Shown here: one piece after another, positions 1 through 64,000 of the stretch | Position numbering within the stretch: the first letter of the stretch is position 1 | Layout: each line of letters opens with the position of its first letter | Assembly: GCF_029537375.1 (NCBI RefSeq) | Contig: NZ_CP120679.1 | Span: forward strand, 1,972,001-2,036,000 | From: Bacillus sp. HSf4 | Lineage (GTDB): Bacteria > Bacillota > Bacilli > Bacillales > Bacillaceae | Direction: 5' to 3' | Length of the DNA stretch: 64,000 bases | Made by a program: the position numbers and the translations under genes | Notes under the pieces: model-generated | What the model was told of the DNA's origin: nothing | Databases searched by the model: none | What the model saw: only the letters and a program-made list of their open reading frames with translations

Positions 1-39
1 AAAGGGAGATTGTCAACTTTTTGTATGAAAGATACATAT

Positions 40-159
40 TCATGAACAATAATTTATCTCTAAACTCTTACTATAGTGAAACATCTTGATTTCTTCCAGA
101 ACTTTTTGCGTAACTTCTTGTCGCGATTCTTTGATTCTGTCTATATACAAATGATTCAT
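40..159 (-). CDS. Possible 39-residue small ORF or gene remnant
   Basis: An open frame on the minus strand from ATG at 159 encodes a charged, probably helical peptide beginning MNHLYIDRIKESRQ and ending at a TGA at 40-42. I do not recognise it and see no convincing ribosome binding site. It could be a remnant of a larger gene or chance. It lies downstream of the urea transporter gene on the same strand. Confidence 0.25.
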   Translation of the reverse strand: MNHLYIDRIKESRQEVTQKVLEEIKMFHYSKSLEINYCS

Positions 160-219
160 TTTCGTCGCTAAGTTAATTGCAGAAAAAATTGATTGATCTT
201 ACATTATCAATTGGCAATG

Positions 220-1167
220 CTACAAGTTTGGCAGAACCTTTCTTGCACCCAGAAACAGCCAGGAACAAAGAACAAACGGCATTGTTAGGGCAGGGAGTCC
301 ATATGGCAAAAGGTACGTGCTGAGGCCTGCTGTGATAGGCACTGTCAGACAAGCTGAAATGATCCCTGATAAAAATGCAAACCGGTTATGTTCACTTTTA
401 AAAACAGAAGATACGGCCAGAATAGTTAAAATTGCGTTATACCCGTAAAGACCCAATGTGATGAGAGAATGCTCCCCTCCTAAAAGGAATGCAATGATGA
501 TAGCAACTGCATTTCCGATAACTGTATATAGTCCTAGTTTTCTTCCTGCCCAACATACGGCGAGGAATACTAAAATCCCAGATGCTGTGTTACTAAGAAA
601 AAATACTTGTCCAATTCCATGAAAGACCCCGTCTATTAAATTGACTTCACCTGCTGTCTTTAGTTCCCAGTGTGTTAAATCCTGAGGTACCAGGGCAGAA
701 CTTAATCTAATCCCTTTTAATTTGTATGAAGCTAATAATATAAACCATGTCAGGATAACAAAGGGGAATGTAAGAATTGGAACTTCGGTTCTTTTCGTAA
801 AATGCATCATGGCGGCTGTGAAGATGGCTGCTGCGGCTGCCCCAATTAAAGCGATAAGCCACGTGTAAGGGCCAGTTAAGAATGATGCCAATGCCATTCC
901 AGTTAACACAGAATTATATCCTAACAAACCCTGATTTATATTCTTTTCATCTGCCGCCCCCAATTTCCCTGCTAAGGTGCCGATAATAGCGGACAACAGA
1001 GCAATTATGCCTAAATAATAAGAAGAAACAGTGATGGCTATCAGAATTAGAAAGCCGGTCATTACATTCTCAATCAGGATGACTTGAGTGATGCCTTTGA
1101 GAGAAGCTGTTATTAAAGGGAAAAACACCCCCTCGCTTAATAAATGATGCTTGTTTTTTTGCATCAT
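220..1167 (-). CDS. yut: Urea transporter (UT family)
   Basis: A 315-residue, highly hydrophobic protein of the bacterial/eukaryotic UT family, which forms a trimeric channel-like path for urea across the cytoplasmic membrane. The two internal repeats are visible: the GLLGYNSVLTGMAL segment near residue 80 is echoed by LGLYGYNAILTILA near residue 240, the paired signature of the family. An AAGGAG box lies just before the ATGATG start. It diverges from the urease operon, so uptake and hydrolysis are clearly linked. The symbol yut follows use in other Firmicutes. Function is inferred from family and context. Confidence 0.88.
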   Translation of the reverse strand: MMQKNKHHLLSEGVFFPLITASLKGITQVILIENVMTGFLILIAITVSSYYLGIIALLSAIIGTLAGKLGAADEKNINQGLLGYNSVLTGMALASFLTGPYTWLIALIGAAAAAIFTAAMMHFTKRTEVPILTFPFVILTWFILLASYKLKGIRLSSALVPQDLTHWELKTAGEVNLIDGVFHGIGQVFFLSNTASGILVFLAVCWAGRKLGLYTVIGNAVAIIIAFLLGGEHSLITLGLYGYNAILTILAVSSVFKSEHNRFAFLSGIISACLTVPITAGLSTYLLPYGLPALTMPFVLCSWLFLGARKVLPNL

Positions 1168-1234
1168 GTATCATCTCCTTCTTTTCAACTTAAATATCTA
1201 CAGTATATCATATGTAAATTTTTAAATATATAAA

Positions 1235-1262
1235 TTGACATATATGTAAGAAATGATATACT
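1235..1262 (+). promoter_or_regulatory. Putative sigma-A promoter of the urease operon
   Basis: TTGACA at 1235-1240 and TATACT at 1257-1262 are separated by 16 bp in an AT-rich stretch between the divergent transporter gene and ureA. Several TGTAA/TGACA half sites, the halves of GlnR/TnrA boxes, lie close by, but none is paired at the canonical spacing. The promoter would give a leader of about 270 nt before ureA. Confidence 0.55.
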
Positions 1263-1538
1263 CATTTCAAATGGAAGCGGGGAATCAAGTATATTTTCAG
1301 TTTGAATAACAGGTGGCCAATCTTATCCTGTATTTGTGAAGGTAAATCCAATGGTTTCCAGCATGGTTTTTTGGCAGTTGTCTCTTTGCACAACAGGCAG
1401 GAAACACTTGATTTTTAGGCGCTGTCAGGTCGGAATGTTCATGAATTGGCTCCCCCTATAAGAAAAAAGGAGAGAATAATCCCCGTTTGTTCATTTTGAT
1501 TTAACAGACTTTTTTTGCCGAAAAAGGGAGGTTTCATG
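1263..1538 (+). other. Long untranslated leader upstream of ureA
   Basis: About 270 bp between the predicted promoter and ureA holds no convincing ORF. It is less AT-rich than the promoter and contains short complementary blocks (for example CAATGGTTTCCAGCATGG and GCAGTTGTCTCTTTGCACAAC). A regulatory RNA is possible, but I do not recognise a known riboswitch class. Confidence 0.35.
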
Positions 1539-1841
1539 ATGCAACTATTACCGCGTGAGGTAGACAAACTTATGATTGTTGTTGCTGCAGATCTTGCGAA
1601 GCGACGTAAAGAACGAGGATTGAAATTGAACCACCCGGAAGCAGTAGCGCTTATAACGTATGAAGTGTTGGAGGGAGCACGGGATGGAAAAACAGTTGCG
1701 GAGCTGATGGAATGTGGAACAACCATTTTGTCGAGGGAAGATGTAATGGAAGGTATTCCGGAAATGATTGAAGATATCCAGGTAGAAGCTACATTTCCAG
1801 ACGGCACAAAGCTTGTAACAGTACATAGTCCGATTAAATAA
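1539..1841 (+). CDS. ureA: Urease subunit gamma
   Basis: A 100-residue protein, the usual UreA length, starting [13 protein letters not shown] and carrying the family segments [18 protein letters not shown] and [15 protein letters not shown]. It is a structural subunit of the nickel enzyme urease, which hydrolyses urea to ammonia and carbamate in the cytoplasm. Two ATGs are adjacent (1536, 1539). AGGGAGG at 1525-1531 has the better spacing to 1539, and that start gives the family N-terminus. First gene of the ureABCEFGD operon. Confidence 0.95.
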
Positions 1842-1862
1842 AATGGATAGGGGGCTGTTCAA

Positions 1863-2189
1863 ATGCAACCGGGACAACTATTTTTGAAAGAAACAGATAT
1901 CATTTGTAATGTCGGAAGAACGGCGTCTAAATTGACTGTAACGAATACAGGTGACCGCCCAGTTCAAGTAGGTTCACATTTTCATTTTTATGAAGTGAAT
2001 GAAGCGCTTCAATTCAAACGAGAAGAAGCGTTTGGGAAGCGACTCAACATTCCGGCAGGAGCAGCTGTGCGTTTTGAGCCCGGTGATGAAAAAGAAGTGG
2101 AATTAGTGCCTTACGCCGGCGAACGTCGGGTATATGGATTTAATAATAAAGTGGACGGACCATTAGAAAAAGAGGGGAACCAATCATGA
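1863..2189 (+). CDS. ureB: Urease subunit beta
   Basis: 108 residues starting [13 protein letters not shown]. It contains the UreB hallmarks [18 protein letters not shown] near residues 25-42 and the [13 protein letters not shown] strand near residue 75. It packs around the UreC active-site subunit and positions the mobile flap. It begins 21 nt after ureA and its stop overlaps the ureC start by 4 nt, a translational-coupling arrangement. Confidence 0.96.
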
Positions 2190-3898
2190 GTTTCAAGATG
2201 CCAAGAAAGCAATACGCTGAAATGTACGGCCCGACTACAGGGGACTCTATTCGTCTGGCAGATACAGATTTGCTCATCGAAATTGAGAAAGACTACACGA
2301 CATATGGAGATGAAGTGGTATTCGGCGGCGGTAAAGTTATTCGTGATGGAATGGGACAACACCCTTTAGTTACACGTGGAGAGGGAATAGCAGATGTTGT
2401 CATAACGAATGCTGTTATCTTAGATTACACTGGTATTTATAAAGCAGACATTGGAATTCGTGATGGCAAAATTGCTGGAATCGGAAAAGCGGGTAATCCG
2501 CTAATCATGGACAATGTGGATATTGTGATTGGCGCCGGTACAGAAATTATTGCTGCTGAAGGTATGATCGTCACTCCAGGTGGAATTGATGCTCACGTTC
2601 ATTTTATAAATCCGGAGCAAATCAGAACAGCATTAGCTTCAGGTCTTACCACCCTAATTGGAGGAGGAACAGGCCCTGCTGCAGGATCAAAGGCTACCAC
2701 GGTTACACCGGGCGAGTGGCATATGCACCGCATGCTTGAAGCGGCAGAGGGCATGCCGATTAATGTTGGGTTTACAGGAAAAGGACAAGCCGCTTCAGAA
2801 GCTCCGCTGGTAGAGCAAATACGCGCCGGCGCCATTGGCCTGAAAGTTCATGAGGACTGGGGCGCTACAGCTTCAGCTATCGATCATGCGCTAAGTGTGG
2901 CTGACAAATATGATGTTCAGGTTGCCCTTCACGCGGATACATTAAACGAAGGCGGATTTATGGAAAATACAATGGCAGCTATTAAAAATCGCGTCATTCA
3001 TATGTACCATACAGAGGGTGCAGGGGGAGGACATGCTCCTGACTTAATTAAATCGGCCAGCTTTAACAATGTTCTGCCGTCATCTACGAACCCGACATTA
3101 CCTTATACAGTCAATACAGTAGATGAGCACTTAGATATGTTAATGGTCTGTCACCACTTGAATCCATCTATTCCGGAAGATTTGGCGTTTGCTGACTCAC
3201 GTATCAGACGCGAAACGATTGCAGCTGAGGACATTCTCCAGGATATGGGTGTATTCAGTATGACTAGTTCGGATGCCCAAGCGATGGGACGGATTGGAGA
3301 AGTCATTTTACGTACATGGCAAGTAGCCGATAAGATGAAAAAACAAAGAGGAACAATGGCGGGCGACAGCGAGCTTTCGGACAACAACCGCGTAAAACGT
3401 TATATTGCTAAATATACCATTAATCCTGCCATTACTCATGGTATTTCCGAATATGTCGGTTCTATCGAGAGAGGGAAAATGGCCGATCTCGTTGTTTGGA
3501 ATCCAGCATTTTTCGGTGTGAAGCCTGAAATGGTGATGAAAAGCGGCTTTGTTGCAGAGAGCTTAATGGGAGATGCTAACGCCTCTATCCCGACACCGCA
3601 GCCGGTTATTTACCGTCCGATGTATGGACAATATGGCAGCGCGCTGTCCAGCACTTCTATTACGTTTATTTCTCAGGCAGCTTTCGATGACAAAGTGCAT
3701 GAGAAGCTTGGATTGCAAAAAATCATTCTTCCGGTTCGGGGCATTCGCAATTTAACGAAAAAAGATATGAAGCTGAATTGCGAAACTCCTGAAATAACGG
3801 TCGATCCACAAACATATGAAGTAAAAGTAAATGGCCAATTCATTACATGTGACCCTGTTGATGAGGTGCCAATGGGTCAACGATATTTCCTATTCTGA
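2186..3898 (+). CDS. ureC: Urease subunit alpha (catalytic)
   Basis: 570 residues, full length, an amidohydrolase-fold subunit with the di-nickel centre. Visible catalytic residues, in Sporosarcina-like numbering, are the HVH pair (137/139), the carbamylated Lys in GLKVHEDWG (220), [24 protein letters not shown], the flap Cys-His in VCHHL (322/323) and the metal Asp in [12 protein letters not shown] (363). All are intact, so the enzyme should be active. It overlaps ureB by 4 nt; ureE follows after 10 nt. Confidence 0.98.
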
Positions 3899-3908
3899 GG
3901 TGAGAGTC

Positions 3909-4364
3909 ATGATAATTGAACAAATCGTAACAAATATTGAAAACATGGAAAAAGAGGAAATTGAAAAACGCCATATTGAAAAAGTGTACCTCGAAAGTGC
4001 TAATTTAGTAAAACGAATCCAACGGGTGAAAACAGATCATGGCAATGAAATTGGAATACGTTTAAAAGAACCGCGTGACCTTGTCGCTGGTGATGTTTTG
4101 TATATGAATGATAAAAATATGATCGTTATCGATGTACTATCCGATGATTTATTAGTCATCAAACCGCGCACCTTGAATGAAATGGGAACAATCGCTCATC
4201 AATTAGGAAACCGCCACCTGCCGGCGCAGTTTGAAGAGGACGAAATGCTTGTTCAATATGATTATCTTGTAGAAGAATTACTTCAAGACCTGCAGATTCC
4301 TTATAAACGTGAAGACCGAAAAGTAAAACAGGCCTTTCGCCATATCGGCCATAGCCATGAATAA
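3909..4364 (+). CDS. ureE: Urease accessory protein UreE (nickel chaperone)
   Basis: 151 residues from the ATG at 3909, preceded by TGAGGTGAGAG. It has the UreE pattern: an N-terminal peptide-binding domain with a [17 protein letters not shown] segment and a C-terminal metal-binding domain with the GNRHLPAQF motif. The tail HIGHSHE is short and only modestly His-rich, unlike the long His tail of Klebsiella UreE. It delivers nickel to the UreD-F-G complex. It overlaps ureF by 8 nt. Confidence 0.93.
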
Positions 4365-5040
4365 TATTCTATCTTTACTCCAACTATGCGATTCAAATTT
4401 TCCTATAGGGGCTTTCAGTCATTCGTATGGTCTTGAGACCTATATCCAAGAAGATAAAGTCCATGATCAGGCAACGTTCGTACAATGGCTTCATACGTAT
4501 GTAAACGAGCAGCTCATCTATTCAGATGGGATTGCTTCTCGCCTTGTATATGAAGCGTTAGAGAAGGAAGATTTACAAACAGTATGGAAATTAGATCGTA
4601 TGTTGACTGTTCAAAATTTGCCGCGTGAAACAAGAGAAGGAACCCAAAGGATGGGTGAACGGATGTTAAATCTTATTGAATCCCTATATGATATACCAAT
4701 TCTTTTAACATATCGGGAGCGTATAGATCAAAAGCAATCGTTTGGACATCCTTCCATTGTATTTACGATTGTAGGTCATCATCTTGGTGTCCCTTCATCA
4801 ACGACTACTTTGTACTATTTGTATTCTGCAGTTTCAAATCTTGTGCAAAATGCGGTACGGGCTGTCCCTCTGGGGCAAGTGGCAGGTCAAAAGACAATTC
4901 AAGAATTTCAGACTGTCTTAATCGAAGCAACAGAAAAAATTGAAAATTTAAATGAAGAGGAATTTGGGATTGTTTCCCCCGGTTTAGAATTATCTCAGAT
5001 GATGCACGAACGTGTAAATATTCGTATTTTCATGTCTTAA
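4357..5040 (+). CDS. ureF: Urease accessory protein UreF
   Basis: 227 residues, starting with [24 protein letters not shown], the typical UreF N-terminus. The rest is an all-helical domain with [17 protein letters not shown] near residue 85 and the C-terminal [12 protein letters not shown]. In other bacteria UreF binds UreD and gates the GTPase UreG during insertion of nickel into apo-urease. Translationally coupled to ureE; ureG follows after a short gap. Confidence 0.94.
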
Positions 5041-5061
5041 TAAAAAAAGGAAGTGTTCGTT

Positions 5062-5673
5062 ATGAATCCAGTTAAGATCGGTGTAGGAGGACCTGTAGGA
5101 GCAGGGAAAACAATGTTAGTTGAAAAATTAACCAGACATTTACAAGCTGAAATGAGTATGGCAGTTGTGACAAACGACATTTATACAAAAGAAGATGCCA
5201 AGTTTTTAATGAACAACGGAGTACTTCCCGCAGATCGCATTATAGGCGTAGAAACAGGCGGCTGCCCTCATACGGCAATTCGCGAAGACGCTTCAATGAA
5301 CTTTGCAGCCATTGATGAGCTGGTCAAGAAGAATCCAGACGTTGAACTCATTTTCGTTGAAAGCGGCGGGGATAATCTGGCAGCTACCTTCAGCCCTGAA
5401 CTTGTTGACTTTTCAATCTATATTATTGATGTTGCCCAAGGGGAGAAAATACCGCGTAAAGGCGGGCAAGGAATGATTAAATCCGATTTATTTATCATCA
5501 ATAAAACAGATTTGGCGCCTTTCGTTGGTGCAAACCTGGATGTTATGGCATCTGATACGAAGGTTTTCCGCGGAGACAAGCCATTCGCTTTTACAAATTT
5601 AAAAACGAATGAAGGTCTTGATCAAGTCATTGACTGGATTAAGAAAAATGCACTGTTAAAAGGACTGGAGTAA
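5062..5673 (+). CDS. ureG: Urease accessory GTPase UreG
   Basis: 203 residues from ATG 5062, chosen over an in-frame GTG at 5053 because AAAAGGAAG is placed correctly for it. SIMIBI-class GTPase: P-loop GGPVGAGKT at about residues 8-16, [10 protein letters not shown], the nickel-binding Cys-Pro-His motif in [24 protein letters not shown] and the NKTD guanine-specificity motif. It couples GTP hydrolysis to nickel delivery. The stop is followed after one base by the ureD start. Confidence 0.96.
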
Positions 5674-5674
5674 G

Positions 5675-6499
5675 ATGGGGGACTGGACAGGCGTTTTGCG
5701 TTTGGGCGCTGAAGAAAAAAACGGAAAGACCATTGCGAAAAATGTGTATTTTCAGGGGGCGTATAAAGTCATGCGTCCTATTTATCATGATGAATCAGGA
5801 CAAGCCTGTTATTACATTTTAAATCCTGGCGGCGGTTATCTAGACGGTGATCGCTATCAAATGAAGATTTCACTGGAGAAACAAGCAAGATTAACATTAA
5901 CAACCCAATCGGCAACTAAAATATATAAGACACCTCATACACATGCATATCAGGAAACCGAATTTAACCTGAGGGAAGGCAGTTATCTTGAGTACATTCC
6001 CGATCCGCTTATCGGCTATCAAGATGCACGGTATAAACAAAAAAATGTGGTGTATATTGAAAAAGGATGTACACTCCTTTATTCAGATATTGTGACTCCT
6101 GGATGGTCTCCCAGCGGAGAAAAATTCACCTATGATATGCTTCAATTCATTAATGAAATCTATTTGGAAAATGAGCTGGCAGTCTATGACCATATCAAAC
6201 TATGCCCGGCTAAACAAAATATCGATCGTCTCGGTTTAATGGAAGGCTATTCTCATTTAGGTTCCATGATTGTGATCAACGAAAAGGTAGATCACGACCT
6301 TCTTGATCGGTTATATCAGGCCGTTGATACTCAGACAAAAGCATACAAAATAGGCTTATCTTTATTGCCTATCCCCGGGTTTTCCGTACGGGTATTAGCA
6401 AATCAAACACAGGTCATCGAAAGTCTATTTTCCGAAATTCATTATATCCTCAACCAAGAATGGTTTAACAAAACCCCGAGTTTTTTAAGAAAATATTAA
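5675..6499 (+). CDS. ureD: Urease accessory protein UreD
   Basis: 274 residues of the UreD (also called UreH) scaffold family, which docks on apo-urease and recruits UreF and UreG. Recognisable segments are YILNPGGGYLDGDRYQMKI near residue 50, LTTQSATKIYKT near residue 80, and LEYIPDPLIGYQDARY near residue 115. It completes the structural plus maturation set, so the locus encodes everything needed for holo-urease. Confidence 0.93.
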   Translation: MGDWTGVLRLGAEEKNGKTIAKNVYFQGAYKVMRPIYHDESGQACYYILNPGGGYLDGDRYQMKISLEKQARLTLTTQSATKIYKTPHTHAYQETEFNLREGSYLEYIPDPLIGYQDARYKQKNVVYIEKGCTLLYSDIVTPGWSPSGEKFTYDMLQFINEIYLENELAVYDHIKLCPAKQNIDRLGLMEGYSHLGSMIVINEKVDHDLLDRLYQAVDTQTKAYKIGLSLLPIPGFSVRVLANQTQVIESLFSEIHYILNQEWFNKTPSFLRKY

Positions 6500-6547
6500 C
6501 GGTTAAAAAACAGCAACACATTCAAGATAAAAAGGAGCTGCATTTTT

Positions 6548-7234
6548 ATGGAAGGTACATTATTTTCAGTTTTAATGTTGGCTTTAATTTTTGGAATCAA
6601 GCATGCAATTGAACCTGACCATGTTATTGCGGTATCGACAATTGCAAGTCAAAGTAAAAAGTTATGGCAAGCTTCTTTAGCAGGCATATTTTGGGGGATA
6701 GGTCATACGGCAACATTATTTATAGTTGGAATCATTGTTATTGTAATGAAGGGTCAAATATCAGAAGAGTGGTCGATGTCCTTAGAATTTTTAGTAGGAA
6801 TTATGCTTGTTTATTTAGGGGTTAAAACGATTCTTTCTTTCAAGAATAACCATGTACATACGCATCAACATCTCCACTCCCATCAAAGCGGCGGTGACCA
6901 TAAGCACCGCCATAAAAAGGTCACATACTTAAGATCGACATTCATCGGTTTAGTTCATGGTCTTGCAGGAAGTGGAGCTATGGTCTTATTAACGATGAGT
7001 ACTGTAAAGAATGTGGAGGAAGCAGCCCTATATATTCTTATATTCGGTGCAGGAACAGTTATTGGTATGCTTTTTTTTACAACAATCATTGGAATTCCTT
7101 TTGTGCTGAGTAAGAAGCGGGGAGCAATCAGTGGAACACTAGGGATGACGACAGGTGTAATAAGTTCTGTTTTTGGTGTATACTACATGTATAACTTGGG
7201 TATTAATGAGGGTTTATTTAACCTTTGGATTTAA
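6548..7234 (+). CDS. ureH: UreH-type nickel transporter (NicO/NiCoT-like permease)
   Basis: 228 residues, six hydrophobic segments. Helix I carries FGIKHAIEPDHVIAVST, the metal-signature HxxxxDH motif of nickel/cobalt permeases. A His-rich cytoplasmic loop (HVHTHQHLHSHQ, residues about 101-112) is a likely nickel-binding patch. It lies 48 nt after ureD, preceded by AAAAAGGAG. Importing nickel for the urease made by the same operon is the natural role; specificity is inferred. Confidence 0.87.
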   Translation: MEGTLFSVLMLALIFGIKHAIEPDHVIAVSTIASQSKKLWQASLAGIFWGIGHTATLFIVGIIVIVMKGQISEEWSMSLEFLVGIMLVYLGVKTILSFKNNHVHTHQHLHSHQSGGDHKHRHKKVTYLRSTFIGLVHGLAGSGAMVLLTMSTVKNVEEAALYILIFGAGTVIGMLFFTTIIGIPFVLSKKRGAISGTLGMTTGVISSVFGVYYMYNLGINEGLFNLWI

Positions 7235-7269
7235 AAATAGTATAAAGTAACCGCCATTTAAAGATTGAG

Positions 7270-7875
7270 GTGAATGATATAACTACTTTAGGATATGCCA
7301 TTCTGAGTGTTCTCGGCAGAAAACCTTGTTCCGGATATGAGTTAGTTCAGTACCTGGAGGCAGTGTGGCCAGCAAAACATAGTCAAATATATCCTATGCT
7401 AAATAAAATGGAGCAAGAGGAACTTCTTGAATATGAGCATGTAGAACAAATAGGGAAACCTGATAAAAAAATATATTCAATTACAGAAAAAGGGAAAGAA
7501 GCATTGGAAGGTTGGATCGCCGTATCTCCTTCAGATCCCATAAATCGGGACGAATTTCTGATTAAAGTATATTCGATTTGGTTGTTGGAAGAGGAAGATT
7601 CTCTAAAATTGATTCAGGATCGAATCGGAAATTTAGAAAAAACAATGGATACCCAATTAAAAAAAATGGCGGAGCTGGAAAAAAGCAAGGAAGCAGATAG
7701 CATGTCAAAAAACTTTGGCCGTTACATCTTGATTGACCGCAAATTCAGACTGGCCAAAGAGGAAAAAACATGGTGTCAAAAGGTTTTAAATCTAATAAAA
7801 GATAAGAAATTCAATTTTCCCTTTCTGTGTTATGTCAGTGTAGAAGGAATAAAGGGAGCGTCTATGCTTATCTAG
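7270..7875 (+). CDS. PadR-family transcriptional regulator
   Basis: 201 residues. The N-terminal 80 residues are a PadR winged helix (LGYAILSVLGRKPCSGYELVQYL, then HSQIYPMLNKMEQEELL and KIYSITEKGKEAL). The C-terminal part is the helical PadR dimerisation domain ending around LAKEEKTWCQKVLNLI. The last 25 residues do not resemble the family and may be a decayed tail. The GTG at 7270 is the only in-frame start near the family N-terminus, but its GAGG is too close. It lies 35 nt after ureH and may read through with the urease operon; its target is unknown. Confidence 0.82.
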   Translation: MNDITTLGYAILSVLGRKPCSGYELVQYLEAVWPAKHSQIYPMLNKMEQEELLEYEHVEQIGKPDKKIYSITEKGKEALEGWIAVSPSDPINRDEFLIKVYSIWLLEEEDSLKLIQDRIGNLEKTMDTQLKKMAELEKSKEADSMSKNFGRYILIDRKFRLAKEEKTWCQKVLNLIKDKKFNFPFLCYVSVEGIKGASMLI

Positions 7876-8028
7876 ACAGAAAAACGAATGTCACGTACAT
7901 AAGATAAGGAGCCACAAATATAACACAGGGAGAAAACCGCATATTAGCACTATGCGTTCAAAAACGAAACATGCCACTATTGTTAAACAAACGAGGGAAC
8001 TGCCCCATAAGATAAGACAAATAAAAAA

Positions 8029-8070
8029 CACCTTCAAGTTTGAAATCGGATAGGCTTGGGGGTGTTTTTT
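8029..8070 (+). terminator. Hairpin with T-run at the edge of the IS fossil
   Basis: AAAAAACACCTTCAAG pairs with CTTGGGGGTGTTTTTT across an 8-12 nt loop. It has terminator form, and its position next to the orfA fossil suggests it came with the insertion sequence. Confidence 0.5.
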
Positions 8071-8236
8071 CTATGGGATCAAGAGTGGGTTATCCGTAGA
8101 AAACAGAAGGCTGTAAAAATGAGATTAGCAAGCATGCCTATGAAAGAGATCGTGCACGAATTGAAAATCAAGAATAAGACGCAGATTCAGACAAAGGTCA
8201 GCCTGTTGGAAAACAATACACGATGAAAGCAAATTT
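8071..8236 (+). pseudogene. Remnant of an IS3-family transposase OrfA
   Basis: Starting at the ATG near 8072, reading frames pieced across one frameshift and one small deletion give MGSRVGYP, then KQKAVKMRLASMPMKEIVHEL and KIKNKTQIQT, then QPVGKQYTMK. These are the conserved pieces of the helix-turn-helix OrfA of Firmicute IS3/IS150-type elements. The usual Trp-rich segment between QIQT and GQPVGKQY has been deleted, and nothing of OrfB remains. It is a fossil with no activity. Confidence 0.7.
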
Positions 8237-8678
8237 AAAAAGCTGTTCGTGCTAATGAAACAAACCAATGATTATTTGAGAAAACAAAAGTGAATTTCTT
8301 TTTATTCAAATCAAATAGCACAGATTTTGTGAAGATCCCGCTGTGAAACAGGGGAGAGCTGAGCAGCGGCCGCAGCACATCTTCAGACTGACTGTTCCAT
8401 TCCCCTAAGGACCTCATCAATCATCATTTTCTTCTGATTTACCATGTCACCCCCGTTAAGCAATTACCGAAAAGGCAAACAGAAATAAAAAATTGGTTTG
8501 TCCGCACAGCTTACCTGAATACAATAAGAAATAAAGTATTTCTCGGGAAAGCGCAGGTTTCAACAAGACCTGACCCGTTCTTGTCAAAAAGCATCGGATT
8601 GTGCAGTCATGTGGGCGTCTGTCACGGCTTAAGCGCGCCATGAATAGGATATAAAGAGAGAATGGTGAGGTGAGTGTG

Positions 8679-9641
8679 TTGGAAAGGGCTGTTACTTATA
8701 AAAACAACGGACAAATCAATATCATACTGAACGGTCAAAAGCAGGTTTTGGCCAATTCAGAGGCTGAAGCCGAATATCAGGCGGCACTGCAAAAAAATGA
8801 AGCCAAGCACAGCATTCTGAAGGAAATTGAAAGGGAAATGAACACGCTGGTCGGAATGGAGGAAATGAAGCGCAATATCAAAGAAATCTACGCCTGGATT
8901 TTCGTCAATAAAAAGCGCGAAGAACAAGGCCTTAAGGCCGGAAAACAGGCGCTTCACATGATGTTCAAAGGAAATCCGGGAACCGGAAAAACGACCGTCG
9001 CCAGGCTGATCGGCAGGCTTTTTTACGAAATGAATGTTCTCTCAAAAGGCCATCTGATCGAGGCGGAGCGCGCCGATCTCGTCGGTGAGTACATCGGCCA
9101 TACGGCGCAAAAAACGAGGGATTTAATCAAAAAAGCGATGGGCGGAATCCTGTTCATCGATGAAGCCTATTCCCTTGCCAGAGGCGGAGAAAAAGACTTC
9201 GGCAAGGAGGCAATCGATACATTAGTCAAACATATGGAGGATAAGCGCAATGAATTTATTTTAATCCTCGCCGGCTATTCACGGGAAATGGATCATTTTC
9301 TTTCGTTAAATCCCGGCCTGCAGTCCAGATTTCCGATCAGCATCGATTTTCCCGACTACTCCGTTAGCCAGCTGATGGATATTGCGAAACGGATGATGGC
9401 GGAAAGGGAATACCAGTTCAGCCCTGAAGCCGAATGGAAGCTGAAAGACCATTTGATGGCCGTCAAAAGCACGGTCAGCCCGGCCAAGTTCAGCAACGGC
9501 CGCTACGTCCGCAACTTAATCGAAAAATCGATTCGTTCGCAGGCGATGAGACTCTTGATGGGAGACTGCTACTTGAAGAATGATTTGATGACCATCAAAA
9601 GCCAGGATCTTGATGTGAAAGAAGACGCGCCACACGTATGA
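8679..9641 (+). CDS. spoVK: Stage V sporulation protein K (AAA+ ATPase)
   Basis: About 320 residues of a CbxX/CfxQ-type AAA+ ATPase. Walker A GNPGTGKT is at about residues 98-105, Walker B GILFIDEAYSLARGG near 158, and the sensor/arginine-finger region LNPGLQSRFPISIDFPDYS near 220. It closely matches B. subtilis SpoVK, needed for spore maturation in the mother cell. The TTG at 8679 (MLERAVTYKNNG) is preferred: GAGGTGA is spaced for it, and it gives the B. subtilis N-terminus. GTGs at 8670 and 8676 are alternatives. Same order as B. subtilis: spoVK then hflX. Confidence 0.96.
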   Translation: MERAVTYKNNGQINIILNGQKQVLANSEAEAEYQAALQKNEAKHSILKEIEREMNTLVGMEEMKRNIKEIYAWIFVNKKREEQGLKAGKQALHMMFKGNPGTGKTTVARLIGRLFYEMNVLSKGHLIEAERADLVGEYIGHTAQKTRDLIKKAMGGILFIDEAYSLARGGEKDFGKEAIDTLVKHMEDKRNEFILILAGYSREMDHFLSLNPGLQSRFPISIDFPDYSVSQLMDIAKRMMAEREYQFSPEAEWKLKDHLMAVKSTVSPAKFSNGRYVRNLIEKSIRSQAMRLLMGDCYLKNDLMTIKSQDLDVKEDAPHV

Positions 9642-9657
9642 TGGGGCGTCTTTTTTT
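9622..9657 (+). terminator. Rho-independent terminator after spoVK
   Basis: AAGACGCGCC and GGGGCGTCTT form a stem followed by a run of seven T, overlapping the end of spoVK. Confidence 0.8.
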
Positions 9658-9744
9658 ATTTTCAAGGATTTCTGGCAAGTGCTCCCTCCGTTTGTTATGA
9701 TAGTACTGCTTGCCTGACTATTGTTTAGAAAGGAACATGATCAT

Positions 9745-11007
9745 TTGAATAAACAGGAAGTCATAAAAGAAAAAGTGATATTGGTTGGATGCCAGCTGCC
9801 GCATGTAACCGACGAGCGTTTTTCATATTCGATGGAAGAGCTCGCCGCTTTGACGAAAACCGCTGACGGAACGGTTGTTTCCACTGTGACACAGAAGCGG
9901 AACCGTGCGGACAGCGCTACATATATCGGAAAAGGAAAAGTAGATGAACTGGCGGTGCTTTGCGAAGAGTTAACGCCTGATGTGCTGATTTTCAACGACG
10001 AGCTATCGCCGAGTCAGCTGAAAGCGCTTGTTACTTATCTTGACGTGAAAATCATTGACCGGACGCAATTGATCCTCGACATTTTCGCGAAACGGGCGCG
10101 GACGCGGGAAGGGAAGCTGCAAGTCGAGCTGGCCCAGCTGCAATATGCACTCCCGCGCTTAAGCGGACAAGGGATTAACCTGTCGAGACAAGGAGGCGGA
10201 ATCGGAACGAGAGGCCCCGGGGAAACAAAGCTTGAAAGCGACCGGCGCCACATTAGAAACCGGATACATGAAATCAATGTACAGCTTTCGGCCGTTATTC
10301 GCCATCGAAACAGATACAGAGAAAGAAGAAAGAAAAACGGCGTCTTGCAAATTGCCCTTGTCGGCTATACGAATGCGGGAAAATCCACATGGTTCAACCG
10401 CTTGACAGACGCGGACAGCTATGAAGAAAATCTTCTGTTTGCCACGCTTGATCCGATGACCCGCAAAATGACGCTGCCGAGCGGCTACAGTGTGCTGTTA
10501 TCCGATACGGTCGGATTTATCCAGGATCTGCCGACGACTTTAATTGCGGCATTCAGATCGACTTTGGAGGAAGTGAAGGAGGCTGATTTGATCCTGCACA
10601 TGATCGATTCCTCACATGAAGATTATGCGGGGCACGAAGCCACTGTCAAGCGCCTTCTCGAAGAGCTGGAGGCCGATGATATTCCCGTGTTGACAGTCTA
10701 CAACAAACGGGATCAAAAGAGGGCCGATTTCATCCCATCAGCAGGAAGGGAGCATATCATGACAAGCGCCAAAATAGACGGAGACCTGCTTTTATTTAAG
10801 CAGGCAGTCGAAGAATATATCAAACACGAGCTGCTTGTACCATTCGAGGTGGAAATTCCCGCTTCAGATGGAAGGCTTTTATCAAGAGTCAAATCCGAAA
10901 CCATGACGAAAAGCAGTGTGTTTAATGAAGATCGGGAAGCATATGAGGTGAAAGGGTACATCATGCCCGAGCAGAACATATTGGGAGAACTGAAGAAGTT
11001 TATGTAG
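9745..11007 (+). CDS. hflX: GTPase HflX (YnbA)
   Basis: 420 residues from the TTG at 9745, which AAAGGAA precedes at good spacing; an upstream TTG at 9721 is less likely. The order is an HflX N-terminal domain ([26 protein letters not shown]), a Gly-rich linker with [15 protein letters not shown], then the G domain: P-loop [10 protein letters not shown] near residue 206, [10 protein letters not shown] (G3) and NKRD (G4). HflX is a ribosome-associated GTPase that rescues or splits stalled ribosomes under stress. Followed by ynbB, as in B. subtilis. Confidence 0.95.
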
Positions 11008-11025
11008 GAAAGGATACTTGTAAGA

Positions 11026-12291
11026 ATGTTTGAGACATTAAAGCATGGAGATTTATTAAAAAAAACGGCATTTGAAACAGAACACGACATCCGAGACATC
11101 CATAGAAAAATTGATGAAGTCAGTGAACGAAATGAATGGAGGGTGCTTGAAAGCTACCGCAAGCATAAAGTTTCAGACACTCATTTCACACCTTCGACAG
11201 GGTATGGCTATGATGATATCGGCCGGGAGACGCTTGAGACGATTTACGCAGATGTCTTCGGCGGTGAAGCCGGTCTAGTCAGGCCGCAGATCATCTCGGG
11301 AACACACGCGATTTCAATCGCATTATTCGGCGTTCTCCGGCCGGGTGACGAACTTCTTTATATCACAGGGAAACCGTACGATACACTTGAAGAAATCATC
11401 GGTGTCAGAGGTGAAGAAAACGCTGGTTCTTTAAAGGATTTTAACATTCACTACAGCGATGTCGCCTTGACTGAAGAAGGAACAGTTGATTTCGAACGGG
11501 TTGCGTCTTCCATCACTCCGCGGACAAAGGTGGTCGGCATCCAGCGTTCCAAAGGGTATGCCAACCGTCCTTCTTTTACAATAGATGAGATTGAAAACAT
11601 GATTCGGTTTGTTAAGGAAATCAATGAAAACATCATCGTTTTCGTAGACAACTGCTACGGAGAGTTTGTTGAAGAACGCGAGCCCTGCCATGTCGGCGCC
11701 GACCTGATGGCTGGATCACTCATTAAAAATCCCGGCGGCGGACTGGCGAAAACTGGAGGCTATATCGTCGGAAAAGAAGAATGGGTGAAAGCTTGCTCCT
11801 ACCGGATGACATCACCGGGCATCGGCAGGGAAGCAGGCGCATCCCTTTATTCCCTTCAGGAGATGTATCAAGGTTTCTTCCTGGCGCCGCATGTCGTAGC
11901 ACAGGCATTAAAAGGGGCTGTTTTCACGGCGCGGTTTCTAGAGAAGCTGGGCTTTCGTCCGAACCCTTCATGGGACAGCAGACGCACCGATTTGATTCAG
12001 TCTGTCGAGTTCTCCGGCTCCGAGCAGATGATCGCTTTTTGCCAGGCGATCCAGTACGCTTCTCCGGTCAATTCCCATGTGACGCCTTACCCAAGCTATA
12101 TGCCGGGCTATGAAGACGACGTCATTATGGCTGCCGGTACATTCGTCCAAGGGGCGAGCATTGAATTATCAGCTGATGGCCCTATAAGACCGCCTTATGT
12201 AGCTTATGTACAAGGCGGATTAACCTATGCCCATGTGAAAAATGCGATCATCAGCGCGGCCGATGCATTGATGGAACGGCAATTAATTTAG
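11026..12291 (+). CDS. ynbB: PLP-dependent enzyme YnbB (methionine gamma-lyase / aluminum-resistance family)
   Basis: 421 residues, fold-type I pyridoxal-phosphate enzyme. Seen are STGYGYDDIGRETLE near residue 58, the aspartate strand IVFVDNCYGEFVE near 205, and the Schiff-base lysine region SLIKNPGGGLAKTGGYIVG near 230. The family is annotated as methionine gamma-lyase-like or aluminum resistance; the true substrate is unknown. Conserved neighbour of glnRA in Bacillus. Confidence 0.92.
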   Translation: MFETLKHGDLLKKTAFETEHDIRDIHRKIDEVSERNEWRVLESYRKHKVSDTHFTPSTGYGYDDIGRETLETIYADVFGGEAGLVRPQIISGTHAISIALFGVLRPGDELLYITGKPYDTLEEIIGVRGEENAGSLKDFNIHYSDVALTEEGTVDFERVASSITPRTKVVGIQRSKGYANRPSFTIDEIENMIRFVKEINENIIVFVDNCYGEFVEEREPCHVGADLMAGSLIKNPGGGLAKTGGYIVGKEEWVKACSYRMTSPGIGREAGASLYSLQEMYQGFFLAPHVVAQALKGAVFTARFLEKLGFRPNPSWDSRRTDLIQSVEFSGSEQMIAFCQAIQYASPVNSHVTPYPSYMPGYEDDVIMAAGTFVQGASIELSADGPIRPPYVAYVQGGLTYAHVKNAIISAADALMERQLI

Positions 12292-12311
12292 AAAAAGAAA
12301 TTAAAAAATGA

Positions 12312-12362
12312 TGTAAAGAATCCTAACATCATGTTGACACATTTTATAACATCACATATAAT
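12312..12362 (+). promoter_or_regulatory. glnRA promoter with GlnR/TnrA operator
   Basis: TGTAAAGAATCCTAACA at 12312-12328 is an exact match to the GlnR/TnrA box TGTNAN7TNACA. It sits just upstream of TTGACA (12334-12339) and TATAAT (12357-12362), spaced 17 bp: a near-perfect sigma-A promoter. This is the autorepressed glnRA arrangement of Bacillus, with GlnR blocking transcription when nitrogen is plentiful. Confidence 0.92.
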
Positions 12363-12392
12363 AAATTTATATAAGAAAAGGAGGAAATTGAG

Positions 12393-12800
12393 ATGAGTGA
12401 TAAAATTCGCCGCTCAATGCCCTTATTTCCAATAGGAATCGTCATGCAGCTGACCGAATTGTCAGCAAGGCAAATTCGCTATTATGAGGAAAATGGACTG
12501 GTATTTCCTGCGAGAAGCGAGGGGAACAGACGGCTGTTTTCGTTCCATGATGTCGATAAGCTGCTTGAGATTAAAGACTTGATTGAACAAGGTGTAAACA
12601 TGGCGGGAATTAAACAAATTTTCGCGAAGTCAGAACAAGAACAAAAAGAAGAGAAACAAGACAAACCGAAAAAGGCCGAGAAACACAACCTGTCAGATGA
12701 AGAGCTGAGAAAGCTGCTGAAAAACGAGCTCATTCAAGCAGGCCGTTTCCAAAGAGGGACAACATTCCGCCAGGGAGACATGTCCAGGTTTTTTCATTAA
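12393..12800 (+). CDS. glnR: Nitrogen regulator GlnR (MerR family repressor)
   Basis: 135 residues: an N-terminal winged-helix MerR domain ([19 protein letters not shown], then [20 protein letters not shown]), a short helical dimerisation segment, and a basic C-terminal tail that in B. subtilis senses feedback-inhibited glutamine synthetase. AGGAGG lies 7 nt before the ATG. It represses glnRA and, in B. subtilis, ureABC and tnrA, relevant here because a urease operon is on the same segment. Confidence 0.97.
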
Positions 12801-12856
12801 TTGGTTAGCAACTGCATTGCTATATACATTTACCTTTTAGAGGAGGAGTTTTACGA

Positions 12857-14191
12857 ATGGCAAAGTATACAAGAGACGACATTGTTAAACTAGTAAACGA
12901 GGAGAATGTCAAATACATCCGCCTTCAGTTTACAGACATTCTTGGAACGATTAAAAACGTTGAAATTCCTGTGAGCCAGCTGGAAAAAGCACTTGATAAT
13001 AAAGTCATGTTTGACGGCTCTTCAATCGAAGGCTTCGTCCGCATTGAAGAATCAGATATGTACCTATACCCTGACTTAGATACATTTGTCATTTTCCCAT
13101 GGACAGCCGAAAAAGGTAAAGTAGCCCGTTTCATCTGCGACATCTACAATCCGGACGGCACACCGTTCGAAGGTGACCCGCGCAACAACTTGAAACGCAT
13201 CTTGAAAGAAATGGAAGACATGGGCTTCTCTGATTTCAATCTTGGACCTGAACCGGAATTCTTCCTGTTCAAGCTTGACGAAAAAGGCGAGCCGACGCTT
13301 GAGCTGAACGACAAAGGCGGATACTTTGACCTTGCGCCGACCGATCTTGGCGAAAACTGCCGCCGCGACATCGTTCTTGAACTTGAAGAAATGGGCTTTG
13401 AAATCGAAGCGTCTCACCACGAAGTTGCACCTGGACAGCACGAAATCGATTTTAAATACGCCGGAGCGATCCGCGCTTGTGACGACATTCAAACGTTTAA
13501 ACTCGTTGTCAAAACAATCGCGCGTAAACACGGCCTGCACGCAACATTTATGCCAAAACCATTATTCGGTGTGAACGGATCAGGGATGCACTGCAATCTA
13601 TCACTCTTCAAAAACGGCGCCAACGCGTTCTTTGACCAAGACGCCGATCTTCAATTGAGTGAAACAGCGAAACAATTTATCGCAGGCATCGTGAAACACG
13701 CTACAAGCTTTACTGCCGTGACGAACCCGACGGTCAACTCTTACAAACGTCTTGTTCCAGGCTATGAAGCACCTTGCTATGTCGCATGGAGCGCGCAAAA
13801 CAGAAGCCCGCTTATCCGCATCCCGGCTTCCCGCGGCATCAGCACGCGTGTAGAAGTAAGAAGCGTTGATCCTTCTGCAAACCCGTACCTTGCACTCAGC
13901 GTACTGCTAGCAGCAGGCCTTGACGGCATCAAAAACAAACTGGACGCGCCGGCTCCGATCGACCGCAACATCTATGTGATGACGAAAGAAGAGCGCCTCG
14001 AAAACGGAATCGTCGACCTTCCGGCAACTCTTTCAGACGCCTTGGAAGAATTCAAATCAAACGAAGTCATGGTCAAAGCCCTCGGCGACCACCTTTTCGA
14101 ACACTTCGTCGAAGCAAAAGAAATCGAATGGGATATGTTCCGCACACAAGTTCATCCTTGGGAGCGCGAGCAGTATATGTCTCAGTATTAA
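12857..14191 (+). CDS. glnA: Glutamine synthetase type I
   Basis: 444 residues, full length. The beta-grasp [14 protein letters not shown], the [13 protein letters not shown] loop, the ATP/metal segments GPEPEFFLF and [24 protein letters not shown] and the feedback loop with the catalytic Glu and [14 protein letters not shown] are all present. It makes glutamine from glutamate and ammonia and is the sensor for GlnR and TnrA. Its last 51 bp are the left copy of a duplicated attachment-like sequence that recurs at 18309-18362. Confidence 0.98.
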
Positions 14192-14194
14192 TTT
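14138..14194 (+). repeat. attL-like direct repeat overlapping the 3' end of glnA
   Basis: The 54-bp block from TCCGCACACAAGTTCATCC (about 14139) to the glnA stop TATTAAT (about 14192) is repeated at 18309-18362 with two mismatches, in the same orientation. Integrative elements commonly use the 3' end of a conserved gene and restore it on insertion, so this is read as attL. Confidence 0.8.
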
Positions 14195-14197
14195 TGA

Positions 14198-14231
14198 AAC
14201 CCCTTGGCACCGTTGGTGTCAGGGGGTTTTT
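14198..14231 (+). terminator. Terminator of glnRA
   Basis: AAACCCCTTGGCACC pairs with GGTGTCAGGGGGTTT, followed by five T. It follows the glnA stop directly and therefore lies inside the presumed integrated element. Confidence 0.85.
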
Positions 14232-14307
14232 GAATTTTGGTCAAAAGAATGTAAGGGGTCTTCTTTTTGGTCTTTGGCCAAAATATGACCAAAAAAATAT
14301 GAAGTTA

Positions 14308-14420
14308 TTAATCTAACTCCATAATCGCTGAGACATAATCCTCGTAATCTTTGATTCTGTTTTGAAGAACGAGCTTATCGTCATTTTGACGTGTTCTTTC
14401 CCTCATGCAGATCATTAACC
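14308..14420 (-). pseudogene. C-terminal fragment of an unrecognised phage-type protein
   Basis: On the minus strand the codons ending ...ICMRERTRQNDDKL... and DYEDYVSAIMELD look like a natural protein C-terminus. Upstream of about 14415 the same frame runs into sequence that codes for an endolysin on the other strand. The junction shows two truncated genes joined tail to tail. Family not recognised. Confidence 0.35.
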
Positions 14421-15114
14421 GATCTGTGCAAACGATATGGTCTTTCAATTGACAAAATCGTTCGCCATTACGATGCATCAAACAAAAATTGCCCAGCACC
14501 TTAGGGCAGTGATGCAAGTCAGCTGGCGGCATTTCGCAAAATAGTCGACAGCCTGCTCGGAAATAAAACTGTATCTAAAACGACTGCACCCACAAGCAAG
14601 CCGAGCAAATCCACTGGAACGATCTTGAAAAAAGGATCATCAGGCTCCAAAGTCAAGGCCTTACAAAAGCGTTTGATTGCTGCAGGTTTTTCGCTGCCGA
14701 AGTATGGGGCTGATGGTTCTTACGGTAATGAAACTGTGCAAGCTGTAAAATCCCTTCAAAAGAAGGCGGGAATCAGTAGATTGCATTTACGGACCAGCAA
14801 CAGAAAAAGCACTGTCTGCCATTGAAAAGAAAAAGTCATCTTCAAGCGGAAAAAAATCATCTTACAAGCTGCCGTCCGGCATCTATAAAGTGAAAAGCCC
14901 GATGATGAAAGGAACAGCTGTCCGGCAGATTCAGGAGGCGCTGTCTGCTCTTTATTATTACCCTGACAAGGGTGCCAAGAATAACGGCATTGACGGCTAT
15001 TACGGCCCGAAAACGGCAAACGCGGTCAAACGGTTCCAGCTGATGCACGGGCTGTCTGCTGATGGCATTTACGGGCCGAAGACAAAGGCAAAACTTGAAG
15101 CACTATTGAAGTAA
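14415..15114 (+). pseudogene. Prophage endolysin (XlyA/XlyB-like amidase) pseudogene
   Basis: The reading frame begins inside an amidase-2 domain (SLTDLCKRYGLSIDKIVRHY, then DASNKNCPAP), hits a TAG at about 14503, continues FRKIVDSLLGNKTVSKTTAP into a peptidoglycan-binding repeat (KGSSGSKVKALQKRLIAAGF), and shifts frame near 14780. It then goes on YGPATEKALSAIEKKKSS to a second repeat (GIDGYYGPKTANAVKRFQLM) and the stop at 15114. The enzyme domain lacks its front part. It was a phage lysis amidase with two wall-binding repeats, now broken by truncation, one stop and one frameshift. Confidence 0.85.
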
Positions 15115-15120
15115 GTAAAA

Positions 15121-15142
15121 AATCCCCCCTAAAAGGGGGGAT
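15121..15142. terminator. Strong hairpin after the endolysin pseudogene
   Basis: ATCCCCCC TAAA GGGGGGAT is a perfect 8-bp stem between the plus-strand pseudogene and the minus-strand immunity gene. It could stop transcription from both sides. Confidence 0.6.
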
Positions 15143-15151
15143 AGATCCTTA

Positions 15152-15433
15152 TTAATCTCTGTTTAGAACTTTAATTAGCGTATCAACCATTTGCTTTATT
15201 TGCTTTTGATTTAGATTTCTCATTCCATGTTCTCTTATAAAATTATTGGCTGCATTCCATTGCTCATTATTTTTTATCTCATGAAGTTCATAAAGGAACA
15301 TCTTTATATTATTATCACTTTCATCCTTTCTGTAATCCTCTGCTAAATCTCTAATATCAGAGAAATCCATACTAGGATTAAAATAACATTCCAAAAAATA
15401 TTTGAATTTTTCTAATGTGAATTCTTTGCTCAA
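15152..15433 (-). CDS. Small acidic protein, likely immunity partner of an LXG toxin
   Basis: 93 residues, helical and acidic, starting MSKEFTLEKFKYFLECYF. I do not recognise a named family, but position is telling: its TTG start overlaps the TGA of a frame-shifted toxin C-terminus by 4 nt, directly behind an LXG-domain stump. In Bacillus such small genes after LXG toxins neutralise the C-terminal toxin domain in the cytoplasm. The toxin is lost, so this is an orphan immunity gene, if the reading is right. Confidence 0.6.
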   Translation of the reverse strand: MSKEFTLEKFKYFLECYFNPSMDFSDIRDLAEDYRKDESDNNIKMFLYELHEIKNNEQWNAANNFIREHGMRNLNQKQIKQMVDTLIKVLNRD

Positions 15434-15439
15434 ACCTTC

Positions 15440-15721
15440 TCACCTGACTTTACAACAGGAAAACCTGTCACAATTATATCCATTCTCCATTGAACTATCT
15501 TTTTTAAGAATAAAGGATTCATAGAACTTCAAGAATGGGGTATGACTTTCCTCATAAAAAGAACGAATCGCGTCACCGCCTTTTCCTTTTAAAGCATCGT
15601 CAAGAGACGTGATTCCATCCATGCTTTTTTTGACGTTGGCGATTTCTTCTGATTGCCTTTTTAATTGTTCGAGCGTTTGGTCAATTGCATTGTGCAACGC
15701 CTGAACATCTAAGGTCTTCAT
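15440..15721 (-). pseudogene. Truncated LXG-domain polymorphic toxin (N-terminal stump)
   Basis: The first about 75 residues are a clear LXG domain: MKTLDVQALHNAIDQTLEQL, then LDDALKGKGGDAIRSFYEE. This is the helical type VII secretion targeting module of Bacillus YeeF/YobL/YxiD toxins, normally 500-600 residues long. After residue 80 the frame is foreign and stops. In the +1 frame the same DNA reads DIIVTGFPVVKSGEKV and stops on the immunity start, which looks like the original toxin C-terminus. An internal deletion has removed the middle. GAGGAG precedes the ATG. Confidence 0.8.
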
Positions 15722-16112
15722 GGCATTCTCCTCTAATACTAATGGTTACAATCAGTATAGAGTTTACCACTTTCCTTTGAATGAGTCTTAAGGAAAAAAT
15801 ACAGGAATACTCCTTTTATCTCATTCACTGAATTTTTAAATAATGTTATAGTGTGAAGGTATTCATATAATATACAAGTTAGTAAAAAAAAGCTTAAATT
15901 TCATAGTTATCATTGAACTTACAATAAATATAATATATGCTAATTTATGTAAAAGTTAAGCGGGTATTGGGGGGAGCTTTCCTTTTCCCGCATTCTTTAG
16001 CTAGCAGTCAGGAGGGGATCTGGTATTGTAACATTAACTCCAAAATCAAATGCTGGAAATTGATTAAAAAATCTTGTCTTAGCAAAAAATTCACTTTAAA
16101 GGAGATTGCAAA
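15722..16112. other. Intergenic region between the LXG stump and the bacteriocin-like gene
   Basis: 390 bp, very AT-rich, divergent arrangement. It must hold promoters for both sides. I see TATAAT-like elements around 15860-15875 and 15930-15940 but no pair I would assign. A GGGGGGAGC-rich patch at 15969-15980 stands out. No ORF is convincing. Confidence 0.4.
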
Positions 16113-16658
16113 ATGAAAAATGTGTACAAAAAGATATTGATTTCTTTCTTAGCTTTTCTTTTAATTTTTTCAGTAGTTGGATCACCGGTTTCGAGCGCAA
16201 AATCAAATTCAAATGACCAAGAGATAGAATCGTTGGCTGAAGATTTAGAATTTCTAATGGAAGAAGCTAGTATCTATGATTCAAACAACAAATTAGTGGG
16301 ATTTAATTTCGATAAATTGACAGAAAGGTTTGGTGAAATTGAAGAATTACAGATACTTGAAAAAGAAATAAAAGAAGGCACTTGTGAACCTAAGGAAACT
16401 AGTGAATTTCAAGTACTAGCTGCCAAGGGTACTTGGGGAGACTGTATGATAGATGCATTAAAGGATCACTTTGGTGTTGCGTTAATAGAAGTTGCTTTAA
16501 CTGGAGGTTTATGGACTTATTTAGAACAAAAAGCTTATAAAGAGGCCGCTAAACTTTTGTTAAAAATCGGAATAGGAGGGAATGTTATTGGTCTGGTAGC
16601 GTTTCTTACTTGGTATTCTGCTAAATGTTTAGAAGGACGGGGGCCTTGGGCCAAATAA
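16113..16658 (+). CDS. Secreted bacteriocin-like peptide precursor
   Basis: 181 residues. Residues 1-30 are a Sec signal peptide (MKNVYKKIL, a hydrophobic core, cleavage probably after SSA). Residues 31-100 are acidic and helical, a pro-region. The last about 75 residues, from about AAKGTWGDC, form a hydrophobic module with two cysteines, Gly-rich helices (ALTGGLWTYL, IGIGGNVIGLVAFLTWY) and the end EGRGPWAK. This layout, signal - propeptide - hydrophobic Cys-bracketed C-terminus, recalls SdpC-type or halocin-C8-type peptides. A small two-helix membrane protein follows. AAAGGAG lies before the ATG. Not recognised as a named family. Confidence 0.6.
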   Translation: MKNVYKKILISFLAFLLIFSVVGSPVSSAKSNSNDQEIESLAEDLEFLMEEASIYDSNNKLVGFNFDKLTERFGEIEELQILEKEIKEGTCEPKETSEFQVLAAKGTWGDCMIDALKDHFGVALIEVALTGGLWTYLEQKAYKEAAKLLLKIGIGGNVIGLVAFLTWYSAKCLEGRGPWAK

Positions 16659-16749
16659 TAATAAAAAAGTAATTCCTAATTGTTAATTAAAAAACTGATT
16701 ATCAATTACTGCATCTGTGAATAAACGTCTGAATTAAGGAGTATTTTGT

Positions 16750-16962
16750 ATGACCAACAAATTAAAGTTGTACTTCCTTGGATATTTTATTTTTTTTCCG
16801 TTAACTTTTATGTTAATTTATTTTATCTGGATGTATCTGATTAAAACTAAATATTTATGGGATGTTCTTTCAAACTGTACATCTATTATTGGATTGTACT
16901 ATATATTTACCAGTATAATTTTTGTTTTTCTTTTGAAAAAAGAAGTAAAAGAGAGTGATTAA
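16750..16962 (+). CDS. Small two-helix membrane protein, candidate immunity protein
   Basis: 70 residues with two transmembrane helices (about 8-30 and 44-62) and a short charged tail KKEVKESD. It begins 91 nt after the bacteriocin-like gene, preceded by AAGGAG, with no terminator obvious in between. Small membrane proteins directly behind a hydrophobic secreted peptide are often its immunity factor, as SdpI is for SdpC, though there is no sequence likeness to SdpI. Role is inference from context. Confidence 0.5.
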   Translation: MTNKLKLYFLGYFIFFPLTFMLIYFIWMYLIKTKYLWDVLSNCTSIIGLYYIFTSIIFVFLLKKEVKESD

Positions 16963-16984
16963 AAGAGATTGAAACAACCCAAAA

Positions 16985-17013
16985 GGCTGCCAAGGAAAAT
17001 CTGGCAGTCTAAC
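16985..17013 (-). terminator. Hairpin between convergent genes
   Basis: GGCTGCCA and TGGCAGTC form a stem around AGGAAAATC. On the minus strand it is followed by TTTTGGG, fitting termination of the YolD-like gene. Confidence 0.5.
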
Positions 17014-17029
17014 CTTCCTTTTTAAAAGA

Positions 17030-17398
17030 CTATTTAATTTCTACACCGACGACATCCTCAAATTTAATGAGATTGGTGTCTCCTTTTGAATCCACAACAT
17101 GGAACAGCTTGCGAAGTTGATTTATGTAATGGATATGGCCCTCTATTTGAACGATCTCCCCGGTTTCGGGTCCGTTAAGCATTGGCAGCGGCTTAAATAC
17201 AGAAAACTGAACTGGATGATTAAACTCCATTGCTTCACTTATGGCCATTTCCATATCCTCGATCTGAGACATGTCAAGAACCGGCCTTTTTACTTTGTCC
17301 TGGTTGCTTTCTAACTCGCGAAGCAGGCTGACATGCTCGGGCAGCATCATGGCCGTCCATTTGATTGATCCCCGATCTTTCAAGTTGTCATCTTTCAT
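17030..17398 (-). CDS. YolD-like family protein
   Basis: 122 residues from the ATG at 17398, with AAGGAG spaced 8 nt before it (an upstream in-frame start is too close). The family core is clear: DRGSIKWTAMMLPEHVSLLREL, then VLDMSQIEDMEMAISEAME and the strand pattern GEIVQIEGHIHYIN. YolD-like genes are normally paired with the UV-damage polymerase uvrX in Bacillus phages and are LexA-controlled. Here uvrX is missing but a LexA-like box lies 30 bp upstream. The molecular role of the family is not established. Confidence 0.85.
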   Translation of the reverse strand: MKDDNLKDRGSIKWTAMMLPEHVSLLRELESNQDKVKRPVLDMSQIEDMEMAISEAMEFNHPVQFSVFKPLPMLNGPETGEIVQIEGHIHYINQLRKLFHVVDSKGDTNLIKFEDVVGVEIK

Positions 17399-17427
17399 GG
17401 TGTTCATCTCCTTGAGATGATTATAAG

Positions 17428-17441
17428 GGAACGTTTGTTCT
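17428..17441 (-). promoter_or_regulatory. LexA (DinR) box upstream of the YolD-like gene
   Basis: Read on the minus strand, AGAACAAACGTTCC contains the full GAAC-N4-GTTC core of the Bacillus LexA box CGAACNNNNGTTCG, with only the outermost bases differing. It is 30 bp before the start codon. Confidence 0.7.
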
Positions 17442-17499
17442 GTTCTCAACAAGAAAAATAACCCATCCAAAGTAAAGCCCTCTTTAAAAAGAAGGCTTT

Positions 17500-18090
17500 T
17501 TATTTTGGTGGGCGAATTTCAATCAAAATAGAATTTTTATTAAGCTGGATTTTAAGTGTAAGTTTACAAATTTTATTGGAGGTTGTGTAATTTGGATTAG
17601 CCTCCTTGAGAGCAGCCTCTAAAGTCTCTTCTTCAAAATTTAAAGTATCCAGTAATCTATACACTGCGAGAGTTCCCGTACTTGACCAATTCATAACTTT
17701 GTCTTTATCAACAGTGGTGTATACGCGAAGGTCAATACCTGCAAGCTCTTTATCTTTATTATGTATGCTTGATAAGATATAACCTTTATGCTTTTCATCA
17801 TTATCAGCTTCTTTGGCTAAAATGTGAACATAGCTCCCACCATCAATCTTGAAAAAGTCCTCATCTTTTTGAAGGTGGGAAGGGATTTTTTCCTTACCGT
17901 CATAGATACCATTATCAATGTATTTATTATATTCATCAATAAATTCATCTAGGGTAAAATTGAATGTGCTCTTTGTTTCAGCAACTTCTGTCTTTTCTTC
18001 AGCTGTAGCTGTCTGGTTGTCCGCTTTATTTTCTGGTGCACTGCTGCATCCTGCCAACACCAAAAATAAAACCAGTAATATCTTTTTCAT
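17500..18090 (-). CDS. Secreted lipoprotein of unknown function
   Basis: 196 residues from the ATG at 18090 (GAGGGGGATC before it). MKKILLVLFLVLAGC ends in a classic lipobox, so Cys-15 should be lipidated. A Glu/Thr-rich linker follows (ENKADNQTATAEEKTEVAET), then a globular domain beginning FTLDEFIDEYNKYI. A related layout, a membrane anchor, a charged linker, then FTLAQFEQRF, occurs in the protein at 36593. Function unknown. Confidence 0.75.
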   Translation of the reverse strand: MKKILLVLFLVLAGCSSAPENKADNQTATAEEKTEVAETKSTFNFTLDEFIDEYNKYIDNGIYDGKEKIPSHLQKDEDFFKIDGGSYVHILAKEADNDEKHKGYILSSIHNKDKELAGIDLRVYTTVDKDKVMNWSSTGTLAVYRLLDTLNFEEETLEAALKEANPNYTTSNKICKLTLKIQLNKNSILIEIRPPK

Positions 18091-18308
18091 AATGATCCCC
18101 CTCTTGTGTAAAACGAACATTTTCATTTTAAAACAAAAGAGGGGATTATCCAATGTGTTAACAGTTAAGTGAACACCCACAAATGCACCCACAAAACACC
18201 CACAATCAAAAAATATTTCTTGATATTTTATCCTACATAAAAAAATGAAACCCTTATATATCAACGTTCATGACCCAATATGATATATAAAGGTAATATA
18301 GGTTATAA

Positions 18309-18362
18309 TCCGCACACAAGTCCACCCTTGGGAGCGCGAGCAGTATATGTCTCAGTATTAAT
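18309..18362 (+). repeat. attR-like direct repeat of the glnA 3' end
   Basis: 54 bp matching the last codons and stop of glnA at 52 positions, including AGCGCGAGCAGTATATGTCT. It is not part of any gene here. With the glnA end at 14138-14192 it brackets 4.1 kb of phage-like and toxin DNA, as left and right attachment sites would. Just beyond it, TTTGACCAC repeats (18454-18475) and an inverted GGTGGTCAAAA resemble integrase arm sites. Confidence 0.8.
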
Positions 18363-18551
18363 GGGTAAATCATTGATTTAAAAGAGTATTAGTAAAATAA
18401 GATGGTGGTCAAAATGAATGGTAAGACCTTAATTGATAGGTTTGACCACTTTTTGACCACCAAATTTTATAAAAAAATTACCTCATGATTGAGTTGAAAT
18501 AACTTTCATAACTGTCCACTGATTTGTTTTCAGATTCTCCGATACATAGAA
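18363..18551. other. Repeat-rich intergenic DNA beyond attR
   Basis: No gene seen. It holds GGTGGTCAAAATG near 18404, then TTTGACCAC TTTTTGACCACC near 18449-18471. A related TTTTGGTCAAAAG lies just inside attL (about 14235). These short direct and inverted copies near both attachment copies could be binding sites for the lost integrase. Confidence 0.4.
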
Positions 18552-18713
18552 ATGTTTGATTTAAAAAAGGGCTTAGGGATATCATCATCAACCTTAGTTA
18601 AAATGTCTAAAAGGTCATTGGCAGTCATTCTGAAAATCTGCGAATACTTAGAGTGCAATATTGAAGAAGTAGTAGAGTTTGTTGAAGATGAAACTGCAGA
18701 TGCAAATAAATAA
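18552..18713 (+). pseudogene. Truncated Cro/XRE-type regulator
   Basis: 53 codons, MFDLKKGLGISSSTLVKMSK, then RSLAVILKICEYLECNIEEV and VEFVEDETADANK. This is the C-terminal two-thirds of a YozG/Cro-like helix-turn-helix protein (recognition-helix region STLVKMSK followed by LxxICEYLxCxIEDV). The first helices are missing and no ribosome binding site is present. Phage origin likely. Confidence 0.6.
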
Positions 18714-18722
18714 GTAGTCCAA

Positions 18723-19355
18723 TTAATGAGCGACTTGATTTGCTTTTCTTATGGCTAAGTCCATAACTCCTTGCCAATAATCAGCTTTCTTAAGAGCAGT
18801 TTTAATTATGTCACTGTCTTTCTTATAGCCAACAGGATTATAACCAGGAGAATCATGGATAGGTAGGAAATCAATATAGTGAACAGGGTTTTTAAAATCA
18901 TCCACCGTTATTTTCATGGTAATTAACTTAATTATCGTAACCTGCTTTGAGCCAGAAGAAAGTCCGCCAATTATTGCTCCTACACCTCCTGCAAAAACCC
19001 CACCGATTGCTGCACCAGAAGTCTGCTTACCTCTAGAAGCTGTGGACACTATTTCATTGTGTTCATTTCGTTTGTAAATTTTAAAAATCTTCTTGGACTC
19101 GTTGAAAGAAATTTTTTTATTGTAATTAGTAAAAGAACCATCAGTTTTAAAGTCTGAATCGAATTCTTTAAGCATTTCAACATTATTTCTAATCTTTTTG
19201 GCTAATTGTTTATTTCGTATTCTATACGGCTCGGTTACCAAAAGTAATATTCCTAATACGGAGAGTATCACAGCAAAAACTTTCCACCCGTCCATAAAAT
19301 AGAAGAAGACTGTCAATACTCCATATAAAATATAAAATAAAACCTTATTATTCAC
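18723..19355 (-). CDS. Membrane protein with glycine-zipper segment, unknown function
   Basis: 210 residues. Two N-terminal transmembrane helices (about 5-40), a cytoplasmic basic stretch, then a Gly/Ala-rich hydrophobic hairpin SGAAIGGVFAGGVGAIIGGL (about 115-134) and a C-terminal soluble part. Similar proteins with a PH-like part and a glycine zipper are common on mobile DNA. I do not recognise the family. The neighbouring toxin gene is divergent. Confidence 0.65.
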   Translation of the reverse strand: MNNKVLFYILYGVLTVFFYFMDGWKVFAVILSVLGILLLVTEPYRIRNKQLAKKIRNNVEMLKEFDSDFKTDGSFTNYNKKISFNESKKIFKIYKRNEHNEIVSTASRGKQTSGAAIGGVFAGGVGAIIGGLSSGSKQVTIIKLITMKITVDDFKNPVHYIDFLPIHDSPGYNPVGYKKDSDIIKTALKKADYWQGVMDLAIRKANQVAH

Positions 19356-19521
19356 CAGTATGCCACAATTTTCTTTCTCAGGAATGTTTATCTTGAGCAG
19401 AAGGGAAACACCATCAACGCAATATTTGACTGATTAAAGTGAAATTGACTGAATTAACTGTTGATTCCCATACCTTATATTGATATATTTGGAATGTAAA
19501 TAATTAACTAGGAGGTCAAAT

Positions 19522-20139
19522 GTGGCGAAAAAGTTTATTAAAACTATTGTCTCACTTTTGGTCTTTGTGTTGGTTATGAATGTTCTGAGTCCATTATCTC
19601 AAGCAATTGAAGAGGGAAAAGAGGATGAAAGCATTGATTTCAACTCAACTCTCAATACATATGATATTTTTCCAAAAAACATTGATGGAACATCTTCAAT
19701 TTCATCCCTCAATAAAAAAGATATTCAAAGTTTTAATAATGAAGAGTTTGAAAAAGAATTTGATTTTTTAATAGAAGACCCAATATTTCAGCTGTTAGAA
19801 CAGGTGCTAGCCAAACAAGAAGTTAAGGACGCTGAAATAAAGCAGATGTGGATACCAGTAGTTGCTGCTGCTTTAAGGGTCTTAATGAGCAAAGTTGGCA
19901 GATCTGGAATGAAAAAAGGTTGGGCGATTGCGAGGCCGCATGTCCAAAAAGCTTTAAAAGCGCCGAGCAAATACAAGATCGATGGCCCCGGTGGTGGTGG
20001 CAGAATTATTCAGGTTCGTTTAAAATCTACCGGAAAACCAATTTTCAGATTAGATTACTATCCAGTTAAAACAGGAGGCCCCTATAAACTTCATTACCAT
20101 GTGCCGCCTAACATGAAAAAACATCATATCATTTTCTAA
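19522..20139 (+). CDS. Secreted toxin-like protein (possibly SAR2788-type)
   Basis: 205 residues from a GTG with AGGAGG spaced 6 nt before it. A Sec signal (MAKKFIKTIVSLLVFVLVMN, cleavage near SQA) is followed by an acidic pro-region, then a basic domain from about residue 112 (MWIPVVAAALRVLMSKVG). The C-terminus GPGGGGRIIQVRLKSTGKP, IFRLDYYPVKTGGPYKLHYH is built like the short toxin domains at the ends of Bacillus polymorphic toxins. A 90-residue acidic gene follows after 15 nt and may be its immunity. The SAR2788 label is from memory of the layout and is tentative. Confidence 0.6.
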   Translation: MAKKFIKTIVSLLVFVLVMNVLSPLSQAIEEGKEDESIDFNSTLNTYDIFPKNIDGTSSISSLNKKDIQSFNNEEFEKEFDFLIEDPIFQLLEQVLAKQEVKDAEIKQMWIPVVAAALRVLMSKVGRSGMKKGWAIARPHVQKALKAPSKYKIDGPGGGGRIIQVRLKSTGKPIFRLDYYPVKTGGPYKLHYHVPPNMKKHHIIF

Positions 20140-20154
20140 AGGGAGGGTTTCCAA

Positions 20155-20427
20155 ATGAATTATGATGAAACACAACATCTACATTTTAGTTACAATAAAA
20201 AGGGATTAGATCTTGAAGCAGTAGGATTAAAGCGACTAGATGTTGATGTTTGGGACGTTTATTTTAACTTTCAGGATCATAACATAAATGAACCAACTAT
20301 GAGGTTTTCAAAAATCGATCCATTCGGTTGTAAGATATTTTCAATAACAAGTAAAGATTTAAGTGAAGATGAGGCGACTCAATACTTCGAACTTTGGATT
20401 AAACATGAGTTAAATAAAGCTCTCTAA
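20155..20427 (+). CDS. Candidate immunity protein for the preceding toxin
   Basis: 90 residues, acidic, no membrane segment, starting MNYDETQHLHFSYNKKGLDL. It lies 15 nt after the toxin-like gene with GGGAGGG before its ATG and shares a terminator. A decayed copy of its 3' two-thirds sits at 37491-37663 without any toxin, showing that this gene travels as a module. No named family recognised. Confidence 0.6.
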   Translation: MNYDETQHLHFSYNKKGLDLEAVGLKRLDVDVWDVYFNFQDHNINEPTMRFSKIDPFGCKIFSITSKDLSEDEATQYFELWIKHELNKAL

Positions 20428-20430
20428 TTT

Positions 20431-20457
20431 AAGCTCCCTCGTTATGAGGGAGCTTTA
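20431..20457 (+). terminator. Terminator of the toxin/immunity pair
   Basis: AAGCTCCCTC GTTAT GAGGGAGCTTT: a perfect 10-bp stem with a 5-nt loop just after the stop codon. Confidence 0.85.
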
Positions 20458-20582
20458 TAGTAAGCTGAGAAAGAATAAACACAGCATAGCAATATGTATC
20501 TTGAGTAGAAGAGAAGGAAAGAGACTAATCAAGGCTTTTTTTGTAAAGCTCCGGATATGTTTTTAGAAGGGTATGATATTTC

Positions 20583-20921
20583 ATGAGAATTTTTTGGTTT
20601 TTTTTGGCTGGCGCTCTGATTGGAATAATAATGAATACTATTCAAGAAATTTTTTCGTCTGCTGTCACAACAACTGTTTTAGTGGTTCTTGTGGCTGCTT
20701 GTTTTGTTTTTGACCTAGTTAAAGGTAAGAGGAGCCAAGAGCAGGGTGATAAAAAATATGAGTTTATATGGTGGATTGCAACAATTCTCATGGTTCTAGT
20801 GATGACTTTTAATACTGTCTTTTTAAAAATTGATCCTAAGTATAATATCATCGTTGTATTGATTCACATTTTGTTCATGGTGATTATTAAGAGTAGATGG
20901 AAGAAAGCTAAGACAGATTAA
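20583..20921 (+). CDS. Four-helix membrane protein, unknown
   Basis: 112 residues with about four transmembrane helices (MRIFWFFLAGALIGIIMN, TTTVLVVLVAACFVFDLV, EFIWWIATILMVLVMTF, YNIIVVLIHILFMVII) and short basic loops. No family recognised. Such proteins are frequent among accessory immunity or stress genes. The start is supported by position only; the upstream AGAAGGG is weak. Confidence 0.6.
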   Translation: MRIFWFFLAGALIGIIMNTIQEIFSSAVTTTVLVVLVAACFVFDLVKGKRSQEQGDKKYEFIWWIATILMVLVMTFNTVFLKIDPKYNIIVVLIHILFMVIIKSRWKKAKTD

Positions 20922-20945
20922 GCAGGTGGTCGACCTGCTCTTTTC
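20921..20945 (+). terminator. Terminator
   Basis: AGCAGGT GGTCG ACCTGCT followed by CTTTTC, right at the stop of the four-helix membrane protein gene. Confidence 0.75.
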
Positions 20946-21167
20946 GTTCCATCTCGGCTGATTTTTTCCGGTGTCAATTTTCTCCTTCAGTTTCAAAATA
21001 AAAGAGACATTCATTGGGATGCCTTTTGCCGAAAATGATGTCTGGATTTAGCCTTTGCGGAAATATGTTTAATTCAAGGTTAAATAATCAAACCCTTTAT
21101 AATTGTATACCAATCTGCAAGAAGAGAATCCTGATTTTCAAAATGGATGAATCGCATACTAACGAAG

Positions 21168-21470
21168 TGTTTCTCGACCTGTTAAGCAGTACTCGCAGCG
21201 GCCACAACTTTCAAACATCCATGCAATAGAGACGCGGTCTCCCTCTTTTAAGCTGGTTACGCCTTCACCAATCTCGGTTACAATGCCTATTCCTTCATGA
21301 CCTAAAGTGACACCTGCAACATCACCAAAATCAGCATTCTTCACATGTAAGTCAGTATGACATATATCACAGTATTCCATCTTCACTTTAGCTTCACCAT
21401 GTTTTATAGGACGCAATTCTTTTTTTACTATTTCTACATTTTTGTCTTTCGTTGCTACTACTGCTTTCAT
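21168..21470 (-). pseudogene. N-terminal fragment of a zinc alcohol dehydrogenase (AdhA-like)
   Basis: About 100 of the usual about 345 residues remain, starting [19 protein letters not shown]. The catalytic zinc ligand region CDICHTDLH, the GHEG motif and the first cysteines of the structural zinc site (CGRCEYC) are present, then the frame ends just after TGRETLR. The nucleotide-binding domain is gone, so no activity is expected. It is closest to B. subtilis AdhA, which detoxifies methylglyoxal and formaldehyde. Confidence 0.85.
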
Positions 21471-22362
21471 CTAAATAACACCATTTCCAATTTATGTTAG
21501 GGTATAAAACCTACACTGGTAATTTAGCACAATATTCTTCTTGGAAAATCAACATAAATATGAATTTTTTTTTAGATAAATGGCAGACTATGAACGCAGA
21601 GCAGTCGAATTCTCTCGACAGCTTTACCAGCGTCTTGCTCAAAGCAACAGAGTATAGAGTGAAACTTTCCAAGTTGTATCCGTAAAATTGGAAGCTGTTA
21701 AACGTTGTCAGTTCCATTTAGCATCTTAGTCTGGTGACAGGTGACCATCAACCACAGGTCATATCTGACTCTATCTCTGTATGCTTCAAATCGGCATTGA
21801 CATTTATATTTCGGCCCTATTTTTTCTTTGCAATTAGGGATGATTGGGAAGTATAAGTATACATAGTCAACTTTGATCCTGACGATAAAATGACTGAGTT
21901 GTGCAGACTCTTTTCGTTTTGCGACTTGTACTTGCAGAGTTCGCAAGCTATTCGATGAGAATGATAAAAATATTGTGATCTATCACAATATTTACAATTA
22001 AACGACTTATTTTATCGTCTTGATTTTTCATAAAAATGTCATAGAGGAGTCGATCTTCAACCTTTTTCCTATGTTATTGTAATAATTGAACAAATAATCC
22101 GATAGGGAGATGAAGCGATCAGTATAGTATAAATAAATAAACTGGTAGTTTTTTAATGTATTTATAAGTGACGATTAAGAATCAACGAGGCTTAAAAACA
22201 GTAAAATGAAAGCGGTTTATAGAAATGGTGATACAGAATGAGGGGGTCTTAAGAGGAGAAAAATCCTTTTAAATGACAAAGACTGACGAAACTGAAGTAT
22301 AAATAGTTGTGTTGGTTGTGTCTATTCAAAAAAAGAAGGATGGAATATTAGGAGGCAGAGAG
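21471..22362. other. 890-bp gene-free stretch before the PTS operon
   Basis: No intact gene. The only open frames are short and without ribosome binding sites. It contains a strong palindrome (next entry), a TGAAAGCGGTTTAT element at 22206 resembling a cre site at 12 of 14 positions, and an AT-rich run at 22100-22180 where the PTS promoter may lie. I found no convincing sigma-54 promoter, although mannose-family PTS operons are often sigma-54 dependent. Confidence 0.45.
21968..21993. repeat. Perfect palindrome AAATATTGTGA-TCTA-TCACAATATTT
   Basis: Two 11-bp arms around 4 bp. The TTGTGA...TCACAA core resembles Rex or Fnr boxes, but the centre is two bases too short for either. It may be an operator for an unidentified dimeric regulator or a transcription-stopping hairpin. 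Confidence 0.6.
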
Positions 22363-23349
22363 ATGGTAGGGATTATCCTGGCAAGCCATGGAGGATTTGC
22401 TGAAGGCATCTTACAATCTGGCACAATGATTTTGGGAGAACAAGAAAACGTTAAGGCTGTCACCTTAATGCCAAGCGAAGGTCCAGACGATTTGAGAGCA
22501 AAAATGGAAGCAGCAATTGCATCTTTTGATAATCAAGATGAAGTATTATTCCTAGTCGATCTATGGGGAGGTACACCATTCAATCAAGCTAACCGCTTGT
22601 ATGAAGAACACAAAGACAAATGGGCAATCGTTGCTGGTATGAGTTTGCCAATGTTGATTGAAGCTTATGCATCCCGTTTTTCAATGACGTCTGCTCAAGA
22701 AATCGCAGCACACATCATCAAAACAGCAAAAGAAGGGGTTAGAATGAAGCCTGTAGAGCTAGAACCTAAAGACAATACTGTGGCTCAAGTTGCTGAAGGT
22801 GGACAAGCAAAAGGTGTGCTTCCTCCTGGTAAAGTAGTTGGTGACGGGAAGATTCAGTTCGTTTTAGTCCGCGTGGATTCTCGTTTATTGCATGGTCAGG
22901 TGGCGACTGCATGGACAAAGGCTACAAAACCAAATCGTATTATCGTAGTTTCAGATGCAGTGTCTAGAGATGACCTTCGAAAGAAATTGATCGAGCAGGC
23001 CGCACCGCCAGGGGTTAAGGCAAATGTTGTTCCAATCAGCAAAATACTGGAAGTTGCAAAAGATCCCCGTTTTGGTGACACAAAAGCACTGTTATTATTT
23101 GAAAACCCATTAGATGTCCTAAGAGTTATTGAGGAGGGCGTGGATATTAAAGAAGTGAACGTTGGATCTATGGCTCATTCAACCGGTAAAGTGGCCGTTA
23201 GCAATGTACTTTCTATGGGACGAGAAGATGTTGAGGCTTTCGAGAAAATGAAAGAAAAAGGCATCCAGTTTGATGTACGGAAAGTACCCAGTGATTCTCG
23301 TGTAGACATGGATGACATTCTAAACAAAGCGAAGGATGAATTAGCATAG
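22363..23349 (+). CDS. PTS mannose/fructose/sorbose family EIIAB
   Basis: 328 residues from ATG 22363 (AGGAGG spaced 7 nt). IIA domain in residues 1-130 with the phosphorylated His-9 in ILASHGGFAEG. A Pro/Gly-rich linker around 150-160, then the IIB domain with its phospho-His in VRVDSRLLHGQVATAW (about 174). Fused EIIAB as in manX of enterobacteria and lactic bacteria; B. subtilis levDE are split. It carries phosphate from HPr to the sugar entering through the EIIC/EIID pair encoded next. Sugar specificity is not visible, with glucose/mannose the usual case. Confidence 0.93.
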   Translation: MVGIILASHGGFAEGILQSGTMILGEQENVKAVTLMPSEGPDDLRAKMEAAIASFDNQDEVLFLVDLWGGTPFNQANRLYEEHKDKWAIVAGMSLPMLIEAYASRFSMTSAQEIAAHIIKTAKEGVRMKPVELEPKDNTVAQVAEGGQAKGVLPPGKVVGDGKIQFVLVRVDSRLLHGQVATAWTKATKPNRIIVVSDAVSRDDLRKKLIEQAAPPGVKANVVPISKILEVAKDPRFGDTKALLLFENPLDVLRVIEEGVDIKEVNVGSMAHSTGKVAVSNVLSMGREDVEAFEKMKEKGIQFDVRKVPSDSRVDMDDILNKAKDELA

Positions 23350-23383
23350 CGATATAACAAAATTTATATAAAAAGGAGGGCAT

Positions 23384-24187
23384 ATGATGTCTATTATAGC
23401 AATTGTTTTCATCATTTTAATTGCTTTTCTAGCTGGTATGGAAGGGATATTAGATGAATTTCAATTCCATCAACCACTAGTGGCATGTACATTAATCGGT
23501 TTAGTAACAGGTAACTTGGAGGCCGGTATTGTTCTTGGCGGTACACTTCAGATGATTGCACTTGGATGGGCGAATATCGGAGCAGCCGTAGCGCCGGATG
23601 CTGCATTTGCGTCAGTTGCATCAGCAATTATTTTAGTATTGGGCGGACAAGGTGTTGACGGTGTCGCATCGGCAATCGCAGTAGCGGTTCCACTTGCAGT
23701 AGCGGGTCTTTTCTTAACAATGATCGTTCGTACAATTGCTGTTCCTATCGTACATATGATGGATGCCGCAGCTGAAGAAGGAAATTTCAGAAGGATCGAA
23801 ATTTTGCATATCGTTGCGGTGTGTTTACAAGGTATCAGAATTGCGATTCCTGCAGGAGCACTTTTATTCATCCCGGCAGAAAGCGTTCAATCATTCTTGG
23901 AGTCAATGCCTGCATGGCTAACAGACGGAATGGCTATTGGTGGTGGAATGGTGGTCGCTGTTGGGTATGCACTAGTTATTAATATGATGGCAACAAAAGA
24001 AGTATGGCCGTTCTTCATTATTGGTTTCGTAATAGCTGCAATTTCTGAATTAACACTTATTGCACTTGGTGCATTGGGTGTAGCGTTAGCTCTTATTTAC
24101 TTGAATCTTTCTAAAATGGGCGGTTCTTCAAATGGCGGCGGAGGCAATTCCGGCGACCCGCTTGGTGATATCTTAAACGATTATTAA
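23384..24187 (+). CDS. PTS mannose family EIIC
   Basis: 267 residues, strongly hydrophobic. It has the EIIC features GMEGILDEFQFHQPLVACTL near the N-terminus, LGGTLQMIALGWANIGAAVAPDAA and a Gly/Asn-rich soluble tail (GGSSNGGGGNSGDP). One of the two membrane subunits. AAGGAGGG lies before a double ATG; 23387 is equally possible as the start. 34 nt after EIIAB, 22 nt before EIID. Confidence 0.92.
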   Translation: MMSIIAIVFIILIAFLAGMEGILDEFQFHQPLVACTLIGLVTGNLEAGIVLGGTLQMIALGWANIGAAVAPDAAFASVASAIILVLGGQGVDGVASAIAVAVPLAVAGLFLTMIVRTIAVPIVHMMDAAAEEGNFRRIEILHIVAVCLQGIRIAIPAGALLFIPAESVQSFLESMPAWLTDGMAIGGGMVVAVGYALVINMMATKEVWPFFIIGFVIAAISELTLIALGALGVALALIYLNLSKMGGSSNGGGGNSGDPLGDILNDY

Positions 24188-24209
24188 TTCTAAAAGGAGG
24201 AGAAGAGAA

Positions 24210-25121
24210 ATGGCAGAAAAAATACAACTAACAAAAAGGGATCGCTTAACCGTTGCATGGCGTTCTACATTTATTCAAGGTTCTTGGAACTATGAACGCA
24301 TGCAGAATGGCGGCTGGGCCTTCTCAATGATTCCGGCAATCAAAAAATTATATCAATCAAAAGAAGATCGTGTAGCAGCGTTAAAACGTCACTTGGAATT
24401 TTTTAATACGCATCCTTATATAGCTTCACCGATTCTGGGAGTTACACTAGCACTTGAAGAAGAACGTGCTAATGGTTCAAAAGTTGATGATGTGGCCATT
24501 CAAGGAGTTAAAGTTGGGATGATGGGTCCTTTAGCCGGTGTTGGTGATCCAGTATTTTGGTTTACATTACGTCCGATGTTAGGTGCTTTAGGGGCATCAT
24601 TAGCAATGGGTGGAAGCATCCTTGGGCCAATCCTTTTCTTCTTGGCTTGGAACCTGATTCGTTGGGGATTTATGTGGTATACACAAGAATTTGGATATAA
24701 AGCCGGTTCTAAAATCACCGATAATCTTTCAGGCGGATTATTGCAAGATGTTACAAAAGGTGCATCAATCCTTGGTATGTTTGTTCTTGCTGCCTTAGTG
24801 CAACGGTGGGTATCGATTAAATTCTTGCCAGTCGTTTCTGAAGTTAAGTTAGATAAAGGCGCGTATATTGAATGGGACAAACTTCCTGGAGGCGGAGAAG
24901 GGATTCGTCAAGCTTTTGAACAAGTAAACTCGGGACTGGCACTTTCATCTACGAAAGTAACAACCTTACAAGATAACTTGGATCAATTAATTCCTGGTTT
25001 GGCTGCATTGCTTCTGACATTCTTATGTATGTGGTTGCTTAAGAAAAAAGTCAGCCCAATTGTCATTATTCTTGGCTTATTCGTATTTGGGGTAGTTGGT
25101 CACGTTATTGGGCTTTTATAA
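24210..25121 (+). CDS. PTS mannose family EIID
   Basis: 303 residues. EIID pattern: RSTFIQGSWNYERMQNGGWAF near residue 20, then a helical cytoplasmic part, the KVGMMGPLAGVGDPVFWFTLRP signature near residue 110 and C-terminal membrane helices ending GVVGHVIGLL. It forms the translocator with EIIC and is also the known receptor subunit for class IIa bacteriocins and some phages in other Firmicutes. AAAGGAGGAG precedes the ATG. Confidence 0.93.
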   Translation: MAEKIQLTKRDRLTVAWRSTFIQGSWNYERMQNGGWAFSMIPAIKKLYQSKEDRVAALKRHLEFFNTHPYIASPILGVTLALEEERANGSKVDDVAIQGVKVGMMGPLAGVGDPVFWFTLRPMLGALGASLAMGGSILGPILFFLAWNLIRWGFMWYTQEFGYKAGSKITDNLSGGLLQDVTKGASILGMFVLAALVQRWVSIKFLPVVSEVKLDKGAYIEWDKLPGGGEGIRQAFEQVNSGLALSSTKVTTLQDNLDQLIPGLAALLLTFLCMWLLKKKVSPIVIILGLFVFGVVGHVIGLL

Positions 25122-25198
25122 TTAAAGTGAGGATTATTGATTGAAGTATAGTGTAGTAGCACACTTCTGTCGTCTGTGAATCGATAATAGTTCGCATA

Positions 25199-25238
25199 CA
25201 AAAAGTGGCTGGAAAATGATTGTCTGAGCCATTTTTTG
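25199..25238 (+). terminator. Attenuating terminator between EIID and the DUF956 gene
   Basis: AAAAAGTGGCT pairs with AGCCATTTTTT across a 16-nt loop and ends in a T-run. It may reduce read-through into the last gene of the PTS unit. Confidence 0.6.
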
Positions 25239-25286
25239 TATTGGGTTGAAATGAATAAATCAGATAAATGAAATGGAGTGGATATC

Positions 25287-25682
25287 ATGGTTCAATCAAT
25301 TAATACAAAGGTCGATTTAGTAATGGATGCCACCGCTTTTACGGGATTGACGGACTATGGGAAAATTATGATTGGTGATCAAGGGTTTGAATTTTATAAC
25401 TCCCGTGATCCTCGTAAATTTATTCAAATTCCATGGGAGGAAGTAGACTATGTGATAGCCTCTGTGATGTTTAAGGGGAAATGGATTCCGCGTTATGCGA
25501 TTGAAACGAAGAAAAATGGGACCTTCATTTTTTCTTCTAAGGAACCTAAGAAAGTTCTTCGGGTCATACGAGAATATGTAAATCCGGATCACATGGTACG
25601 GTCCTTAAGTTTCTTTGATGTTATTAAACGAGCTTTTAAGTCGATAGGTAAGAAGAATAATGGAATGAAAAGAAGAAGGTGA
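25287..25682 (+). CDS. manO: DUF956 / ManO-like protein
   Basis: 131 residues from ATG 25287, GGAGT before it. DUF956 proteins are found almost only behind mannose-type PTS operons. The pattern here is TDYGKIMIGDQGFEFYNSRD, then IQIPWEEVDYVIASVMFKGKW and FIFSSKEPKKVLRVIREYV, a PH-like strand-rich domain with a basic tail. A regulatory role in PTS sugar uptake has been suggested in lactic acid bacteria; the mechanism is unclear. Confidence 0.83.
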   Translation: MVQSINTKVDLVMDATAFTGLTDYGKIMIGDQGFEFYNSRDPRKFIQIPWEEVDYVIASVMFKGKWIPRYAIETKKNGTFIFSSKEPKKVLRVIREYVNPDHMVRSLSFFDVIKRAFKSIGKKNNGMKRRR

Positions 25683-26096
25683 TTTTTCATTTTAAGTATA
25701 CTAAGGTTATTCATGTTTTAGATTTAATTAGAGGAATTAAACATGAAAACAAATACTAAGGAGTATGTGGAGATCATGGTACATATCGACCCTAGAACAC
25801 GCACCGTTGCTTCTTCTTGAACAAGCTTTACATTTCGTGTAGTTTTGCCCTTGCCCGTTCTTTCGCTTCCCCTTGACACTTTTCCTGTAGTAATTCAAAG
25901 CGGCGTCCGTCCTTAACATCTCCATTTGCTCACTTTCTCTCAACGGGATGATCACATTTTACCAACAGATGATCTGAGGATTTTCCATTTAAAATGAGTG
26001 AAGATTTTTTATTTTTTAAATTCACACTTTACAGGTGGGAATAATATGAATTATGATATTTAACAATAAAATAAGCCAACGAACTGAGGGGGAAAA
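25683..26096. other. Intergenic region with gene scraps
   Basis: 410 bp. The plus strand has a 25-codon frame from 25743 (MKTNTKEYVEIMVHIDPRTR), with no good start signal. The minus strand has an open stretch reading NGDVKDGRRFELLQEKCQGE, then AKERARAKLHEM and a stop, which looks like a genuine C-terminus of a lost gene but has no start. Neither is called as a gene. Confidence 0.35.
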
Positions 26097-26984
26097 ATGA
26101 AAAAGTTAATTGTGTTTGTCTTTATTGGATTATTTGCACAGCTGATAGACGGTGCCTTAGGAATGGCGTACGGGGTGACTTCATCCTCGCTGCTGCTTGC
26201 TTTTGGAATCGCACCGGCGGTTGCCTCAGCATCCGTCCACCTGGCGGAAGTCGTCACAACCGCTGCGTCAGGTGTGTCGCATATTAAGTTTGGAAACGTC
26301 GATAAACAAACGCTCAAACGCCTTGTCATCCCTGGATCAATCGGGGCATTTCTCGGCGCTGCATTTTTAAGTAACATCCCCGGAGAACTTGCAAAACCTT
26401 ATATTTCAATGTTTTTGCTCGTCCTTGGTGTGTATGTGCTCATTCGCTTTCTGTTCATGTTTAAAATGGGAGAGCAAAAAAGCGGTGTCAGTCTTTCGAG
26501 AGGGAAAGCCGTTCCTTTAGGGCTAATTGCCGGTTTTGCCGATGCGACCGGAGGGGGAGGCTGGGGACCGATTGCCACCCCGGTCCTGTTATCCAAAAAA
26601 GGAGCCAGTGCCCGAAAAGTGGTGGGAACTGTTGATACAAGCGAGTTTGCCATTGCCGTTTCGGCAACGTTAGGATTTTTCATTTCCCTCGGCTGGGAAG
26701 AAGTGAATTGGCTGTGGGTCGGCGCGTTGATGATTGGCGGAATCATTGCGGCTCCGATTGCCGCCTGGCTGGTACAAAAGGTTCACACCCGATTAATGGG
26801 CGTTCTGGTCGGCGGGTTGATCATCCTCGTCAACGCAAGAACGCTGATCAATTCGTGGTTCGATCAAACAGCATTATATCCGATGGTTTATGTTGGAATC
26901 ATTGCAGTTTGGATATCAGCTATTGTTTATATTGTCATTAAAATAAGAACAAGTGATCCAGCTGCTCAAGCGTTAAATCAATAG
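26097..26984 (+). CDS. TSUP family exporter (TauE/SafE-like)
   Basis: 295 residues, eight hydrophobic segments in two repeats. The first repeat reads IDGALGMAYGVTSSSLLLAF, with the HLAEVVTTAASG segment; the second has GFADATGGGGWGPIATPVLL near residue 145 and the matching TVDTSEFAIAVSATLGF. The family moves sulfite, sulfoacetate or other small organic or sulfur anions. Higher GC and cleaner codon use than its neighbours suggest an older resident gene. Substrate unknown; similar to B. subtilis YtnM. Confidence 0.88.
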   Translation: MKKLIVFVFIGLFAQLIDGALGMAYGVTSSSLLLAFGIAPAVASASVHLAEVVTTAASGVSHIKFGNVDKQTLKRLVIPGSIGAFLGAAFLSNIPGELAKPYISMFLLVLGVYVLIRFLFMFKMGEQKSGVSLSRGKAVPLGLIAGFADATGGGGWGPIATPVLLSKKGASARKVVGTVDTSEFAIAVSATLGFFISLGWEEVNWLWVGALMIGGIIAAPIAAWLVQKVHTRLMGVLVGGLIILVNARTLINSWFDQTALYPMVYVGIIAVWISAIVYIVIKIRTSDPAAQALNQ

Positions 26985-27255
26985 CTCTCCGCGTGGCCCG
27001 GATAACAGAAGGAACATTCGTAAAAGACATGAGATTTGAACAAATGTTTAGGGATAAGCGCCATGGGGATTGGAGCTAGTACGGTTTGGATCAAAGTCAA
27101 GATGTGAGAAAACAGCCATCAAAGCAGAATCTTTCGATCAACCACATGCCATCTTCACCTTAAAGGGACAGAGGTGAAGGTTCAAAAAGGAGACGGAGTT
27201 GTTGAAGCCTGCAATATGCTATACTTTATATACCAAAATATCGGAGGCTTGAACA

Positions 27256-27552
27256 TTGGTTAACTTTGATCCTGAAAAATTGAAGAAACTCCTTGATTCT
27301 GCGACAAACCCAGCAAATCCAAAGGATACAAAAATAAAGAATTATTACGTGAATCAAGAGTTTGTAGCCTTTGATATTGATTCTGAAAATGTGGAGATTG
27401 CTTTGCGCATTGCTGGTCATTTAGGAAAAACCGCCACGACCTTTACGATAACAAACTTCCTTTTTCTTGACACAAACCAAATTGACTACATTCAATTTAT
27501 GGTTTTTAAAATCAATGACCCAGAACTTTTAGCATTCTTAGATGAAATATAA
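27256..27552 (+). CDS. Small conserved-looking protein, unknown
   Basis: 98 residues from a TTG at 27256, GGAGG spaced 8 nt. Mixed alpha/beta, no membrane segment: MVNFDPEKLKKLLDSATNP, FVAFDIDSENVEIALRIAGH and a C-terminus FKINDPELLAFLDEI. The size and acidic nature would fit an immunity protein, but no toxin is next to it. A terminator follows. Confidence 0.6.
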   Translation: MVNFDPEKLKKLLDSATNPANPKDTKIKNYYVNQEFVAFDIDSENVEIALRIAGHLGKTATTFTITNFLFLDTNQIDYIQFMVFKINDPELLAFLDEI

Positions 27553-27556
27553 AAGC

Positions 27557-27582
27557 AAACCCCACAAAAAGTGGGGTTTCTT
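27557..27582 (+). terminator. Terminator
   Basis: AAACCCCAC AAAAA GTGGGGTTT, then CTT. A nearly identical hairpin follows the hydrolase gene at 35513. Confidence 0.8.
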
Positions 27583-27780
27583 ATGTGTTTTTTCCTTGGT
27601 CCTTTTTCGGCTGCCTTAAAGCTTCATATGAAAAGAAAGTTGGAAAGTTTAAAAAAGCCCTTTCCACTTTATAAAAATTACCTTAATTATTCCAGGTCAA
27701 CATTGACATAAACGAAAAATAGAATATGCTTAATGAATAGACACTGTAAAATTGAGGAATTTTTGTAAGGGGGAACTTAA

Positions 27781-29034
27781 ATGAATAATGATACAGTGTG
27801 GCAAAGAAATTTCACCTTTCTTTTTTGCTCTAAGATGGTGAAGATAACGGCCGATTCTTTGGCATTTAACACAATCCTGTGGTTTCTTATTTTGGATGGA
27901 AAAGGGGCTGTTGGAACAGCCTTTTTAATAGCTGTAAGTTTTCTTCCTCAGGCTATATTGGGGCCAATCATTACTCCTTTGATGAAAACAAGTACATTGA
28001 AGTTTTGGATGTTCTTTTCAGACTTAACGAGGGCATTAATCATGTTAATTATTCCAATTTGCTACTTCAATGGCTTTTCACCTTTGCCGTTTATTATTTT
28101 GCTTATGCTTGTGCATTCTGCTACAGGGGCTTCATATGATCCTGCTTCTGTTTCTTTAATTCCGAAAATTGTGAAGCAGGAAATGATTCAAAAGGCGAAT
28201 GCGACAATACAATCTGTAGGCCAAGCAATCAAATTAGGAGCGGTTTCACTCTGTGGTGTTTTAATTGTATTGATTGGTGCAGCTCATACAATGCTGCTGA
28301 TATTACCTCTCTATGTAATATCAGCTATTTTAGTCTTATTCATAAAGTATAGTGTGAGTGAGGTGAGAAATGCGAAAGCAGCCAAACCACGAGAGCCATA
28401 TTTAAAGAAGTTAAGAAGGGGATTCATGCTTGTAAGGCGTCATCATATATTGTTTCCATTAGCCATTTTTTGTGTGTTTTTAAACTTAGGATCTGCACCA
28501 TGGGAGGCGCTTGCAGCAGTCTACATAGCCGAGGATTTAAACCAGGGGGCAATTATTCATTCTATAGTGAGGGTTTTAACCACAGGCGGGGCTTTTTTGA
28601 TGGGCTTTATTTTGACTAGAGTGAAAGTAAATCGTTATGGGTTGTTGTTTGTTGCTGCTGGCATTGTAGAAGGAACAGCTTTCTTCATTACAGGTATGAA
28701 TTCACTTTTACTGTTGGTGTTTGTTGCAGCCTTTGTCTTAGGAGCAACGATTAGCGCAATAAATGTCCCAGAGCATACGATCATACAAATATCGGTTGAT
28801 GATGAGGACCAGCCCCAGGTCTATGCTGTTATCAGTATGATTTCATATGTAATGATTCCTATTGGTGCTTTAATGGCTGGGTATGCTGCGACTGTTTTTG
28901 GGGCAGGAAAAGTCATCGCTTTTGGAGGGATAGTCGAAATACTTGCAGGACTCGGTATCTTAGCTTTCACAAAACTCGGAAAATCTCAACGATCAGATTT
29001 ATCAAATGCCAAAGAAGATAGCTTAGAGCTGTAA
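27781..29034 (+). CDS. MFS transporter (drug-efflux type)
   Basis: 417 residues with about 12 transmembrane helices and a central basic loop (KAAKPREPYLKKLRRGF near residue 200). The FSDLTRALIMLIIP segment between helices 2 and 3 and SATGASYDPASVSLIPKIV between helices 4 and 5 fit the MFS_3/macrolide-efflux type (DHA3-like). AAGGGGG lies before the ATG. No neighbouring regulator. The substrate is not predictable from sequence. Confidence 0.85.
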   Translation: MNNDTVWQRNFTFLFCSKMVKITADSLAFNTILWFLILDGKGAVGTAFLIAVSFLPQAILGPIITPLMKTSTLKFWMFFSDLTRALIMLIIPICYFNGFSPLPFIILLMLVHSATGASYDPASVSLIPKIVKQEMIQKANATIQSVGQAIKLGAVSLCGVLIVLIGAAHTMLLILPLYVISAILVLFIKYSVSEVRNAKAAKPREPYLKKLRRGFMLVRRHHILFPLAIFCVFLNLGSAPWEALAAVYIAEDLNQGAIIHSIVRVLTTGGAFLMGFILTRVKVNRYGLLFVAAGIVEGTAFFITGMNSLLLLVFVAAFVLGATISAINVPEHTIIQISVDDEDQPQVYAVISMISYVMIPIGALMAGYAATVFGAGKVIAFGGIVEILAGLGILAFTKLGKSQRSDLSNAKEDSLEL

Positions 29035-29233
29035 CAATATGAGTGTGTCACATTTGCATTCTAAACATTCAGACTATTTGATATAATAGATTATATTCTG
29101 TCATTTGTGGGAATTTTTCAATGTTTAGCGAAGATAATGTCAATTTTGCTTGTCAAAGAGAAACTTTAGTGTGGAAGAGATAAGATATCCACTTAATTGG
29201 CTTTGCCTTAGCTTAATGAGAGGGGTTTAAGTA

Positions 29234-30364
29234 ATGTCTACTGAAAGTGTGATTCCGTATGATCTAGTGGCAACGAAGATGAACTATTGGTATAACTGTA
29301 TAAAGAATAATAGGAGAACTGCGGCTGAGAAGGCGAAAGCTGAAGTTAAGCAAGAAATAAAAATAATGGAAGAAAATCAAGATGTTCTTGTTTATTTTTC
29401 GTTATTAGAGTTCCGTCATCAGCTTATGTTGGAAGAGTTTTATCCAAATACTCGCGAAAAAATTATGCTGCAATACGAAAAGTTGAAGGAAACACGGGGG
29501 AGTCAAGACCTCAATGGAATGCTTGAATATTATTATCATTTTTTTATGGGGATGTACTACTTCAGACAAAAAGAGCTTATATTCTCATTGAATTGTTACA
29601 GAAAGGCAGAACTAGAAATAGAATCGATTGATTGTGAGGAAGCAGAGAGAGCTGAATTTTATTTTAAAATGGCTGAAGTTTATTATCACATGAAACAAAC
29701 ATACTTCTCGATGAATTATGCTAAACGTGCTTATGCCATATATCGAAATCAACCCGCCTATGGCAACAAACGTGTACATTGCCAGCTTGTTATCACAGGT
29801 AATTGGCTTGACAACATGCAAACTGCAAAGGCATTGAAACATGCAAATCAAGCGTTAGAAGATGCTGAGAAATTTGGCGAAAGTTATTTGATAAGAAAAG
29901 CACTTTTTAACATCGGCCTATGTTATACTCATCTTGAAGAACTTGACAAAGCATCCGATTTTTATTTAAAAGCACTTCATATAACTGAACCAAAAAACCC
30001 TACTTTTGAAGCAAAGACATTATGTGTTTTAGCATTTGTGAAAGCAAAGTCAAACGATTTAAAATCGTCAAGAGTTTTTTATAAAAAATCATTGGAAATC
30101 GCCAAGAAAAACAACATAAGGGACACTTTTGAAACACTGAAGATAATTAAGGGAGTATATCTAAAAGATGATTTGGAAATTGTAAGGGATGCTTTTAAGT
30201 TCTTCGAGGAAAAAAAGATGTATCCCGATATGGAGTGGTATGGAATTGCTATTGGTGACTCGTTGAGCCAAAGAGGAGAAATCTTGGCTGCTAATGAATT
30301 TTATCGCAAGGCAATTGAAGCACGAAAACAAATTCAAAGGGGAGAGATTCTAGATGAAAGCTAA
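29234..30364 (+). CDS. Rap-family response regulator phosphatase
   Basis: 376 residues. N-terminal three-helix bundle (SVIPYDLVATKMNYWYNCIK; VLVYFSLLEFRHQLML contains the conserved Glu-Phe-Arg-His region that binds Spo0F or ComA), then tetratricopeptide repeats from about residue 95 (MLEYYYHFFMGMYYFRQKEL, AEFYFKMAEVYYHMKQTYFS, SYLIRKALFNIGLCYTHLEE). Raps dephosphorylate Spo0F or block ComA and are silenced by Phr peptides. A phr gene overlaps its end. Related to a second Rap at 44444. Confidence 0.95.
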   Translation: MSTESVIPYDLVATKMNYWYNCIKNNRRTAAEKAKAEVKQEIKIMEENQDVLVYFSLLEFRHQLMLEEFYPNTREKIMLQYEKLKETRGSQDLNGMLEYYYHFFMGMYYFRQKELIFSLNCYRKAELEIESIDCEEAERAEFYFKMAEVYYHMKQTYFSMNYAKRAYAIYRNQPAYGNKRVHCQLVITGNWLDNMQTAKALKHANQALEDAEKFGESYLIRKALFNIGLCYTHLEELDKASDFYLKALHITEPKNPTFEAKTLCVLAFVKAKSNDLKSSRVFYKKSLEIAKKNNIRDTFETLKIIKGVYLKDDLEIVRDAFKFFEEKKMYPDMEWYGIAIGDSLSQRGEILAANEFYRKAIEARKQIQRGEILDES

Positions 30365-30473
30365 ACTTTTAATTTGTGGAATTTTAGTGTTGGGACTTAC
30401 AGGAGTAGCTAGTGTTTCTTTTCTGCATCAGGAACATGACAGCTATAATGTTGCTATTAGAGCAGAAACTTGA
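30354..30473 (+). CDS. Phr-type signalling peptide precursor
   Basis: 39 residues, overlapping the rap stop by 11 nt. MKAKLLICGILVLGLTGVAS is a Sec signal, followed by a short tail ending SYNVAIRAET. Mature Phr signals are C-terminal pentapeptides with Arg at position 2; IRAET fits (compare ARNQT, SRNVT). After export, trimming and Opp import it would inhibit the upstream Rap. Pentapeptide boundaries are inferred. Confidence 0.88.
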   Translation: MKAKLLICGILVLGLTGVASVSFLHQEHDSYNVAIRAET

Positions 30474-30540
30474 TCATTATGATAATCAAGCGCAGCTAAT
30501 TTAAAATGGGAATTGATAAATGAAGGTATTACCATTGAAT

Positions 30541-30588
30541 ATAGATCTACCATTTCAAGTGTTTACTAAAGAGGTAGGTCTATTTTTT
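30541..30588 (+). terminator. Terminator of the rap-phr unit
   Basis: TAGATCTACC pairs with GGTAGGTCTA, followed by TTTTTT. Confidence 0.75.
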
Positions 30589-30599
30589 ATTGAGATGTA

Positions 30600-30850
30600 G
30601 GGCATATGCTATTACTCTTCCCCCAGCTAAGGTGTTAGCAAAATAAGCAAAGATATATTCAATGTCTTTTCACTGTTTCCCGTAAAAAGTTTCAGGTTCA
30701 CCTAAAAATGACATTTCAGGATTAGACTTTAAATAAGCAGGGGGAAGAAAGACAACTATTCCACGGTTTTTATTTACTGAATAATTTAGGGTTAATTCAT
30801 TTTCGGGATGTAGGTTTGCAGCAGTGGTTACAAAAACAATATTCCAAGCT
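30600..30850 (-). pseudogene. Fragment of an unrecognised protein gene
   Basis: The minus strand reads VTTAANLHPENELTLNYSVN, then KNRGIVVFLPPAYLKSNPEM, SFLGEPETFYGKQ, a stop, then DIEYIFAYFANTLAGGRVIA. It is protein-like over about 80 codons but has a stop and no start. Family not recognised. Confidence 0.45.
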
Positions 30851-30919
30851 TATTCTTTTAAAAAGACCCCAGGCTCTCGCGAGGGCAAGTCATTTTTACA
30901 TAACCTAAAAGGAAGCATC

Positions 30920-31263
30920 GTTTGAAGAAGAAAAATGGTATGTATTTGTTGGAGAAGTAACTACAAAAGCGTATGATCTCACGTTGAAAAACAAACTGTC
31001 TTTACCTGATTCTCCACTTAAAAAAAGAAAAGGCCACATAAAATCACCTGATTTTACAACAGTTGTTAAAGGCGTGGGGGAACTAATTGATGAGAAATTT
31101 GAAAGTAAACAATTTTATCTACATGTAGAGTTAAGTACAGTTGCACGATGATATGATTGTTACTGAGCTTGGCTGGCCTAAAGGGGATACCCGTTATTTC
31201 CCCTTTGATGAAAAAATTAAGTGGATAAAGGGTATAACTCAAGATTTACAAGCCTATTTTTAG
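30920..31263 (+). pseudogene. Frameshifted gene remnant, unknown family
   Basis: A frame lacking a start reads KEASFEEEKWYVFVGEVTTK, then YDLTLKNKLSLPDSP and VVKGVGELIDEKFESKQF, and stops at about 31151. In the next frame it continues DMIVTELGWPKGDTRYFPFD, then EKIKWIKGITQDLQAYF and stops at 31263. Together they look like the last about 110 residues of one protein broken by a frameshift. Not recognised. Confidence 0.55.
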
Positions 31264-31822
31264 ATGGATGTCGTGGGAAGCGGGTTAATGTTAAAAGATT
31301 TTCATGCTGAGTTTTAATGGCATAAATCTGATCTTGTTCTATTTCTTGAAGAAGAGCAATGCAATCCTCGCATTGTTTCCTATATGCTTGTTTATTGAAT
31401 TTTTTTGGGTATTCACCCCAAGCTAATATGACTTTTTTGGCACCTTTAGCTAGCGATCTTATAATCTGGAGATTGTTTTCCGTTGCTTGCCTAAATAAAT
31501 CACTATTCTCATTTTGTAAATAGCTAATCAAAGATGATAACAGTTTAGAATCTGTTTCATAAAAAGGATAAAGGTTAACGACATGTATAGCACCCACTTC
31601 ATTCAATGAGTGACTAAACTTGCACAGCTTTCCTATAGTCAAGTCAGAGATTTTCTTGTCTGCCTTACTTGGGTTTAACATGATAAAAACATAGGATGAG
31701 TCTAAACTGTTATTTAATTTGATTGATAAGCAGTACCTAGCTTCAATTGAAGCTGTTAACCTTTCTGTTTTGCATTCTACGACTTCTTTCACAAAATTAG
31801 GATTATATTTATAAACAGGCAA
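31217..31822 (-). CDS. DUF1643 family protein
   Basis: 201 residues from a TTG with GGAAGG before it. The DUF1643 signature is clear: YVFIMLNPSKADKKISDLTI followed by the NLYPFYETDSKLL block and VILAWGEYPKKF. These proteins of unknown activity are spread by mobile DNA and phages. Its 3' end overlaps the end of the remnant on the opposite strand by about 45 bp, so the insertion boundary may lie here. Confidence 0.8.
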   Translation of the reverse strand: MPVYKYNPNFVKEVVECKTERLTASIEARYCLSIKLNNSLDSSYVFIMLNPSKADKKISDLTIGKLCKFSHSLNEVGAIHVVNLYPFYETDSKLLSSLISYLQNENSDLFRQATENNLQIIRSLAKGAKKVILAWGEYPKKFNKQAYRKQCEDCIALLQEIEQDQIYAIKTQHENLLTLTRFPRHPSKNRLVNLELYPLST

Positions 31823-32109
31823 AAGAGATCATTCCTTCCCGGTTCATGACTGAGAATATTTTACCAAACGATGGATAAGAAAGGAAGGGAATCAATGTGT
31901 TTTTCGGGGGCAGCTCTAAGACAACATTTAAAAAAGTACTATCCGAGGCAAATCAGATTTGACCTGAATGGTTTGATAAAACATCTGCTTATACGTTGAA
32001 GTATCTAGGGTCTTGAAATAAATTGTTAAGCGTGAACCGTTAGCTGCCTAAACTGATGTAGGTGAAATGTTCATGTGGAACCATCTTTAGAAAAGGGAGA
32101 GCTGTGATC

Positions 32110-32712
32110 ATGAATTCTTTTTGGAATACCCGTTTTCAAGATGAGAAATATGTGTATGGAACTGAACCGAATGCGTTTTTAGCCGACTCGCAGAAGAAAC
32201 TTCAATTAACGGGAGACGCATTGGCGATTGCGGAAGGGGAAGGGCGCAATGCCGTTTTTTTGGCCGAACAAGGAATGAATGTCACTTCATGGGATTATGC
32301 GGAATCCGGATTGAGAAAAACTGAAAAGCTTGCCGAATCCCGAAACGTAGCAGTTCATACTGAGCTTGTTGACTTAAATGAAGCGACATGGATAAAAGAT
32401 CAGTGGGACGAGATCGTATGTATTTTCGGGCATTTTCCAAAAGAATTACGACATCAAACACTTTTAGGAGTGAAAGAAGCGGTGAAACCGGGCGGGTTTT
32501 TTGTTACAGAGGTTTATTCCACTCACCAAATTCCGTATAAAAGCGGAGGACCGCAGGATTTGGAACTTTTATATTCTCCGGAAGAATTTTTACAAATTTT
32601 CTCTGATTGGCGTATTGTTCACTTTTTCATGGGGGAAGTGGTTCGTCATGAAGGGGAATTCCATCATGGCTTGTCTCATGTTATTCAATTTATCGGACAA
32701 AAAAGAGGGTAG
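32110..32712 (+). CDS. SAM-dependent methyltransferase (TehB-like)
   Basis: 200 residues from ATG 32110, AGGGAGAG before it. It starts MNSFWNTRFQDEKYVYGTEP, the typical N-terminus of the small class I methyltransferases. AIAEGEGRNAVFLAEQGMNV is the SAM-binding loop, with WDYAESGLRKTEKLA after it. The fold is complete. Related proteins methylate tellurite, thiols or other small molecules; the substrate is not known. Monocistronic, ended by a strong hairpin. Confidence 0.85.
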   Translation: MNSFWNTRFQDEKYVYGTEPNAFLADSQKKLQLTGDALAIAEGEGRNAVFLAEQGMNVTSWDYAESGLRKTEKLAESRNVAVHTELVDLNEATWIKDQWDEIVCIFGHFPKELRHQTLLGVKEAVKPGGFFVTEVYSTHQIPYKSGGPQDLELLYSPEEFLQIFSDWRIVHFFMGEVVRHEGEFHHGLSHVIQFIGQKRG

Positions 32713-32729
32713 AGTTACGCTTTTTATCG

Positions 32730-32771
32730 GCCGGTTCGTTTCACGCTTTCGTGTGAAATGCCGGCTTTTTT
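32730..32771 (+). terminator. Terminator after the methyltransferase
   Basis: GCCGG...CCGGC encloses an inner TTTCACGC TTTC GTGTGAAA stem and ends in TTTTTTCT. Confidence 0.85.
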
Positions 32772-32839
32772 CTGATTATTCGGGAGGATCATGATCACTT
32801 GTGCCGAAATGAAAAAGCATATATAAAGCAGGTGGAACG

Positions 32840-33373
32840 ATGAAAAAAATGTATATCATATCCGGGCCGGCAGGGGCAGGTAAATCCACGATTTCAAAGA
32901 GGCTTGCTGAACAGTTTGACGGGAGCGCTTATATTGAAGGAGACCTCATCAGTGATATGGTGATCAGCGGCTACCGTCCGCCCTGGGAAAGCGAAGAATC
33001 ATTGGCATTAACTTGGGAAAATATCGCTGATGTCAGCATTAATTTTATACAGGCCAATAAGACAACTGTAATTGATTATGTCGCTTTTCCGGAGGAAGTG
33101 GAAACCCTTTCTGAAAAGGTTTATGGCGCGGTGAAGGATGCTGACATTTTTTATGTTGTTTTATGGGTTGAAAAAGATGAATTGTTGCGGAGAGACGCTT
33201 TAAGAATGAAAGAATACCAGATGGGAGCAAGATGTTTGGCATTAGCGGATGAGTTCAAACGTAAAGGAATAGATGAACGTTTTCTTTATGATATAACCAA
33301 CATAGATATCCCCGACATTCTTTCCAACATAAAAGAAAATCCCCGATTCAAATTCGGGAAAACGAATTTTTAG
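32840..33373 (+). CDS. P-loop kinase-like ATPase
   Basis: 177 residues. Walker A SGPAGAGKSTISK at about residues 8-20, then EGDLISDMVISGYRPPW (lid/substrate region) and VVLWVEKDELLRRD. It belongs with small kinases such as shikimate, gluconate or chloramphenicol phosphotransferase types. Substrate unknown. A paralogue-like but frame-broken relative lies at 53160-53680. Followed after 16 nt by a lipoprotein gene. Confidence 0.78.
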   Translation: MKKMYIISGPAGAGKSTISKRLAEQFDGSAYIEGDLISDMVISGYRPPWESEESLALTWENIADVSINFIQANKTTVIDYVAFPEEVETLSEKVYGAVKDADIFYVVLWVEKDELLRRDALRMKEYQMGARCLALADEFKRKGIDERFLYDITNIDIPDILSNIKENPRFKFGKTNF

Positions 33374-33389
33374 GAAAGGGGACGATGTA

Positions 33390-33746
33390 TTGCAAAAAGT
33401 GTTGTGGCTTGTTTCGCTTTTGGCTGTTTTAGCTGGGGGCGGCTGTCAAGCAAATGAAGAGATGCCTGCTTCAGAGAATGGACAAAGTAGTGTAGGGTAC
33501 ATTTTCTTCAAGAAGGAGGATAGTGCAATCTTTATTGAGAGTCAACAAAAACCAAATGATGAGGATTACAAACTAACAGAAAGAGAGATCATAAAAAAAT
33601 ACCGGAACAAAGTGATTTTGTTAGGGCTCAGCAAACTAAAAAACAAAGAAGAGCTGAAACAGAGACAGAAAGTAAAAGTATGGTTCAACCATTTGAAAGA
33701 ATCAAACCCTCCTCAAGCAACGATTGATAGATTTGAAAAAAGGTAA
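33390..33746 (+). CDS. Small lipoprotein, DUF3221-like
   Basis: 118 residues from a TTG, AGGAAAGGGG before it. MQKVLWLVSLLAVLAGGGC is a lipoprotein-type signal with an unusual Gly-rich lipobox. The mature part has GYIFFKKEDSAIFIESQQKP and a KVKVWFNHLKESNPPQ end, the strand pattern of DUF3221/YobA-like lipoproteins. Possibly co-transcribed with the kinase before and GNAT after (25 nt). Function unknown. Confidence 0.7.
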   Translation: MQKVLWLVSLLAVLAGGGCQANEEMPASENGQSSVGYIFFKKEDSAIFIESQQKPNDEDYKLTEREIIKKYRNKVILLGLSKLKNKEELKQRQKVKVWFNHLKESNPPQATIDRFEKR

Positions 33747-33771
33747 AGTACTAACAAAGGAGTGAGCCTGA

Positions 33772-34332
33772 GTGCATAACATCGAGATAAGAAGACCGCG
33801 ACTCGAGGACCAAAACGAGCTTAATCAATTTTTTAGAACAGTGGTTACAGATACATTTGCCAAAGAAGGTCTGTCAGAGCTCATTCAGGATATCGAAAGT
33901 GAAATCGAAAATAAAAAGCAGTACTTGCAAAGTGACTTGAACACGAGCGGGGAGGGCCGCTATTTTTTGATCGCTTCAGATAAAAATGGTAATCAAGTGA
34001 TCGGAACAATTGAATTTGGACCTGCAAGTGAATTGATTCGTCATACAGATCGAGCGCTGCAAGAGCAGTATGAGGTCGGTACTGTATTTGTCCATCCGGA
34101 TGTCCAAAATCGCGGGGTAGGGACGTTGCTTTTAAACGCAATGCTTCTCACCCTGCTGAGCAGAGGAATCGAGGAATTTTGTTTGGACAGCGGCTATCAG
34201 AGCGCTCAGAAGATATGGAAAAAGAAATTTGGTGAACCGGATTATTTGTTGAAAGATTATTGGGGAAAAGGGGCTGACCATATGATTTGGAGGATATGTA
34301 CGGATGATGTGCCGATTCAATTTTGCAGATGA
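33772..34332 (+). CDS. GNAT family N-acetyltransferase
   Basis: 186 residues from a GTG with AAAGGAG upstream. The acetyl-CoA binding motif A is YEVGTVFVHPDVQNRGVGTL, at about residues 100-120, preceded by the YFLIASDKNGNQVIGTIEFG strand pair. Acceptor substrate unknown. A short terminator follows. Confidence 0.85.
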   Translation: MHNIEIRRPRLEDQNELNQFFRTVVTDTFAKEGLSELIQDIESEIENKKQYLQSDLNTSGEGRYFLIASDKNGNQVIGTIEFGPASELIRHTDRALQEQYEVGTVFVHPDVQNRGVGTLLLNAMLLTLLSRGIEEFCLDSGYQSAQKIWKKKFGEPDYLLKDYWGKGADHMIWRICTDDVPIQFCR

Positions 34333-34411
34333 TCATGTGGTGATATCTGCTGCAGCATTAGCGTGGCTTGAATTTCTATAGATCAGCAGAAAATGAGATA
34401 CGGTGATGAAG

Positions 34412-34437
34412 AAGACAGTCAGAATGGGCTGTCTTTT
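34412..34437 (+). terminator. Terminator
   Basis: AAGACAG TCAGAATGG GCTGTCTT then TTT. Confidence 0.7.
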
Positions 34438-34530
34438 TAGTTGATTGCCCTTATCCGCCAATCCATTTCCGTTAAGTGATAAAATAAAAGGGTTTGATCA
34501 GACTCATTTCAAAGTTCGGGAGGGCATAAC

Positions 34531-35502
34531 GTGTTTTTTCCAAAGATGATAGATCGTTTGGCCTTATATGATTTACACAGAAAAAGAAGCAAGAATAAAC
34601 ATTTTTCTGCTTTTTCGTTGGATACAACGGCTAGAGATCAATTCTATAAATCAAATATAGCTGATGTCTCAATTAGACTGAATGAATCAAGAAAACATTA
34701 TAGGATTGGGACATTCAGCTATCAATCCTTAATTCCATCCGGCGATCGCGTCAATGATACGTTAAAAGGGGAGGTTTTTTTTAACAAAAATGATACAGAT
34801 AAACCGAATGTTATTTTTGTCCACGGCTGGCGAATGGATTCATACGATCGAATCAAAAAGATATTTCATCACCGCGTCATGAATGATTTAGGATGGAACA
34901 TGTACTACTTTCCCCTTCCATATCACATTGAAAGAGAGCCGGATTATTCACTTTATAGTGGAGAATTGATGATCAGTGCGAATCTTGATCGTACAGTTGA
35001 ATCAACGAGACAAGCTGTTGTAGATTTACGTGGATTAATACACTGGATAAAAGAAAATAAAACCGGCCCAGTTGTTATCGTGGGCGTGAGTTTAGGGGGA
35101 TGGATTACGAATCTAATGGCTACCCTTGAATCTCAAATTGATGTAATGGTATCAATATTTTATGCCAACCGCCTTTCCTATTCGATATGGAATACAATTC
35201 CGGGTCAATTCATAAGAGAAGAATTAGAACAGCATGGTGTGACTTATAAAGATGTAGTAAGATACTGGAACATCACCGATCCTAGCCAAGCCACACCGAA
35301 AATAAACAAAGAAAACATTCTGCTGATTTCCGCTAAACATGATCAGTATATTCACTTAGAAGATGCAGATGATTTGTGGGAAAGTTGGGGGAAACCCGAA
35401 AGATATCTCTACAATTGCGGCCATGCCGGGATTGTTCTTTGTCGCAGAAAGCTGGCTTTAGATACGCTTTCTTTCATCCGACAAAAATTAATTCTTAGAT
35501 GA
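34531..35502 (+). CDS. Alpha/beta hydrolase
   Basis: 323 residues from a GTG, GGGAGGG before it. The fold shows in NVIFVHGWRMDSYDRIKK (oxyanion strand and loop, about residue 90), the nucleophile elbow GVSLGG (Ser near 190), an acid in ENILLISAKHDQYIHLEDAD, and a C-terminal His in YNCGHAGIVLCRRK. A complete catalytic triad is therefore present. Resembles uncharacterised Bacillus esterases; substrate unknown. Confidence 0.82.
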   Translation: MFFPKMIDRLALYDLHRKRSKNKHFSAFSLDTTARDQFYKSNIADVSIRLNESRKHYRIGTFSYQSLIPSGDRVNDTLKGEVFFNKNDTDKPNVIFVHGWRMDSYDRIKKIFHHRVMNDLGWNMYYFPLPYHIEREPDYSLYSGELMISANLDRTVESTRQAVVDLRGLIHWIKENKTGPVVIVGVSLGGWITNLMATLESQIDVMVSIFYANRLSYSIWNTIPGQFIREELEQHGVTYKDVVRYWNITDPSQATPKINKENILLISAKHDQYIHLEDADDLWESWGKPERYLYNCGHAGIVLCRRKLALDTLSFIRQKLILR

Positions 35503-35512
35503 AATATAAACG

Positions 35513-35536
35513 CAACCCCCACAAAAAGTGGGGTCT
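35513..35536 (+). terminator. Terminator after the hydrolase
   Basis: ACCCCCAC AAAAA GTGGGGT with a weak T-tail; nearly the same hairpin as at 27557. Confidence 0.6.
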
Positions 35537-35700
35537 CTTCAATTTTTCACCTGGTTCTCTTCCGGCTTCAACTCTTCGCTTCTGATTTGCAGAATCTTTT
35601 ACTGTTACCATGATAATCTAAGGGGATACACTCTTTTGCGTTTGTTCCTTGACATGAAATACCAGTATGATATTTTATGATAGATGAAAGGAATGGTTGG

Positions 35701-36381
35701 ATGAAGAAACGAACAAAGATTTTTTATTGTAATGCTGCTCTGGCTTTGCTGGTGCTCGCAGGATGTACAGGCGGTACGAAAGAAGCAAAAACAGCTCATT
35801 CAAATAATGACTCTGTTTTAGAATCTCAAGAAGCACCCAGCGAAAAACAAGACAGCAATTCAACAGACAAGAAGGAAAATGAATCGGTGGCCAAAAAGGG
35901 ATCAGAAGAATCTGCAATAGACGATTCAAAGGACAAAGAAACAAAAACCAGAGAGCCAAAACATCCATCTAAAAGTGAAAAAGACGATGCATTATCTGGA
36001 TATTCTGCTGAGGAAATCGAATACGCTAGAGTTTGGTTGCAACTTGGACCAAATCAAGAGCTAGATGAATTGAATGTTCGACATATTTCGGCTGGCGAAC
36101 CAATCAATCCTAATGATGACACCAGTGCTAGATATCCAGAAGATGTTATCCAATTAGCGGGTTCTCGATTAGTAGATGGATCAGTAACTTACAGTGGAAA
36201 CGGGGATGGCACGATTAAGGTATACAATGTTCCTTTACGTTGGGATCGTTCTGCTGATGTAGATAAAAACTTCATGCACGAATACACAAAAGGAATAATT
36301 GAAAATAAAAAGCTTGTTCACGTAGACCCCGGCGATGATGTAAAAGTGATAAAGCTCATTGATATAATGAATATTCATTAA
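35701..36381 (+). CDS. Lipoprotein with long charged linker, unknown
   Basis: 226 residues from ATG 35701, AAAGGAA before it. The lipobox LLVLAGC gives a lipidated Cys. Residues 25-100 are a Ser/Glu/Lys/Asp-rich, low-complexity linker (SEKQDSNSTDKKENESVAKK). A compact C-terminal domain follows, beginning SGYSAEEIEYARVWLQLG and containing VIQLAGSRLVDGSVTYSGNG. It resembles secreted lipoproteins of other Firmicutes whose function is not known. Confidence 0.75.
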   Translation: MKKRTKIFYCNAALALLVLAGCTGGTKEAKTAHSNNDSVLESQEAPSEKQDSNSTDKKENESVAKKGSEESAIDDSKDKETKTREPKHPSKSEKDDALSGYSAEEIEYARVWLQLGPNQELDELNVRHISAGEPINPNDDTSARYPEDVIQLAGSRLVDGSVTYSGNGDGTIKVYNVPLRWDRSADVDKNFMHEYTKGIIENKKLVHVDPGDDVKVIKLIDIMNIH

Positions 36382-36592
36382 TCAGATTGATTTTTCGCGG
36401 GAAAATACTAAACTTTCCCCAAAGTTACATTTATTGAACTGCTATACCGTTTTTATTTGTAAAGCAATCTTAGCCCTCGGATGTGCATCCATTTACCAAA
36501 AAACGATAGAAACACACATTAAACAGAAATACCGGTAAAAATGTGCAAAAAATATAGTATAATGGTTAAATGTAATGCCGAGGAGGAAAGTC

Positions 36593-37240
36593 ATGAAAGC
36601 ATTAGTGAAGTATTTAATTATTTTAGGGATCATTGGAGCAGTGACGGTAGGATTTATCGTTTTTAATGGAATACATAACAATGATCACGAGGAAATAAGT
36701 CATGATGTAAAACGAGAAATGATTAAAGAGTTACATACGAATAAGAGAAGTATTGCTTCAGAAGAATCGGAAGACACGAAAAAACGTGATGAAAAGAATT
36801 TTACGCTTGCACAATTTGAACAACGATTCAATGACGAAGCGAAAAAGCTGGAAGTAAGTTCTGAAAACATACGTTTAAAGGTCCAGGAAGGAAAAAAGAA
36901 AGAGTTAGCAGTCTATCACTTTAATCATAACCTTGCATTAACTGCAGTCATTGACAAAAAATCAAACAAAGTGATCAATGTAGTGCTGTTTAGAAGTGGT
37001 GAGATAGAGGCGGAAGGATTAACGGAATTTTATAAAAATGCTGCCGTCATAATGAATACTTTTCATCCAGAGATGACAAAAAAAGATAGAGGAAAACTAT
37101 TGTTTGATGACTTAGAAGCCAATCAAGTAATAACACATGATGATTTCAGCAGAGAAAAGCGTTATGCTGGTTTTCATTATACCGTCGAGTATTCAAAAGA
37201 AAAATTACTTTTGTTGTTCGCTGTAACAATTCCACAGTGA
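36593..37240 (+). CDS. Membrane-anchored extracytoplasmic protein, unknown
   Basis: 215 residues from ATG 36593 (GAGGAGG spaced well). One N-terminal transmembrane anchor (about 4-24), a charged linker, then a domain starting FTLAQFEQRFNDEAKKL and containing AVIDKKSNKVINVVLF and AAVIMNTFHPEMTKKD. The order anchor - charged linker - FTLxxF domain matches the lipoprotein at 17500-18090, so the two may be distant relatives. Function unknown. Confidence 0.7.
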   Translation: MKALVKYLIILGIIGAVTVGFIVFNGIHNNDHEEISHDVKREMIKELHTNKRSIASEESEDTKKRDEKNFTLAQFEQRFNDEAKKLEVSSENIRLKVQEGKKKELAVYHFNHNLALTAVIDKKSNKVINVVLFRSGEIEAEGLTEFYKNAAVIMNTFHPEMTKKDRGKLLFDDLEANQVITHDDFSREKRYAGFHYTVEYSKEKLLLLFAVTIPQ

Positions 37241-37387
37241 GTATAGCCGGAAATCATTTTATTTTCAGCATAACGGACAAAGTAAAGGCAGCTCCTTTCT
37301 AGATTAGTGGAAAATAAACAAAAATTTAATGATTTTTAGCATTGGAACAGGGGTTGTCTTAGTCTGCAAATTCATGTCTTGTATGAT

Positions 37388-37450
37388 TTGAAAGGAGAGA
37401 ATTCAATCCCTCAACAAAACACCGTCTAAACAATTTTTCTCTCCTTTCAA
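37388..37450. repeat. Perfect 14-bp inverted repeat
   Basis: TTGAAAGGAGAGAA at 37388-37401 and its exact complement TTCTCTCCTTTCAA at 37437-37450, 35 bp apart. No T-run follows, so it is not an obvious terminator. It could be a recombination scar, an element end or a structured RNA. Confidence 0.7.
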
Positions 37451-37490
37451 GATCATCACGATCCTCACTACAAATGTAACTCAATGTTCC

Positions 37491-37663
37491 GTAAAGCGAC
37501 TAGATGTTGGTGTTTGGGACGTTTATTTTACATTTCAGGGATCATTCTCTGTAAGCCAATTTGAGGTTTTAAAAATCGTTTCATTCGGTTGTATGATGCT
37601 CTCAATATTAATAAGTGATGATTTAATATAGATGAGGTAAATCAGTTTATCAAAGCTCTTTAA
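37491..37663 (+). pseudogene. Decayed copy of the immunity gene at 20155
   Basis: DNA from GTAAAGCGACTAGATGTTGG to the terminal AAAGCTCTTTAATTT lines up with 20227-20431 (the gene's last two-thirds), with small deletions and an early stop. The toxin-like partner is absent here. The likeness at DNA level is high enough (blocks of 15-20 identical bases) to imply a recent common source. Confidence 0.85.
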
Positions 37664-37742
37664 TTTATCTTTACCGGCAAAATGATATTAAACGTACATA
37701 AATCCCGCCCGGCATGGGGGAGTGTAGTTCAGTGAGGGATTA

Positions 37743-38075
37743 TATACTGGCATCCTCCATGGCTTTTTGTCTCCGGCTTTTCTTTTCCAAGTTTCCTTCA
37801 GACACCTCAATATCATTTAAGTAACTGTTCCAAAGATTAAAAAGCACCCATTCTTCATTTTGGTTCAATCCTAAAAATGCCCTTCAAATGAACGTTTTCC
37901 GTCCTCTTCAGGCTTTAATCGTTCTGTTATTCATCCGTATTGTTAAGCCCGGAAAGGAAGTCGTATTATTAACACTATTTTGTGGAAACCGTTTCCCAAT
38001 TCAATTACACAGTAATCTGGTGTACCGCTAATGTTTAACGGCTCCCTGTCATCCAAAATAAAGGAGATAAGGCTT
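37743..38075 (-). pseudogene. Frameshifted remnant, possible immunity-type protein
   Basis: On the minus strand, joined frames read ILDDREPLNISGTPDYCVIE, LGNGFHKIV, then LKPEEDGKRSFEG and GLNQNEEWVLFNLWNSYLND, EKKSRRQKAMEDASI. At least two frameshifts. The composition suits a small acidic cytoplasmic protein such as a toxin-immunity factor, but I cannot name the family. Confidence 0.5.
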
Positions 38076-38168
38076 AATTACGACATAAAGAAAAATAAGA
38101 AAAAATTAGCATTTCAATCATTTGTATACCTGGATAAAATGCCACATGGAAAATGAAAGAAGGAGTTT

Positions 38169-38336
38169 TTGATCGATATTTTAACTATTTTAAAAATCGT
38201 GATCGGAATTATTATTTTGATATCGGCGTTTTTTATCATAAGGCGGTATCAAAAAGATCGAACGGCTGAGTATGATAAAGCGGACACCTTTTTGTTAATT
38301 TTAGTAGCATTTGAGCTAGTGATACTTCCAATTTAG
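38169..38336 (+). CDS. Small membrane protein (55 aa)
   Basis: TTG start, AAGAAGGAG just before it (tight spacing). MIDILTILKIVIGIIILISA forms one helix, a charged middle (RRYQKDRTAEYDKADT), then a second helix LLILVAFELVILPI. It directly precedes a frame-broken secreted-peptide gene, so it may have been a partner protein. Low certainty because of size. Confidence 0.5.
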   Translation: MIDILTILKIVIGIIILISAFFIIRRYQKDRTAEYDKADTFLLILVAFELVILPI

Positions 38337-38375
38337 GGATATTTGTTATATAAATAAAAGGGGAGATTGAGTGAA

Positions 38376-38571
38376 TTGAGAAAAATAGAAAACAATTTAT
38401 TTAAACCATTGATTTTTATCTTAACTATCCTTAAGTACAATGGGTTTAGCAAAAGCTCAAGCCGTTGAATTTTCTGCTGATGAATTAACAGAAATCAATA
38501 AGATTGCAGAGATATTAGAATTTTACTTTGATGAAGTTGGGGAAGTGGATGCTGCTGCAAGCACTTTGTAA
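38376..38571 (+). pseudogene. Frameshifted secreted-peptide precursor
   Basis: From a TTG (GGGGAGA upstream) the frame gives MRKIENNLFKPLIFILTI, a signal-peptide start. After a shift near 38435 it continues TMGLAKAQAVEFSADELTEI, then NKIAEILEFYFDEVGEVDAA and stops. Signal peptide with Ala-x-Ala cleavage site plus an acidic pro-region: the same front end as the secreted proteins at 16113 and 19522, but with no C-terminal effector left. Confidence 0.55.
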
Positions 38572-38666
38572 ACCTGTTTTTGCTTCAAATAACTTATAAA
38601 TCAATTGTGAAAGTTAAAAAAGTCCTATAAACTATAATTAAACAATTGATTTAGGAGCTGGGGCTT

Positions 38667-39158
38667 ATGTTCAATGAAAGAGAAGCTTTACGTTTGAGAC
38701 TTGAGCAGCTTAATGATAAAGAGATTCATGTCATGCGGGAACTTCGAGAAGAACGAGAGAGTATTTATATTAAGCTCCGCGAGTTGGATAGAGGAAATCA
38801 GCTTCCTAAGGCTGACAAAAACTCTTCATTGATTGAACTGGCAAGTGCGGCGGCCCAAGAGTTGAAACAATCCAAAAATCTGTCTCAACATTCTTTTTCT
38901 GATGACGGCACATCCCCGTTGGACTCAGAAGCCGAAGAACGTCATAGGTCTAAAACATCAATTCAGTGGGAAGCAGCATTGAAAATATTGAATGAGCATA
39001 AAGACGGTATGAGAGGGACAAGCCTTCGTACGGAAATTGAAAAAGAAACGGGTTTCCCGGTTAGGAATATGACGACTTTCATGAATGGCTTGATGAAGCA
39101 TTATCCTGAAATCGAAAAACCAGGGCGCGGTCGTTATCTCCTTAAGTCCTTTCAATAG
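38667..39158 (+). CDS. rok: Rok-family nucleoid-associated repressor
   Basis: 163 residues. The first 40, MFNEREALRLRLEQLNDKEI, then REERESIYIKLRELDR, match the N-terminal coiled coil of B. subtilis Rok almost residue by residue. The C-terminal part (ALKILNEHKDGMRGTSLRTE, TGFPVRNMTTFMNGLMKHYP) is the winged-helix DNA-binding domain including the N-M-T-T-F-M recognition segment. Rok binds AT-rich foreign DNA, silences it and represses comK. The linker is shorter than in B. subtilis Rok (about 190 aa). Whether this is the only rok of the genome or an extra, mobile one cannot be told here. Confidence 0.85.
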   Translation: MFNEREALRLRLEQLNDKEIHVMRELREERESIYIKLRELDRGNQLPKADKNSSLIELASAAAQELKQSKNLSQHSFSDDGTSPLDSEAEERHRSKTSIQWEAALKILNEHKDGMRGTSLRTEIEKETGFPVRNMTTFMNGLMKHYPEIEKPGRGRYLLKSFQ

Positions 39159-39168
39159 GACTTTTTTG
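39144..39168 (+). terminator. Terminator of the rok-like gene
   Basis: AAGTCCT TTCAAT AGGACTT then TTTT; overlaps the stop codon. Confidence 0.8.
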
Positions 39169-39458
39169 TTGTGCTTGTTTTATGAAGCTGATTTGATCCT
39201 TGAAGCCGATTATACAGACTGCTACACAGGAAAGATTTTTCGGATAGGGGTCTGAGCAGGAATAAACGACCTTTAGAGCTTATGTTATTACAGCTGGAAA
39301 ATTCAAAAAGGTGAAATTTCTCGCCATTGAAAATGCACTTAGTGTGGATGAATTGTTCTACAATTATAATCAGCTGTGGAGTGTTTGCTTTCATTTAACT
39401 AAGCCAGTCTTTTATAAAAAATTCTCAGTTGAATCAGGATTTAGCTTAAGGAAGGATA
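39169..39458. other. Intergenic region with a gene scrap
   Basis: About 290 bp. A plus-strand frame near 39181 reads YEADLILEADYTDCYTGKIF, then RIGV and a stop; it looks protein-like but has no start. Nothing else is supported. Confidence 0.35.
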
Positions 39459-39857
39459 ATGAGAACCTTGAATACAAGATTTAAACGTTTATTAAGACTG
39501 CGTCATTTTGAATTCTTTCAGGTGGTATCTGCGGAGAATGACTACATAGCCCATCTTTTAATACACGATGACCAAACAGATCAAGATTGTATCGATGTTT
39601 ATTTGATTTATACTCAGGAACTAGATGATGATTCTTATCAGGATGTTGTTAGCTTTAATGATGATCTTTTAGGTATGAAGTATAAGCGTACTCACTACAT
39701 GAATTTGTTAAAAGTTGAGGAAGAATTTGATTTTGATTTTCCTTTTGATATGCTTGCTATTCGTCATTATGTTCAGGAAATTTTAAATATATTAGGAATT
39801 AATGAAACGCTCCCTAATATGAAAGAAAGCAATTTTGATAAACTGTCTCAAGATTGA
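39459..39857 (+). CDS. Acidic protein of unknown function
   Basis: 132 residues, strongly acidic in the middle (IHDDQTDQDCIDVYLIYTQE, LDDDSYQDVVSFNDDLLG), with a basic N-terminus (MRTLNTRFKRLLRLRHFEFF). No membrane segment or known motif. Overall shape is like small immunity or anti-restriction DNA-mimic proteins, but this is speculation. An AAGGA box precedes the ATG. Confidence 0.6.
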   Translation: MRTLNTRFKRLLRLRHFEFFQVVSAENDYIAHLLIHDDQTDQDCIDVYLIYTQELDDDSYQDVVSFNDDLLGMKYKRTHYMNLLKVEEEFDFDFPFDMLAIRHYVQEILNILGINETLPNMKESNFDKLSQD

Positions 39858-39918
39858 TAACCCTTGCAAAGGCAGCTCAGTCACATTACCAAAAACAATG
39901 AAAGAGAATTGATCCTAA

Positions 39919-40200
39919 ATGAAATCGCGATTAGAAAAGAAAAAGCAAGAAAATCTGATAGTGAAGCTTTTCAAAACCTTAAAAAAAATAATATATGCAA
40001 TTGTCTCCATGATTTTCGCTATATTAATTTTGGGAGTGCTATTCCTGCCTGGAGCCGGGAAAGATAAAGAGGAAGATGAACTTCACAGCCATAAATATTA
40101 TAACAGCAGTCACAAGAATTATCATTCGAACCAAAAATCATATCGGAAAAGAAGCAGTAGCAGCCAAAAATCATATCGAAAGAGCAGTCACCATCACTAA
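39919..40200 (+). CDS. Small membrane protein with Lys/Ser/Tyr/His-rich tail
   Basis: 93 residues. A basic cytoplasmic start (MKSRLEKKKQ), one transmembrane helix (about 25-45), then a tail of short imperfect repeats, HKYYNSSHKNYHSNQKSYRK followed by SSSSQKSYRKSSHHH. The tail is outside or inside depending on topology; the basic N-terminus suggests it is outside. Possibly metal- or polyanion-binding. The ribosome binding site is poor, so the start is uncertain. Confidence 0.5.
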   Translation: MKSRLEKKKQENLIVKLFKTLKKIIYAIVSMIFAILILGVLFLPGAGKDKEEDELHSHKYYNSSHKNYHSNQKSYRKRSSSSQKSYRKSSHHH

Positions 40201-40492
40201 GGGATTTCCCATACATACTTTTAAGGAATGAGCTGACATTGTTATGGCAGTGGTTCTTAGAATAAGAGCGGATGAAATAAATGCACCTAGCGATTGCTCG
40301 CTTTGGATAAAGGAGGAAACTCACGTAAAACGAGTGCAGTACCGGATTTAAACCAGACAGAATTGAGACATGGTATGACAAGAGTGAAGTTCAGAACGGG
40401 TGACTGACTTTCAAAGCTTCAGCTGTTATACTTTCAATAGGTTTGAGTATATCATGAAGGAATGACAATAAAGAAAAAAGGAGCCAGCACAA

Positions 40493-40927
40493 ATGCCACT
40501 GCAAATTAAAATCAAATATTTAGATCAAACACAAACACGCATCTCAAAAATTGAACAAGGGGATTGGATTGATTTGCGAGCTGCCGAAGATGTGTCCATT
40601 CAAAAAGGGGAGTTTAAATTGATTCCACTCGGTGTAGCGATGGAATTACCTGAAGATTATGAAGCCCATGTAGTTCCTCGTTCAAGTACATATAAACATT
40701 TCGGAATCATTCAGACAAATTCAATGGGTGTGATTGATGAATCATACAAAGGGGATGATGATTTCTGGTTCTTCCCGGCTTATGCGCTCAGAGACACTGA
40801 AATCAAGAAAGGCGACCGCATTTGCCAGTTCAGAATCATGAAGAAGATGCCTGCAGTTGAACTGGTCGAGGTTGATCATCTAGGAAATGAGAATCGTGGC
40901 GGCCATGGTTCTACAGGGACTAAATAA
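40493..40927 (+). CDS. yncF: dUTP diphosphatase (YncF/YosS-like)
   Basis: 144 residues, AAAGGAG before the ATG. Trimeric dUTPase motifs: [20 protein letters not shown] (motif 2), [20 protein letters not shown] (motif 3, with the catalytic Asp), [13 protein letters not shown] (motif 4) and the C-terminal lid [12 protein letters not shown] (motif 5). It hydrolyses dUTP to dUMP, the substrate of thymidylate synthase, which is encoded 15 kb downstream. B. subtilis also has yncF in its glnA-lexA interval, and a phage copy yosS. Confidence 0.93.
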
Positions 40928-41370
40928 AAGAGCAAGCCTTGGCTGTCTTCATCATGATGTACAGTCAAGGTATTATTTGAACACCCTCCTCGAATTTCTG
41001 AATTCTTCCAACAAAAGTCTTTTTAAATGCCCCTATAGTAAATCTGTGTTCTCACTGAAGAAGCCCAATTTCGTTTGAGCGGATGGAGGATTTCATTTGT
41101 AGCCAATGCGACATACAGTGTGATTGGCATCAGTGAGAAACAGGAATTCTCTATAAAATCACTTGATTCTTTAGATTTCCCTATTTTTAACCCAATTAGT
41201 TCTATAAATTGTTGAAGGAGCAAAGGATAAGTCCATTATTGAAGTATTTTTTTTATAAGAGGAATAAGGAAACATCTGCACAAACGAGGGAGTTTCCCAT
41301 TTTCCAGCGTCTGCTTTTGATGAAGTATGTCAGAAGAAAATTTGAGTAAAGGCCTGCTTATTCACAAAAG
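40928..41370. other. Intergenic region with a short coding relic
   Basis: No intact gene. A frame at 41075-41215 (47 codons) reads LSGWRISFVANATYSVIGIS, then EKQEFSIKSLDSLDF and a stop; it looks like part of a strand-rich protein without a start. A weak hairpin follows the dUTPase gene (CCTTGGCTGT...ACAGTCAAGG, 40937-40971) and may be its terminator. Confidence 0.4.
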
Positions 41371-41460
41371 ATGAAAAACATTATACAAAAGAAGTCATCA
41401 TTGTCGTGACATTGATTGTGTTGTTTATTTATTTCTTTTACACGCTGCAAGGGTTTTAGC
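41370..41460 (+). pseudogene. Relic of a short membrane protein gene
   Basis: The codons KDEKHYTKEVIIVVTLIVLF, then IYFFYTLQGF and a stop mirror the C-terminal half of the intact gene that follows (KEDEKTYTIEVVIIVGIIVL). The N-terminal half is out of frame or lost. A tandem, diverged duplicate. Confidence 0.55.
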
Positions 41461-41523
41461 AGGAGAAGAGATAAATGTACTTTCTGGAGCGGCATTATCG
41501 CAAAAAGACGGGGGAGTTATGTC

Positions 41524-41691
41524 ATGAAAATGAATGAGAAAAAGAAAGCGATACAAGAAAAATATAGAGAGGAAATGAAAAGACAGCGACAGGGAAAGGA
41601 AGATGAGAAAACATATACAATAGAAGTAGTGATCATAGTGGGCATCATCGTGCTGGCGATTGTTTTAAATTTAGCGATCAAGGAATTTTAG
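41524..41691 (+). CDS. Single-helix small membrane protein (55 aa)
   Basis: ATG 41524 with GGGGAG spaced 8 nt. A charged, helical N-terminus (MKMNEKKKAIQEKYREEMKR) and one C-terminal transmembrane helix (VVIIVGIIVLAIVLNLAI). No family recognised. The preceding 90 bp encode a diverged copy of its C-terminus. Confidence 0.6.
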   Translation: MKMNEKKKAIQEKYREEMKRQRQGKEDEKTYTIEVVIIVGIIVLAIVLNLAIKEF

Positions 41692-41776
41692 CATAACACA
41701 CCCGTGCCTCTTTTGCGTCAGAAAAATAACAGCTTAAATAATCACCTTTTGAGGCTGAAAAATCTATTTTAGACAT

Positions 41777-41806
41777 AAGACCCGACCCGCTATTGTCGGG
41801 TCTTTG
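41777..41806 (+). terminator. Terminator
   Basis: AGACCCGAC CCGCTATT GTCGGGTCT then TTG; stands between the 55-residue gene and the coiled-coil gene. Confidence 0.7.
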
Positions 41807-41925
41807 TTTGAAAACATTAGCGATCATCAAATATATAAAGAGATGGCCGATATTATACATATAAGGTGACAGCAAGTGTAGATCACTCGCTTTTATGGGA
41901 TGATTCGTACTGAGAGGGGCGTTTG

Positions 41926-42576
41926 ATGGTGTTAGAAAAGAAAAACAGGAAAAAGATTATAATTGGAGCTGTTGCAGCAGTCGGCGTTGTTGGGGCATCA
42001 TACAGCTGGGGTTCTGCAAATGCTTCAACAGAACTAGGCAAAGAAAAAGTGAAATACGAAGAAATGACTGATAAGGTTTCTAAAAAGAAAAAAGAATTGG
42101 ATCTATTGGATAAAAAATTAAGAGAGACTGCTGCCAAATTAGATGAAAAATCAAAGGCGTATCAAGATGCGAAAAAAATGATTGCACAAAGAGACGATGC
42201 CCAGAATGAAAAAGAAGAGCTAACCAATGAAATTAGCACCAAGAAAGAAGAATTAAAAGAGGTTAAAAACGAAATCAATGATAAAAACAAAGAATTGTCT
42301 TCAGTAACAGGACAGATTCAAGAAAAGAAAGAAGCTCCTAAAGTGTTTTCGGCCGGCCAATATATTGTTGGCCAAGACTTTCCTGAGGGTAGATACAAAG
42401 CGGTGCCTGTTGGGCAGGGAAGCAACTTCTTTATTTACGGAAGTGACGGCAGTGCAACTGTCAATACGATTCTGGGCTCCAGTGCAGATGGAAATGAACC
42501 TGAGTATGTCTTCTATACTTCAGAAGGGGATATCATGAGGACCGAAGCCCAGGTTAAGCTTATACCTGTAAAATGA
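41926..42576 (+). CDS. Membrane-anchored coiled-coil protein
   Basis: 216 residues from ATG 41926 (an ATG 3 bp earlier is possible). One N-terminal transmembrane helix (about 9-30), a long coiled coil (about 35-135; runs such as KVSKKKKELDLLDKKLRETA), then a C-terminal strand-rich domain FSAGQYIVGQDFPEGRYKAV, DIMRTEAQVKLIPVK. That C-terminal domain recurs in many Gram-positive surface or phage proteins. Probably a surface spacer with a sensing tip. Terminator follows. Confidence 0.7.
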   Translation: MVLEKKNRKKIIIGAVAAVGVVGASYSWGSANASTELGKEKVKYEEMTDKVSKKKKELDLLDKKLRETAAKLDEKSKAYQDAKKMIAQRDDAQNEKEELTNEISTKKEELKEVKNEINDKNKELSSVTGQIQEKKEAPKVFSAGQYIVGQDFPEGRYKAVPVGQGSNFFIYGSDGSATVNTILGSSADGNEPEYVFYTSEGDIMRTEAQVKLIPVK

Positions 42577-42597
42577 TTTCTGTAAACGACTCTTTAC

Positions 42598-42627
42598 AGC
42601 TTGTCGGCTTTATTGACAAGCTTTTTA
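42598..42627 (+). terminator. Terminator
   Basis: AGCTTGTC GGCTTTATT GACAAGCT followed by TTTT. Confidence 0.8.
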
Positions 42628-42766
42628 GTAGTAAATTTTGAAGTGCCCGTCAAACGTACGAATGCTTTTGTAAATTTGAAAGGCTGCAAAATATCCATGA
42701 GATGGTGATAGGCGTCCTTTTTAATGAATATAATGCAATAAATCATTAAAGAGGGTGCCTGAACAA

Positions 42767-44209
42767 TTGAATTCCCAATTAAAGAGCGAAGACATGATGA
42801 CGATCATTAAACATGGGCTTAAAACATCGCAGCATCCCAAGCATATTCTAATTGTAGGAGCCGGTTTGTCCGGGCTCGTTGCGGCATCTTTATTGAAAGA
42901 TGCCGGGCATAAAGTGACGATTCTGGAAGCGAATGATAGAGTGGGCGGGCGCGTTTTCACTTTGCGGTCTCCCTTTAGCAATGGGTTATTTTTCAATACC
43001 GGACCAATGCGCATTCCGGACACCCATTCTTTAACTTTAGAATATTTTAAAAAATTTAATCTGCCTATAAATGTATTTATAAACCGAACGGATCAGGATA
43101 TCATTTATGCAAATGGCATCACAACACGGCTGCACTTGTTCGAAAAAAATCCGCAAATTTTGTGTTACCCGGTTGCCCCACATGAACAGGGAAAAACGGC
43201 TGAAGAGCTGATGCTCAATGTTTTGCAGCCGATCCTCAACTTTATAGAGCAGAACCCGGAGAGAAATTGGCGGATTGTAGAGCAGAAATACAGGTTTCAT
43301 TCGTTAGGCTCTTTCTTAAGCGCTTATTATTCAGCGGGTGCGATCGACATGATTGGCGTACTTCTGGATATGGAAGCGTATATGGGGATATCCCTTATTG
43401 AAGTCTTGAGGGAATCAATTTTTTTTACATCACCGGCTAGGTTCTATGAGATAACCGGCGGCATGGACCGGCTGCCGCATGCATTTCTTCCGCAATTAAA
43501 AGATCATATTCTGTTTCAGCAAAAAATGGTGGAGATTTCCCAAAAGCAAAACAGTGTAACGATCCACTGCATTCATCAGCAATCAGCAGAACATGTAGCG
43601 CTGACAGGCGACCTCGCTATCGTAACCATTCCTTTTTCAGCCATGCGATTTGTAAAGGTTGAACCGTTCCATTCTTTTTCCTATTACAAGCGAAGGGCAA
43701 TCCGTGAACTCAACTATATAGCCGCAACCAAAATCGGTATCGAGTTTAAAAGCCGGTTTTGGGAAAAAGTTGGACAGCTTGGCGGCAAATCGATAACCGA
43801 CCTGCCGATTCGATTTTCGTACTATCCAAGCTACGGAATTGGCTCGGCTGGACCTGCTCTCATGTTAGCGAGCTATACATGGGCGGATGAGGCGCTGACA
43901 TGGGACAGTCAGCCTGAAGGAGAGAGAATCCGCTATACGTTAAGGAATTTAGCAGAAATCTACGGAAATATCGTCTATTCTGAATTTGTCTCAGGCGCTT
44001 CTTTCAGCTGGAGTCAGAACCCCTATTCTGTCGGGGGATTCACCGCTTTTGAACCCGGACAGGAAATCGAACTGTACCCTTATATTCCAACCCCTGAGGG
44101 AAGAGTCCATTTCGCCGGAGAACACACCTCACTGACACACGGCTGGATGCAAGGAGCGATTGAGTCGGGGGTACGCGTGGCGTATGAAGTGAATCATTTA
44201 ACGAAATGA
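42767..44209 (+). CDS. FAD-dependent amine oxidase (YobN-like)
   Basis: About 480 residues. The dinucleotide-binding start [20 protein letters not shown] and [15 protein letters not shown] are classic for flavin monoamine/L-amino-acid oxidases. The substrate-domain pieces [20 protein letters not shown] and the C-terminal FAD motif [20 protein letters not shown] are present. Likely oxidises an amine or amino acid with release of ammonia and H2O2. Similar in size and motifs to B. subtilis YobN. Start uncertain: a GTG at 42755 is too close to the GAGG, so the TTG at 42767 is chosen. Confidence 0.85.
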
Positions 44210-44449
44210 GACGCCTGAGGCCATATTCTGTCTCTTGGAAAGTGCATACTTTCGACAGCGGGGATTCAACTTCAGAAAGCTTGCGTATCAAGTTTTTTAA
44301 AAAACTCTTTCTGTATTCTTTTCCTTTCAACTTCCTCCAATTAAGCAATTATACTTGTATAAAATTTGCATTTTTGGTTCTGGATATCCCAAAGATATGG
44401 TAAGATAAAATAAATTTACACGAAAATAAGCGGGAAGGAGTTTTTGTTT

Positions 44450-45574
44450 TTGGATAATGAAAGTGTAATACCATACGATCTAGTTGCAATAAAAATGAAT
44501 TTTTGGTATAAGACATTAAAACAAAATTGGCCGCATGAAGCTGAAGAAACAAAAAAGGAAATTGAAAAATTGATAGATCAAATGGAACAAAATCAAGAGG
44601 TTCTTATTTATTACTCTTTACTAGAGTTCCGACATAGACTGCAATTTGATTATTTAAGATCAGGAGCTGAAGGTGACCTGGACAGCCGTTATAAAAAGTT
44701 TAGGGAAATTAGAACGACCAATGATTTAGAAGGGATGCTTGAATATTATTATCATTTCTTTGCTGGCATGTACCACTTTCGACAAAAAGAATTATTACAT
44801 GCATTAACTTACTATAAGAACGCCGAATTTCAGCTTCGTTCTATGGAATGTGATGAAGTGGAGAAAGCGGAGTTTTATTTCAAAGTGTCTGAAGTATATT
44901 ACCATATGAAACAAACGATACTTTCAATGAATTATGCCAGTAAAGCATATAACATATACAAACATTATCCTACTTATGGCGAGCGGATTATTCAATGCCA
45001 GTTCATATTAGCTGGTAACTGTCTGGACCAGATGTGCCCAGAAAAAGCAATGCCCTTCTTCAATAAAGCATTAAATGAGGCCCGGCAAATAAGTGCTGCC
45101 CATCTAATAGGGTCTTCACTTTTAAACATTGGACTTTGCTATGATCAATTAGGAGAATTCGAAACATCAAAAGATTATTTTCAAAATGCGATAGGATTGT
45201 ATAAAGAGGAAAATCACAGTTATTTGCCGAAAGCAATCTTCAATCTTGCATACGTTAAAGCAAAATTAAAAGAATATTCATCGGCTTATAATTTATATCT
45301 TGAAGGAACAGAACTAGCAGAAAAGAATAAGGATATAGATATGTTGTCAAAGCTGAACATGGTTAAGGGACTCTATTTTTTAAACGATTTAGATATGGTT
45401 AGAGAATCCTTCAAGTTCTTTAAAGAAACGGGAAAGTATGCAGATTTGGAGGAATACGGTTTAATTGCAGCTCAATTTCTGGAAGCGAAGGATCAAGTTC
45501 ATGATGCTTTAGAATTTTATCGAGCAACTATTGATGCAAAAAGACAAATTCAAAGAGGTGTGCTTTTACATTAA
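44450..45574 (+). CDS. Rap-family phosphatase without a phr gene
   Basis: About 375 residues, closely related to the Rap at 29234: SVIPYDLVAIKMNFWYKTLK at the start, VLIYYSLLEFRHRLQFDYLR in the helical bundle, and TPR repeats MLEYYYHFFAGMYHFRQKEL and SLLNIGLCYDQLGEFETSKD. Start is a TTG; 44444 and 44450 are both possible after AAGGAG, the latter better spaced. No signal-peptide-like small ORF follows, so it lacks its own Phr, as do some B. subtilis Raps. It may answer to the peptide from 30354. Confidence 0.93.
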   Translation: MDNESVIPYDLVAIKMNFWYKTLKQNWPHEAEETKKEIEKLIDQMEQNQEVLIYYSLLEFRHRLQFDYLRSGAEGDLDSRYKKFREIRTTNDLEGMLEYYYHFFAGMYHFRQKELLHALTYYKNAEFQLRSMECDEVEKAEFYFKVSEVYYHMKQTILSMNYASKAYNIYKHYPTYGERIIQCQFILAGNCLDQMCPEKAMPFFNKALNEARQISAAHLIGSSLLNIGLCYDQLGEFETSKDYFQNAIGLYKEENHSYLPKAIFNLAYVKAKLKEYSSAYNLYLEGTELAEKNKDIDMLSKLNMVKGLYFLNDLDMVRESFKFFKETGKYADLEEYGLIAAQFLEAKDQVHDALEFYRATIDAKRQIQRGVLLH

Positions 45575-45667
45575 AATTATGGTGTGAAATTCTCAACTAT
45601 ACATAAACTAACGACGACATCCCCTGTGGGCGGAAAAGGCAAGCAGTATTTGATGTCAGGTAAATGT

Positions 45668-45699
45668 GAAGGAGAGGGGATTCACTCCTTCATTTTTTG
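45668..45699 (+). terminator. Terminator between the orphan rap and the YrvL-like gene
   Basis: GAAGGAG AGGGGATTCA CTCCTTC followed by ATTTTTT. Confidence 0.75.
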
Positions 45700-46134
45700 C
45701 TATTTGCGGCTTTTTGAATTTGTTTCATCAAACACAACTTCAATAACAGCAATAAAAGCCGCCGCTATGAAAAGAGTGTTTGAAGGTATGAAAATACTGG
45801 TCATAAGTTGATCGACGATACGAAAGGTGACCAGGTTCATGAGAAAGTCGATCATAAACTTCAAAAATAAATATATCTTTCTGTTTTCGAAAGTCAGAAA
45901 GGACATCGTGTTTAAGACTTTTCCAATGAACTCAAAGATCCCGCCGATCAAAAAACAACCCAACATAAAAAGCAGGATGGATGTATGTGATTCATATGAT
46001 ACGCCAAAGAGTTTAAAAAACCCCGTGATGAGAAAGAAAATGAAAAAAGCAATAAGCGCCAGCGCGATCAAAAGCATGAGGCCGATTCCTGTGAGTACAC
46101 TAAATTTTCTAAAGAGCCATTCTCCCTTCCTCAT
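45700..46134 (-). CDS. YrvL-like regulatory membrane protein
   Basis: 144 residues with about four transmembrane helices (SVLTGIGLMLLIALALIAFF; SILLFMLGCFLIGGIFEFIG; a third near residue 95; TLFIAAAFIAVIEVVFDE). The segment FKLFGVSYESHTSILLFMLG fits the YrvL family. In B. subtilis YrvL modulates the SigO/RsoA oxalate-stress sigma system; no sigO genes are seen in this window. Family assignment by pattern only. Confidence 0.65.
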   Translation of the reverse strand: MRKGEWLFRKFSVLTGIGLMLLIALALIAFFIFFLITGFFKLFGVSYESHTSILLFMLGCFLIGGIFEFIGKVLNTMSFLTFENRKIYLFLKFMIDFLMNLVTFRIVDQLMTSIFIPSNTLFIAAAFIAVIEVVFDETNSKSRK

Positions 46135-46374
46135 TGTTCAAGTGCTGCTCCCTTCTTCAATAAGCGTTTCATGAGGCCGCCGCTTTTTTCTTCCCGTTGG
46201 TCCATTGAACGGTAGGCAAGACAAAGAAAAGCGGCAATTGGCCCAAGATAAATAAACAAACGAGCGCAAGTTTGCAATGTTGCTGTTATATAAAGTATAT
46301 AGGACAGCAATTTCCATGTCAGCGAATGTTTCGGATTTTAAAGGAATGTTAAGCTGAAAGAGAGATCGGCACCG
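46135..46374. other. Divergent region with a hydrophobic gene scrap
   Basis: On the minus strand, just upstream of the YrvL-like gene, two overlapping frames look semi-natural: CKLALVCLFILGQLPLFFVL, then PTVQWTNGKKKAAAS, and CARLFIYLGPIAAFLCLAYR, then MDQREEKSGGLMKRLLKKGA. Neither has a clear start. They may be one frameshifted small membrane gene. No gene is called. Confidence 0.35.
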
Positions 46375-46417
46375 TTGACACAAATGCATCGATCCGTTAA
46401 AATGACTGATAGTCATT
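46375..46417 (+). promoter_or_regulatory. Promoter and operator of the TetR gene
   Basis: TTGACA (46375-46380) and TAAAAT (46398-46403) are 17 bp apart. Overlapping the -10 is the palindrome AATGACT GAT AGTCATT (46401-46417). A near copy, AATGACT GAC ATTCATT, lies before the SMR genes at 47067-47083. These are very probably the operator sites of the TetR protein encoded between them. Confidence 0.82.
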
Positions 46418-46440
46418 CATTTTCAAGGAGGCCTTTATTT

Positions 46441-47025
46441 ATGCCTAAACAAACTTCAGGGAAATATGAAAAAATTTTGCATGCGGCCATTGAAGTCATT
46501 TCTGAAAAAGGGCTTGATAAGGCTTCCATTTCAGATATTGTGAAAAGAGCCGGGACGGCGCAAGGCACTTTTTATTTGTATTTTTCCTCGAAAAATGCGT
46601 TAATTCCTGCGATAGCAGAGAATCTTTTAACACATACACTGAATGAAATCAAAGGCAAAATGGACGGAACAGAGCCCTTTTGGACGGTCATGAAAATTCT
46701 GATCGATGAGACATTCAACATTACTAGCCTTCATAAGGATATTATTGTGCTTTGTTACTCAGGGCTTGCCATCGACCACTCCATGGAAAAATGGGAAGCC
46801 ATTTATCAGCCGTATTATTCCTGGCTGGAAGGAATCATTGAAAAAGCCGCGGAAAACAATGAAATTATTCGCGATATCAATGTAAGATGGACGGCCAGAA
46901 CGATTATCAATTTTGTTGAAAATACAGCTGAACGTTACTATATCGGCGCTGAAAAAGAAGAGGATATCGAAGTGTTCAAGAAGGAAATTTTCACATTTCT
47001 GAAAAGAAGCTTAAGCGTCAGGTGA
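46441..47025 (+). CDS. TetR/AcrR-family repressor of the SMR-speG genes
   Basis: 194 residues from ATG 46441, AAGGAGG before it. N-terminal helix-turn-helix domain: HAAIEVISEKGLDKASISDI, VKRAGTAQGTFYLYFSSKNA. The C-terminal ligand domain is Trp/Tyr-rich (MEKWEAIYQPYYSWLEGIIE). The promoter and the downstream SMR genes carry matching palindromes, so it likely represses itself and them. Order and type resemble the B. subtilis yvdTSR locus (TetR plus two SMR proteins). Confidence 0.9.
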   Translation: MPKQTSGKYEKILHAAIEVISEKGLDKASISDIVKRAGTAQGTFYLYFSSKNALIPAIAENLLTHTLNEIKGKMDGTEPFWTVMKILIDETFNITSLHKDIIVLCYSGLAIDHSMEKWEAIYQPYYSWLEGIIEKAAENNEIIRDINVRWTARTIINFVENTAERYYIGAEKEEDIEVFKKEIFTFLKRSLSVR

Positions 47026-47066
47026 AAAATGACTGGCCTATGCCGTTCATTTTTTATCGCCACAAA

Positions 47067-47083
47067 AATGACTGACATTCATT
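47067..47083 (+). promoter_or_regulatory. Second TetR operator before the SMR genes
   Basis: AATGACT GAC ATTCATT, matching the palindrome at 46401-46417 at 15 of 17 bases. It stands 39 bp before the first SMR start codon. Confidence 0.78.
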
Positions 47084-47105
47084 CATAATAGGAAGGATGC
47101 TGCAT

Positions 47106-47441
47106 ATGTATTGGCTGTTTGTTTTGATTGCAGGCTTTTTGGAAGTGGTGTGGGCCACGGCGCTTAAAGGTGCAGAGACATTGTTAGATTGGACGGTCAT
47201 CTTTATATTGATCGCTGTCAGTTTTATTTTGCTTATTCGTTCTTACCGGAAAATTCCGATGGCGTCTGCTTACACTGTATTTGTCGGCATCGGAACCGTC
47301 GGAACTTATGTTACTGGAATTGTTTTGGGGGAACCCTTTTCAGGAGGCCAAATTTTCTTTTTAACCGTGCTCTTAGCCGGAATTATCGGCATGAAGCTTT
47401 TCACAAAAGAACGTGAGACACATTCAAGAGGTGAACATTGA
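47106..47441 (+). CDS. SMR family efflux subunit 1
   Basis: 111 residues from ATG 47106 (GGAAGGA spaced 9 nt), four transmembrane helices. It has the essential membrane Glu in AGFLEVVWATALKG (about residue 13) and the helix 3 signature YTVFVGIGTVGTYVTGIVLG. Paired SMR proteins such as EbrAB, YkkCD, YvdRS or MdtIJ act as heterodimers, exporting cations and, for MdtIJ, spermidine. Its stop overlaps the next start (TGATG). Confidence 0.9.
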   Translation: MYWLFVLIAGFLEVVWATALKGAETLLDWTVIFILIAVSFILLIRSYRKIPMASAYTVFVGIGTVGTYVTGIVLGEPFSGGQIFFLTVLLAGIIGMKLFTKERETHSRGEH

Positions 47442-47755
47442 TGGCATGGTTTTTGCTTGTCGTTTCAGGAATTGAAGAAATGATCGCTGCCATTGCGATG
47501 AAATATGTGGACGGCACGAAAAAGAAGTGGCCGATCATTGTGATGGTTGTTGGATTTGCTTTGTCATTTTACTGCCTTTCAAAAGCAATGCAGGTTCTCT
47601 CCGCCGGAGTCGCGTATGCAGTCTGGACCGGGATAGGGATCATCGGCATAACGGCCGTCAGCTTTTTTTGGTTTAAAGATCGCTTTCAACTCCCGCAGCT
47701 GATATCCCTTTTCCTGATCATTGTCGGAGTTGTCGGCCTGCGGCTTACATCTTAA
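47441..47755 (+). CDS. SMR family efflux subunit 2
   Basis: 104 residues from ATG 47441 (AGAGGTGA before it). The active Glu is in VVSGIEEMIAAIAMKYVDGT, and the helix 3 motif in GVAYAVWTGIGIIGITAVSF. Overlaps the first subunit by one base, which argues for obligatory pairing. It is followed 28 nt later by a spermidine acetyltransferase-like gene. Confidence 0.9.
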   Translation: MAWFLLVVSGIEEMIAAIAMKYVDGTKKKWPIIVMVVGFALSFYCLSKAMQVLSAGVAYAVWTGIGIIGITAVSFFWFKDRFQLPQLISLFLIIVGVVGLRLTS

Positions 47756-47783
47756 TATTTGATTTACATTGGAGGATGTTTAC

Positions 47784-48314
47784 ATGTCGAATCAGCTTAA
47801 ATTGCGTCCGTTGGAAAGAGAAGATTTGCCATTTGTCCACCGTCTCAACAACGATGCAAAAATCATGTCCTATTGGTTTGAAGAGCCTTACGAAACGTTT
47901 GTGGAATTGCAGGATTTATTTGATAAACACATTCACGATCAAAGTGAACGTCGATTTATTGTTGAAAAAGAGACAGAGATGATCGGATTGGTTGAGTTGG
48001 TGGAAATTGATTATATTCACCGCAGGGCCGAGTTTCAAATTATTATTGATCCGGCGCATCAAGGCAATGGCTATTCGTCAATCGCGACTTATCTGGCCAT
48101 GAACTACGCGTTTTCCGTATTGAATTTGCATAAGCTTTATTTAATTGTCGATGAAGATAATCAAAAAGCCATTCATCTATATAAAAAAGCCGGTTTTTCT
48201 ATCGAGAGCGAGCTTCAGGATGAATTTTTCGTCGACGGTTTTTACCATAACGCCATCAGAATGTGTATTTTTCAGAAGGAATTTTTAAAAATCAAACAGG
48301 ATGGAACAAAATAA
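47784..48314 (+). CDS. speG: Spermidine N1-acetyltransferase (SpeG-like)
   Basis: 176 residues from ATG 47784, GGAGGATG before it. It is strikingly like E. coli SpeG along its length: [100 protein letters not shown]. SpeG acetylates spermidine and spermine to relieve polyamine toxicity. In this operon it follows an SMR pair, so polyamine acetylation and export appear joined. Confidence 0.92.
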
Positions 48315-48341
48315 AAACAGCACAGCCCTTGTGCTAAAGAA

Positions 48342-48380
48342 GCGGCGGTGAAATGCGCGGACGTCCTGTCCGGCCGCCGC
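48342..48380. terminator. GC-rich hairpin between convergent genes
   Basis: GCGGCGG and CCGCCGC enclose an inner GCGGACG TCCTGTCC stem. No long T-run, but its place between speG and the opposing YxeA-like gene suggests termination. Confidence 0.5.
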
Positions 48381-48395
48381 CGTCATTTCTGCCGT

Positions 48396-48752
48396 TCATT
48401 TTTTTACATCCAATCGCTCTTTCGCCAAATCCGGGATGTCCTCTTTGTCAACTTCTTCCCAGGATGTTACGCCCTTTTTCTTGGAATCGTATACGCGCAA
48501 AAATGCGCCTTTCTTGAGATTTTTGTCTGCGGTAAACGTCATTGTTTTTTCCTTGCCTTCTTCGTCAAAGCCGGCTAATTGATAGTTGAATATTCGATAT
48601 TCCTTGCCGTCATCCGCCTTTGAAATCTCCTCTTTTCCATCACCTGCAATCTGGACATAATATTGGTCTGTTCCCAGACGATTCAGGTTGCAGCCTGTCA
48701 ATACGGCAGCAAATGCGATCATGAGACTGATCAATGCGAAATGTCGTTTCAT
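48396..48752 (-). CDS. YxeA-like lipoprotein
   Basis: 118 residues from ATG 48752, GAGGTGA upstream. The signal MKRHFALISLMIAFAAVLTGC ends in a lipobox. The mature part has the YxeA (DUF1093) pattern: DQYYVQIAGDGKEEISKADD, GKEYRIFNYQLAGFDEEGKE, KNLKKGAFLRVYDSKKKGVT. Small secreted OB-like proteins of unknown role, often near bacitracin- or cell-envelope-stress genes. Confidence 0.85.
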   Translation of the reverse strand: MKRHFALISLMIAFAAVLTGCNLNRLGTDQYYVQIAGDGKEEISKADDGKEYRIFNYQLAGFDEEGKEKTMTFTADKNLKKGAFLRVYDSKKKGVTSWEEVDKEDIPDLAKERLDVKK

Positions 48753-48930
48753 GTTGTTCACCTCTTTTTTGTTCTGTCCTGATTGTAAGCTTCTTTCTTG
48801 AAAGAAAAAATTGAATCATATAACAAGAACATTACACTTTTGTAAGGTTTTATGTGGACTTTTATCGTATGGAGGAAACCGGCTGCGCGGGGTTTTTATT
48901 TATGAAGACCCTGATGATAGGAGGATCATT

Positions 48931-48956
48931 TAAAAAAGGGGCAGAGCCCCTTTTTG
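48931..48956 (-). terminator. Terminator of the DUF4177 gene
   Basis: AAAAAGGGGC AGA GCCCCTTTTT: symmetrical, able to work in both directions; it directly follows the stop on the minus strand. Confidence 0.85.
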
Positions 48957-48959
48957 CCG

Positions 48960-49145
48960 TCATGCATCTCTTTCAAAGATCAACTCAAAATAAGATGCAA
49001 TTCCATATCCTGAAGTCGCAGGAGCGAAGATTTGCACAAATCGCCACCCTTCCCGGGCGTACTCTCGGATGACTTCCCGGTAATCTTCCTTTGGTTTCTT
49101 ATTAAATGAGCTCAATTCAATTTTGACAAATTGATATTCTTTCAT
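48960..49145 (-). CDS. DUF4177 family protein
   Basis: 61 residues, AAAAGGAGG before the start. [20 protein letters not shown], then [20 protein letters not shown] and [10 protein letters not shown]: the DUF4177 layout, with a beta strand, the REYAxEGWRFVQ helix and a closing strand. Function unknown. Monocistronic. Confidence 0.85.
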
Positions 49146-49452
49146 GCTAACGAAGCCTCCTTTTCATGTTTATACGCATGAAGAAGCGAAAAGGTTTCCG
49201 CATGGAAAATGAAAAAGGATAGGCTAATCAATAAGCATGAACCGAAATAAAGGAGCCGGTTTTGATGTGGCTGCCATCTGCCGTTCCTGCACCTGTATTG
49301 ATTTAAAGTCTCCCAAGCATATAAGGGGGAACAAGTCATACAGAAAGCCGGTTCGATTACCGGGATTGCCAGCCATATGTTGGTTCTGTTTTCCGCAAGA
49401 CAAACACCTATTTTCTTTCCGGTCATATGGTAATGCAGGAAAGGGTGGTTTT
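49146..49452 (+). other. Upstream region of the manganese catalase gene
   Basis: No separate gene. An open frame continues in phase upstream of the catalase start, but without family likeness. GCATATA (49318) and CATACAGA (49338), 13 bp apart, weakly resemble a SigE promoter, which would fit a spore-type catalase. No SigB promoter was found. Confidence 0.35.
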
Positions 49453-50316
49453 ATGTTTTTTCATATAAAAGAATTGCAGTACCGGGCAAAACCGGAAAAG
49501 CCTGATGCTTTATTTGCGAAAAAGCTGCAGGAAATATTGGGCGGGCAGTTTGGCGAAATCTCCGTTGCCTTGCAGTATCTTTTTCAGGGCTGGAATGTCC
49601 GGGGAAACGGCAAGTACAAAGATCTGTTAATGGATACTGGGGCGGAAGAGCTGGCCCATATTGAAATGCTGGCGACCATGATTGCACGCTTGCTGGATGG
49701 AGCGCCTGTCGGCGATCTCGAAAAAGCGGCAAAAGATCCGGTTATAGGGGCCATTCTTGGAGGGATGAATCCGCAGCACGCGATTGTATCGGGACTCGGG
49801 GCTATGCCTTCGGATAGTGTGGGGAACCGTTGGACCGCCGATTATATTATTGCCAGCGGCAATTTGCTTGCTGACTTTCGGGCAAATTTAAATGCTGAGT
49901 CACAAGGCCGTCTTCAGGCAGTCCGGCTTTATGAAACAACAACAGATCGCGGTGTCAAAGATATGCTGTCTTGGCTGATCGCAAGGGATACGATGCATCA
50001 AAATCAATGGATTGCGGCGATTAAGGAGCTGGAGGCGAAAGAAAATGTCGTCGTGCCAAGCACCTTCCCGAGGAAACTTGAAAAAAGAGAAGTGTCCCAT
50101 GTCTTATTTAACTTCTCAAGAGGAAATGAAAGTGCGGCTGGCAGATGGGCACATGGAACGAGCATGGATGGCGAAGGAGTCTTTCAGTATGTTGAGAAGC
50201 CGCAGCCGCTCGCGAAAAAACCGGTGTTAAGCCCTGCTCCTCCTTATATCCATGATACACCGCCTTCAGTCATTCAAAACCATCGGGATGACGCACCTCC
50301 TCCAAACCTGTACTGA
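49453..50316 (+). CDS. Manganese catalase
   Basis: 287 residues from ATG 49453. The di-manganese four-helix bundle shows in FGEISVALQYLFQGWNVRGN (first Glu), LMDTGAEELAHIEMLATMIA (Glu and His), and LSWLIARDTMHQNQWIAAIK (Glu replaced region and His). The tail is Pro-rich (KPVLSPAPPYIHDTPPSVIQ). It disproportionates H2O2. It resembles B. subtilis YjqC and YdbD, which are linked with stress and spores. An in-frame extension to 49237 is not family-like. Confidence 0.92.
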   Translation: MFFHIKELQYRAKPEKPDALFAKKLQEILGGQFGEISVALQYLFQGWNVRGNGKYKDLLMDTGAEELAHIEMLATMIARLLDGAPVGDLEKAAKDPVIGAILGGMNPQHAIVSGLGAMPSDSVGNRWTADYIIASGNLLADFRANLNAESQGRLQAVRLYETTTDRGVKDMLSWLIARDTMHQNQWIAAIKELEAKENVVVPSTFPRKLEKREVSHVLFNFSRGNESAAGRWAHGTSMDGEGVFQYVEKPQPLAKKPVLSPAPPYIHDTPPSVIQNHRDDAPPPNLY

Positions 50317-50403
50317 CGCTTTTGTTCCATGCCTCCTGAATCATATTTCGGACTGAAAGCGAATAGCCATGTTAAAGAATGGTTATGAAAGGGAGGCGCA
50401 AAT

Positions 50404-51204
50404 TTGAAAACATATCGGGAAACGGCGGTCTTTGAACACAAATTTTGGCTGCAAGTGATGGGGGATCACGCCCGTTTTATCTTGGATTCTTTGGCTGAAA
50501 AAGAAAGGGAAGACATACAGAAAGCGAAGCGGTTTAAGCAAATATTTGACGTTTTGCTGAAAAAAGTGAATACATCGGCTGATTTATATTCCTTAACATT
50601 GGAGGCGGAGGAATACGTCCTTCAGTTTAGAAAATTTAAACTGTCCATTATTAAACGGCATATTACAAGCGATATTAAAATCCATCTTTCCCCGACTTTT
50701 ATCAACCATATGGTGAACGAGCTTGAAGAATATCTTCTGATCATCAAATATTTGAAAAAGCGGGAGACGCCGCCCGTTTTCCATGAATTGCACCACCATA
50801 TGCTATGGCTGATGGATGCAGCCGGGCATGCTGGAGCGATCGCTGATGAGCTTGATGCGGTCGAAAAACGGCTGAAAGAAAAAAGCAGGGGATTTGTCAA
50901 GCATTTTGAACAGTTTTACCTTAAATCTGTGGAATTGACAGGTTATCTTAGAGCAAATGTGGAATCCTTTCCGGCTCTTAGAAGAATGAACAAAGATGTC
51001 AAGCTTGAAATCGAATTATTCCGCACCTTTTTAAATGAAATCGAAGAATTGGAATTGACAGAGCAGATGCTCGGCACTTTCTCAGCGCTTATGGCAGATC
51101 ATATGATGAGGGAAGAATGCTATTATTTAATGAAAATCGCCGAATCGACAAATACGCAAAAGCCTGCATGCGACCCGGCAAAGCCAAGGCTGCAAGAAAA
51201 GTAA
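50404..51204 (+). CDS. DUF2935 family helical protein
   Basis: 266 residues from a TTG, GGGAGG before it. Two related four-helix halves, each with a His/Glu-rich helix: FEHKFWLQVMGDHARFILDS at the start, FHELHHHMLWLMDAAGHAGA in the middle, and LMADHMMREECYYLMKIAES at the end. This is the DUF2935 pattern, a ferritin-like or metal-binding fold common in spore formers. Function unknown, though the nearby Mn catalase fits metal or oxidative-stress handling. Confidence 0.85.
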   Translation: MKTYRETAVFEHKFWLQVMGDHARFILDSLAEKEREDIQKAKRFKQIFDVLLKKVNTSADLYSLTLEAEEYVLQFRKFKLSIIKRHITSDIKIHLSPTFINHMVNELEEYLLIIKYLKKRETPPVFHELHHHMLWLMDAAGHAGAIADELDAVEKRLKEKSRGFVKHFEQFYLKSVELTGYLRANVESFPALRRMNKDVKLEIELFRTFLNEIEELELTEQMLGTFSALMADHMMREECYYLMKIAESTNTQKPACDPAKPRLQEK

Positions 51205-51348
51205 AACCATCGGTTTTGCTTTATTTTTTGCCCTTAAAACAAACCATTTCTGTGAAGCTGGAAAACTGCGGCGTTTTTTTGTTATCATATTCAGAATACA
51301 CAGAGCATTCGAGAGCTTACGGTGATTTCGCAAGAAAAGAGGGGTTTT

Positions 51349-51843
51349 ATGGAAATTAGAAAAATCAATATATCAGATGCAGAACAATTTCTAAATCTGT
51401 GTCAAACTTTAGATGAAGAATCCGAATTCATGATGTATGAACCAGGAGAGCGGCTGACAACAATAGAGCGCCAAAGGGAACAGATCAGATCCATGTTGGC
51501 CGGTTCATCTCAGATCTTAGTTGCGAGTGCAGGCGGAAGCTTGATCGGCCACATTACGGCAGTCAGAGGACAAGCTAACCGGACACGGCACCGCGCCCAT
51601 ATTGTCATCGGAATCCGCAAAGCTTATAGAGGACAGGGGATAGGCACGCACCTGTTTCTGGCTTTGGAGAAATGGGCCTGTGAAGAAAAACTGCACAGGC
51701 TTGAGCTGACTGTTATGAGCCATAACCAAACTGCCGTGAAATTATATCAAAAAATCGGCTTTAGCATAGAAGGAACGAGAAAGCATGCGATGATGGTCAA
51801 TGGTACATATGTTGACGAATATTTCATGGCCAAATTGATCTAA
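51349..51843 (+). CDS. GNAT family N-acetyltransferase
   Basis: 164 residues from ATG 51349, AGAGGGG before it. Motif A is AHIVIGIRKAYRGQGIGTHL; motif B is RLELTVMSHNQTAVKLYQKI, followed by GFSIEGTRKHAMMVNGTYVD. It resembles ribosomal-protein or amino-group acetyltransferases of the RimI/YhhY kind. Substrate unknown. A 99-residue gene follows after 14 nt. Confidence 0.88.
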   Translation: MEIRKINISDAEQFLNLCQTLDEESEFMMYEPGERLTTIERQREQIRSMLAGSSQILVASAGGSLIGHITAVRGQANRTRHRAHIVIGIRKAYRGQGIGTHLFLALEKWACEEKLHRLELTVMSHNQTAVKLYQKIGFSIEGTRKHAMMVNGTYVDEYFMAKLI

Positions 51844-51857
51844 AAGAGGTGAAACAT

Positions 51858-52157
51858 ATGAAGGACGGAAACGGTGAGATGATGTCCGCTGTCAGCTTTT
51901 ATAAAACCGAGCGCACGATCGATTTCAATCAACAGCATTATACGAAAAAACGGTATGAGATGTATTTATATCATGACAAGATTTTAGCGGACAAGCGTCA
52001 ATTTTCTTTGGACAATGTTCACGATGTATCATTCAGGCCTTTTTCCGATGCGGGACTGCTTTACCTCCATACAAACCAAGGGGTTTTCGCATTTGAAGTA
52101 GAGGCTGATCCGGCGCATTTTATCAAAAGTTATAAAAAACTGAAAAAATCCAATTAA
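51858..52157 (+). CDS. Small PH-like protein, unknown
   Basis: 99 residues from ATG 51858, AGAGGTGA before it. A strand-rich domain, YEMYLYHDKILADKRQFSLD, DVSFRPFSDAGLLYLHTNQG, then FAFEVEADPAHFIKSYKKLK; this is the look of a bacterial PH-like domain. Probably co-transcribed with the GNAT gene. No function known. Confidence 0.7.
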   Translation: MKDGNGEMMSAVSFYKTERTIDFNQQHYTKKRYEMYLYHDKILADKRQFSLDNVHDVSFRPFSDAGLLYLHTNQGVFAFEVEADPAHFIKSYKKLKKSN

Positions 52158-52202
52158 ATAAATTCAATATATATGAAGTTTTAGCAGTAAATGCTAGAAT
52201 GT

Positions 52203-52340
52203 ATGTTGGACATTTTGCGTAAAGGAAGGTACATACATATCAAAGCAGAAATTTACATAACGTTTGACCTTGTTGAATTCTTGATCGTTACCGGCCTTAT
52301 GTCACTTGGCGCGATTTGCTTGTCACTGCTATGCTTGTGA
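52203..52340 (+). CDS. Possible hydrophobic 45-residue peptide (type I toxin-like)
   Basis: MLDILRKGRYIHIKAEIYIT, then FDLVEFLIVTGLMSLGAICL and SLLCL: a basic start and one hydrophobic helix. No good ribosome binding site stands before the ATG, but a strong AAAGGAAGG lies inside the frame at 52217-52225. A GCCAAC CTTTTT GTTGGC hairpin follows at 52345. Size and composition resemble TxpA/BsrG-like or holin-like peptides. Could be chance. Confidence 0.35.
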   Translation: MLDILRKGRYIHIKAEIYITFDLVEFLIVTGLMSLGAICLSLLCL

Positions 52341-52489
52341 GAGAGCCAACCTTTTTGTTGGCGGATTCTTATTGAAGGGTTTAAGCGCCTTTTCCAATTT
52401 TCTTTAACATGTAATAGTCCTTGGCGTTTCAAATTTTCTAAATACATACCGATCCATTTTAATGAGAGAAGAGAGGACAGGACAGCTTA

Positions 52490-53095
52490 ATGAAAAAGAA
52501 CACACAGAATACGATTCAAAAAATCGTAGACGCCGGATATCATCTGTTTGCCCAATATGGATATTCGGCCACCTCTGTAGACGAAATCATGAGAAAAGCC
52601 GGCTATTCCAAAGCTACATTTTACCTATACTTCAAATCCAAGGAGATGCTGTTTCTCCATATTATGAATGAGCAGATGGAAGAGCGGTTTCAAACGAGCA
52701 TAAAATGTTTTCGAAAGAAGAATTTAAGTGGACTGCTGACAGGTATCGAGCATCTGATTCAAACAACAAATAAAGAGCACTCGACAGCTCTGTTTTTGGA
52801 GTTCATGGCAAATAGTCACAGATACCCTGAGATTCAGAGGAAAGTGGCCTTGCTTTATGATAGGTGGAGAGAGTTTTTTGTCATTTTGATTGAACAGCTC
52901 CAAGATGAAGGAATCGTTCAAAACGAGCTTCACCCAAGAGTCATGGCGACGACCTTGATTTCGATCTTTAATGGATATAATCACCAGCATTTTGCAGATC
53001 CCTCGATTAATAAACAAGAACAGCTTCAATCCATCATTTTTTTGCTCAATCCGAAAATCTATTCCAAAATCAAACACAAAATCATCAGTACATAA
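52490..53095 (+). CDS. TetR/AcrR-family transcriptional regulator
   Basis: 201 residues. The N-terminal helix-turn-helix domain is VDAGYHLFAQYGYSATSVDE, IMRKAGYSKATFYLYFKSKE. The C-terminal half is all helical, of the TetR_C_6 kind (LIQTTNKEHSTALFLEFMAN). Its target is not obvious: no transporter is divergent from it or follows it. AAGAGAGGACAGG stands before the ATG. Confidence 0.88.
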   Translation: MKKNTQNTIQKIVDAGYHLFAQYGYSATSVDEIMRKAGYSKATFYLYFKSKEMLFLHIMNEQMEERFQTSIKCFRKKNLSGLLTGIEHLIQTTNKEHSTALFLEFMANSHRYPEIQRKVALLYDRWREFFVILIEQLQDEGIVQNELHPRVMATTLISIFNGYNHQHFADPSINKQEQLQSIIFLLNPKIYSKIKHKIIST

Positions 53096-53105
53096 TCATG
53101 TAAAA

Positions 53106-53140
53106 AGCTGCCGGCCGACCGGCAGCTCCCCAATTTTTTT
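53106..53140 (+). terminator. Terminator after the TetR gene
   Basis: AGCTGCCGG CCGA CCGGCAGCT, then CCCCAATTTTTTT. Confidence 0.85.
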
Positions 53141-53149
53141 CGCGTACTT

Positions 53150-53680
53150 ATACAAGGCGCGCTTCCGATTCTGCCCGTTTTATGATTTCAGCTAATGTCT
53201 CTTCAGGAGTCAAATCAGATGAGTCGATCCAAAGCCCTGTTCTTGGATTTTCATTTTTCAGGATATCAAAGAGAGGTTCGATTTCCCAAATGGAGTAGCC
53301 TAGCCTGTTTTGCTTCGCCTGCCATCGCCGCAGAGTTCGGATTCAGTGTAATCAAATAAAGAGGCTTCTCCGTAAACCTTTTAAGAAAGGGATGGACCGC
53401 TTTTCCCAAATAGATGGTTCTGCAAGACAACGCGAATCCCGCTCTGTCATACATTTCTGCAACATTTGCCGCGATAGCGTAGCGGAGCTGCAGTTGTTCT
53501 TCTGCACCTGTCGCGTCATCGGGAGACATGTCGATGTTTCCTTTTACAATCATCTTTCGAAATAGATCGCCCCGCACATGCACACTTTCTTCAAATGGCT
53601 CGGACAACATCTGAGCAATCGTCGATTTTCCAGAGGCCATGAGTGTCCTGTCAGAATATAAATTCCTTTTTTTTAACGAC
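53150..53680 (-). pseudogene. Frameshifted P-loop kinase gene
   Basis: On the minus strand KKGIYILTGLMASGKSTIAQ gives a Walker A motif, but its frame has a stop before any start codon, at a run of eight A. The body EESVHVRGDLFRKMIVKGNI, RYAIAANVAEMYDRAGFALS continues to about 53310, where a frameshift moves coding to GYSIWEIEPLFDILKNENPR, TGLWIDSSDLTPEETLAEII and the stop near 53150. Two lesions mean a pseudogene unless the sequence has errors. Related in type to the kinase at 32840. Confidence 0.75.
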
Positions 53681-53808
53681 TTATCACTTCCTTTTGGTAT
53701 AAGAACCCTCCTAACGCCGTATGAGTTTATATTGAACCCTTTAATCTTGAGTGTTCTTCTCTCGGCTGCCGTCGAATTTCTTCCAAAATCATGATTTCCC
53801 CAGAAAAA

Positions 53809-53834
53809 TGAAACTTTAAGTTCATATGAACGTA
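53809..53834 (+). promoter_or_regulatory. Sigma-W (ECF) promoter
   Basis: TGAAAC (53809-53814), 16 bp, CGTA (53831-53834): an exact match to the Bacillus sigma-W consensus TGAAAC-N16-CGTA. It stands 63 bp before a small membrane protein gene and its SPFH partner. Confidence 0.85.
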
Positions 53835-53896
53835 AACATTAGTGAAATGATTTTTAAGTCATACTGAATCTTCAACACATAAGGAGGCAGGAACAA

Positions 53897-54037
53897 GTGA
53901 AAGTGATGATCGGCTCCATCATACTTCTATTGATTATCGGGTTTGGAGTATGGCTGATGTTAAGCCCGCTTTTTAAAAAAGTCGGCAGCGGAGCAAGCAA
54001 AATCAAGAAAACGCTGGAGGATGATCAAGATGAATGA
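53897..54037 (+). CDS. Small membrane protein preceding an SPFH protein
   Basis: 46 residues from a GTG, AAGGAGG spaced 9 nt. One helix (MIGSIILLLIIGFGVWLMLS), then a basic amphipathic part and an acidic end (TLEDDQDE). It overlaps the SPFH gene by 8 nt, so the two are translated together. It is too small for the NfeD-like partners (YuaF, YqeZ) of B. subtilis flotillins, but occupies the same place. Confidence 0.7.
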   Translation: MKVMIGSIILLLIIGFGVWLMLSPLFKKVGSGASKIKKTLEDDQDE

Positions 54038-54863
54038 GCAACAAACAAAAAAAGGCAGAAACAAAACACTGCTTGGCGGAATTATTGTCGCCGCCGCTTT
54101 AATCGTAGGGGGATTCACAGCTTCCCTGTTCATAGAAAAAATCCCGAACGGCTATGTCGGTGTCGTCTATTCGCCAAATGGCGGCGTAAAATCGGAAACG
54201 CTTGATCAGGGCTGGCACTTGGTCGGTCTGTTTGATAAAGTCACAAGATATCCGGTTCGGATGCAGACTGTAAACAATCAAGATATTCAAGTGGCCACCT
54301 CTGACGGAAAAAACATCTCAATGGATATCGCCTACAACTATGTCGTTCAGCCTGATAAAGTCGTAGAGTTGTTTAATAAATTCGGAGCGGTTGAGATTGA
54401 ATCGATTGAAAACAGCTATCTGAAAACGAGATTATGGGATGCTGCAAGAAAATCGATTTCCAAATATTCCGTTATAGACACTTACGGTCAAAAGTCATCG
54501 GAGGCGGCTGCAGAAGTGCAAAAAGCCTTTGCCGATGATATGAAGAAGCTCGGCTTTGTGATAGATGACTTGACCCTGGGAGTTCCGAAACCGGATAAAG
54601 CCACACAGGAAGCGATCGACGCGCGCGTGAAGTCCTCGCAGGAACTGGAACGAAAACAGACAGAACTTAAAATCGCCGAAGCGGAAGCGAAAAAGAAAAA
54701 GATCGAAGCTGAAGGGATTGCCGAATACAACGAAATCATCAAAAAGTCTATGTCAGATCAAATGATCAAATATCAATGGATTCAAAAATGGGACGGAAAA
54801 ATGCCAAAAGCTACGGGATCCAATTCATTTATACAGCTGCCGATCGACGAAGACCAGAAATAA
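54030..54863 (+). CDS. SPFH/prohibitin-domain membrane protein
   Basis: 277 residues from ATG 54030 (GGAGG spaced 9 nt; the ATG at 54021 is too close). N-terminal transmembrane anchor (LLGGIIVAAALIVGGFTASL), then the SPFH domain: IPNGYVGVVYSPNGGVKSET, SMDIAYNYVVQPDKVVELFN, then a Glu/Ala/Lys coiled coil (ELKIAEAEAKKKKIEAEGIA). Resembles prohibitin/stomatin scaffolds. The sigma-W promoter points to envelope stress, as for FloA and FloT of B. subtilis. Confidence 0.88.
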   Translation: MNEQQTKKGRNKTLLGGIIVAAALIVGGFTASLFIEKIPNGYVGVVYSPNGGVKSETLDQGWHLVGLFDKVTRYPVRMQTVNNQDIQVATSDGKNISMDIAYNYVVQPDKVVELFNKFGAVEIESIENSYLKTRLWDAARKSISKYSVIDTYGQKSSEAAAEVQKAFADDMKKLGFVIDDLTLGVPKPDKATQEAIDARVKSSQELERKQTELKIAEAEAKKKKIEAEGIAEYNEIIKKSMSDQMIKYQWIQKWDGKMPKATGSNSFIQLPIDEDQK

Positions 54864-54875
54864 ACATATCACTTA

Positions 54876-54934
54876 AAAACTCCCTTAGCATTAAGGGGGT
54901 TTTTAAGCGAATCCCCCTTTCAGAAGGGGGGCAA
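54876..54934 (+). terminator. Two hairpins after the SPFH gene
   Basis: AAACTCCCTTA GCA TTAAGGGGGTTTTT is a typical terminator. A second G/C hairpin, CCCCCCTTTCAGAAGGGGGG, follows directly at about 54915-54934. Confidence 0.8.
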
Positions 54935-55334
54935 AACATTCAGTACTCTAAAGTAAATATCAACAAGAGAAGGTCAAAAACAGCAGAGATTGATTCCTGA
55001 GGAAACGATTGAAGAAATCAAAAAAACGAACCAGCTTGATATCCAGCTGTATCATCAGGCAAAAGCACGTTTTGAGGAACGGTTAAAATCTTTGAACAAC
55101 GTTTTTTTAAAAAACTAGATTTACCGGATGACGTCCATTCAATCCTAAAATCGACATGCATCATATCAGCCAGGTGTCCCGGACTTCATATTTATGGAAA
55201 ATTCCCCTCATACGGCATTCGGAGATTTGCCAAAAAGAAGGAGTCTCCGGTGTTGCCGAGTATCATGATTAATGAATGCCAGATGATTCAAATCTATCAG
55301 AAAGATGAATGCACACAAGAAAAGGAGGAAGATC
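54935..55334 (+). other. Region of gene scraps
   Basis: About 400 bp. The first part holds a sulfotransferase C-terminus (own entry). After 55120, a frame from ATG 55158 reads MHHISQVSRTSYLWKIPLIR, then HSEICQKEGVSGVAEYHD and stops; an overlapping frame reads PDFIFMENSPHTAFGDLPKR. I cannot tell which was coding. No intact gene. Confidence 0.35.
54981..55118 (+). pseudogene. C-terminal fragment of a sulfotransferase-like gene
   Basis: 46 codons, QQRLIPEETIEEIKKTNQLD, then IQLYHQAKARFEERLKSLNN and a stop. The pattern of an I-x-x-x-N-x-x-D-x-x-L-Y-x-x-A helix resembles the tail of sulfotransferase-family-2 proteins. All upstream parts are lost. Confidence 0.4.
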
Positions 55335-56090
55335 ATGTTTGCACCGGACGAGATCCTTTCTGTATGGAGAAAGTTTGACAAATTCCCGATGGAAACGTTG
55401 ACAAAGGCTTGGTTTTACGACCAAGCTGGTGATCGGAAGCAGCGCGACATATCCTTAATGCAAGAGCATCATCAACAATACGGCATTTCAGGCAATTGTT
55501 TTGATCTTGCGATTTGGCTGCTGGCCGAATTGAAAAAAGCCGGGGTTGAGGCCTATCCGATTGGCCATCATTTCAAAACAGACAGGGCGCATGCGGCAGT
55601 GATCGCACTTGATGAGAGGGGAAGACGATTTTTATGTGATTTAGGCGACCAATGGTTGAATCCGATTTTAATAGATTCAGGCTGTGAAGACTATACAGAG
55701 GAAAAGCTGAGCGGTTTTTTTCCGGCCGCAAAAGTTCAGGTCAAGCCGTCGCAACACCAAATCGAAATCACTTACCATCGGCCGAATGGTAAAATCGTGA
55801 CACAAGCCTACGATCCTGAGCCGGTCGACGAAAACATATTTTTAGAGGCGGCTGAATATTCACAGCGCAGATTGAAGCCTGAGCCGCTGGTGGAATGCCG
55901 GGTTCCCTATCAAAATGAAACGGCGCACTGGGAATTCAGCGGATGGAGCAGTCATCTGAGCACAAGCAATGGATTGGATCAGGAATCAAAGCCGAAATCG
56001 ATTGAAGGCTGGGCTGACAAAATCCAGCAAATGACCGGCTATGACAAACATGTTTTGCTCAGTGCATTGACGACTTATCAATCCCGATAA
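55335..56090 (+). CDS. Arylamine N-acetyltransferase-like protein
   Basis: 251 residues from ATG 55335, AAAGGAGG before it. It has the Cys-His-Asp arrangement of NAT/transglutaminase-fold enzymes: Cys in GISGNCFDLAIWLLAELKKA (about residue 55), His in TDRAHAAVIALDE and Asp in RFLCDLGDQWLNPI. It lacks the usual NAT N-terminal signature, so it may act on other acyl groups. Unknown substrate. Confidence 0.65.
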   Translation: MFAPDEILSVWRKFDKFPMETLTKAWFYDQAGDRKQRDISLMQEHHQQYGISGNCFDLAIWLLAELKKAGVEAYPIGHHFKTDRAHAAVIALDERGRRFLCDLGDQWLNPILIDSGCEDYTEEKLSGFFPAAKVQVKPSQHQIEITYHRPNGKIVTQAYDPEPVDENIFLEAAEYSQRRLKPEPLVECRVPYQNETAHWEFSGWSSHLSTSNGLDQESKPKSIEGWADKIQQMTGYDKHVLLSALTTYQSR

Positions 56091-56166
56091 AGAAATATCT
56101 TCTCTTATCTATTGAAAAAAACTCGTTTTATACATATCATTTGGAAAGAGGATAGGAGAGGATATG

Positions 56167-57006
56167 ATGAGCCACTGCGATCAACAATACAACGCTATTA
56201 TTCAAAAAATTATTGAATCCGGGATTTCAGATGAAGAGTATCGCGTCCGGACGAAATGGGAGTCAGACGGTACAGCTGCTCATACTTTGAGCATCATGAG
56301 CGAAAAAATGCGCTTTGATAATTCTGAAGTGCCGATTTTAACAACCAAAAAAGTAGCATGGAAGACAGCGATTAAAGAGCTGCTTTGGATTTGGCAGCTG
56401 AAATCGAACGATGTTCAGGTTCTTCAGAACATGGGTGTTCACATTTGGGACCAATGGAAGCTTAAAGACGGAACGATCGGTTCAGCATACGGCTATCAGC
56501 TGGCAAAGAAAAACAGAACGATCAACGGCGAAAAAGTCGATCAGGTTGACTACCTGCTTCATCAATTAAAGCATAACCCGGCTTCCCGCAGGCATATTAC
56601 AATGCTGTGGAATCCCGATGACTTGGATGAGATGGCGCTGACGCCTTGCGTTTATGAAACGCAATGGTATGTCAAGGAAGGAAAACTGTCTTTGGAAGTA
56701 AGGGCGAGAAGCAATGATATGGCATTGGGCAATCCGTTCAATGTGTTTCAATATAATGTGCTGCAGCGCATGATCGCCCAAGTTCTTGGCTATGAACTGG
56801 GCGAATATATCTTCAATATCGGAGATTGCCATATCTACACCCGCCACATCGACAATTTGAACATTCAGATGTCGCGGGAGCAGTATGAGGCGCCGAAGCT
56901 TTGGATCAATCCGGAAATTAAAGATTTTTATGATTTCACGATCGACGATTTTCAATTGATTGATTATCAGCACGGAGACAAGCTCACATTTGAAGTAGCA
57001 GTATAA
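56167..57006 (+). CDS. thyA: Thymidylate synthase (ThyA, phage phi3T/B. subtilis type)
   Basis: 279 residues from ATG 56167; an ATG 3 bp earlier is possible. It closely follows B. subtilis ThyA: RTKWESDGTAAHTLSIMSEK, NSEVPILTTKKVAWKTAIKE, VHIWDQWKLKDGTIGSAYGY, the catalytic Cys in LTPCVYETQWYV, and ARSNDMALGNPFNVFQYNVL. It methylates dUMP to dTMP with methylenetetrahydrofolate. This is the type shared with phages phi3T and rho11, so a phage origin of this variable interval is in keeping. Confidence 0.96.
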   Translation: MSHCDQQYNAIIQKIIESGISDEEYRVRTKWESDGTAAHTLSIMSEKMRFDNSEVPILTTKKVAWKTAIKELLWIWQLKSNDVQVLQNMGVHIWDQWKLKDGTIGSAYGYQLAKKNRTINGEKVDQVDYLLHQLKHNPASRRHITMLWNPDDLDEMALTPCVYETQWYVKEGKLSLEVRARSNDMALGNPFNVFQYNVLQRMIAQVLGYELGEYIFNIGDCHIYTRHIDNLNIQMSREQYEAPKLWINPEIKDFYDFTIDDFQLIDYQHGDKLTFEVAV

Positions 57007-57034
57007 AAACAGGCGGAAAATCCGCCTGTTTTTC
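57007..57034 (+). terminator. Terminator of thyA
   Basis: AAACAGGCGGA AAA TCCGCCTGTTT then TTC. Confidence 0.85.
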
Positions 57035-57056
57035 TTAAAAAGGGGGAATCGAACCG

Positions 57057-57740
57057 GTGAAAAAGTTGGCCTGTCTTCATGCCCACCACTCAAATATTGG
57101 ATATATTGAACGTGTGTTTTCTCAATATGAAATAGAGCTTATTCACTTTGTCGATCCCGGCTTGATGCATGAATTAACGGCAGAATCAACCTTTAATGCC
57201 GGACAAAAAGCAAAAGAGCAAATAGAATGGATGGCACGCTGCAGCCCAGGGGCGATCTTGATCACCTGCACAAATTATATTGCGGTTTTACAGAAAGCGG
57301 AACTTTCCATTTCCGTGCCGGTCATTAACATTGATGAACCATTTTTTGAACAGATCTGTCAAACCGAGAAGCGGCAATTGATGCTTTTTTCTAATCCTGC
57401 AACTGTTGAAAGTACAATGGAGCGTCTGAAAGAATATGCGCGTCAACGACAAAAATCCCCGAATGTAGAGTGTATGATCCTTAAACATACTTTCGATCTC
57501 ATCATGCGTGGATATAAGGAAATGTACGATGCCGAGATTGAGAAACATATAAAGCGAATCGCAAATACCGAAAACAGGCTGCTCTCCGTTGCTCAGTTAT
57601 CCATGGTTGATGCAGCTGAAGCAGCGGAAAGTTCATCATCTGAAATGATCATCAATCCGCTCGAACCGCTAGAGCGCCATGTGGCAGCTTTGCTGCAATT
57701 AGAGAGGCGGCACTTGATCGCAGAAAATACAAAGCTATAA
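57057..57740 (+). CDS. Aspartate/glutamate racemase-superfamily protein
   Basis: 227 residues from a GTG, GGGGGAA before it. It starts KKLACLHAHHSNIGYIERVF and has one typical cysteine site, AILITCTNYIAVLQKA (about residue 70). A second catalytic Cys occurs in NVECMILKHTFD (about 140). The tail EPLERHVAALLQLERRHL is helical. The superfamily includes racemases and decarboxylases acting on acidic compounds; substrate unknown. Confidence 0.7.
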   Translation: MKKLACLHAHHSNIGYIERVFSQYEIELIHFVDPGLMHELTAESTFNAGQKAKEQIEWMARCSPGAILITCTNYIAVLQKAELSISVPVINIDEPFFEQICQTEKRQLMLFSNPATVESTMERLKEYARQRQKSPNVECMILKHTFDLIMRGYKEMYDAEIEKHIKRIANTENRLLSVAQLSMVDAAEAAESSSSEMIINPLEPLERHVAALLQLERRHLIAENTKL

Positions 57741-57752
57741 TAAGCCGGCTTT

Positions 57753-57797
57753 AAAAGGATGGAGGGATCGGAAATACTGATCATCCGTCCTTTTTTT
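57753..57797 (+). terminator. Terminator
   Basis: AAAGGATGGAGGGATC pairs imperfectly with GATCATCCGTCCTTT and is followed by seven T. Confidence 0.75.
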
Positions 57798-57946
57798 GCA
57801 GGGGTTAGAAGGATTACAGTGATGTATATCCAATTTATAACATAGATGTAAAATGGATGATTTGGCCGCTCCGTTTTCGAAATTTGAGACAGGCCTTCCC
57901 ATCCGCATTTCAACGCCCATATTAAAAAGAAAGAGGTGTCCTTAGA

Positions 57947-60391
57947 ATGGTTCATTCACAAAAACCTTCTGATGTGTCTCTAAATGCCGAATTGAGATCC
58001 ACCGCTAAAGGTCAATTTTTAAAGCATCAAAACCGTTTGACGGAAATCGAGCAACTGAAAGCAAGGATGCAAAATCTCATTCAGCATGTCGAAACCTCTC
58101 AAAGCGTTGAGGTGACAGATGCAAGGGTGACGGCCGAAGGAGAGGCGGCCTCACTGTTGAAGGAGCGGCTTGATAAGGAGTATCACAAATTGCTTGGCAA
58201 AATCACTCGCGAAGTGAATGTTGCAGATTTCGGGGCTGTTCCTGATGGAAGGGATAATACTGAAGCTTTCCGCAATGCGATCGGAAATGGACGAGTTAAA
58301 GTGAACATTCCGGCGGGCGAATATTTTGTTCAAGGAATCAAGCTTCCGTCTTGGACATATCTTGTCGGACAAGGCAAAGGCGTCACTGTCATTAAACTTC
58401 ATGAGGATACCCCGGCACATGAGTGGGTCATCACGAATGACGATTATGAAAATGGAAACCGTCATATTTTTGTCCAGGGAATGACTTTAGACTGGAATCC
58501 TGACAGACAATGCGGGGTGAGAAATCCTGGAGGGCAGTTTTCCAGCTGTTTAACGTTTGCAAAAGTCGAATTTGGCTGGATCAAAGATATTGAAGCCGTC
58601 AATGCAGGTCTCCACGGAATTGATATTACATCCCCGACATATGATCATTTGCCTGATACAGACTGGACAAAAGACGGCTCCAAATATATTTGGATTGATA
58701 ACTGTGTCGCATATGGCGCCGGCGATGACGGCATCACTACGCATTACAGCGAATACATCTTTATTTCAAACTGCTATTCTGCAGCCCCTCGCGGCACAGA
58801 GCACGCCGAAGGCATGGCCAACTCCAACGGTATCGAGATTGATGATGGGTCAAAGCATGTCTGGCTTTTAAACAACGTGACAAGCGGAAACATTCGCGGG
58901 GTAGAAGTGAAAGCCCATGAAATGTGGCCGGCTTCTCAAAATGTCCATATTATCGGCCATATATCCTACCGGGATGTCCGCGCGTTTGACCTTCGGCATA
59001 TCGGCCACCACCAGGCATCAGATCCGGAAAGCACCACAGCATACGATGTAACGCTTATTGATTGTACAGCGGTCGAGCCAGTCTTCAATTCTCTGTATGA
59101 GAGTGTGACCCCAAGAGCACTCGTTGTTTCAGCCTATAAAAATGTTTATATAAGCGGATTCACAGCGATCGGAAATCCGGATTACGACTATGGCGGCTAT
59201 CCTGTAGTAGCATTGCAGTACCGAAGTCAAAACATTACGATCAATGGGATTAAGATTCGCGGATTTAAAAAGGCCGGCATCGATATTCGTTTATTGGGAG
59301 GGGCAAATCAAACCGATCATATCAAAATATCAAACTTTGATTTTTATCATTCAGCTCCAATCGGAATATCGATCGGAGGCGGACTCTATAACGTGAATAT
59401 TATGAACGGAACCATGATAACAGAAGGCGGGACAGCAGGGATCCAGTCTCCGAATAGTCAGGCTGTCATCATCGGCGTTTTGGCGGAAGGGTACAGCGCC
59501 GCTGCATCCATTAAAGGTCAAACCTACCAGCAGATGCCCGTCAATTTAAAGGGCGGAGCCCAGATTGCAACCACCTCCGGTTTTGCATTTAATCAAACAA
59601 GCGCCGTTATTGCCGGAACCGGGGATATTACGGCAAAAGGTGAAAGAAATGCGGTCATCGGAGCTTCGGGCGGTTCCAGCACAGAGGGCTCCCGCGCATT
59701 TGTCACAGCTTCAAACAACTCTCATATTACAGGCAACGGCGTATCCAGAACGATACTTTCATCAGAAAGCATTACACTTGAAGAGCCGTACACTGTGGCC
59801 GGAGGTCACCAGTCAATCAAATGGCTCCTTGACTCCCGTTATGGAAATGGAGCATTTGCGGGGGCGGTAACCTCTTCATTAACCGGCTATGGAGAGTATT
59901 TTGAGAGTGAAAGCGGGCAGTTGATCGATACAGGCACCATCGTCACTTTAAAAGGAGAAAAAATAGCCCCTGCCCAAAGCGGAAATGATTTGCTGGGGGT
60001 TGTGTCAGAAACGACAGCTTTTGTTTCTGGGGCATCCAGCTTTGTCTGGCAGCGCCGCTATTTGACAAATGAGTTCGGCGGATTGATTGATGAAGAGGTA
60101 ACCGATCATGAGACAGGGGAGCTGATTCGCCTCCCGAAACAAAATCCGGACTATAACGAGTCTTTGGAAGGGAGCTATCTGTCACGCGATGTCAGAGATG
60201 AATGGCATGTCGTCGGGCTTTTGGGCAGACAGTATGTACGTATTGACGGCACAGTGCGGCAAGGAGATTATTTAGGAGCGATTGACGGCATAGGGACAAA
60301 AGCAACTGAAGGTTCTTGGAAGGTGATCAAAATAACTTCTCCGTACACTCCTGAAAAAGGATACGGAATCGCTCTCGCCTTGATCAAATAG
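57947..60391 (+). CDS. yobO: Phage-like appendage/pectin-lyase-fold protein with autoprotease domain (YobO)
   Basis: 814 residues. A short coiled coil (about 15-75), then a right-handed beta-helix start, EVNVADFGAVPDGRDNTEAF, with repeats such as IWIDNCVAYGAGDDGITTHY and RGVEVKAHEMWPASQNVHII. The last about 190 residues are the peptidase G2 intramolecular-chaperone autoprotease domain (NDLLGVVSETTAFVSGASSF; EWHVVGLLGRQYVRIDGTVR). Layout and length match B. subtilis YobO and the phi29-type pre-neck appendage (gp12). It is not accompanied by other tail genes here. Confidence 0.9.
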   Translation: MVHSQKPSDVSLNAELRSTAKGQFLKHQNRLTEIEQLKARMQNLIQHVETSQSVEVTDARVTAEGEAASLLKERLDKEYHKLLGKITREVNVADFGAVPDGRDNTEAFRNAIGNGRVKVNIPAGEYFVQGIKLPSWTYLVGQGKGVTVIKLHEDTPAHEWVITNDDYENGNRHIFVQGMTLDWNPDRQCGVRNPGGQFSSCLTFAKVEFGWIKDIEAVNAGLHGIDITSPTYDHLPDTDWTKDGSKYIWIDNCVAYGAGDDGITTHYSEYIFISNCYSAAPRGTEHAEGMANSNGIEIDDGSKHVWLLNNVTSGNIRGVEVKAHEMWPASQNVHIIGHISYRDVRAFDLRHIGHHQASDPESTTAYDVTLIDCTAVEPVFNSLYESVTPRALVVSAYKNVYISGFTAIGNPDYDYGGYPVVALQYRSQNITINGIKIRGFKKAGIDIRLLGGANQTDHIKISNFDFYHSAPIGISIGGGLYNVNIMNGTMITEGGTAGIQSPNSQAVIIGVLAEGYSAAASIKGQTYQQMPVNLKGGAQIATTSGFAFNQTSAVIAGTGDITAKGERNAVIGASGGSSTEGSRAFVTASNNSHITGNGVSRTILSSESITLEEPYTVAGGHQSIKWLLDSRYGNGAFAGAVTSSLTGYGEYFESESGQLIDTGTIVTLKGEKIAPAQSGNDLLGVVSETTAFVSGASSFVWQRRYLTNEFGGLIDEEVTDHETGELIRLPKQNPDYNESLEGSYLSRDVRDEWHVVGLLGRQYVRIDGTVRQGDYLGAIDGIGTKATEGSWKVIKITSPYTPEKGYGIALALIK

Positions 60392-60532
60392 CGGGCGCCA
60401 TAAAAACGGTCAGGAGAAAAACATTTTAAACATGAAGATTTATAAAAGTTTCCTGTGTGCAAAAATTTTGTTGACTATCAATAAATCATCATAGATAATG
60501 GACTTGTAAGCATATTATGAATTCCTCTTTTT

Positions 60533-60579
60533 CAGGTTCGCCCCCCAAAACAGCGGGAAGGGATGAACCTGATTTTTTT
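60533..60579 (+). terminator. Terminator of yobO
   Basis: CAGGTTCG and TGAACCTG form the stem, followed by ATTTTTTTTG. Confidence 0.75.
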
Positions 60580-60590
60580 TGATATCAAAA

Positions 60591-60613
60591 AGGCCGCCGG
60601 TAAACCGGCAGCC
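60591..60613 (-). terminator. Terminator of lexA
   Basis: On the minus strand, GCTGCCGGT TT ACCGGCGGC then CTTTTTG, just after the lexA stop. Confidence 0.82.
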
Positions 60614-60622
60614 GCTGCATCA

Positions 60623-61246
60623 TTAGTGAACGGTTCTGAAGACGCCGATCACTTTTCCGAGAATGGTCACATTTTGCAGAATGATAGGCTCCATCGTGGG
60701 ATTTTCAGGCTGCAGGCGGATGTGAGTCTTTTCTTTGAAAAACCGCTTGACGGTCGCTTCATCTTCTTCGGTCATGGCCACGACGATATCCCCGTTGTTG
60801 GCTGTGTTCTGCTGTTTGACAATCACATAGTCTTTATCAAGTATTCCCGCATCAATCATGCTTTCCCCCATGATCTCAAGCATGAAAACATGCTCGTCCG
60901 GCGGTGCCAGGCGGTCGGGAAGGGGAAAGTACTCCTCGATATTTTCCACAGCTGTAATCGGCGTCCCGGCTGTCACCTTTCCAATAACGGGAACGTTGAC
61001 CACCTGGTTTTGCGGAATGTGAATGTCTTCTTCGGTATCCAGTATTTCGATGGCTCTCGGCTTTGTCGGGTCTCTTCTGATCAGTCCCTTTGTTTCAAGC
61101 CTTGCCAAGTGGCCGTGTACGGTTGAACTTGATGCAAGGCCGACCGCTTCGCCGATTTCCCTGACGGAAGGCGGGTAACCTTTGCGTTTCACTTCTTCCT
61201 TAATGAAACGCAAAATATCAAGTTGTCTTTTTGATAGCTTCGTCAT
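60623..61246 (-). CDS. lexA: LexA repressor (DinR)
   Basis: 207 residues from ATG 61246, GAGGTG spaced properly (an upstream in-frame GTG is too close). The winged-helix domain [40 protein letters not shown] is followed by the self-cleavage site Ala-Gly in [12 protein letters not shown], the Ser in [13 protein letters not shown] and the Lys in DYVIVKQQN. It represses the SOS genes and is cleaved with RecA on DNA damage. Divergent from yneA, with three LexA boxes between them. Confidence 0.98.
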
Positions 61247-61316
61247 GTTCTGCACCTCAAAACGTCGATTTTAGGTAGATTATAGCATGTTTTACCTCCA
61301 AGTACAAACATAGGTT

Positions 61317-61385
61317 CGAAAAAACGTTTGACAGAAACGTGTGTTCGTATGTATACTGAAAACACAAAAAGCGAACAAATATTCT
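61317..61385 (+). promoter_or_regulatory. LexA boxes and yneA promoter
   Basis: Three boxes close to CGAACNNNNGTTCG: CGAAAAAACGTTTG (61317-61330), GAAACGTGTGTTCG (61334-61347) and CGAACAAATATTCT (61372-61385). The middle one lies inside the spacer of a sigma-A promoter, TTGACA (61328-61333) and TATACT (61352-61357). The triple-box layout between lexA and yneA is the same as in B. subtilis. Confidence 0.88.
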
Positions 61386-61401
61386 GTTTGGGGTGATGGA
61401 T

Positions 61402-62422
<1,021 letters not shown>

Positions 62423-62438
62423 ACCAAAGGAGCATGTT

Positions 62439-62672
62439 ATGATTTCCAAAGAAAAAATAGCCAGGATTAATGAGCTTGCGAAAAAATCAAAAACCGGCTC
62501 TTTAACAGACAAAGAAAAAGCGGAACAGCAGAAGCTCCGCCAGGAATACCTGCAAGGTGTCCGCGCTTCTATGAAAAACACGCTGAAAAATGTAACCATT
62601 GTTGACCCGGAAGGCAACGATGTGACGCCGGAAAAGCTCAAACAAGAAAAAAACAAGCGCGGGCTCCATTAA
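62439..62672 (+). CDS. ynzC: SOS-operon protein YnzC (UPF0291)
   Basis: 77 residues from ATG 62439, AAAGGAG before it. [26 protein letters not shown]-like [20 protein letters not shown] and [17 protein letters not shown] match B. subtilis YnzC across its full length. A small two-helix protein of unknown activity; part of the LexA-controlled operon. Confidence 0.95.
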
Positions 62673-62678
62673 TTTTAG

Positions 62679-62707
62679 GGAATACGTCAATATCGTATTC
62701 CTTTTTT
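62679..62707 (+). terminator. Terminator of the yneA-yneB-ynzC operon
   Basis: GGAATACG TCAATAT CGTATTCC followed by TTTTTT. Confidence 0.88.
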
Positions 62708-62838
62708 GTATATACTACTGTTGTTTAAAATAACTGCAAATCATCATTTTTCAGCCGTCTTTTGAGACGAAATGGTTGTGAAAACTGATGGGTAGATTTA
62801 TGATAAGGAAGTAGAGTACATACAGGAAGGGGATTAAA

Positions 62839-64000
62839 ATGAAAACGATTGAATCAAAATCTGTCGCAACGATCCGGACTCTATCCATAGATGCGATTGA
62901 AAAAGCAAAATCCGGCCACCCGGGCATGCCAATGGGTACAGCTCCGATGGCTTATGCGCTTTGGACAAAAATGATGAACGTGAACCCGGAAAACCCAAAT
63001 TGGTTTAACAGAGACCGGTTTGTGTTATCTGCCGGACACGGTTCAATGCTGCTTTACAGCATGCTGCATTTAAGCGGATATGACGTATCAATGGAAGATC
63101 TGAAGAATTTCCGCCAATGGGGAAGCAAAACTCCCGGACATCCTGAATTCGGTCATACTCCAGGGGTCGACGCGACGACAGGGCCGCTTGGCCAAGGAAT
63201 CGCAATGGCTGTCGGTATGGCGCTTGCAGAACGCCATCTTGCGGAAACCTACAACCGTAATGAATATCGTGTCGTTGACCATTATACATACAGTATTTGC
63301 GGTGACGGAGATTTAATGGAAGGAATTTCCTCAGAAGCGGCTTCACTTGCCGGACATCTGAAGCTTGGCCGTTTAATCGTTCTTTATGATTCCAACGATA
63401 TTTCTCTTGACGGAGATCTGGACCGTTCCTTCTCTGAAAATGTGAAACAGCGCTTTGAAGCGATGAAATGGGAAGTGCTGTATGTTGAGGACGGGAATAA
63501 CATTGAAGAAATTACAGCTGCGATCGAAAAAGCAAAGCAGAATGTAGATCAGCCGACACTAATTGAAGTCAAAACAACGATCGGTTACGGTTCTCCAAAC
63601 CGGGCTGGAACTTCCGGTGTTCACGGCGCTCCTCTCGGTGCAGAAGAAGCCGGTCTGACAAAAGAAGCATATAAGTGGACATATGAAGAGGATTTCTACG
63701 TTCCTTCCGAAGTCTACGATCATTTTAAAGAAACGGTCAAGGAAGCCGGCAAACGCAAAGAACAGGAATGGAACGAGCTGTTCGCCGCATACAAGAAAGC
63801 CCATCCGGATCTTGCAGAACAGCTTGAACTGGCAATGAAAGGAGAGCTTCCTGCAGGTTGGGATAAGGAAGTTCCCGTTTATGAGAAAGGAAGCAGCCTG
63901 GCTTCACGCGCATCTTCCGGCGAAGTCCTGAACGGAATCGCCAAAAAAGTGCCATATTTCTTTGGCGGATCAGCTGATTTGGCCGGTTCCAATAAGACGA
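62839..64000 (+). CDS. tkt: Transketolase (partial, runs off the window)
   Basis: The first 387 residues of about 667, from ATG 62839 (GGAAGGGG before it). Thiamine-pyrophosphate domain features: [60 protein letters not shown], and the TPP/metal loop [20 protein letters not shown]. It transfers two-carbon units in the pentose phosphate pathway. Same neighbour relation to ynzC as in B. subtilis. Confidence 0.97.

Follow-up and report, generated by a model that had tools for sequence, protein, structure and literature searches.

Putative stacked remnants of glnA-directed phages at the 3′ end of glnA in Bacillus sp. HSf4

Described systems closest to the glnA locus

Protein-coding genes such as guaA, dusA and prfC are integration targets at their 3′ ends. 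There, a tyrosine integrase acts on the gene end, the copy carried by attP restores it, and the duplicated end remains as a scar. The locus behind glnA in Bacillus sp. HSf4 resembles these cases in all three respects. It differs in the target itself, and in that one integrase clade with several arm-site classes is associated with one core. This kind of system is already known; the glnA target, the dedicated clade and the switching of arms may be new. In B. subtilis, prophage-like region 3 lies behind glnA.

Two further comparisons can be made. Integrases of the ICEBs1/Tn916 type share the domain order of the glnA integrases (Arm-DNA-bind_4, SAM-like, catalytic), but they have another target, and no conjugation genes were seen by eye among the listed ORFs of G032, G009, G080 and G082 (G numbers denote the genomes and records compared). 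Cis-mobilisable elements (CIMEs), which grow by tandem accretion, likewise hold passenger DNA between att copies and form a circle over an internal att copy. In contrast to CIMEs, the glnA system is phage-derived, and its movement is suggested by one circle in a public database record. This 33-kb circle from Bacillus glycinifermentans (strain KBN06P03352) carries the excision junction (300/300 and 297/300) and includes an internal att copy.

Among phage records, the glnA core was matched only in SPbetaL5 (OQ921345.1), an SPbeta-like Bacillus phage, and in four Listeria phage fragments that bear no annotation (85% over 48 bases). SPbetaL5 carries the core (61 bp, 92%) between arms of the class termed C below, and its class C integrase, WIT27598.1, is annotated as a hypothetical protein. 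This enzyme is 59% identical to the class B integrase of the prophage record G080; the SPbetaL5 genome is SPbeta-like and 127 kb long, compared with 40 kb for a prophage. In the class B prophage G032, 28-30% of a 20-kb region is matched by the phi105-like siphophages phi105, rho14 and vB_BteM-A9Y at 86-95% identity, while G080, the record most similar to the right end of the segment behind glnA, has only short matches to rho14 and vB_BteM-A9Y; this comparison took in about half of each prophage. The core was not matched in the phi105 records in the DNA search of phage records.

The duplicated glnA end and its empty counterparts

The type I glutamine synthetase gene glnA occupies positions 12857-14191 on the forward strand (444-aa ORF) of the window, the whole 64,000-nt stretch of DNA that was analysed. 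Its last 18 codons constitute the att core, and the corresponding tail residues hardly vary among 36 full-length glnA genes of Bacillus. Copy 1, on the glnA side, is a 53-bp core composed of the glnA end, the stop codon and the following T (14140-14192, forward strand). Copy 2 follows in direct orientation at 18310-18362 with two mismatches in 53 nt, placing the end of the target gene at both boundaries. A weaker extension of the repeat pairs 14128-14192 with 18298-18362 (59/65 nt). In the 4.42-Mb genome, a 121-bp query from the site matches only these two copies (E <= 0.001). The pair constitutes two att sites, and a match to G080 identifies copy 2 as attR of a class B prophage.

A single unoccupied site is present at the 3′ end of glnA in G045, as well as in G046 and G050, while G044 contains an insert of 10.5 kb with a copy of the site on either side; these four belong to another genus of the family, not to the species of the window. 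No integrase of the glnA family was detectable in the G044 insert. A sequence-only reading of the DNA had proposed a downstream repeat of the glnA 3′ end with two mismatches, and integration at that end with both copies as attachment sites, and had suggested looking for a single empty site in relatives. The 51/53-bp pair and the empty and filled sites of the other genus agree with this proposal.

Of the 43 other members of the genus, 14 have extra core copies; when a single contig holds both, the distance is 2.3-44 kb. The observation itself is a duplication, and in G017 the extra copy reaches further into glnA than the core and represents a longer duplication. It is nevertheless hardly credible that the glnA end was duplicated locally and that the cargo was inserted later by other means. 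Extra copies recur across the genus, integrases adjoin the site, and copy 2 is preceded by a phage arm common to other prophages, which rules out a plain local duplication at the window locus. The observations named in the sequence-only reading as contrary to integration, such as both copies persisting in genomes without the cargo, were not encountered.

Copy 1 is adjoined by a terminator-like hairpin (14198-14232, forward strand; fold -24.5 kcal/mol, z -5.7). A similar sequence is found 3′ of both att copies in G032, G014 and G036. At copy 2 of the window, fold analysis revealed no terminator hairpin 3′ of the copy.

An integrase clade and its three arm classes

The integrases found at this site are closely tied to their target. 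In the genome collection, the 16 most similar of 80 loci (46-100%) all adjoin glnA, and the other 64 do not. A Bacillales sample of 397 genomes yielded 66 integrase matches, of which 64 loci were examined; 48 lie next to glnA or next to a duplicate of the gene's final 17-19 codons, as the sequence-only reading had suggested looking for. These are at least 43.9% identical to the references, compared with at most 41.8% for the 16 non-adjoining loci. The family is present in 44 of the 397 genomes, with G022 counted in. In a set separate from this sample, the glnA integrases form one clade (17 versus 62 rows, support 100/100). Full-length integrase genes lie 3′ of glnA in G002, G007, G009, G014, G032 and G036. 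An integrase or a fragment of one is found there in 31 of 44 Bacillus genomes, two being distant pieces, and eight further genomes have only arm motifs behind glnA. Judged from these sequences, the glnA 3′ end appears to be a docking site for a dedicated family of phage integrases.

The integrases fall into three classes, A, B and C, each with its own arm motifs. These motifs are conserved words of the sequence and represent putative, not footprinted, sites; they were found in 27 of 44 cases, compared with none of 197 control windows. Requiring at least two motifs, the class of the integrase agrees with that of the arms in eight A, six B and seven C cases, and no cross-class case was found at this level. 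Three C-type pieces (G026, G028 and G030) are not accompanied by two class C motifs, and two of them have one class A motif. The more distant integrase pieces of G008 and G039 have no motifs. Where an element has motifs at either end, the two ends are mostly of one class, namely B-B in G032, G014, G036 and G003, A-A in G009 and C-C in G019. The attP of SPbetaL5 likewise has class C motifs on both sides. Far-end motifs were not seen in G027 and G025. Three integrase classes with different arm sites appear to have used one core. Besides the window, only G006 has mixed ends (B left, A right).

Composition and origin of the segment behind glnA

The left end of the segment is of class A. Arm-type motifs of this class, TTTTGGTC (14235 and 14265) and GACCAAAA (14287), span 14235-14294 on the forward strand. 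They are followed on the reverse strand by a class A integrase stump of the last 18 codons and the stop (14308-14364), in which 17 of 18 residues equal codons 366-383 of the G007 integrase. Reading the junction base by base, we found this stump joined in frame to an internal fragment of a class B integrase, codons 267-277 (14365-14427, reverse strand; 86% DNA identity over 63 bp to the genes of G080, G081 and G082). The fragment is in turn joined to the 3′ part of an endolysin pseudogene (14419-15121, forward strand; PHROG 1493), which is 79% identical to G027 and G081 DNA and matches PHROG endolysins at 14890-15114.

The cargo continues with a possible CdiI-like immunity gene (15152-15433, reverse strand; Pfam CdiI_2, 25.9 bits, slightly below the cut-off of 26.7) and an LXG toxin stump reduced to its N-terminal domain (15440-15721, reverse strand; PF04740, 92 bits; 85% DNA identity to G080 over 262 bp). 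A candidate EntV-like secreted bacteriocin (16113-16658, forward strand) matches NF058576 (NCBIfam EntV_fam) with 85 bits, below the cut-off of 130, and PHROG 31694. The 70-aa ORF next to it encodes a small membrane protein (16750-16962, forward strand), a possible bacteriocin partner judged by position only. A YolD-like gene (17030-17470, reverse strand; PF08863) has a relative in G080 and a LexA-type box, GAACGTTTGTTC, of the form GAAC-N4-GTTC (17429-17440). A lipoprotein-like gene of phage cargo follows (17500-18090, reverse strand; PHROG 12746). The matches to endolysin, LXG, EntV-like and YolD genes confirm that phage-type cargo lies between the copies. Among the terminase, portal, capsid, tail, lysis and repressor genes of a complete temperate phage, only the endolysin 3′ part is left in the segment.

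The right end is of class B. The far arm, with CACCCACAA at 18174, 18186 and 18197 (18174-18308, forward strand), is of the same kind as those of G032, G014, G036, G003 and G080-G082. Positions 17915-18628 are 95.7% identical to G080 over 715 bp, and this end is the cargo end of a class B prophage that is apparently complete in G080, where the phage gene set named above is present. The G080 record ends at the integrase stop, leaving its own glnA junction outside the record. The remnant as a whole has no counterpart in any one record: its endolysin part is matched by G081 and G027, while G080 has an endolysin of a different type.

Beyond copy 2, class C motifs GGTGGTCA (18404) and TGACCACC (18454) span 18404-18461 on the forward strand, followed by the C-terminal remnant of a class C integrase (18484-18550, reverse strand), of which 12 of 16 residues equal codons 368-383 of the G041 integrase (18484-18531). 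Positions 18309-18542 are 86% identical to G027. At the right end of this remnant, neither window nor genome contains a third core copy. The sequence-only reading had described a single element at 14138-18362 with no integrase. The integrase claim is corrected by the C-terminal stumps of two integrases and the internal piece of a third, and the single-element claim by the class A left boundary, the class B right boundary and the class C remnant outside that interval. The short GGTCAAA/TTTGACC repeats it reported near both copies are indeed present and are divided between two motif sets: those on the left belong to class A and those on the right to class C.

Two att copies around phage-type cargo could also stem from a single integration of a small satellite or phage-derived island whose integrase was later lost, and a search of the HSf4 genome revealed no intact integrase of the glnA type. 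Such an origin is nonetheless improbable. Pieces of three integrase classes are present, and the arm sets at the left and right ends differ in class, which argues against a single element. We consider it very probable that phage-carried, glnA-dedicated tyrosine integrases with separate arm classes, together with stacked A, B and C arrivals and subsequent deletions, explain the locus.

In this mechanism, the glnA 3′ end would serve as attB for tyrosine integrases of temperate phages. The final 18-19 glnA codons would be present on the phage attP as well, so that integration restores the gene; in classes A and B the attP would also bring a strong terminator hairpin. Crossover would occur near the 5′ end of the shared block, inside ATATGTTCCGCACACAAGT. 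As the classes share the core but differ in their arm-site sets, different phages could stack at one site. The locus would have received at least three arrivals, of classes A, B and C, and two or more deletions, at junctions that share little or no sequence, would have left the integrase pieces and the class B cargo end. The segment thus appears to hold the decayed remains of at least three glnA phages, stacked in a row and joined by deletions. The att duplication, the empty and filled sites, the links of clade to target and of class to arms, and the circle junction in a public record are directly observed; we infer the assignment of enzymes to arms and the order of these events, and that the locus is no longer self-mobile.

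To the left of copy 2, a single recombinant A × B phage could have integrated and decayed, with two separate lysogens never present. Exchange would be easy, as 62% of the length is common to the phages of G009 (class A) and G032 (class B), with 91.9% identity, and the fusion inside the integrase gene is in frame. By eye, however, the two partners have no more than about 1 bp in common at the fusion point, arms of two classes could hardly be integrated or excised by one enzyme, and the class C arrival on the right would still be required. We regard this origin as unlikely, and favor the stacked arrivals.

It is possible, though we hold it tentatively, that arm divergence on a shared core reflects evolved co-residence of competing phages, that stacked remnants are carried off, and that the glnA end is a dock for trading cargo. 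Each integrase would then read its own arms and ignore those of its neighbor, allowing lysogens to stack with neither mutual exclusion nor mutual excision. An incoming integrase of matching class could carry stacked remnants off between the outer att copies, comparable to the 33-kb circle. The glnA end would be a long-lived loading dock at which Bacillus trades LXG toxins, bacteriocins and Rap/MFS cargo. The glnA-targeting family is the likely reason for the variable DNA behind glnA in Bacillus, and provides a rule by which prophage borders and excised circles at this site can be annotated. Three arm classes on one core constitute a natural test set for the evolution of arm specificity with core specificity held, and for whether arm specificity lets prophages share one site. 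With a phage-supplied terminator at the end of a central nitrogen gene, an effect of lysogeny on glnA expression becomes testable.

The homogenisation of the glnA 3′ end that phage copies would be expected to cause was not seen in 36 full-length genes from 43 genomes (G017 yielded no gene, four genes are truncated and two are of other length; G041 was left out). The synonymous difference is 0.291 in the last 18 codons and 0.346 elsewhere, ranking 76 of 427 windows. Large serine recombinases were considered as the integrating enzyme and rejected, as none of 19 matches in 9 of 13 genomes adjoins an att copy. One of the matches, in G007, lies about 6 kb from the glnA end on the upstream side. Further downstream in the window, positions 20900-24200 gave matches, all shorter than 450 bp, in 12 of the other 43 genomes. 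Five of these genomes (G002, G016, G026, G027 and G040) have a matching piece on the glnA contig, 2.6-41 kb downstream of the gene.

A composite locus downstream of glnA

The last 53 bp of glnA (copy 1, 14140-14192) have a direct repeat 4,170 bp downstream that differs at 2 positions (copy 2, 18310-18362), and no third copy was found in the Bacillus sp. HSf4 genome (BLAST, E <= 0.001). The sequence-only reading proposed one element at the glnA 3' end, spanning 14138-18362. Its repeat is a true attachment (att) pair, its target is correct, and the cargo it listed matches the window content: the two copies enclose an endolysin pseudogene, an LXG stump, a bacteriocin-like (EntV-like) gene that scores under the cut-off of its model, and a YolD gene bearing a LexA-type box. 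A strong hairpin resembling a terminator sits after copy 1, and copy 2 lacks one. The corresponding hairpin in the att region of SPbetaL5, an SPbeta-like Bacillus phage (OQ921345.1), is weaker than that at copy 1.

The single-element interpretation does not hold, as the locus consists of decayed prophage ends stacked together, mixing pieces of integrase classes A, B and C, which share the core and differ in their arm motifs. Matches to the class A neighbourhood stop at 14363-14365 in 6 of 12 relatives, and earlier in the remaining 6. At this position, codons 366-383 are what remains of a class A integrase, and they are joined in frame to codons 267-277 of a class B integrase. The class B piece gives way to the endolysin gene at about 14427, with an overlap of about 2 bases. 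The endolysin part matches the prophage G081 and the comparison genome G027, while the endolysin of the 41-kb class B prophage G080 (IMGVR_UViG_2554235235_000003) is of a different type. Three blocks to the right of the endolysin match the cargo end of G080: the LXG stump (85%), 17030-17520 (91%) and 17915-18628 (95.7%), the last match crossing copy 2 into a class C remnant. The EntV-like gene fills the region between the LXG stump and the YolD gene in place of the G080 sequence. A class C integrase stump and class C arms persist to the right of copy 2, and no intact integrase of the glnA-type family was found in the HSf4 genome. Since pieces of all three classes are present, the locus is a composite built up by no fewer than three arrivals. 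As a kind, such a locus is already known, and its meaning resides in its family; novelty may lie in glnA as a target and in the switchable arms of that family, pending a check of the literature.

Arm classes on a common core

Class A motifs (TTTTGGTC/GACCAAAA) are found at both ends of G009, the class B motif (CACCCACA) at both ends of G032, G014, G036 and G003, and class C motifs (GGTGGTCA/TGACCACC) at both ends of G019 and on either side of the SPbetaL5 attP. Mixed ends occur in the window (A, B) and in G006 (B, A), and no far arm motif was found in G027 and G025. The second copy in G006 (L052) is the window's hybrid in reverse: its left side holds the remnant of a class B integrase, and a far arm of class A precedes copy 2.

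Integrases are 70-98% identical within a class and 53-63% between classes. Integrase and arm class agree in 21 genus members with at least two motifs (A 8, B 6, C 7), one matching motif is present in four more, and no genus member carries two or more motifs of another class. The exceptions are the distant integrase pieces of G008 and G039 and a class C piece in G026, all without a motif, as well as class C pieces in G028 and G030, each with one class A motif. Beside glnA, at least two motifs are present in 27 of 44 genomes and at least one in 35, compared with 0 and 3 (one motif each) of 197 control windows taken farther downstream. Two phages compared, one of class A and one of class B, have 62% of their length in common at 92%, with no match longer than 300 bp in the first 3.6 kb, the site of the integrase and att. 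The N-terminal Arm-DNA-bind_4 domain of the integrase may read the arm words, and selection to distinguish own ends from foreign ones could have driven the arm classes apart.

An integrase family directed to glnA

The glnA 3' end is present in all 44 genus genomes searched, with extra matches in 15, the window's genome included. Copies sharing one contig are spaced 2.3 to 44 kb apart. In G009, G014, G032 and G036 this distance is 37.7-43.9 kb, and an integrase gene lies just inside, convergent to glnA. Judging by their ORFs, the G032 and G009 insertions look like complete prophages of the siphophage type, and G014 and G036 have DNA in common with them. In G017, where the copies are 2.3 kb apart, the extra copy spans more of glnA than the core and is therefore a longer duplication. 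The duplicated part of the glnA end at this locus (L056) is 190 bp or longer, one copy being followed by class B arms and the other by class A arms.

A translated search detected an integrase or a fragment directly after glnA in 30 of the 44 genomes, including G008 and G039, where the matches are only about 35% identical. A 31st genome, G041, has the integrase on its own contig next to a partial core. Arm motifs without an integrase occur in eight genomes (G003, G004, G011, G012, G015, G017, G018 and G025; a single motif in two of them), and neither feature was found after glnA in five (G021, G024, G035, G042 and G043). In B. glycinifermentans GO-13 (G007), a match to large serine recombinases (G007:C2:25203-25517), on the upstream side and about 6 kb from the glnA end, possibly marks a second, unrelated integration site nearby.

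Using an alignment of seven glnA-type integrases as the query, 80 loci were kept from 429 relatives in the named genome collection. glnA or a tail copy adjoins all of the best 16 loci (46-100%), and the remaining 64 (36% or less) are not beside glnA. The best 16 include Domibacillus, Halobacillus, Lederbergia, Cytobacillus, Brevibacillus, Paenibacillus and Paenisporosarcina. The public annotation of Cytobacillus spongiae places the integrase next to glnA, and Domibacillus mangrovi contains three such sites in succession. The glnA-adjacent integrases form one clade (17 versus 62 others, support 100/100) in a tree with 17 near-complete glnA-adjacent sequences, five of them reference sequences; the tree excludes six fragments among the 80, of which four are glnA-adjacent.

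A second, tool-drawn sample of 397 Bacillales genomes gave 66 matches in 58 genomes at E <= 1e-75. glnA or a tail copy adjoins 48 of the 64 loci examined (identity 43.9% or more), and 16 are away from glnA (41.8% or less). Weaker positives among the 48 are L223 and L242, at contig ends, and L243, with a divergent glnA. The other two matches, in G022 and the second copy of G009, are covered by the other searches described here. Viral contigs contributed 42 loci at 45% or more identity; the glnA tail is present in all 6 with 150 bp or more past the integrase match, the other 36 being trimmed too near the integrase to tell. The SPbetaL5 integrase (L068:6177-7325) is annotated just as a hypothetical protein, and its att core has no annotated feature.

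The empty-site comparison suggested by the sequence-only reading was made in another genus of the same family. G045 has a single glnA site that reads on into DNA common to G046 and G050. G044 aligns with it through the site, continues with a 10.5-kb insert and realigns from the site, the 73-bp overlap of the alignments being the duplicated site. The G044 insert may also be a remnant, because no integrase of the glnA-type family is detectable in it.

A circular 33,117-bp record from B. glycinifermentans (NZ_MF996511.1) shares about 29.7 kb with G007 at 99.6-99.9%, beginning directly behind att copy 1 and reaching to copy 3; positions 10702-14099 of the circle (rotated numbering) have no counterpart in the G007 pieces compared. 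At the circle junction, 300 of 300 bp on the left agree with the left flank of G007 copy 3, and 297 of 300 bp on the right agree with the right flank of copy 1. The circle also holds an inner att copy, with a right side unlike its G007 counterpart. The junction core is of the copy-1 type from the first variable base onward, which places the crossover within the preceding 19 bp. The phage attP contains the last 18-19 codons of glnA, and the glnA end may have been chosen as a target for its near-unchanging codons. The predicted trace of repeated phage-driven replacement in glnA was not found.

Cargo and neighbouring genes

LXG toxin genes lie near the far att end in 6 of 7 glnA-type prophages and in the circle (L129:17172-18689, L330:27111-28964 and the far ends of G032, G009, G014, G081 and G082); two queries found none there in G036. 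A 76-aa HTH_17-like protein near the far att end of G080 (L129:19281-19511; 26.1 bits versus a cut-off of 27) is a possible excisionase for the integrase family, and similar ORFs are present in G032 and G082.

At 19522-20427, a small ORF comes after a gene for a secreted protein whose C-terminus is rich in histidine, an arrangement resembling a toxin-immunity pair; Pfam gave no match for the secreted protein and NCBIfam none for either ORF. By eye, we also noted a reverse-oriented alcohol dehydrogenase gene fragment (21159-21588), with similar pieces in nine other genus genomes, five of which have the piece on the glnA contig, downstream of the gene. A lone 814-aa ORF like a phage tail appendage protein (57947-60391), also noted by eye, has a racemase-like gene on one side and lexA on the other. 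Inspection by eye further showed a gene for an MFS transporter with one for a Rap-like (TPR) protein after it (27781-30364), and a second Rap-like gene (44444-45574). The MFS/Rap stretch is matched by G007 DNA lying beyond the last att copy there, and the annotation of the 33-kb circle lists an MFS-TPR pair twice.
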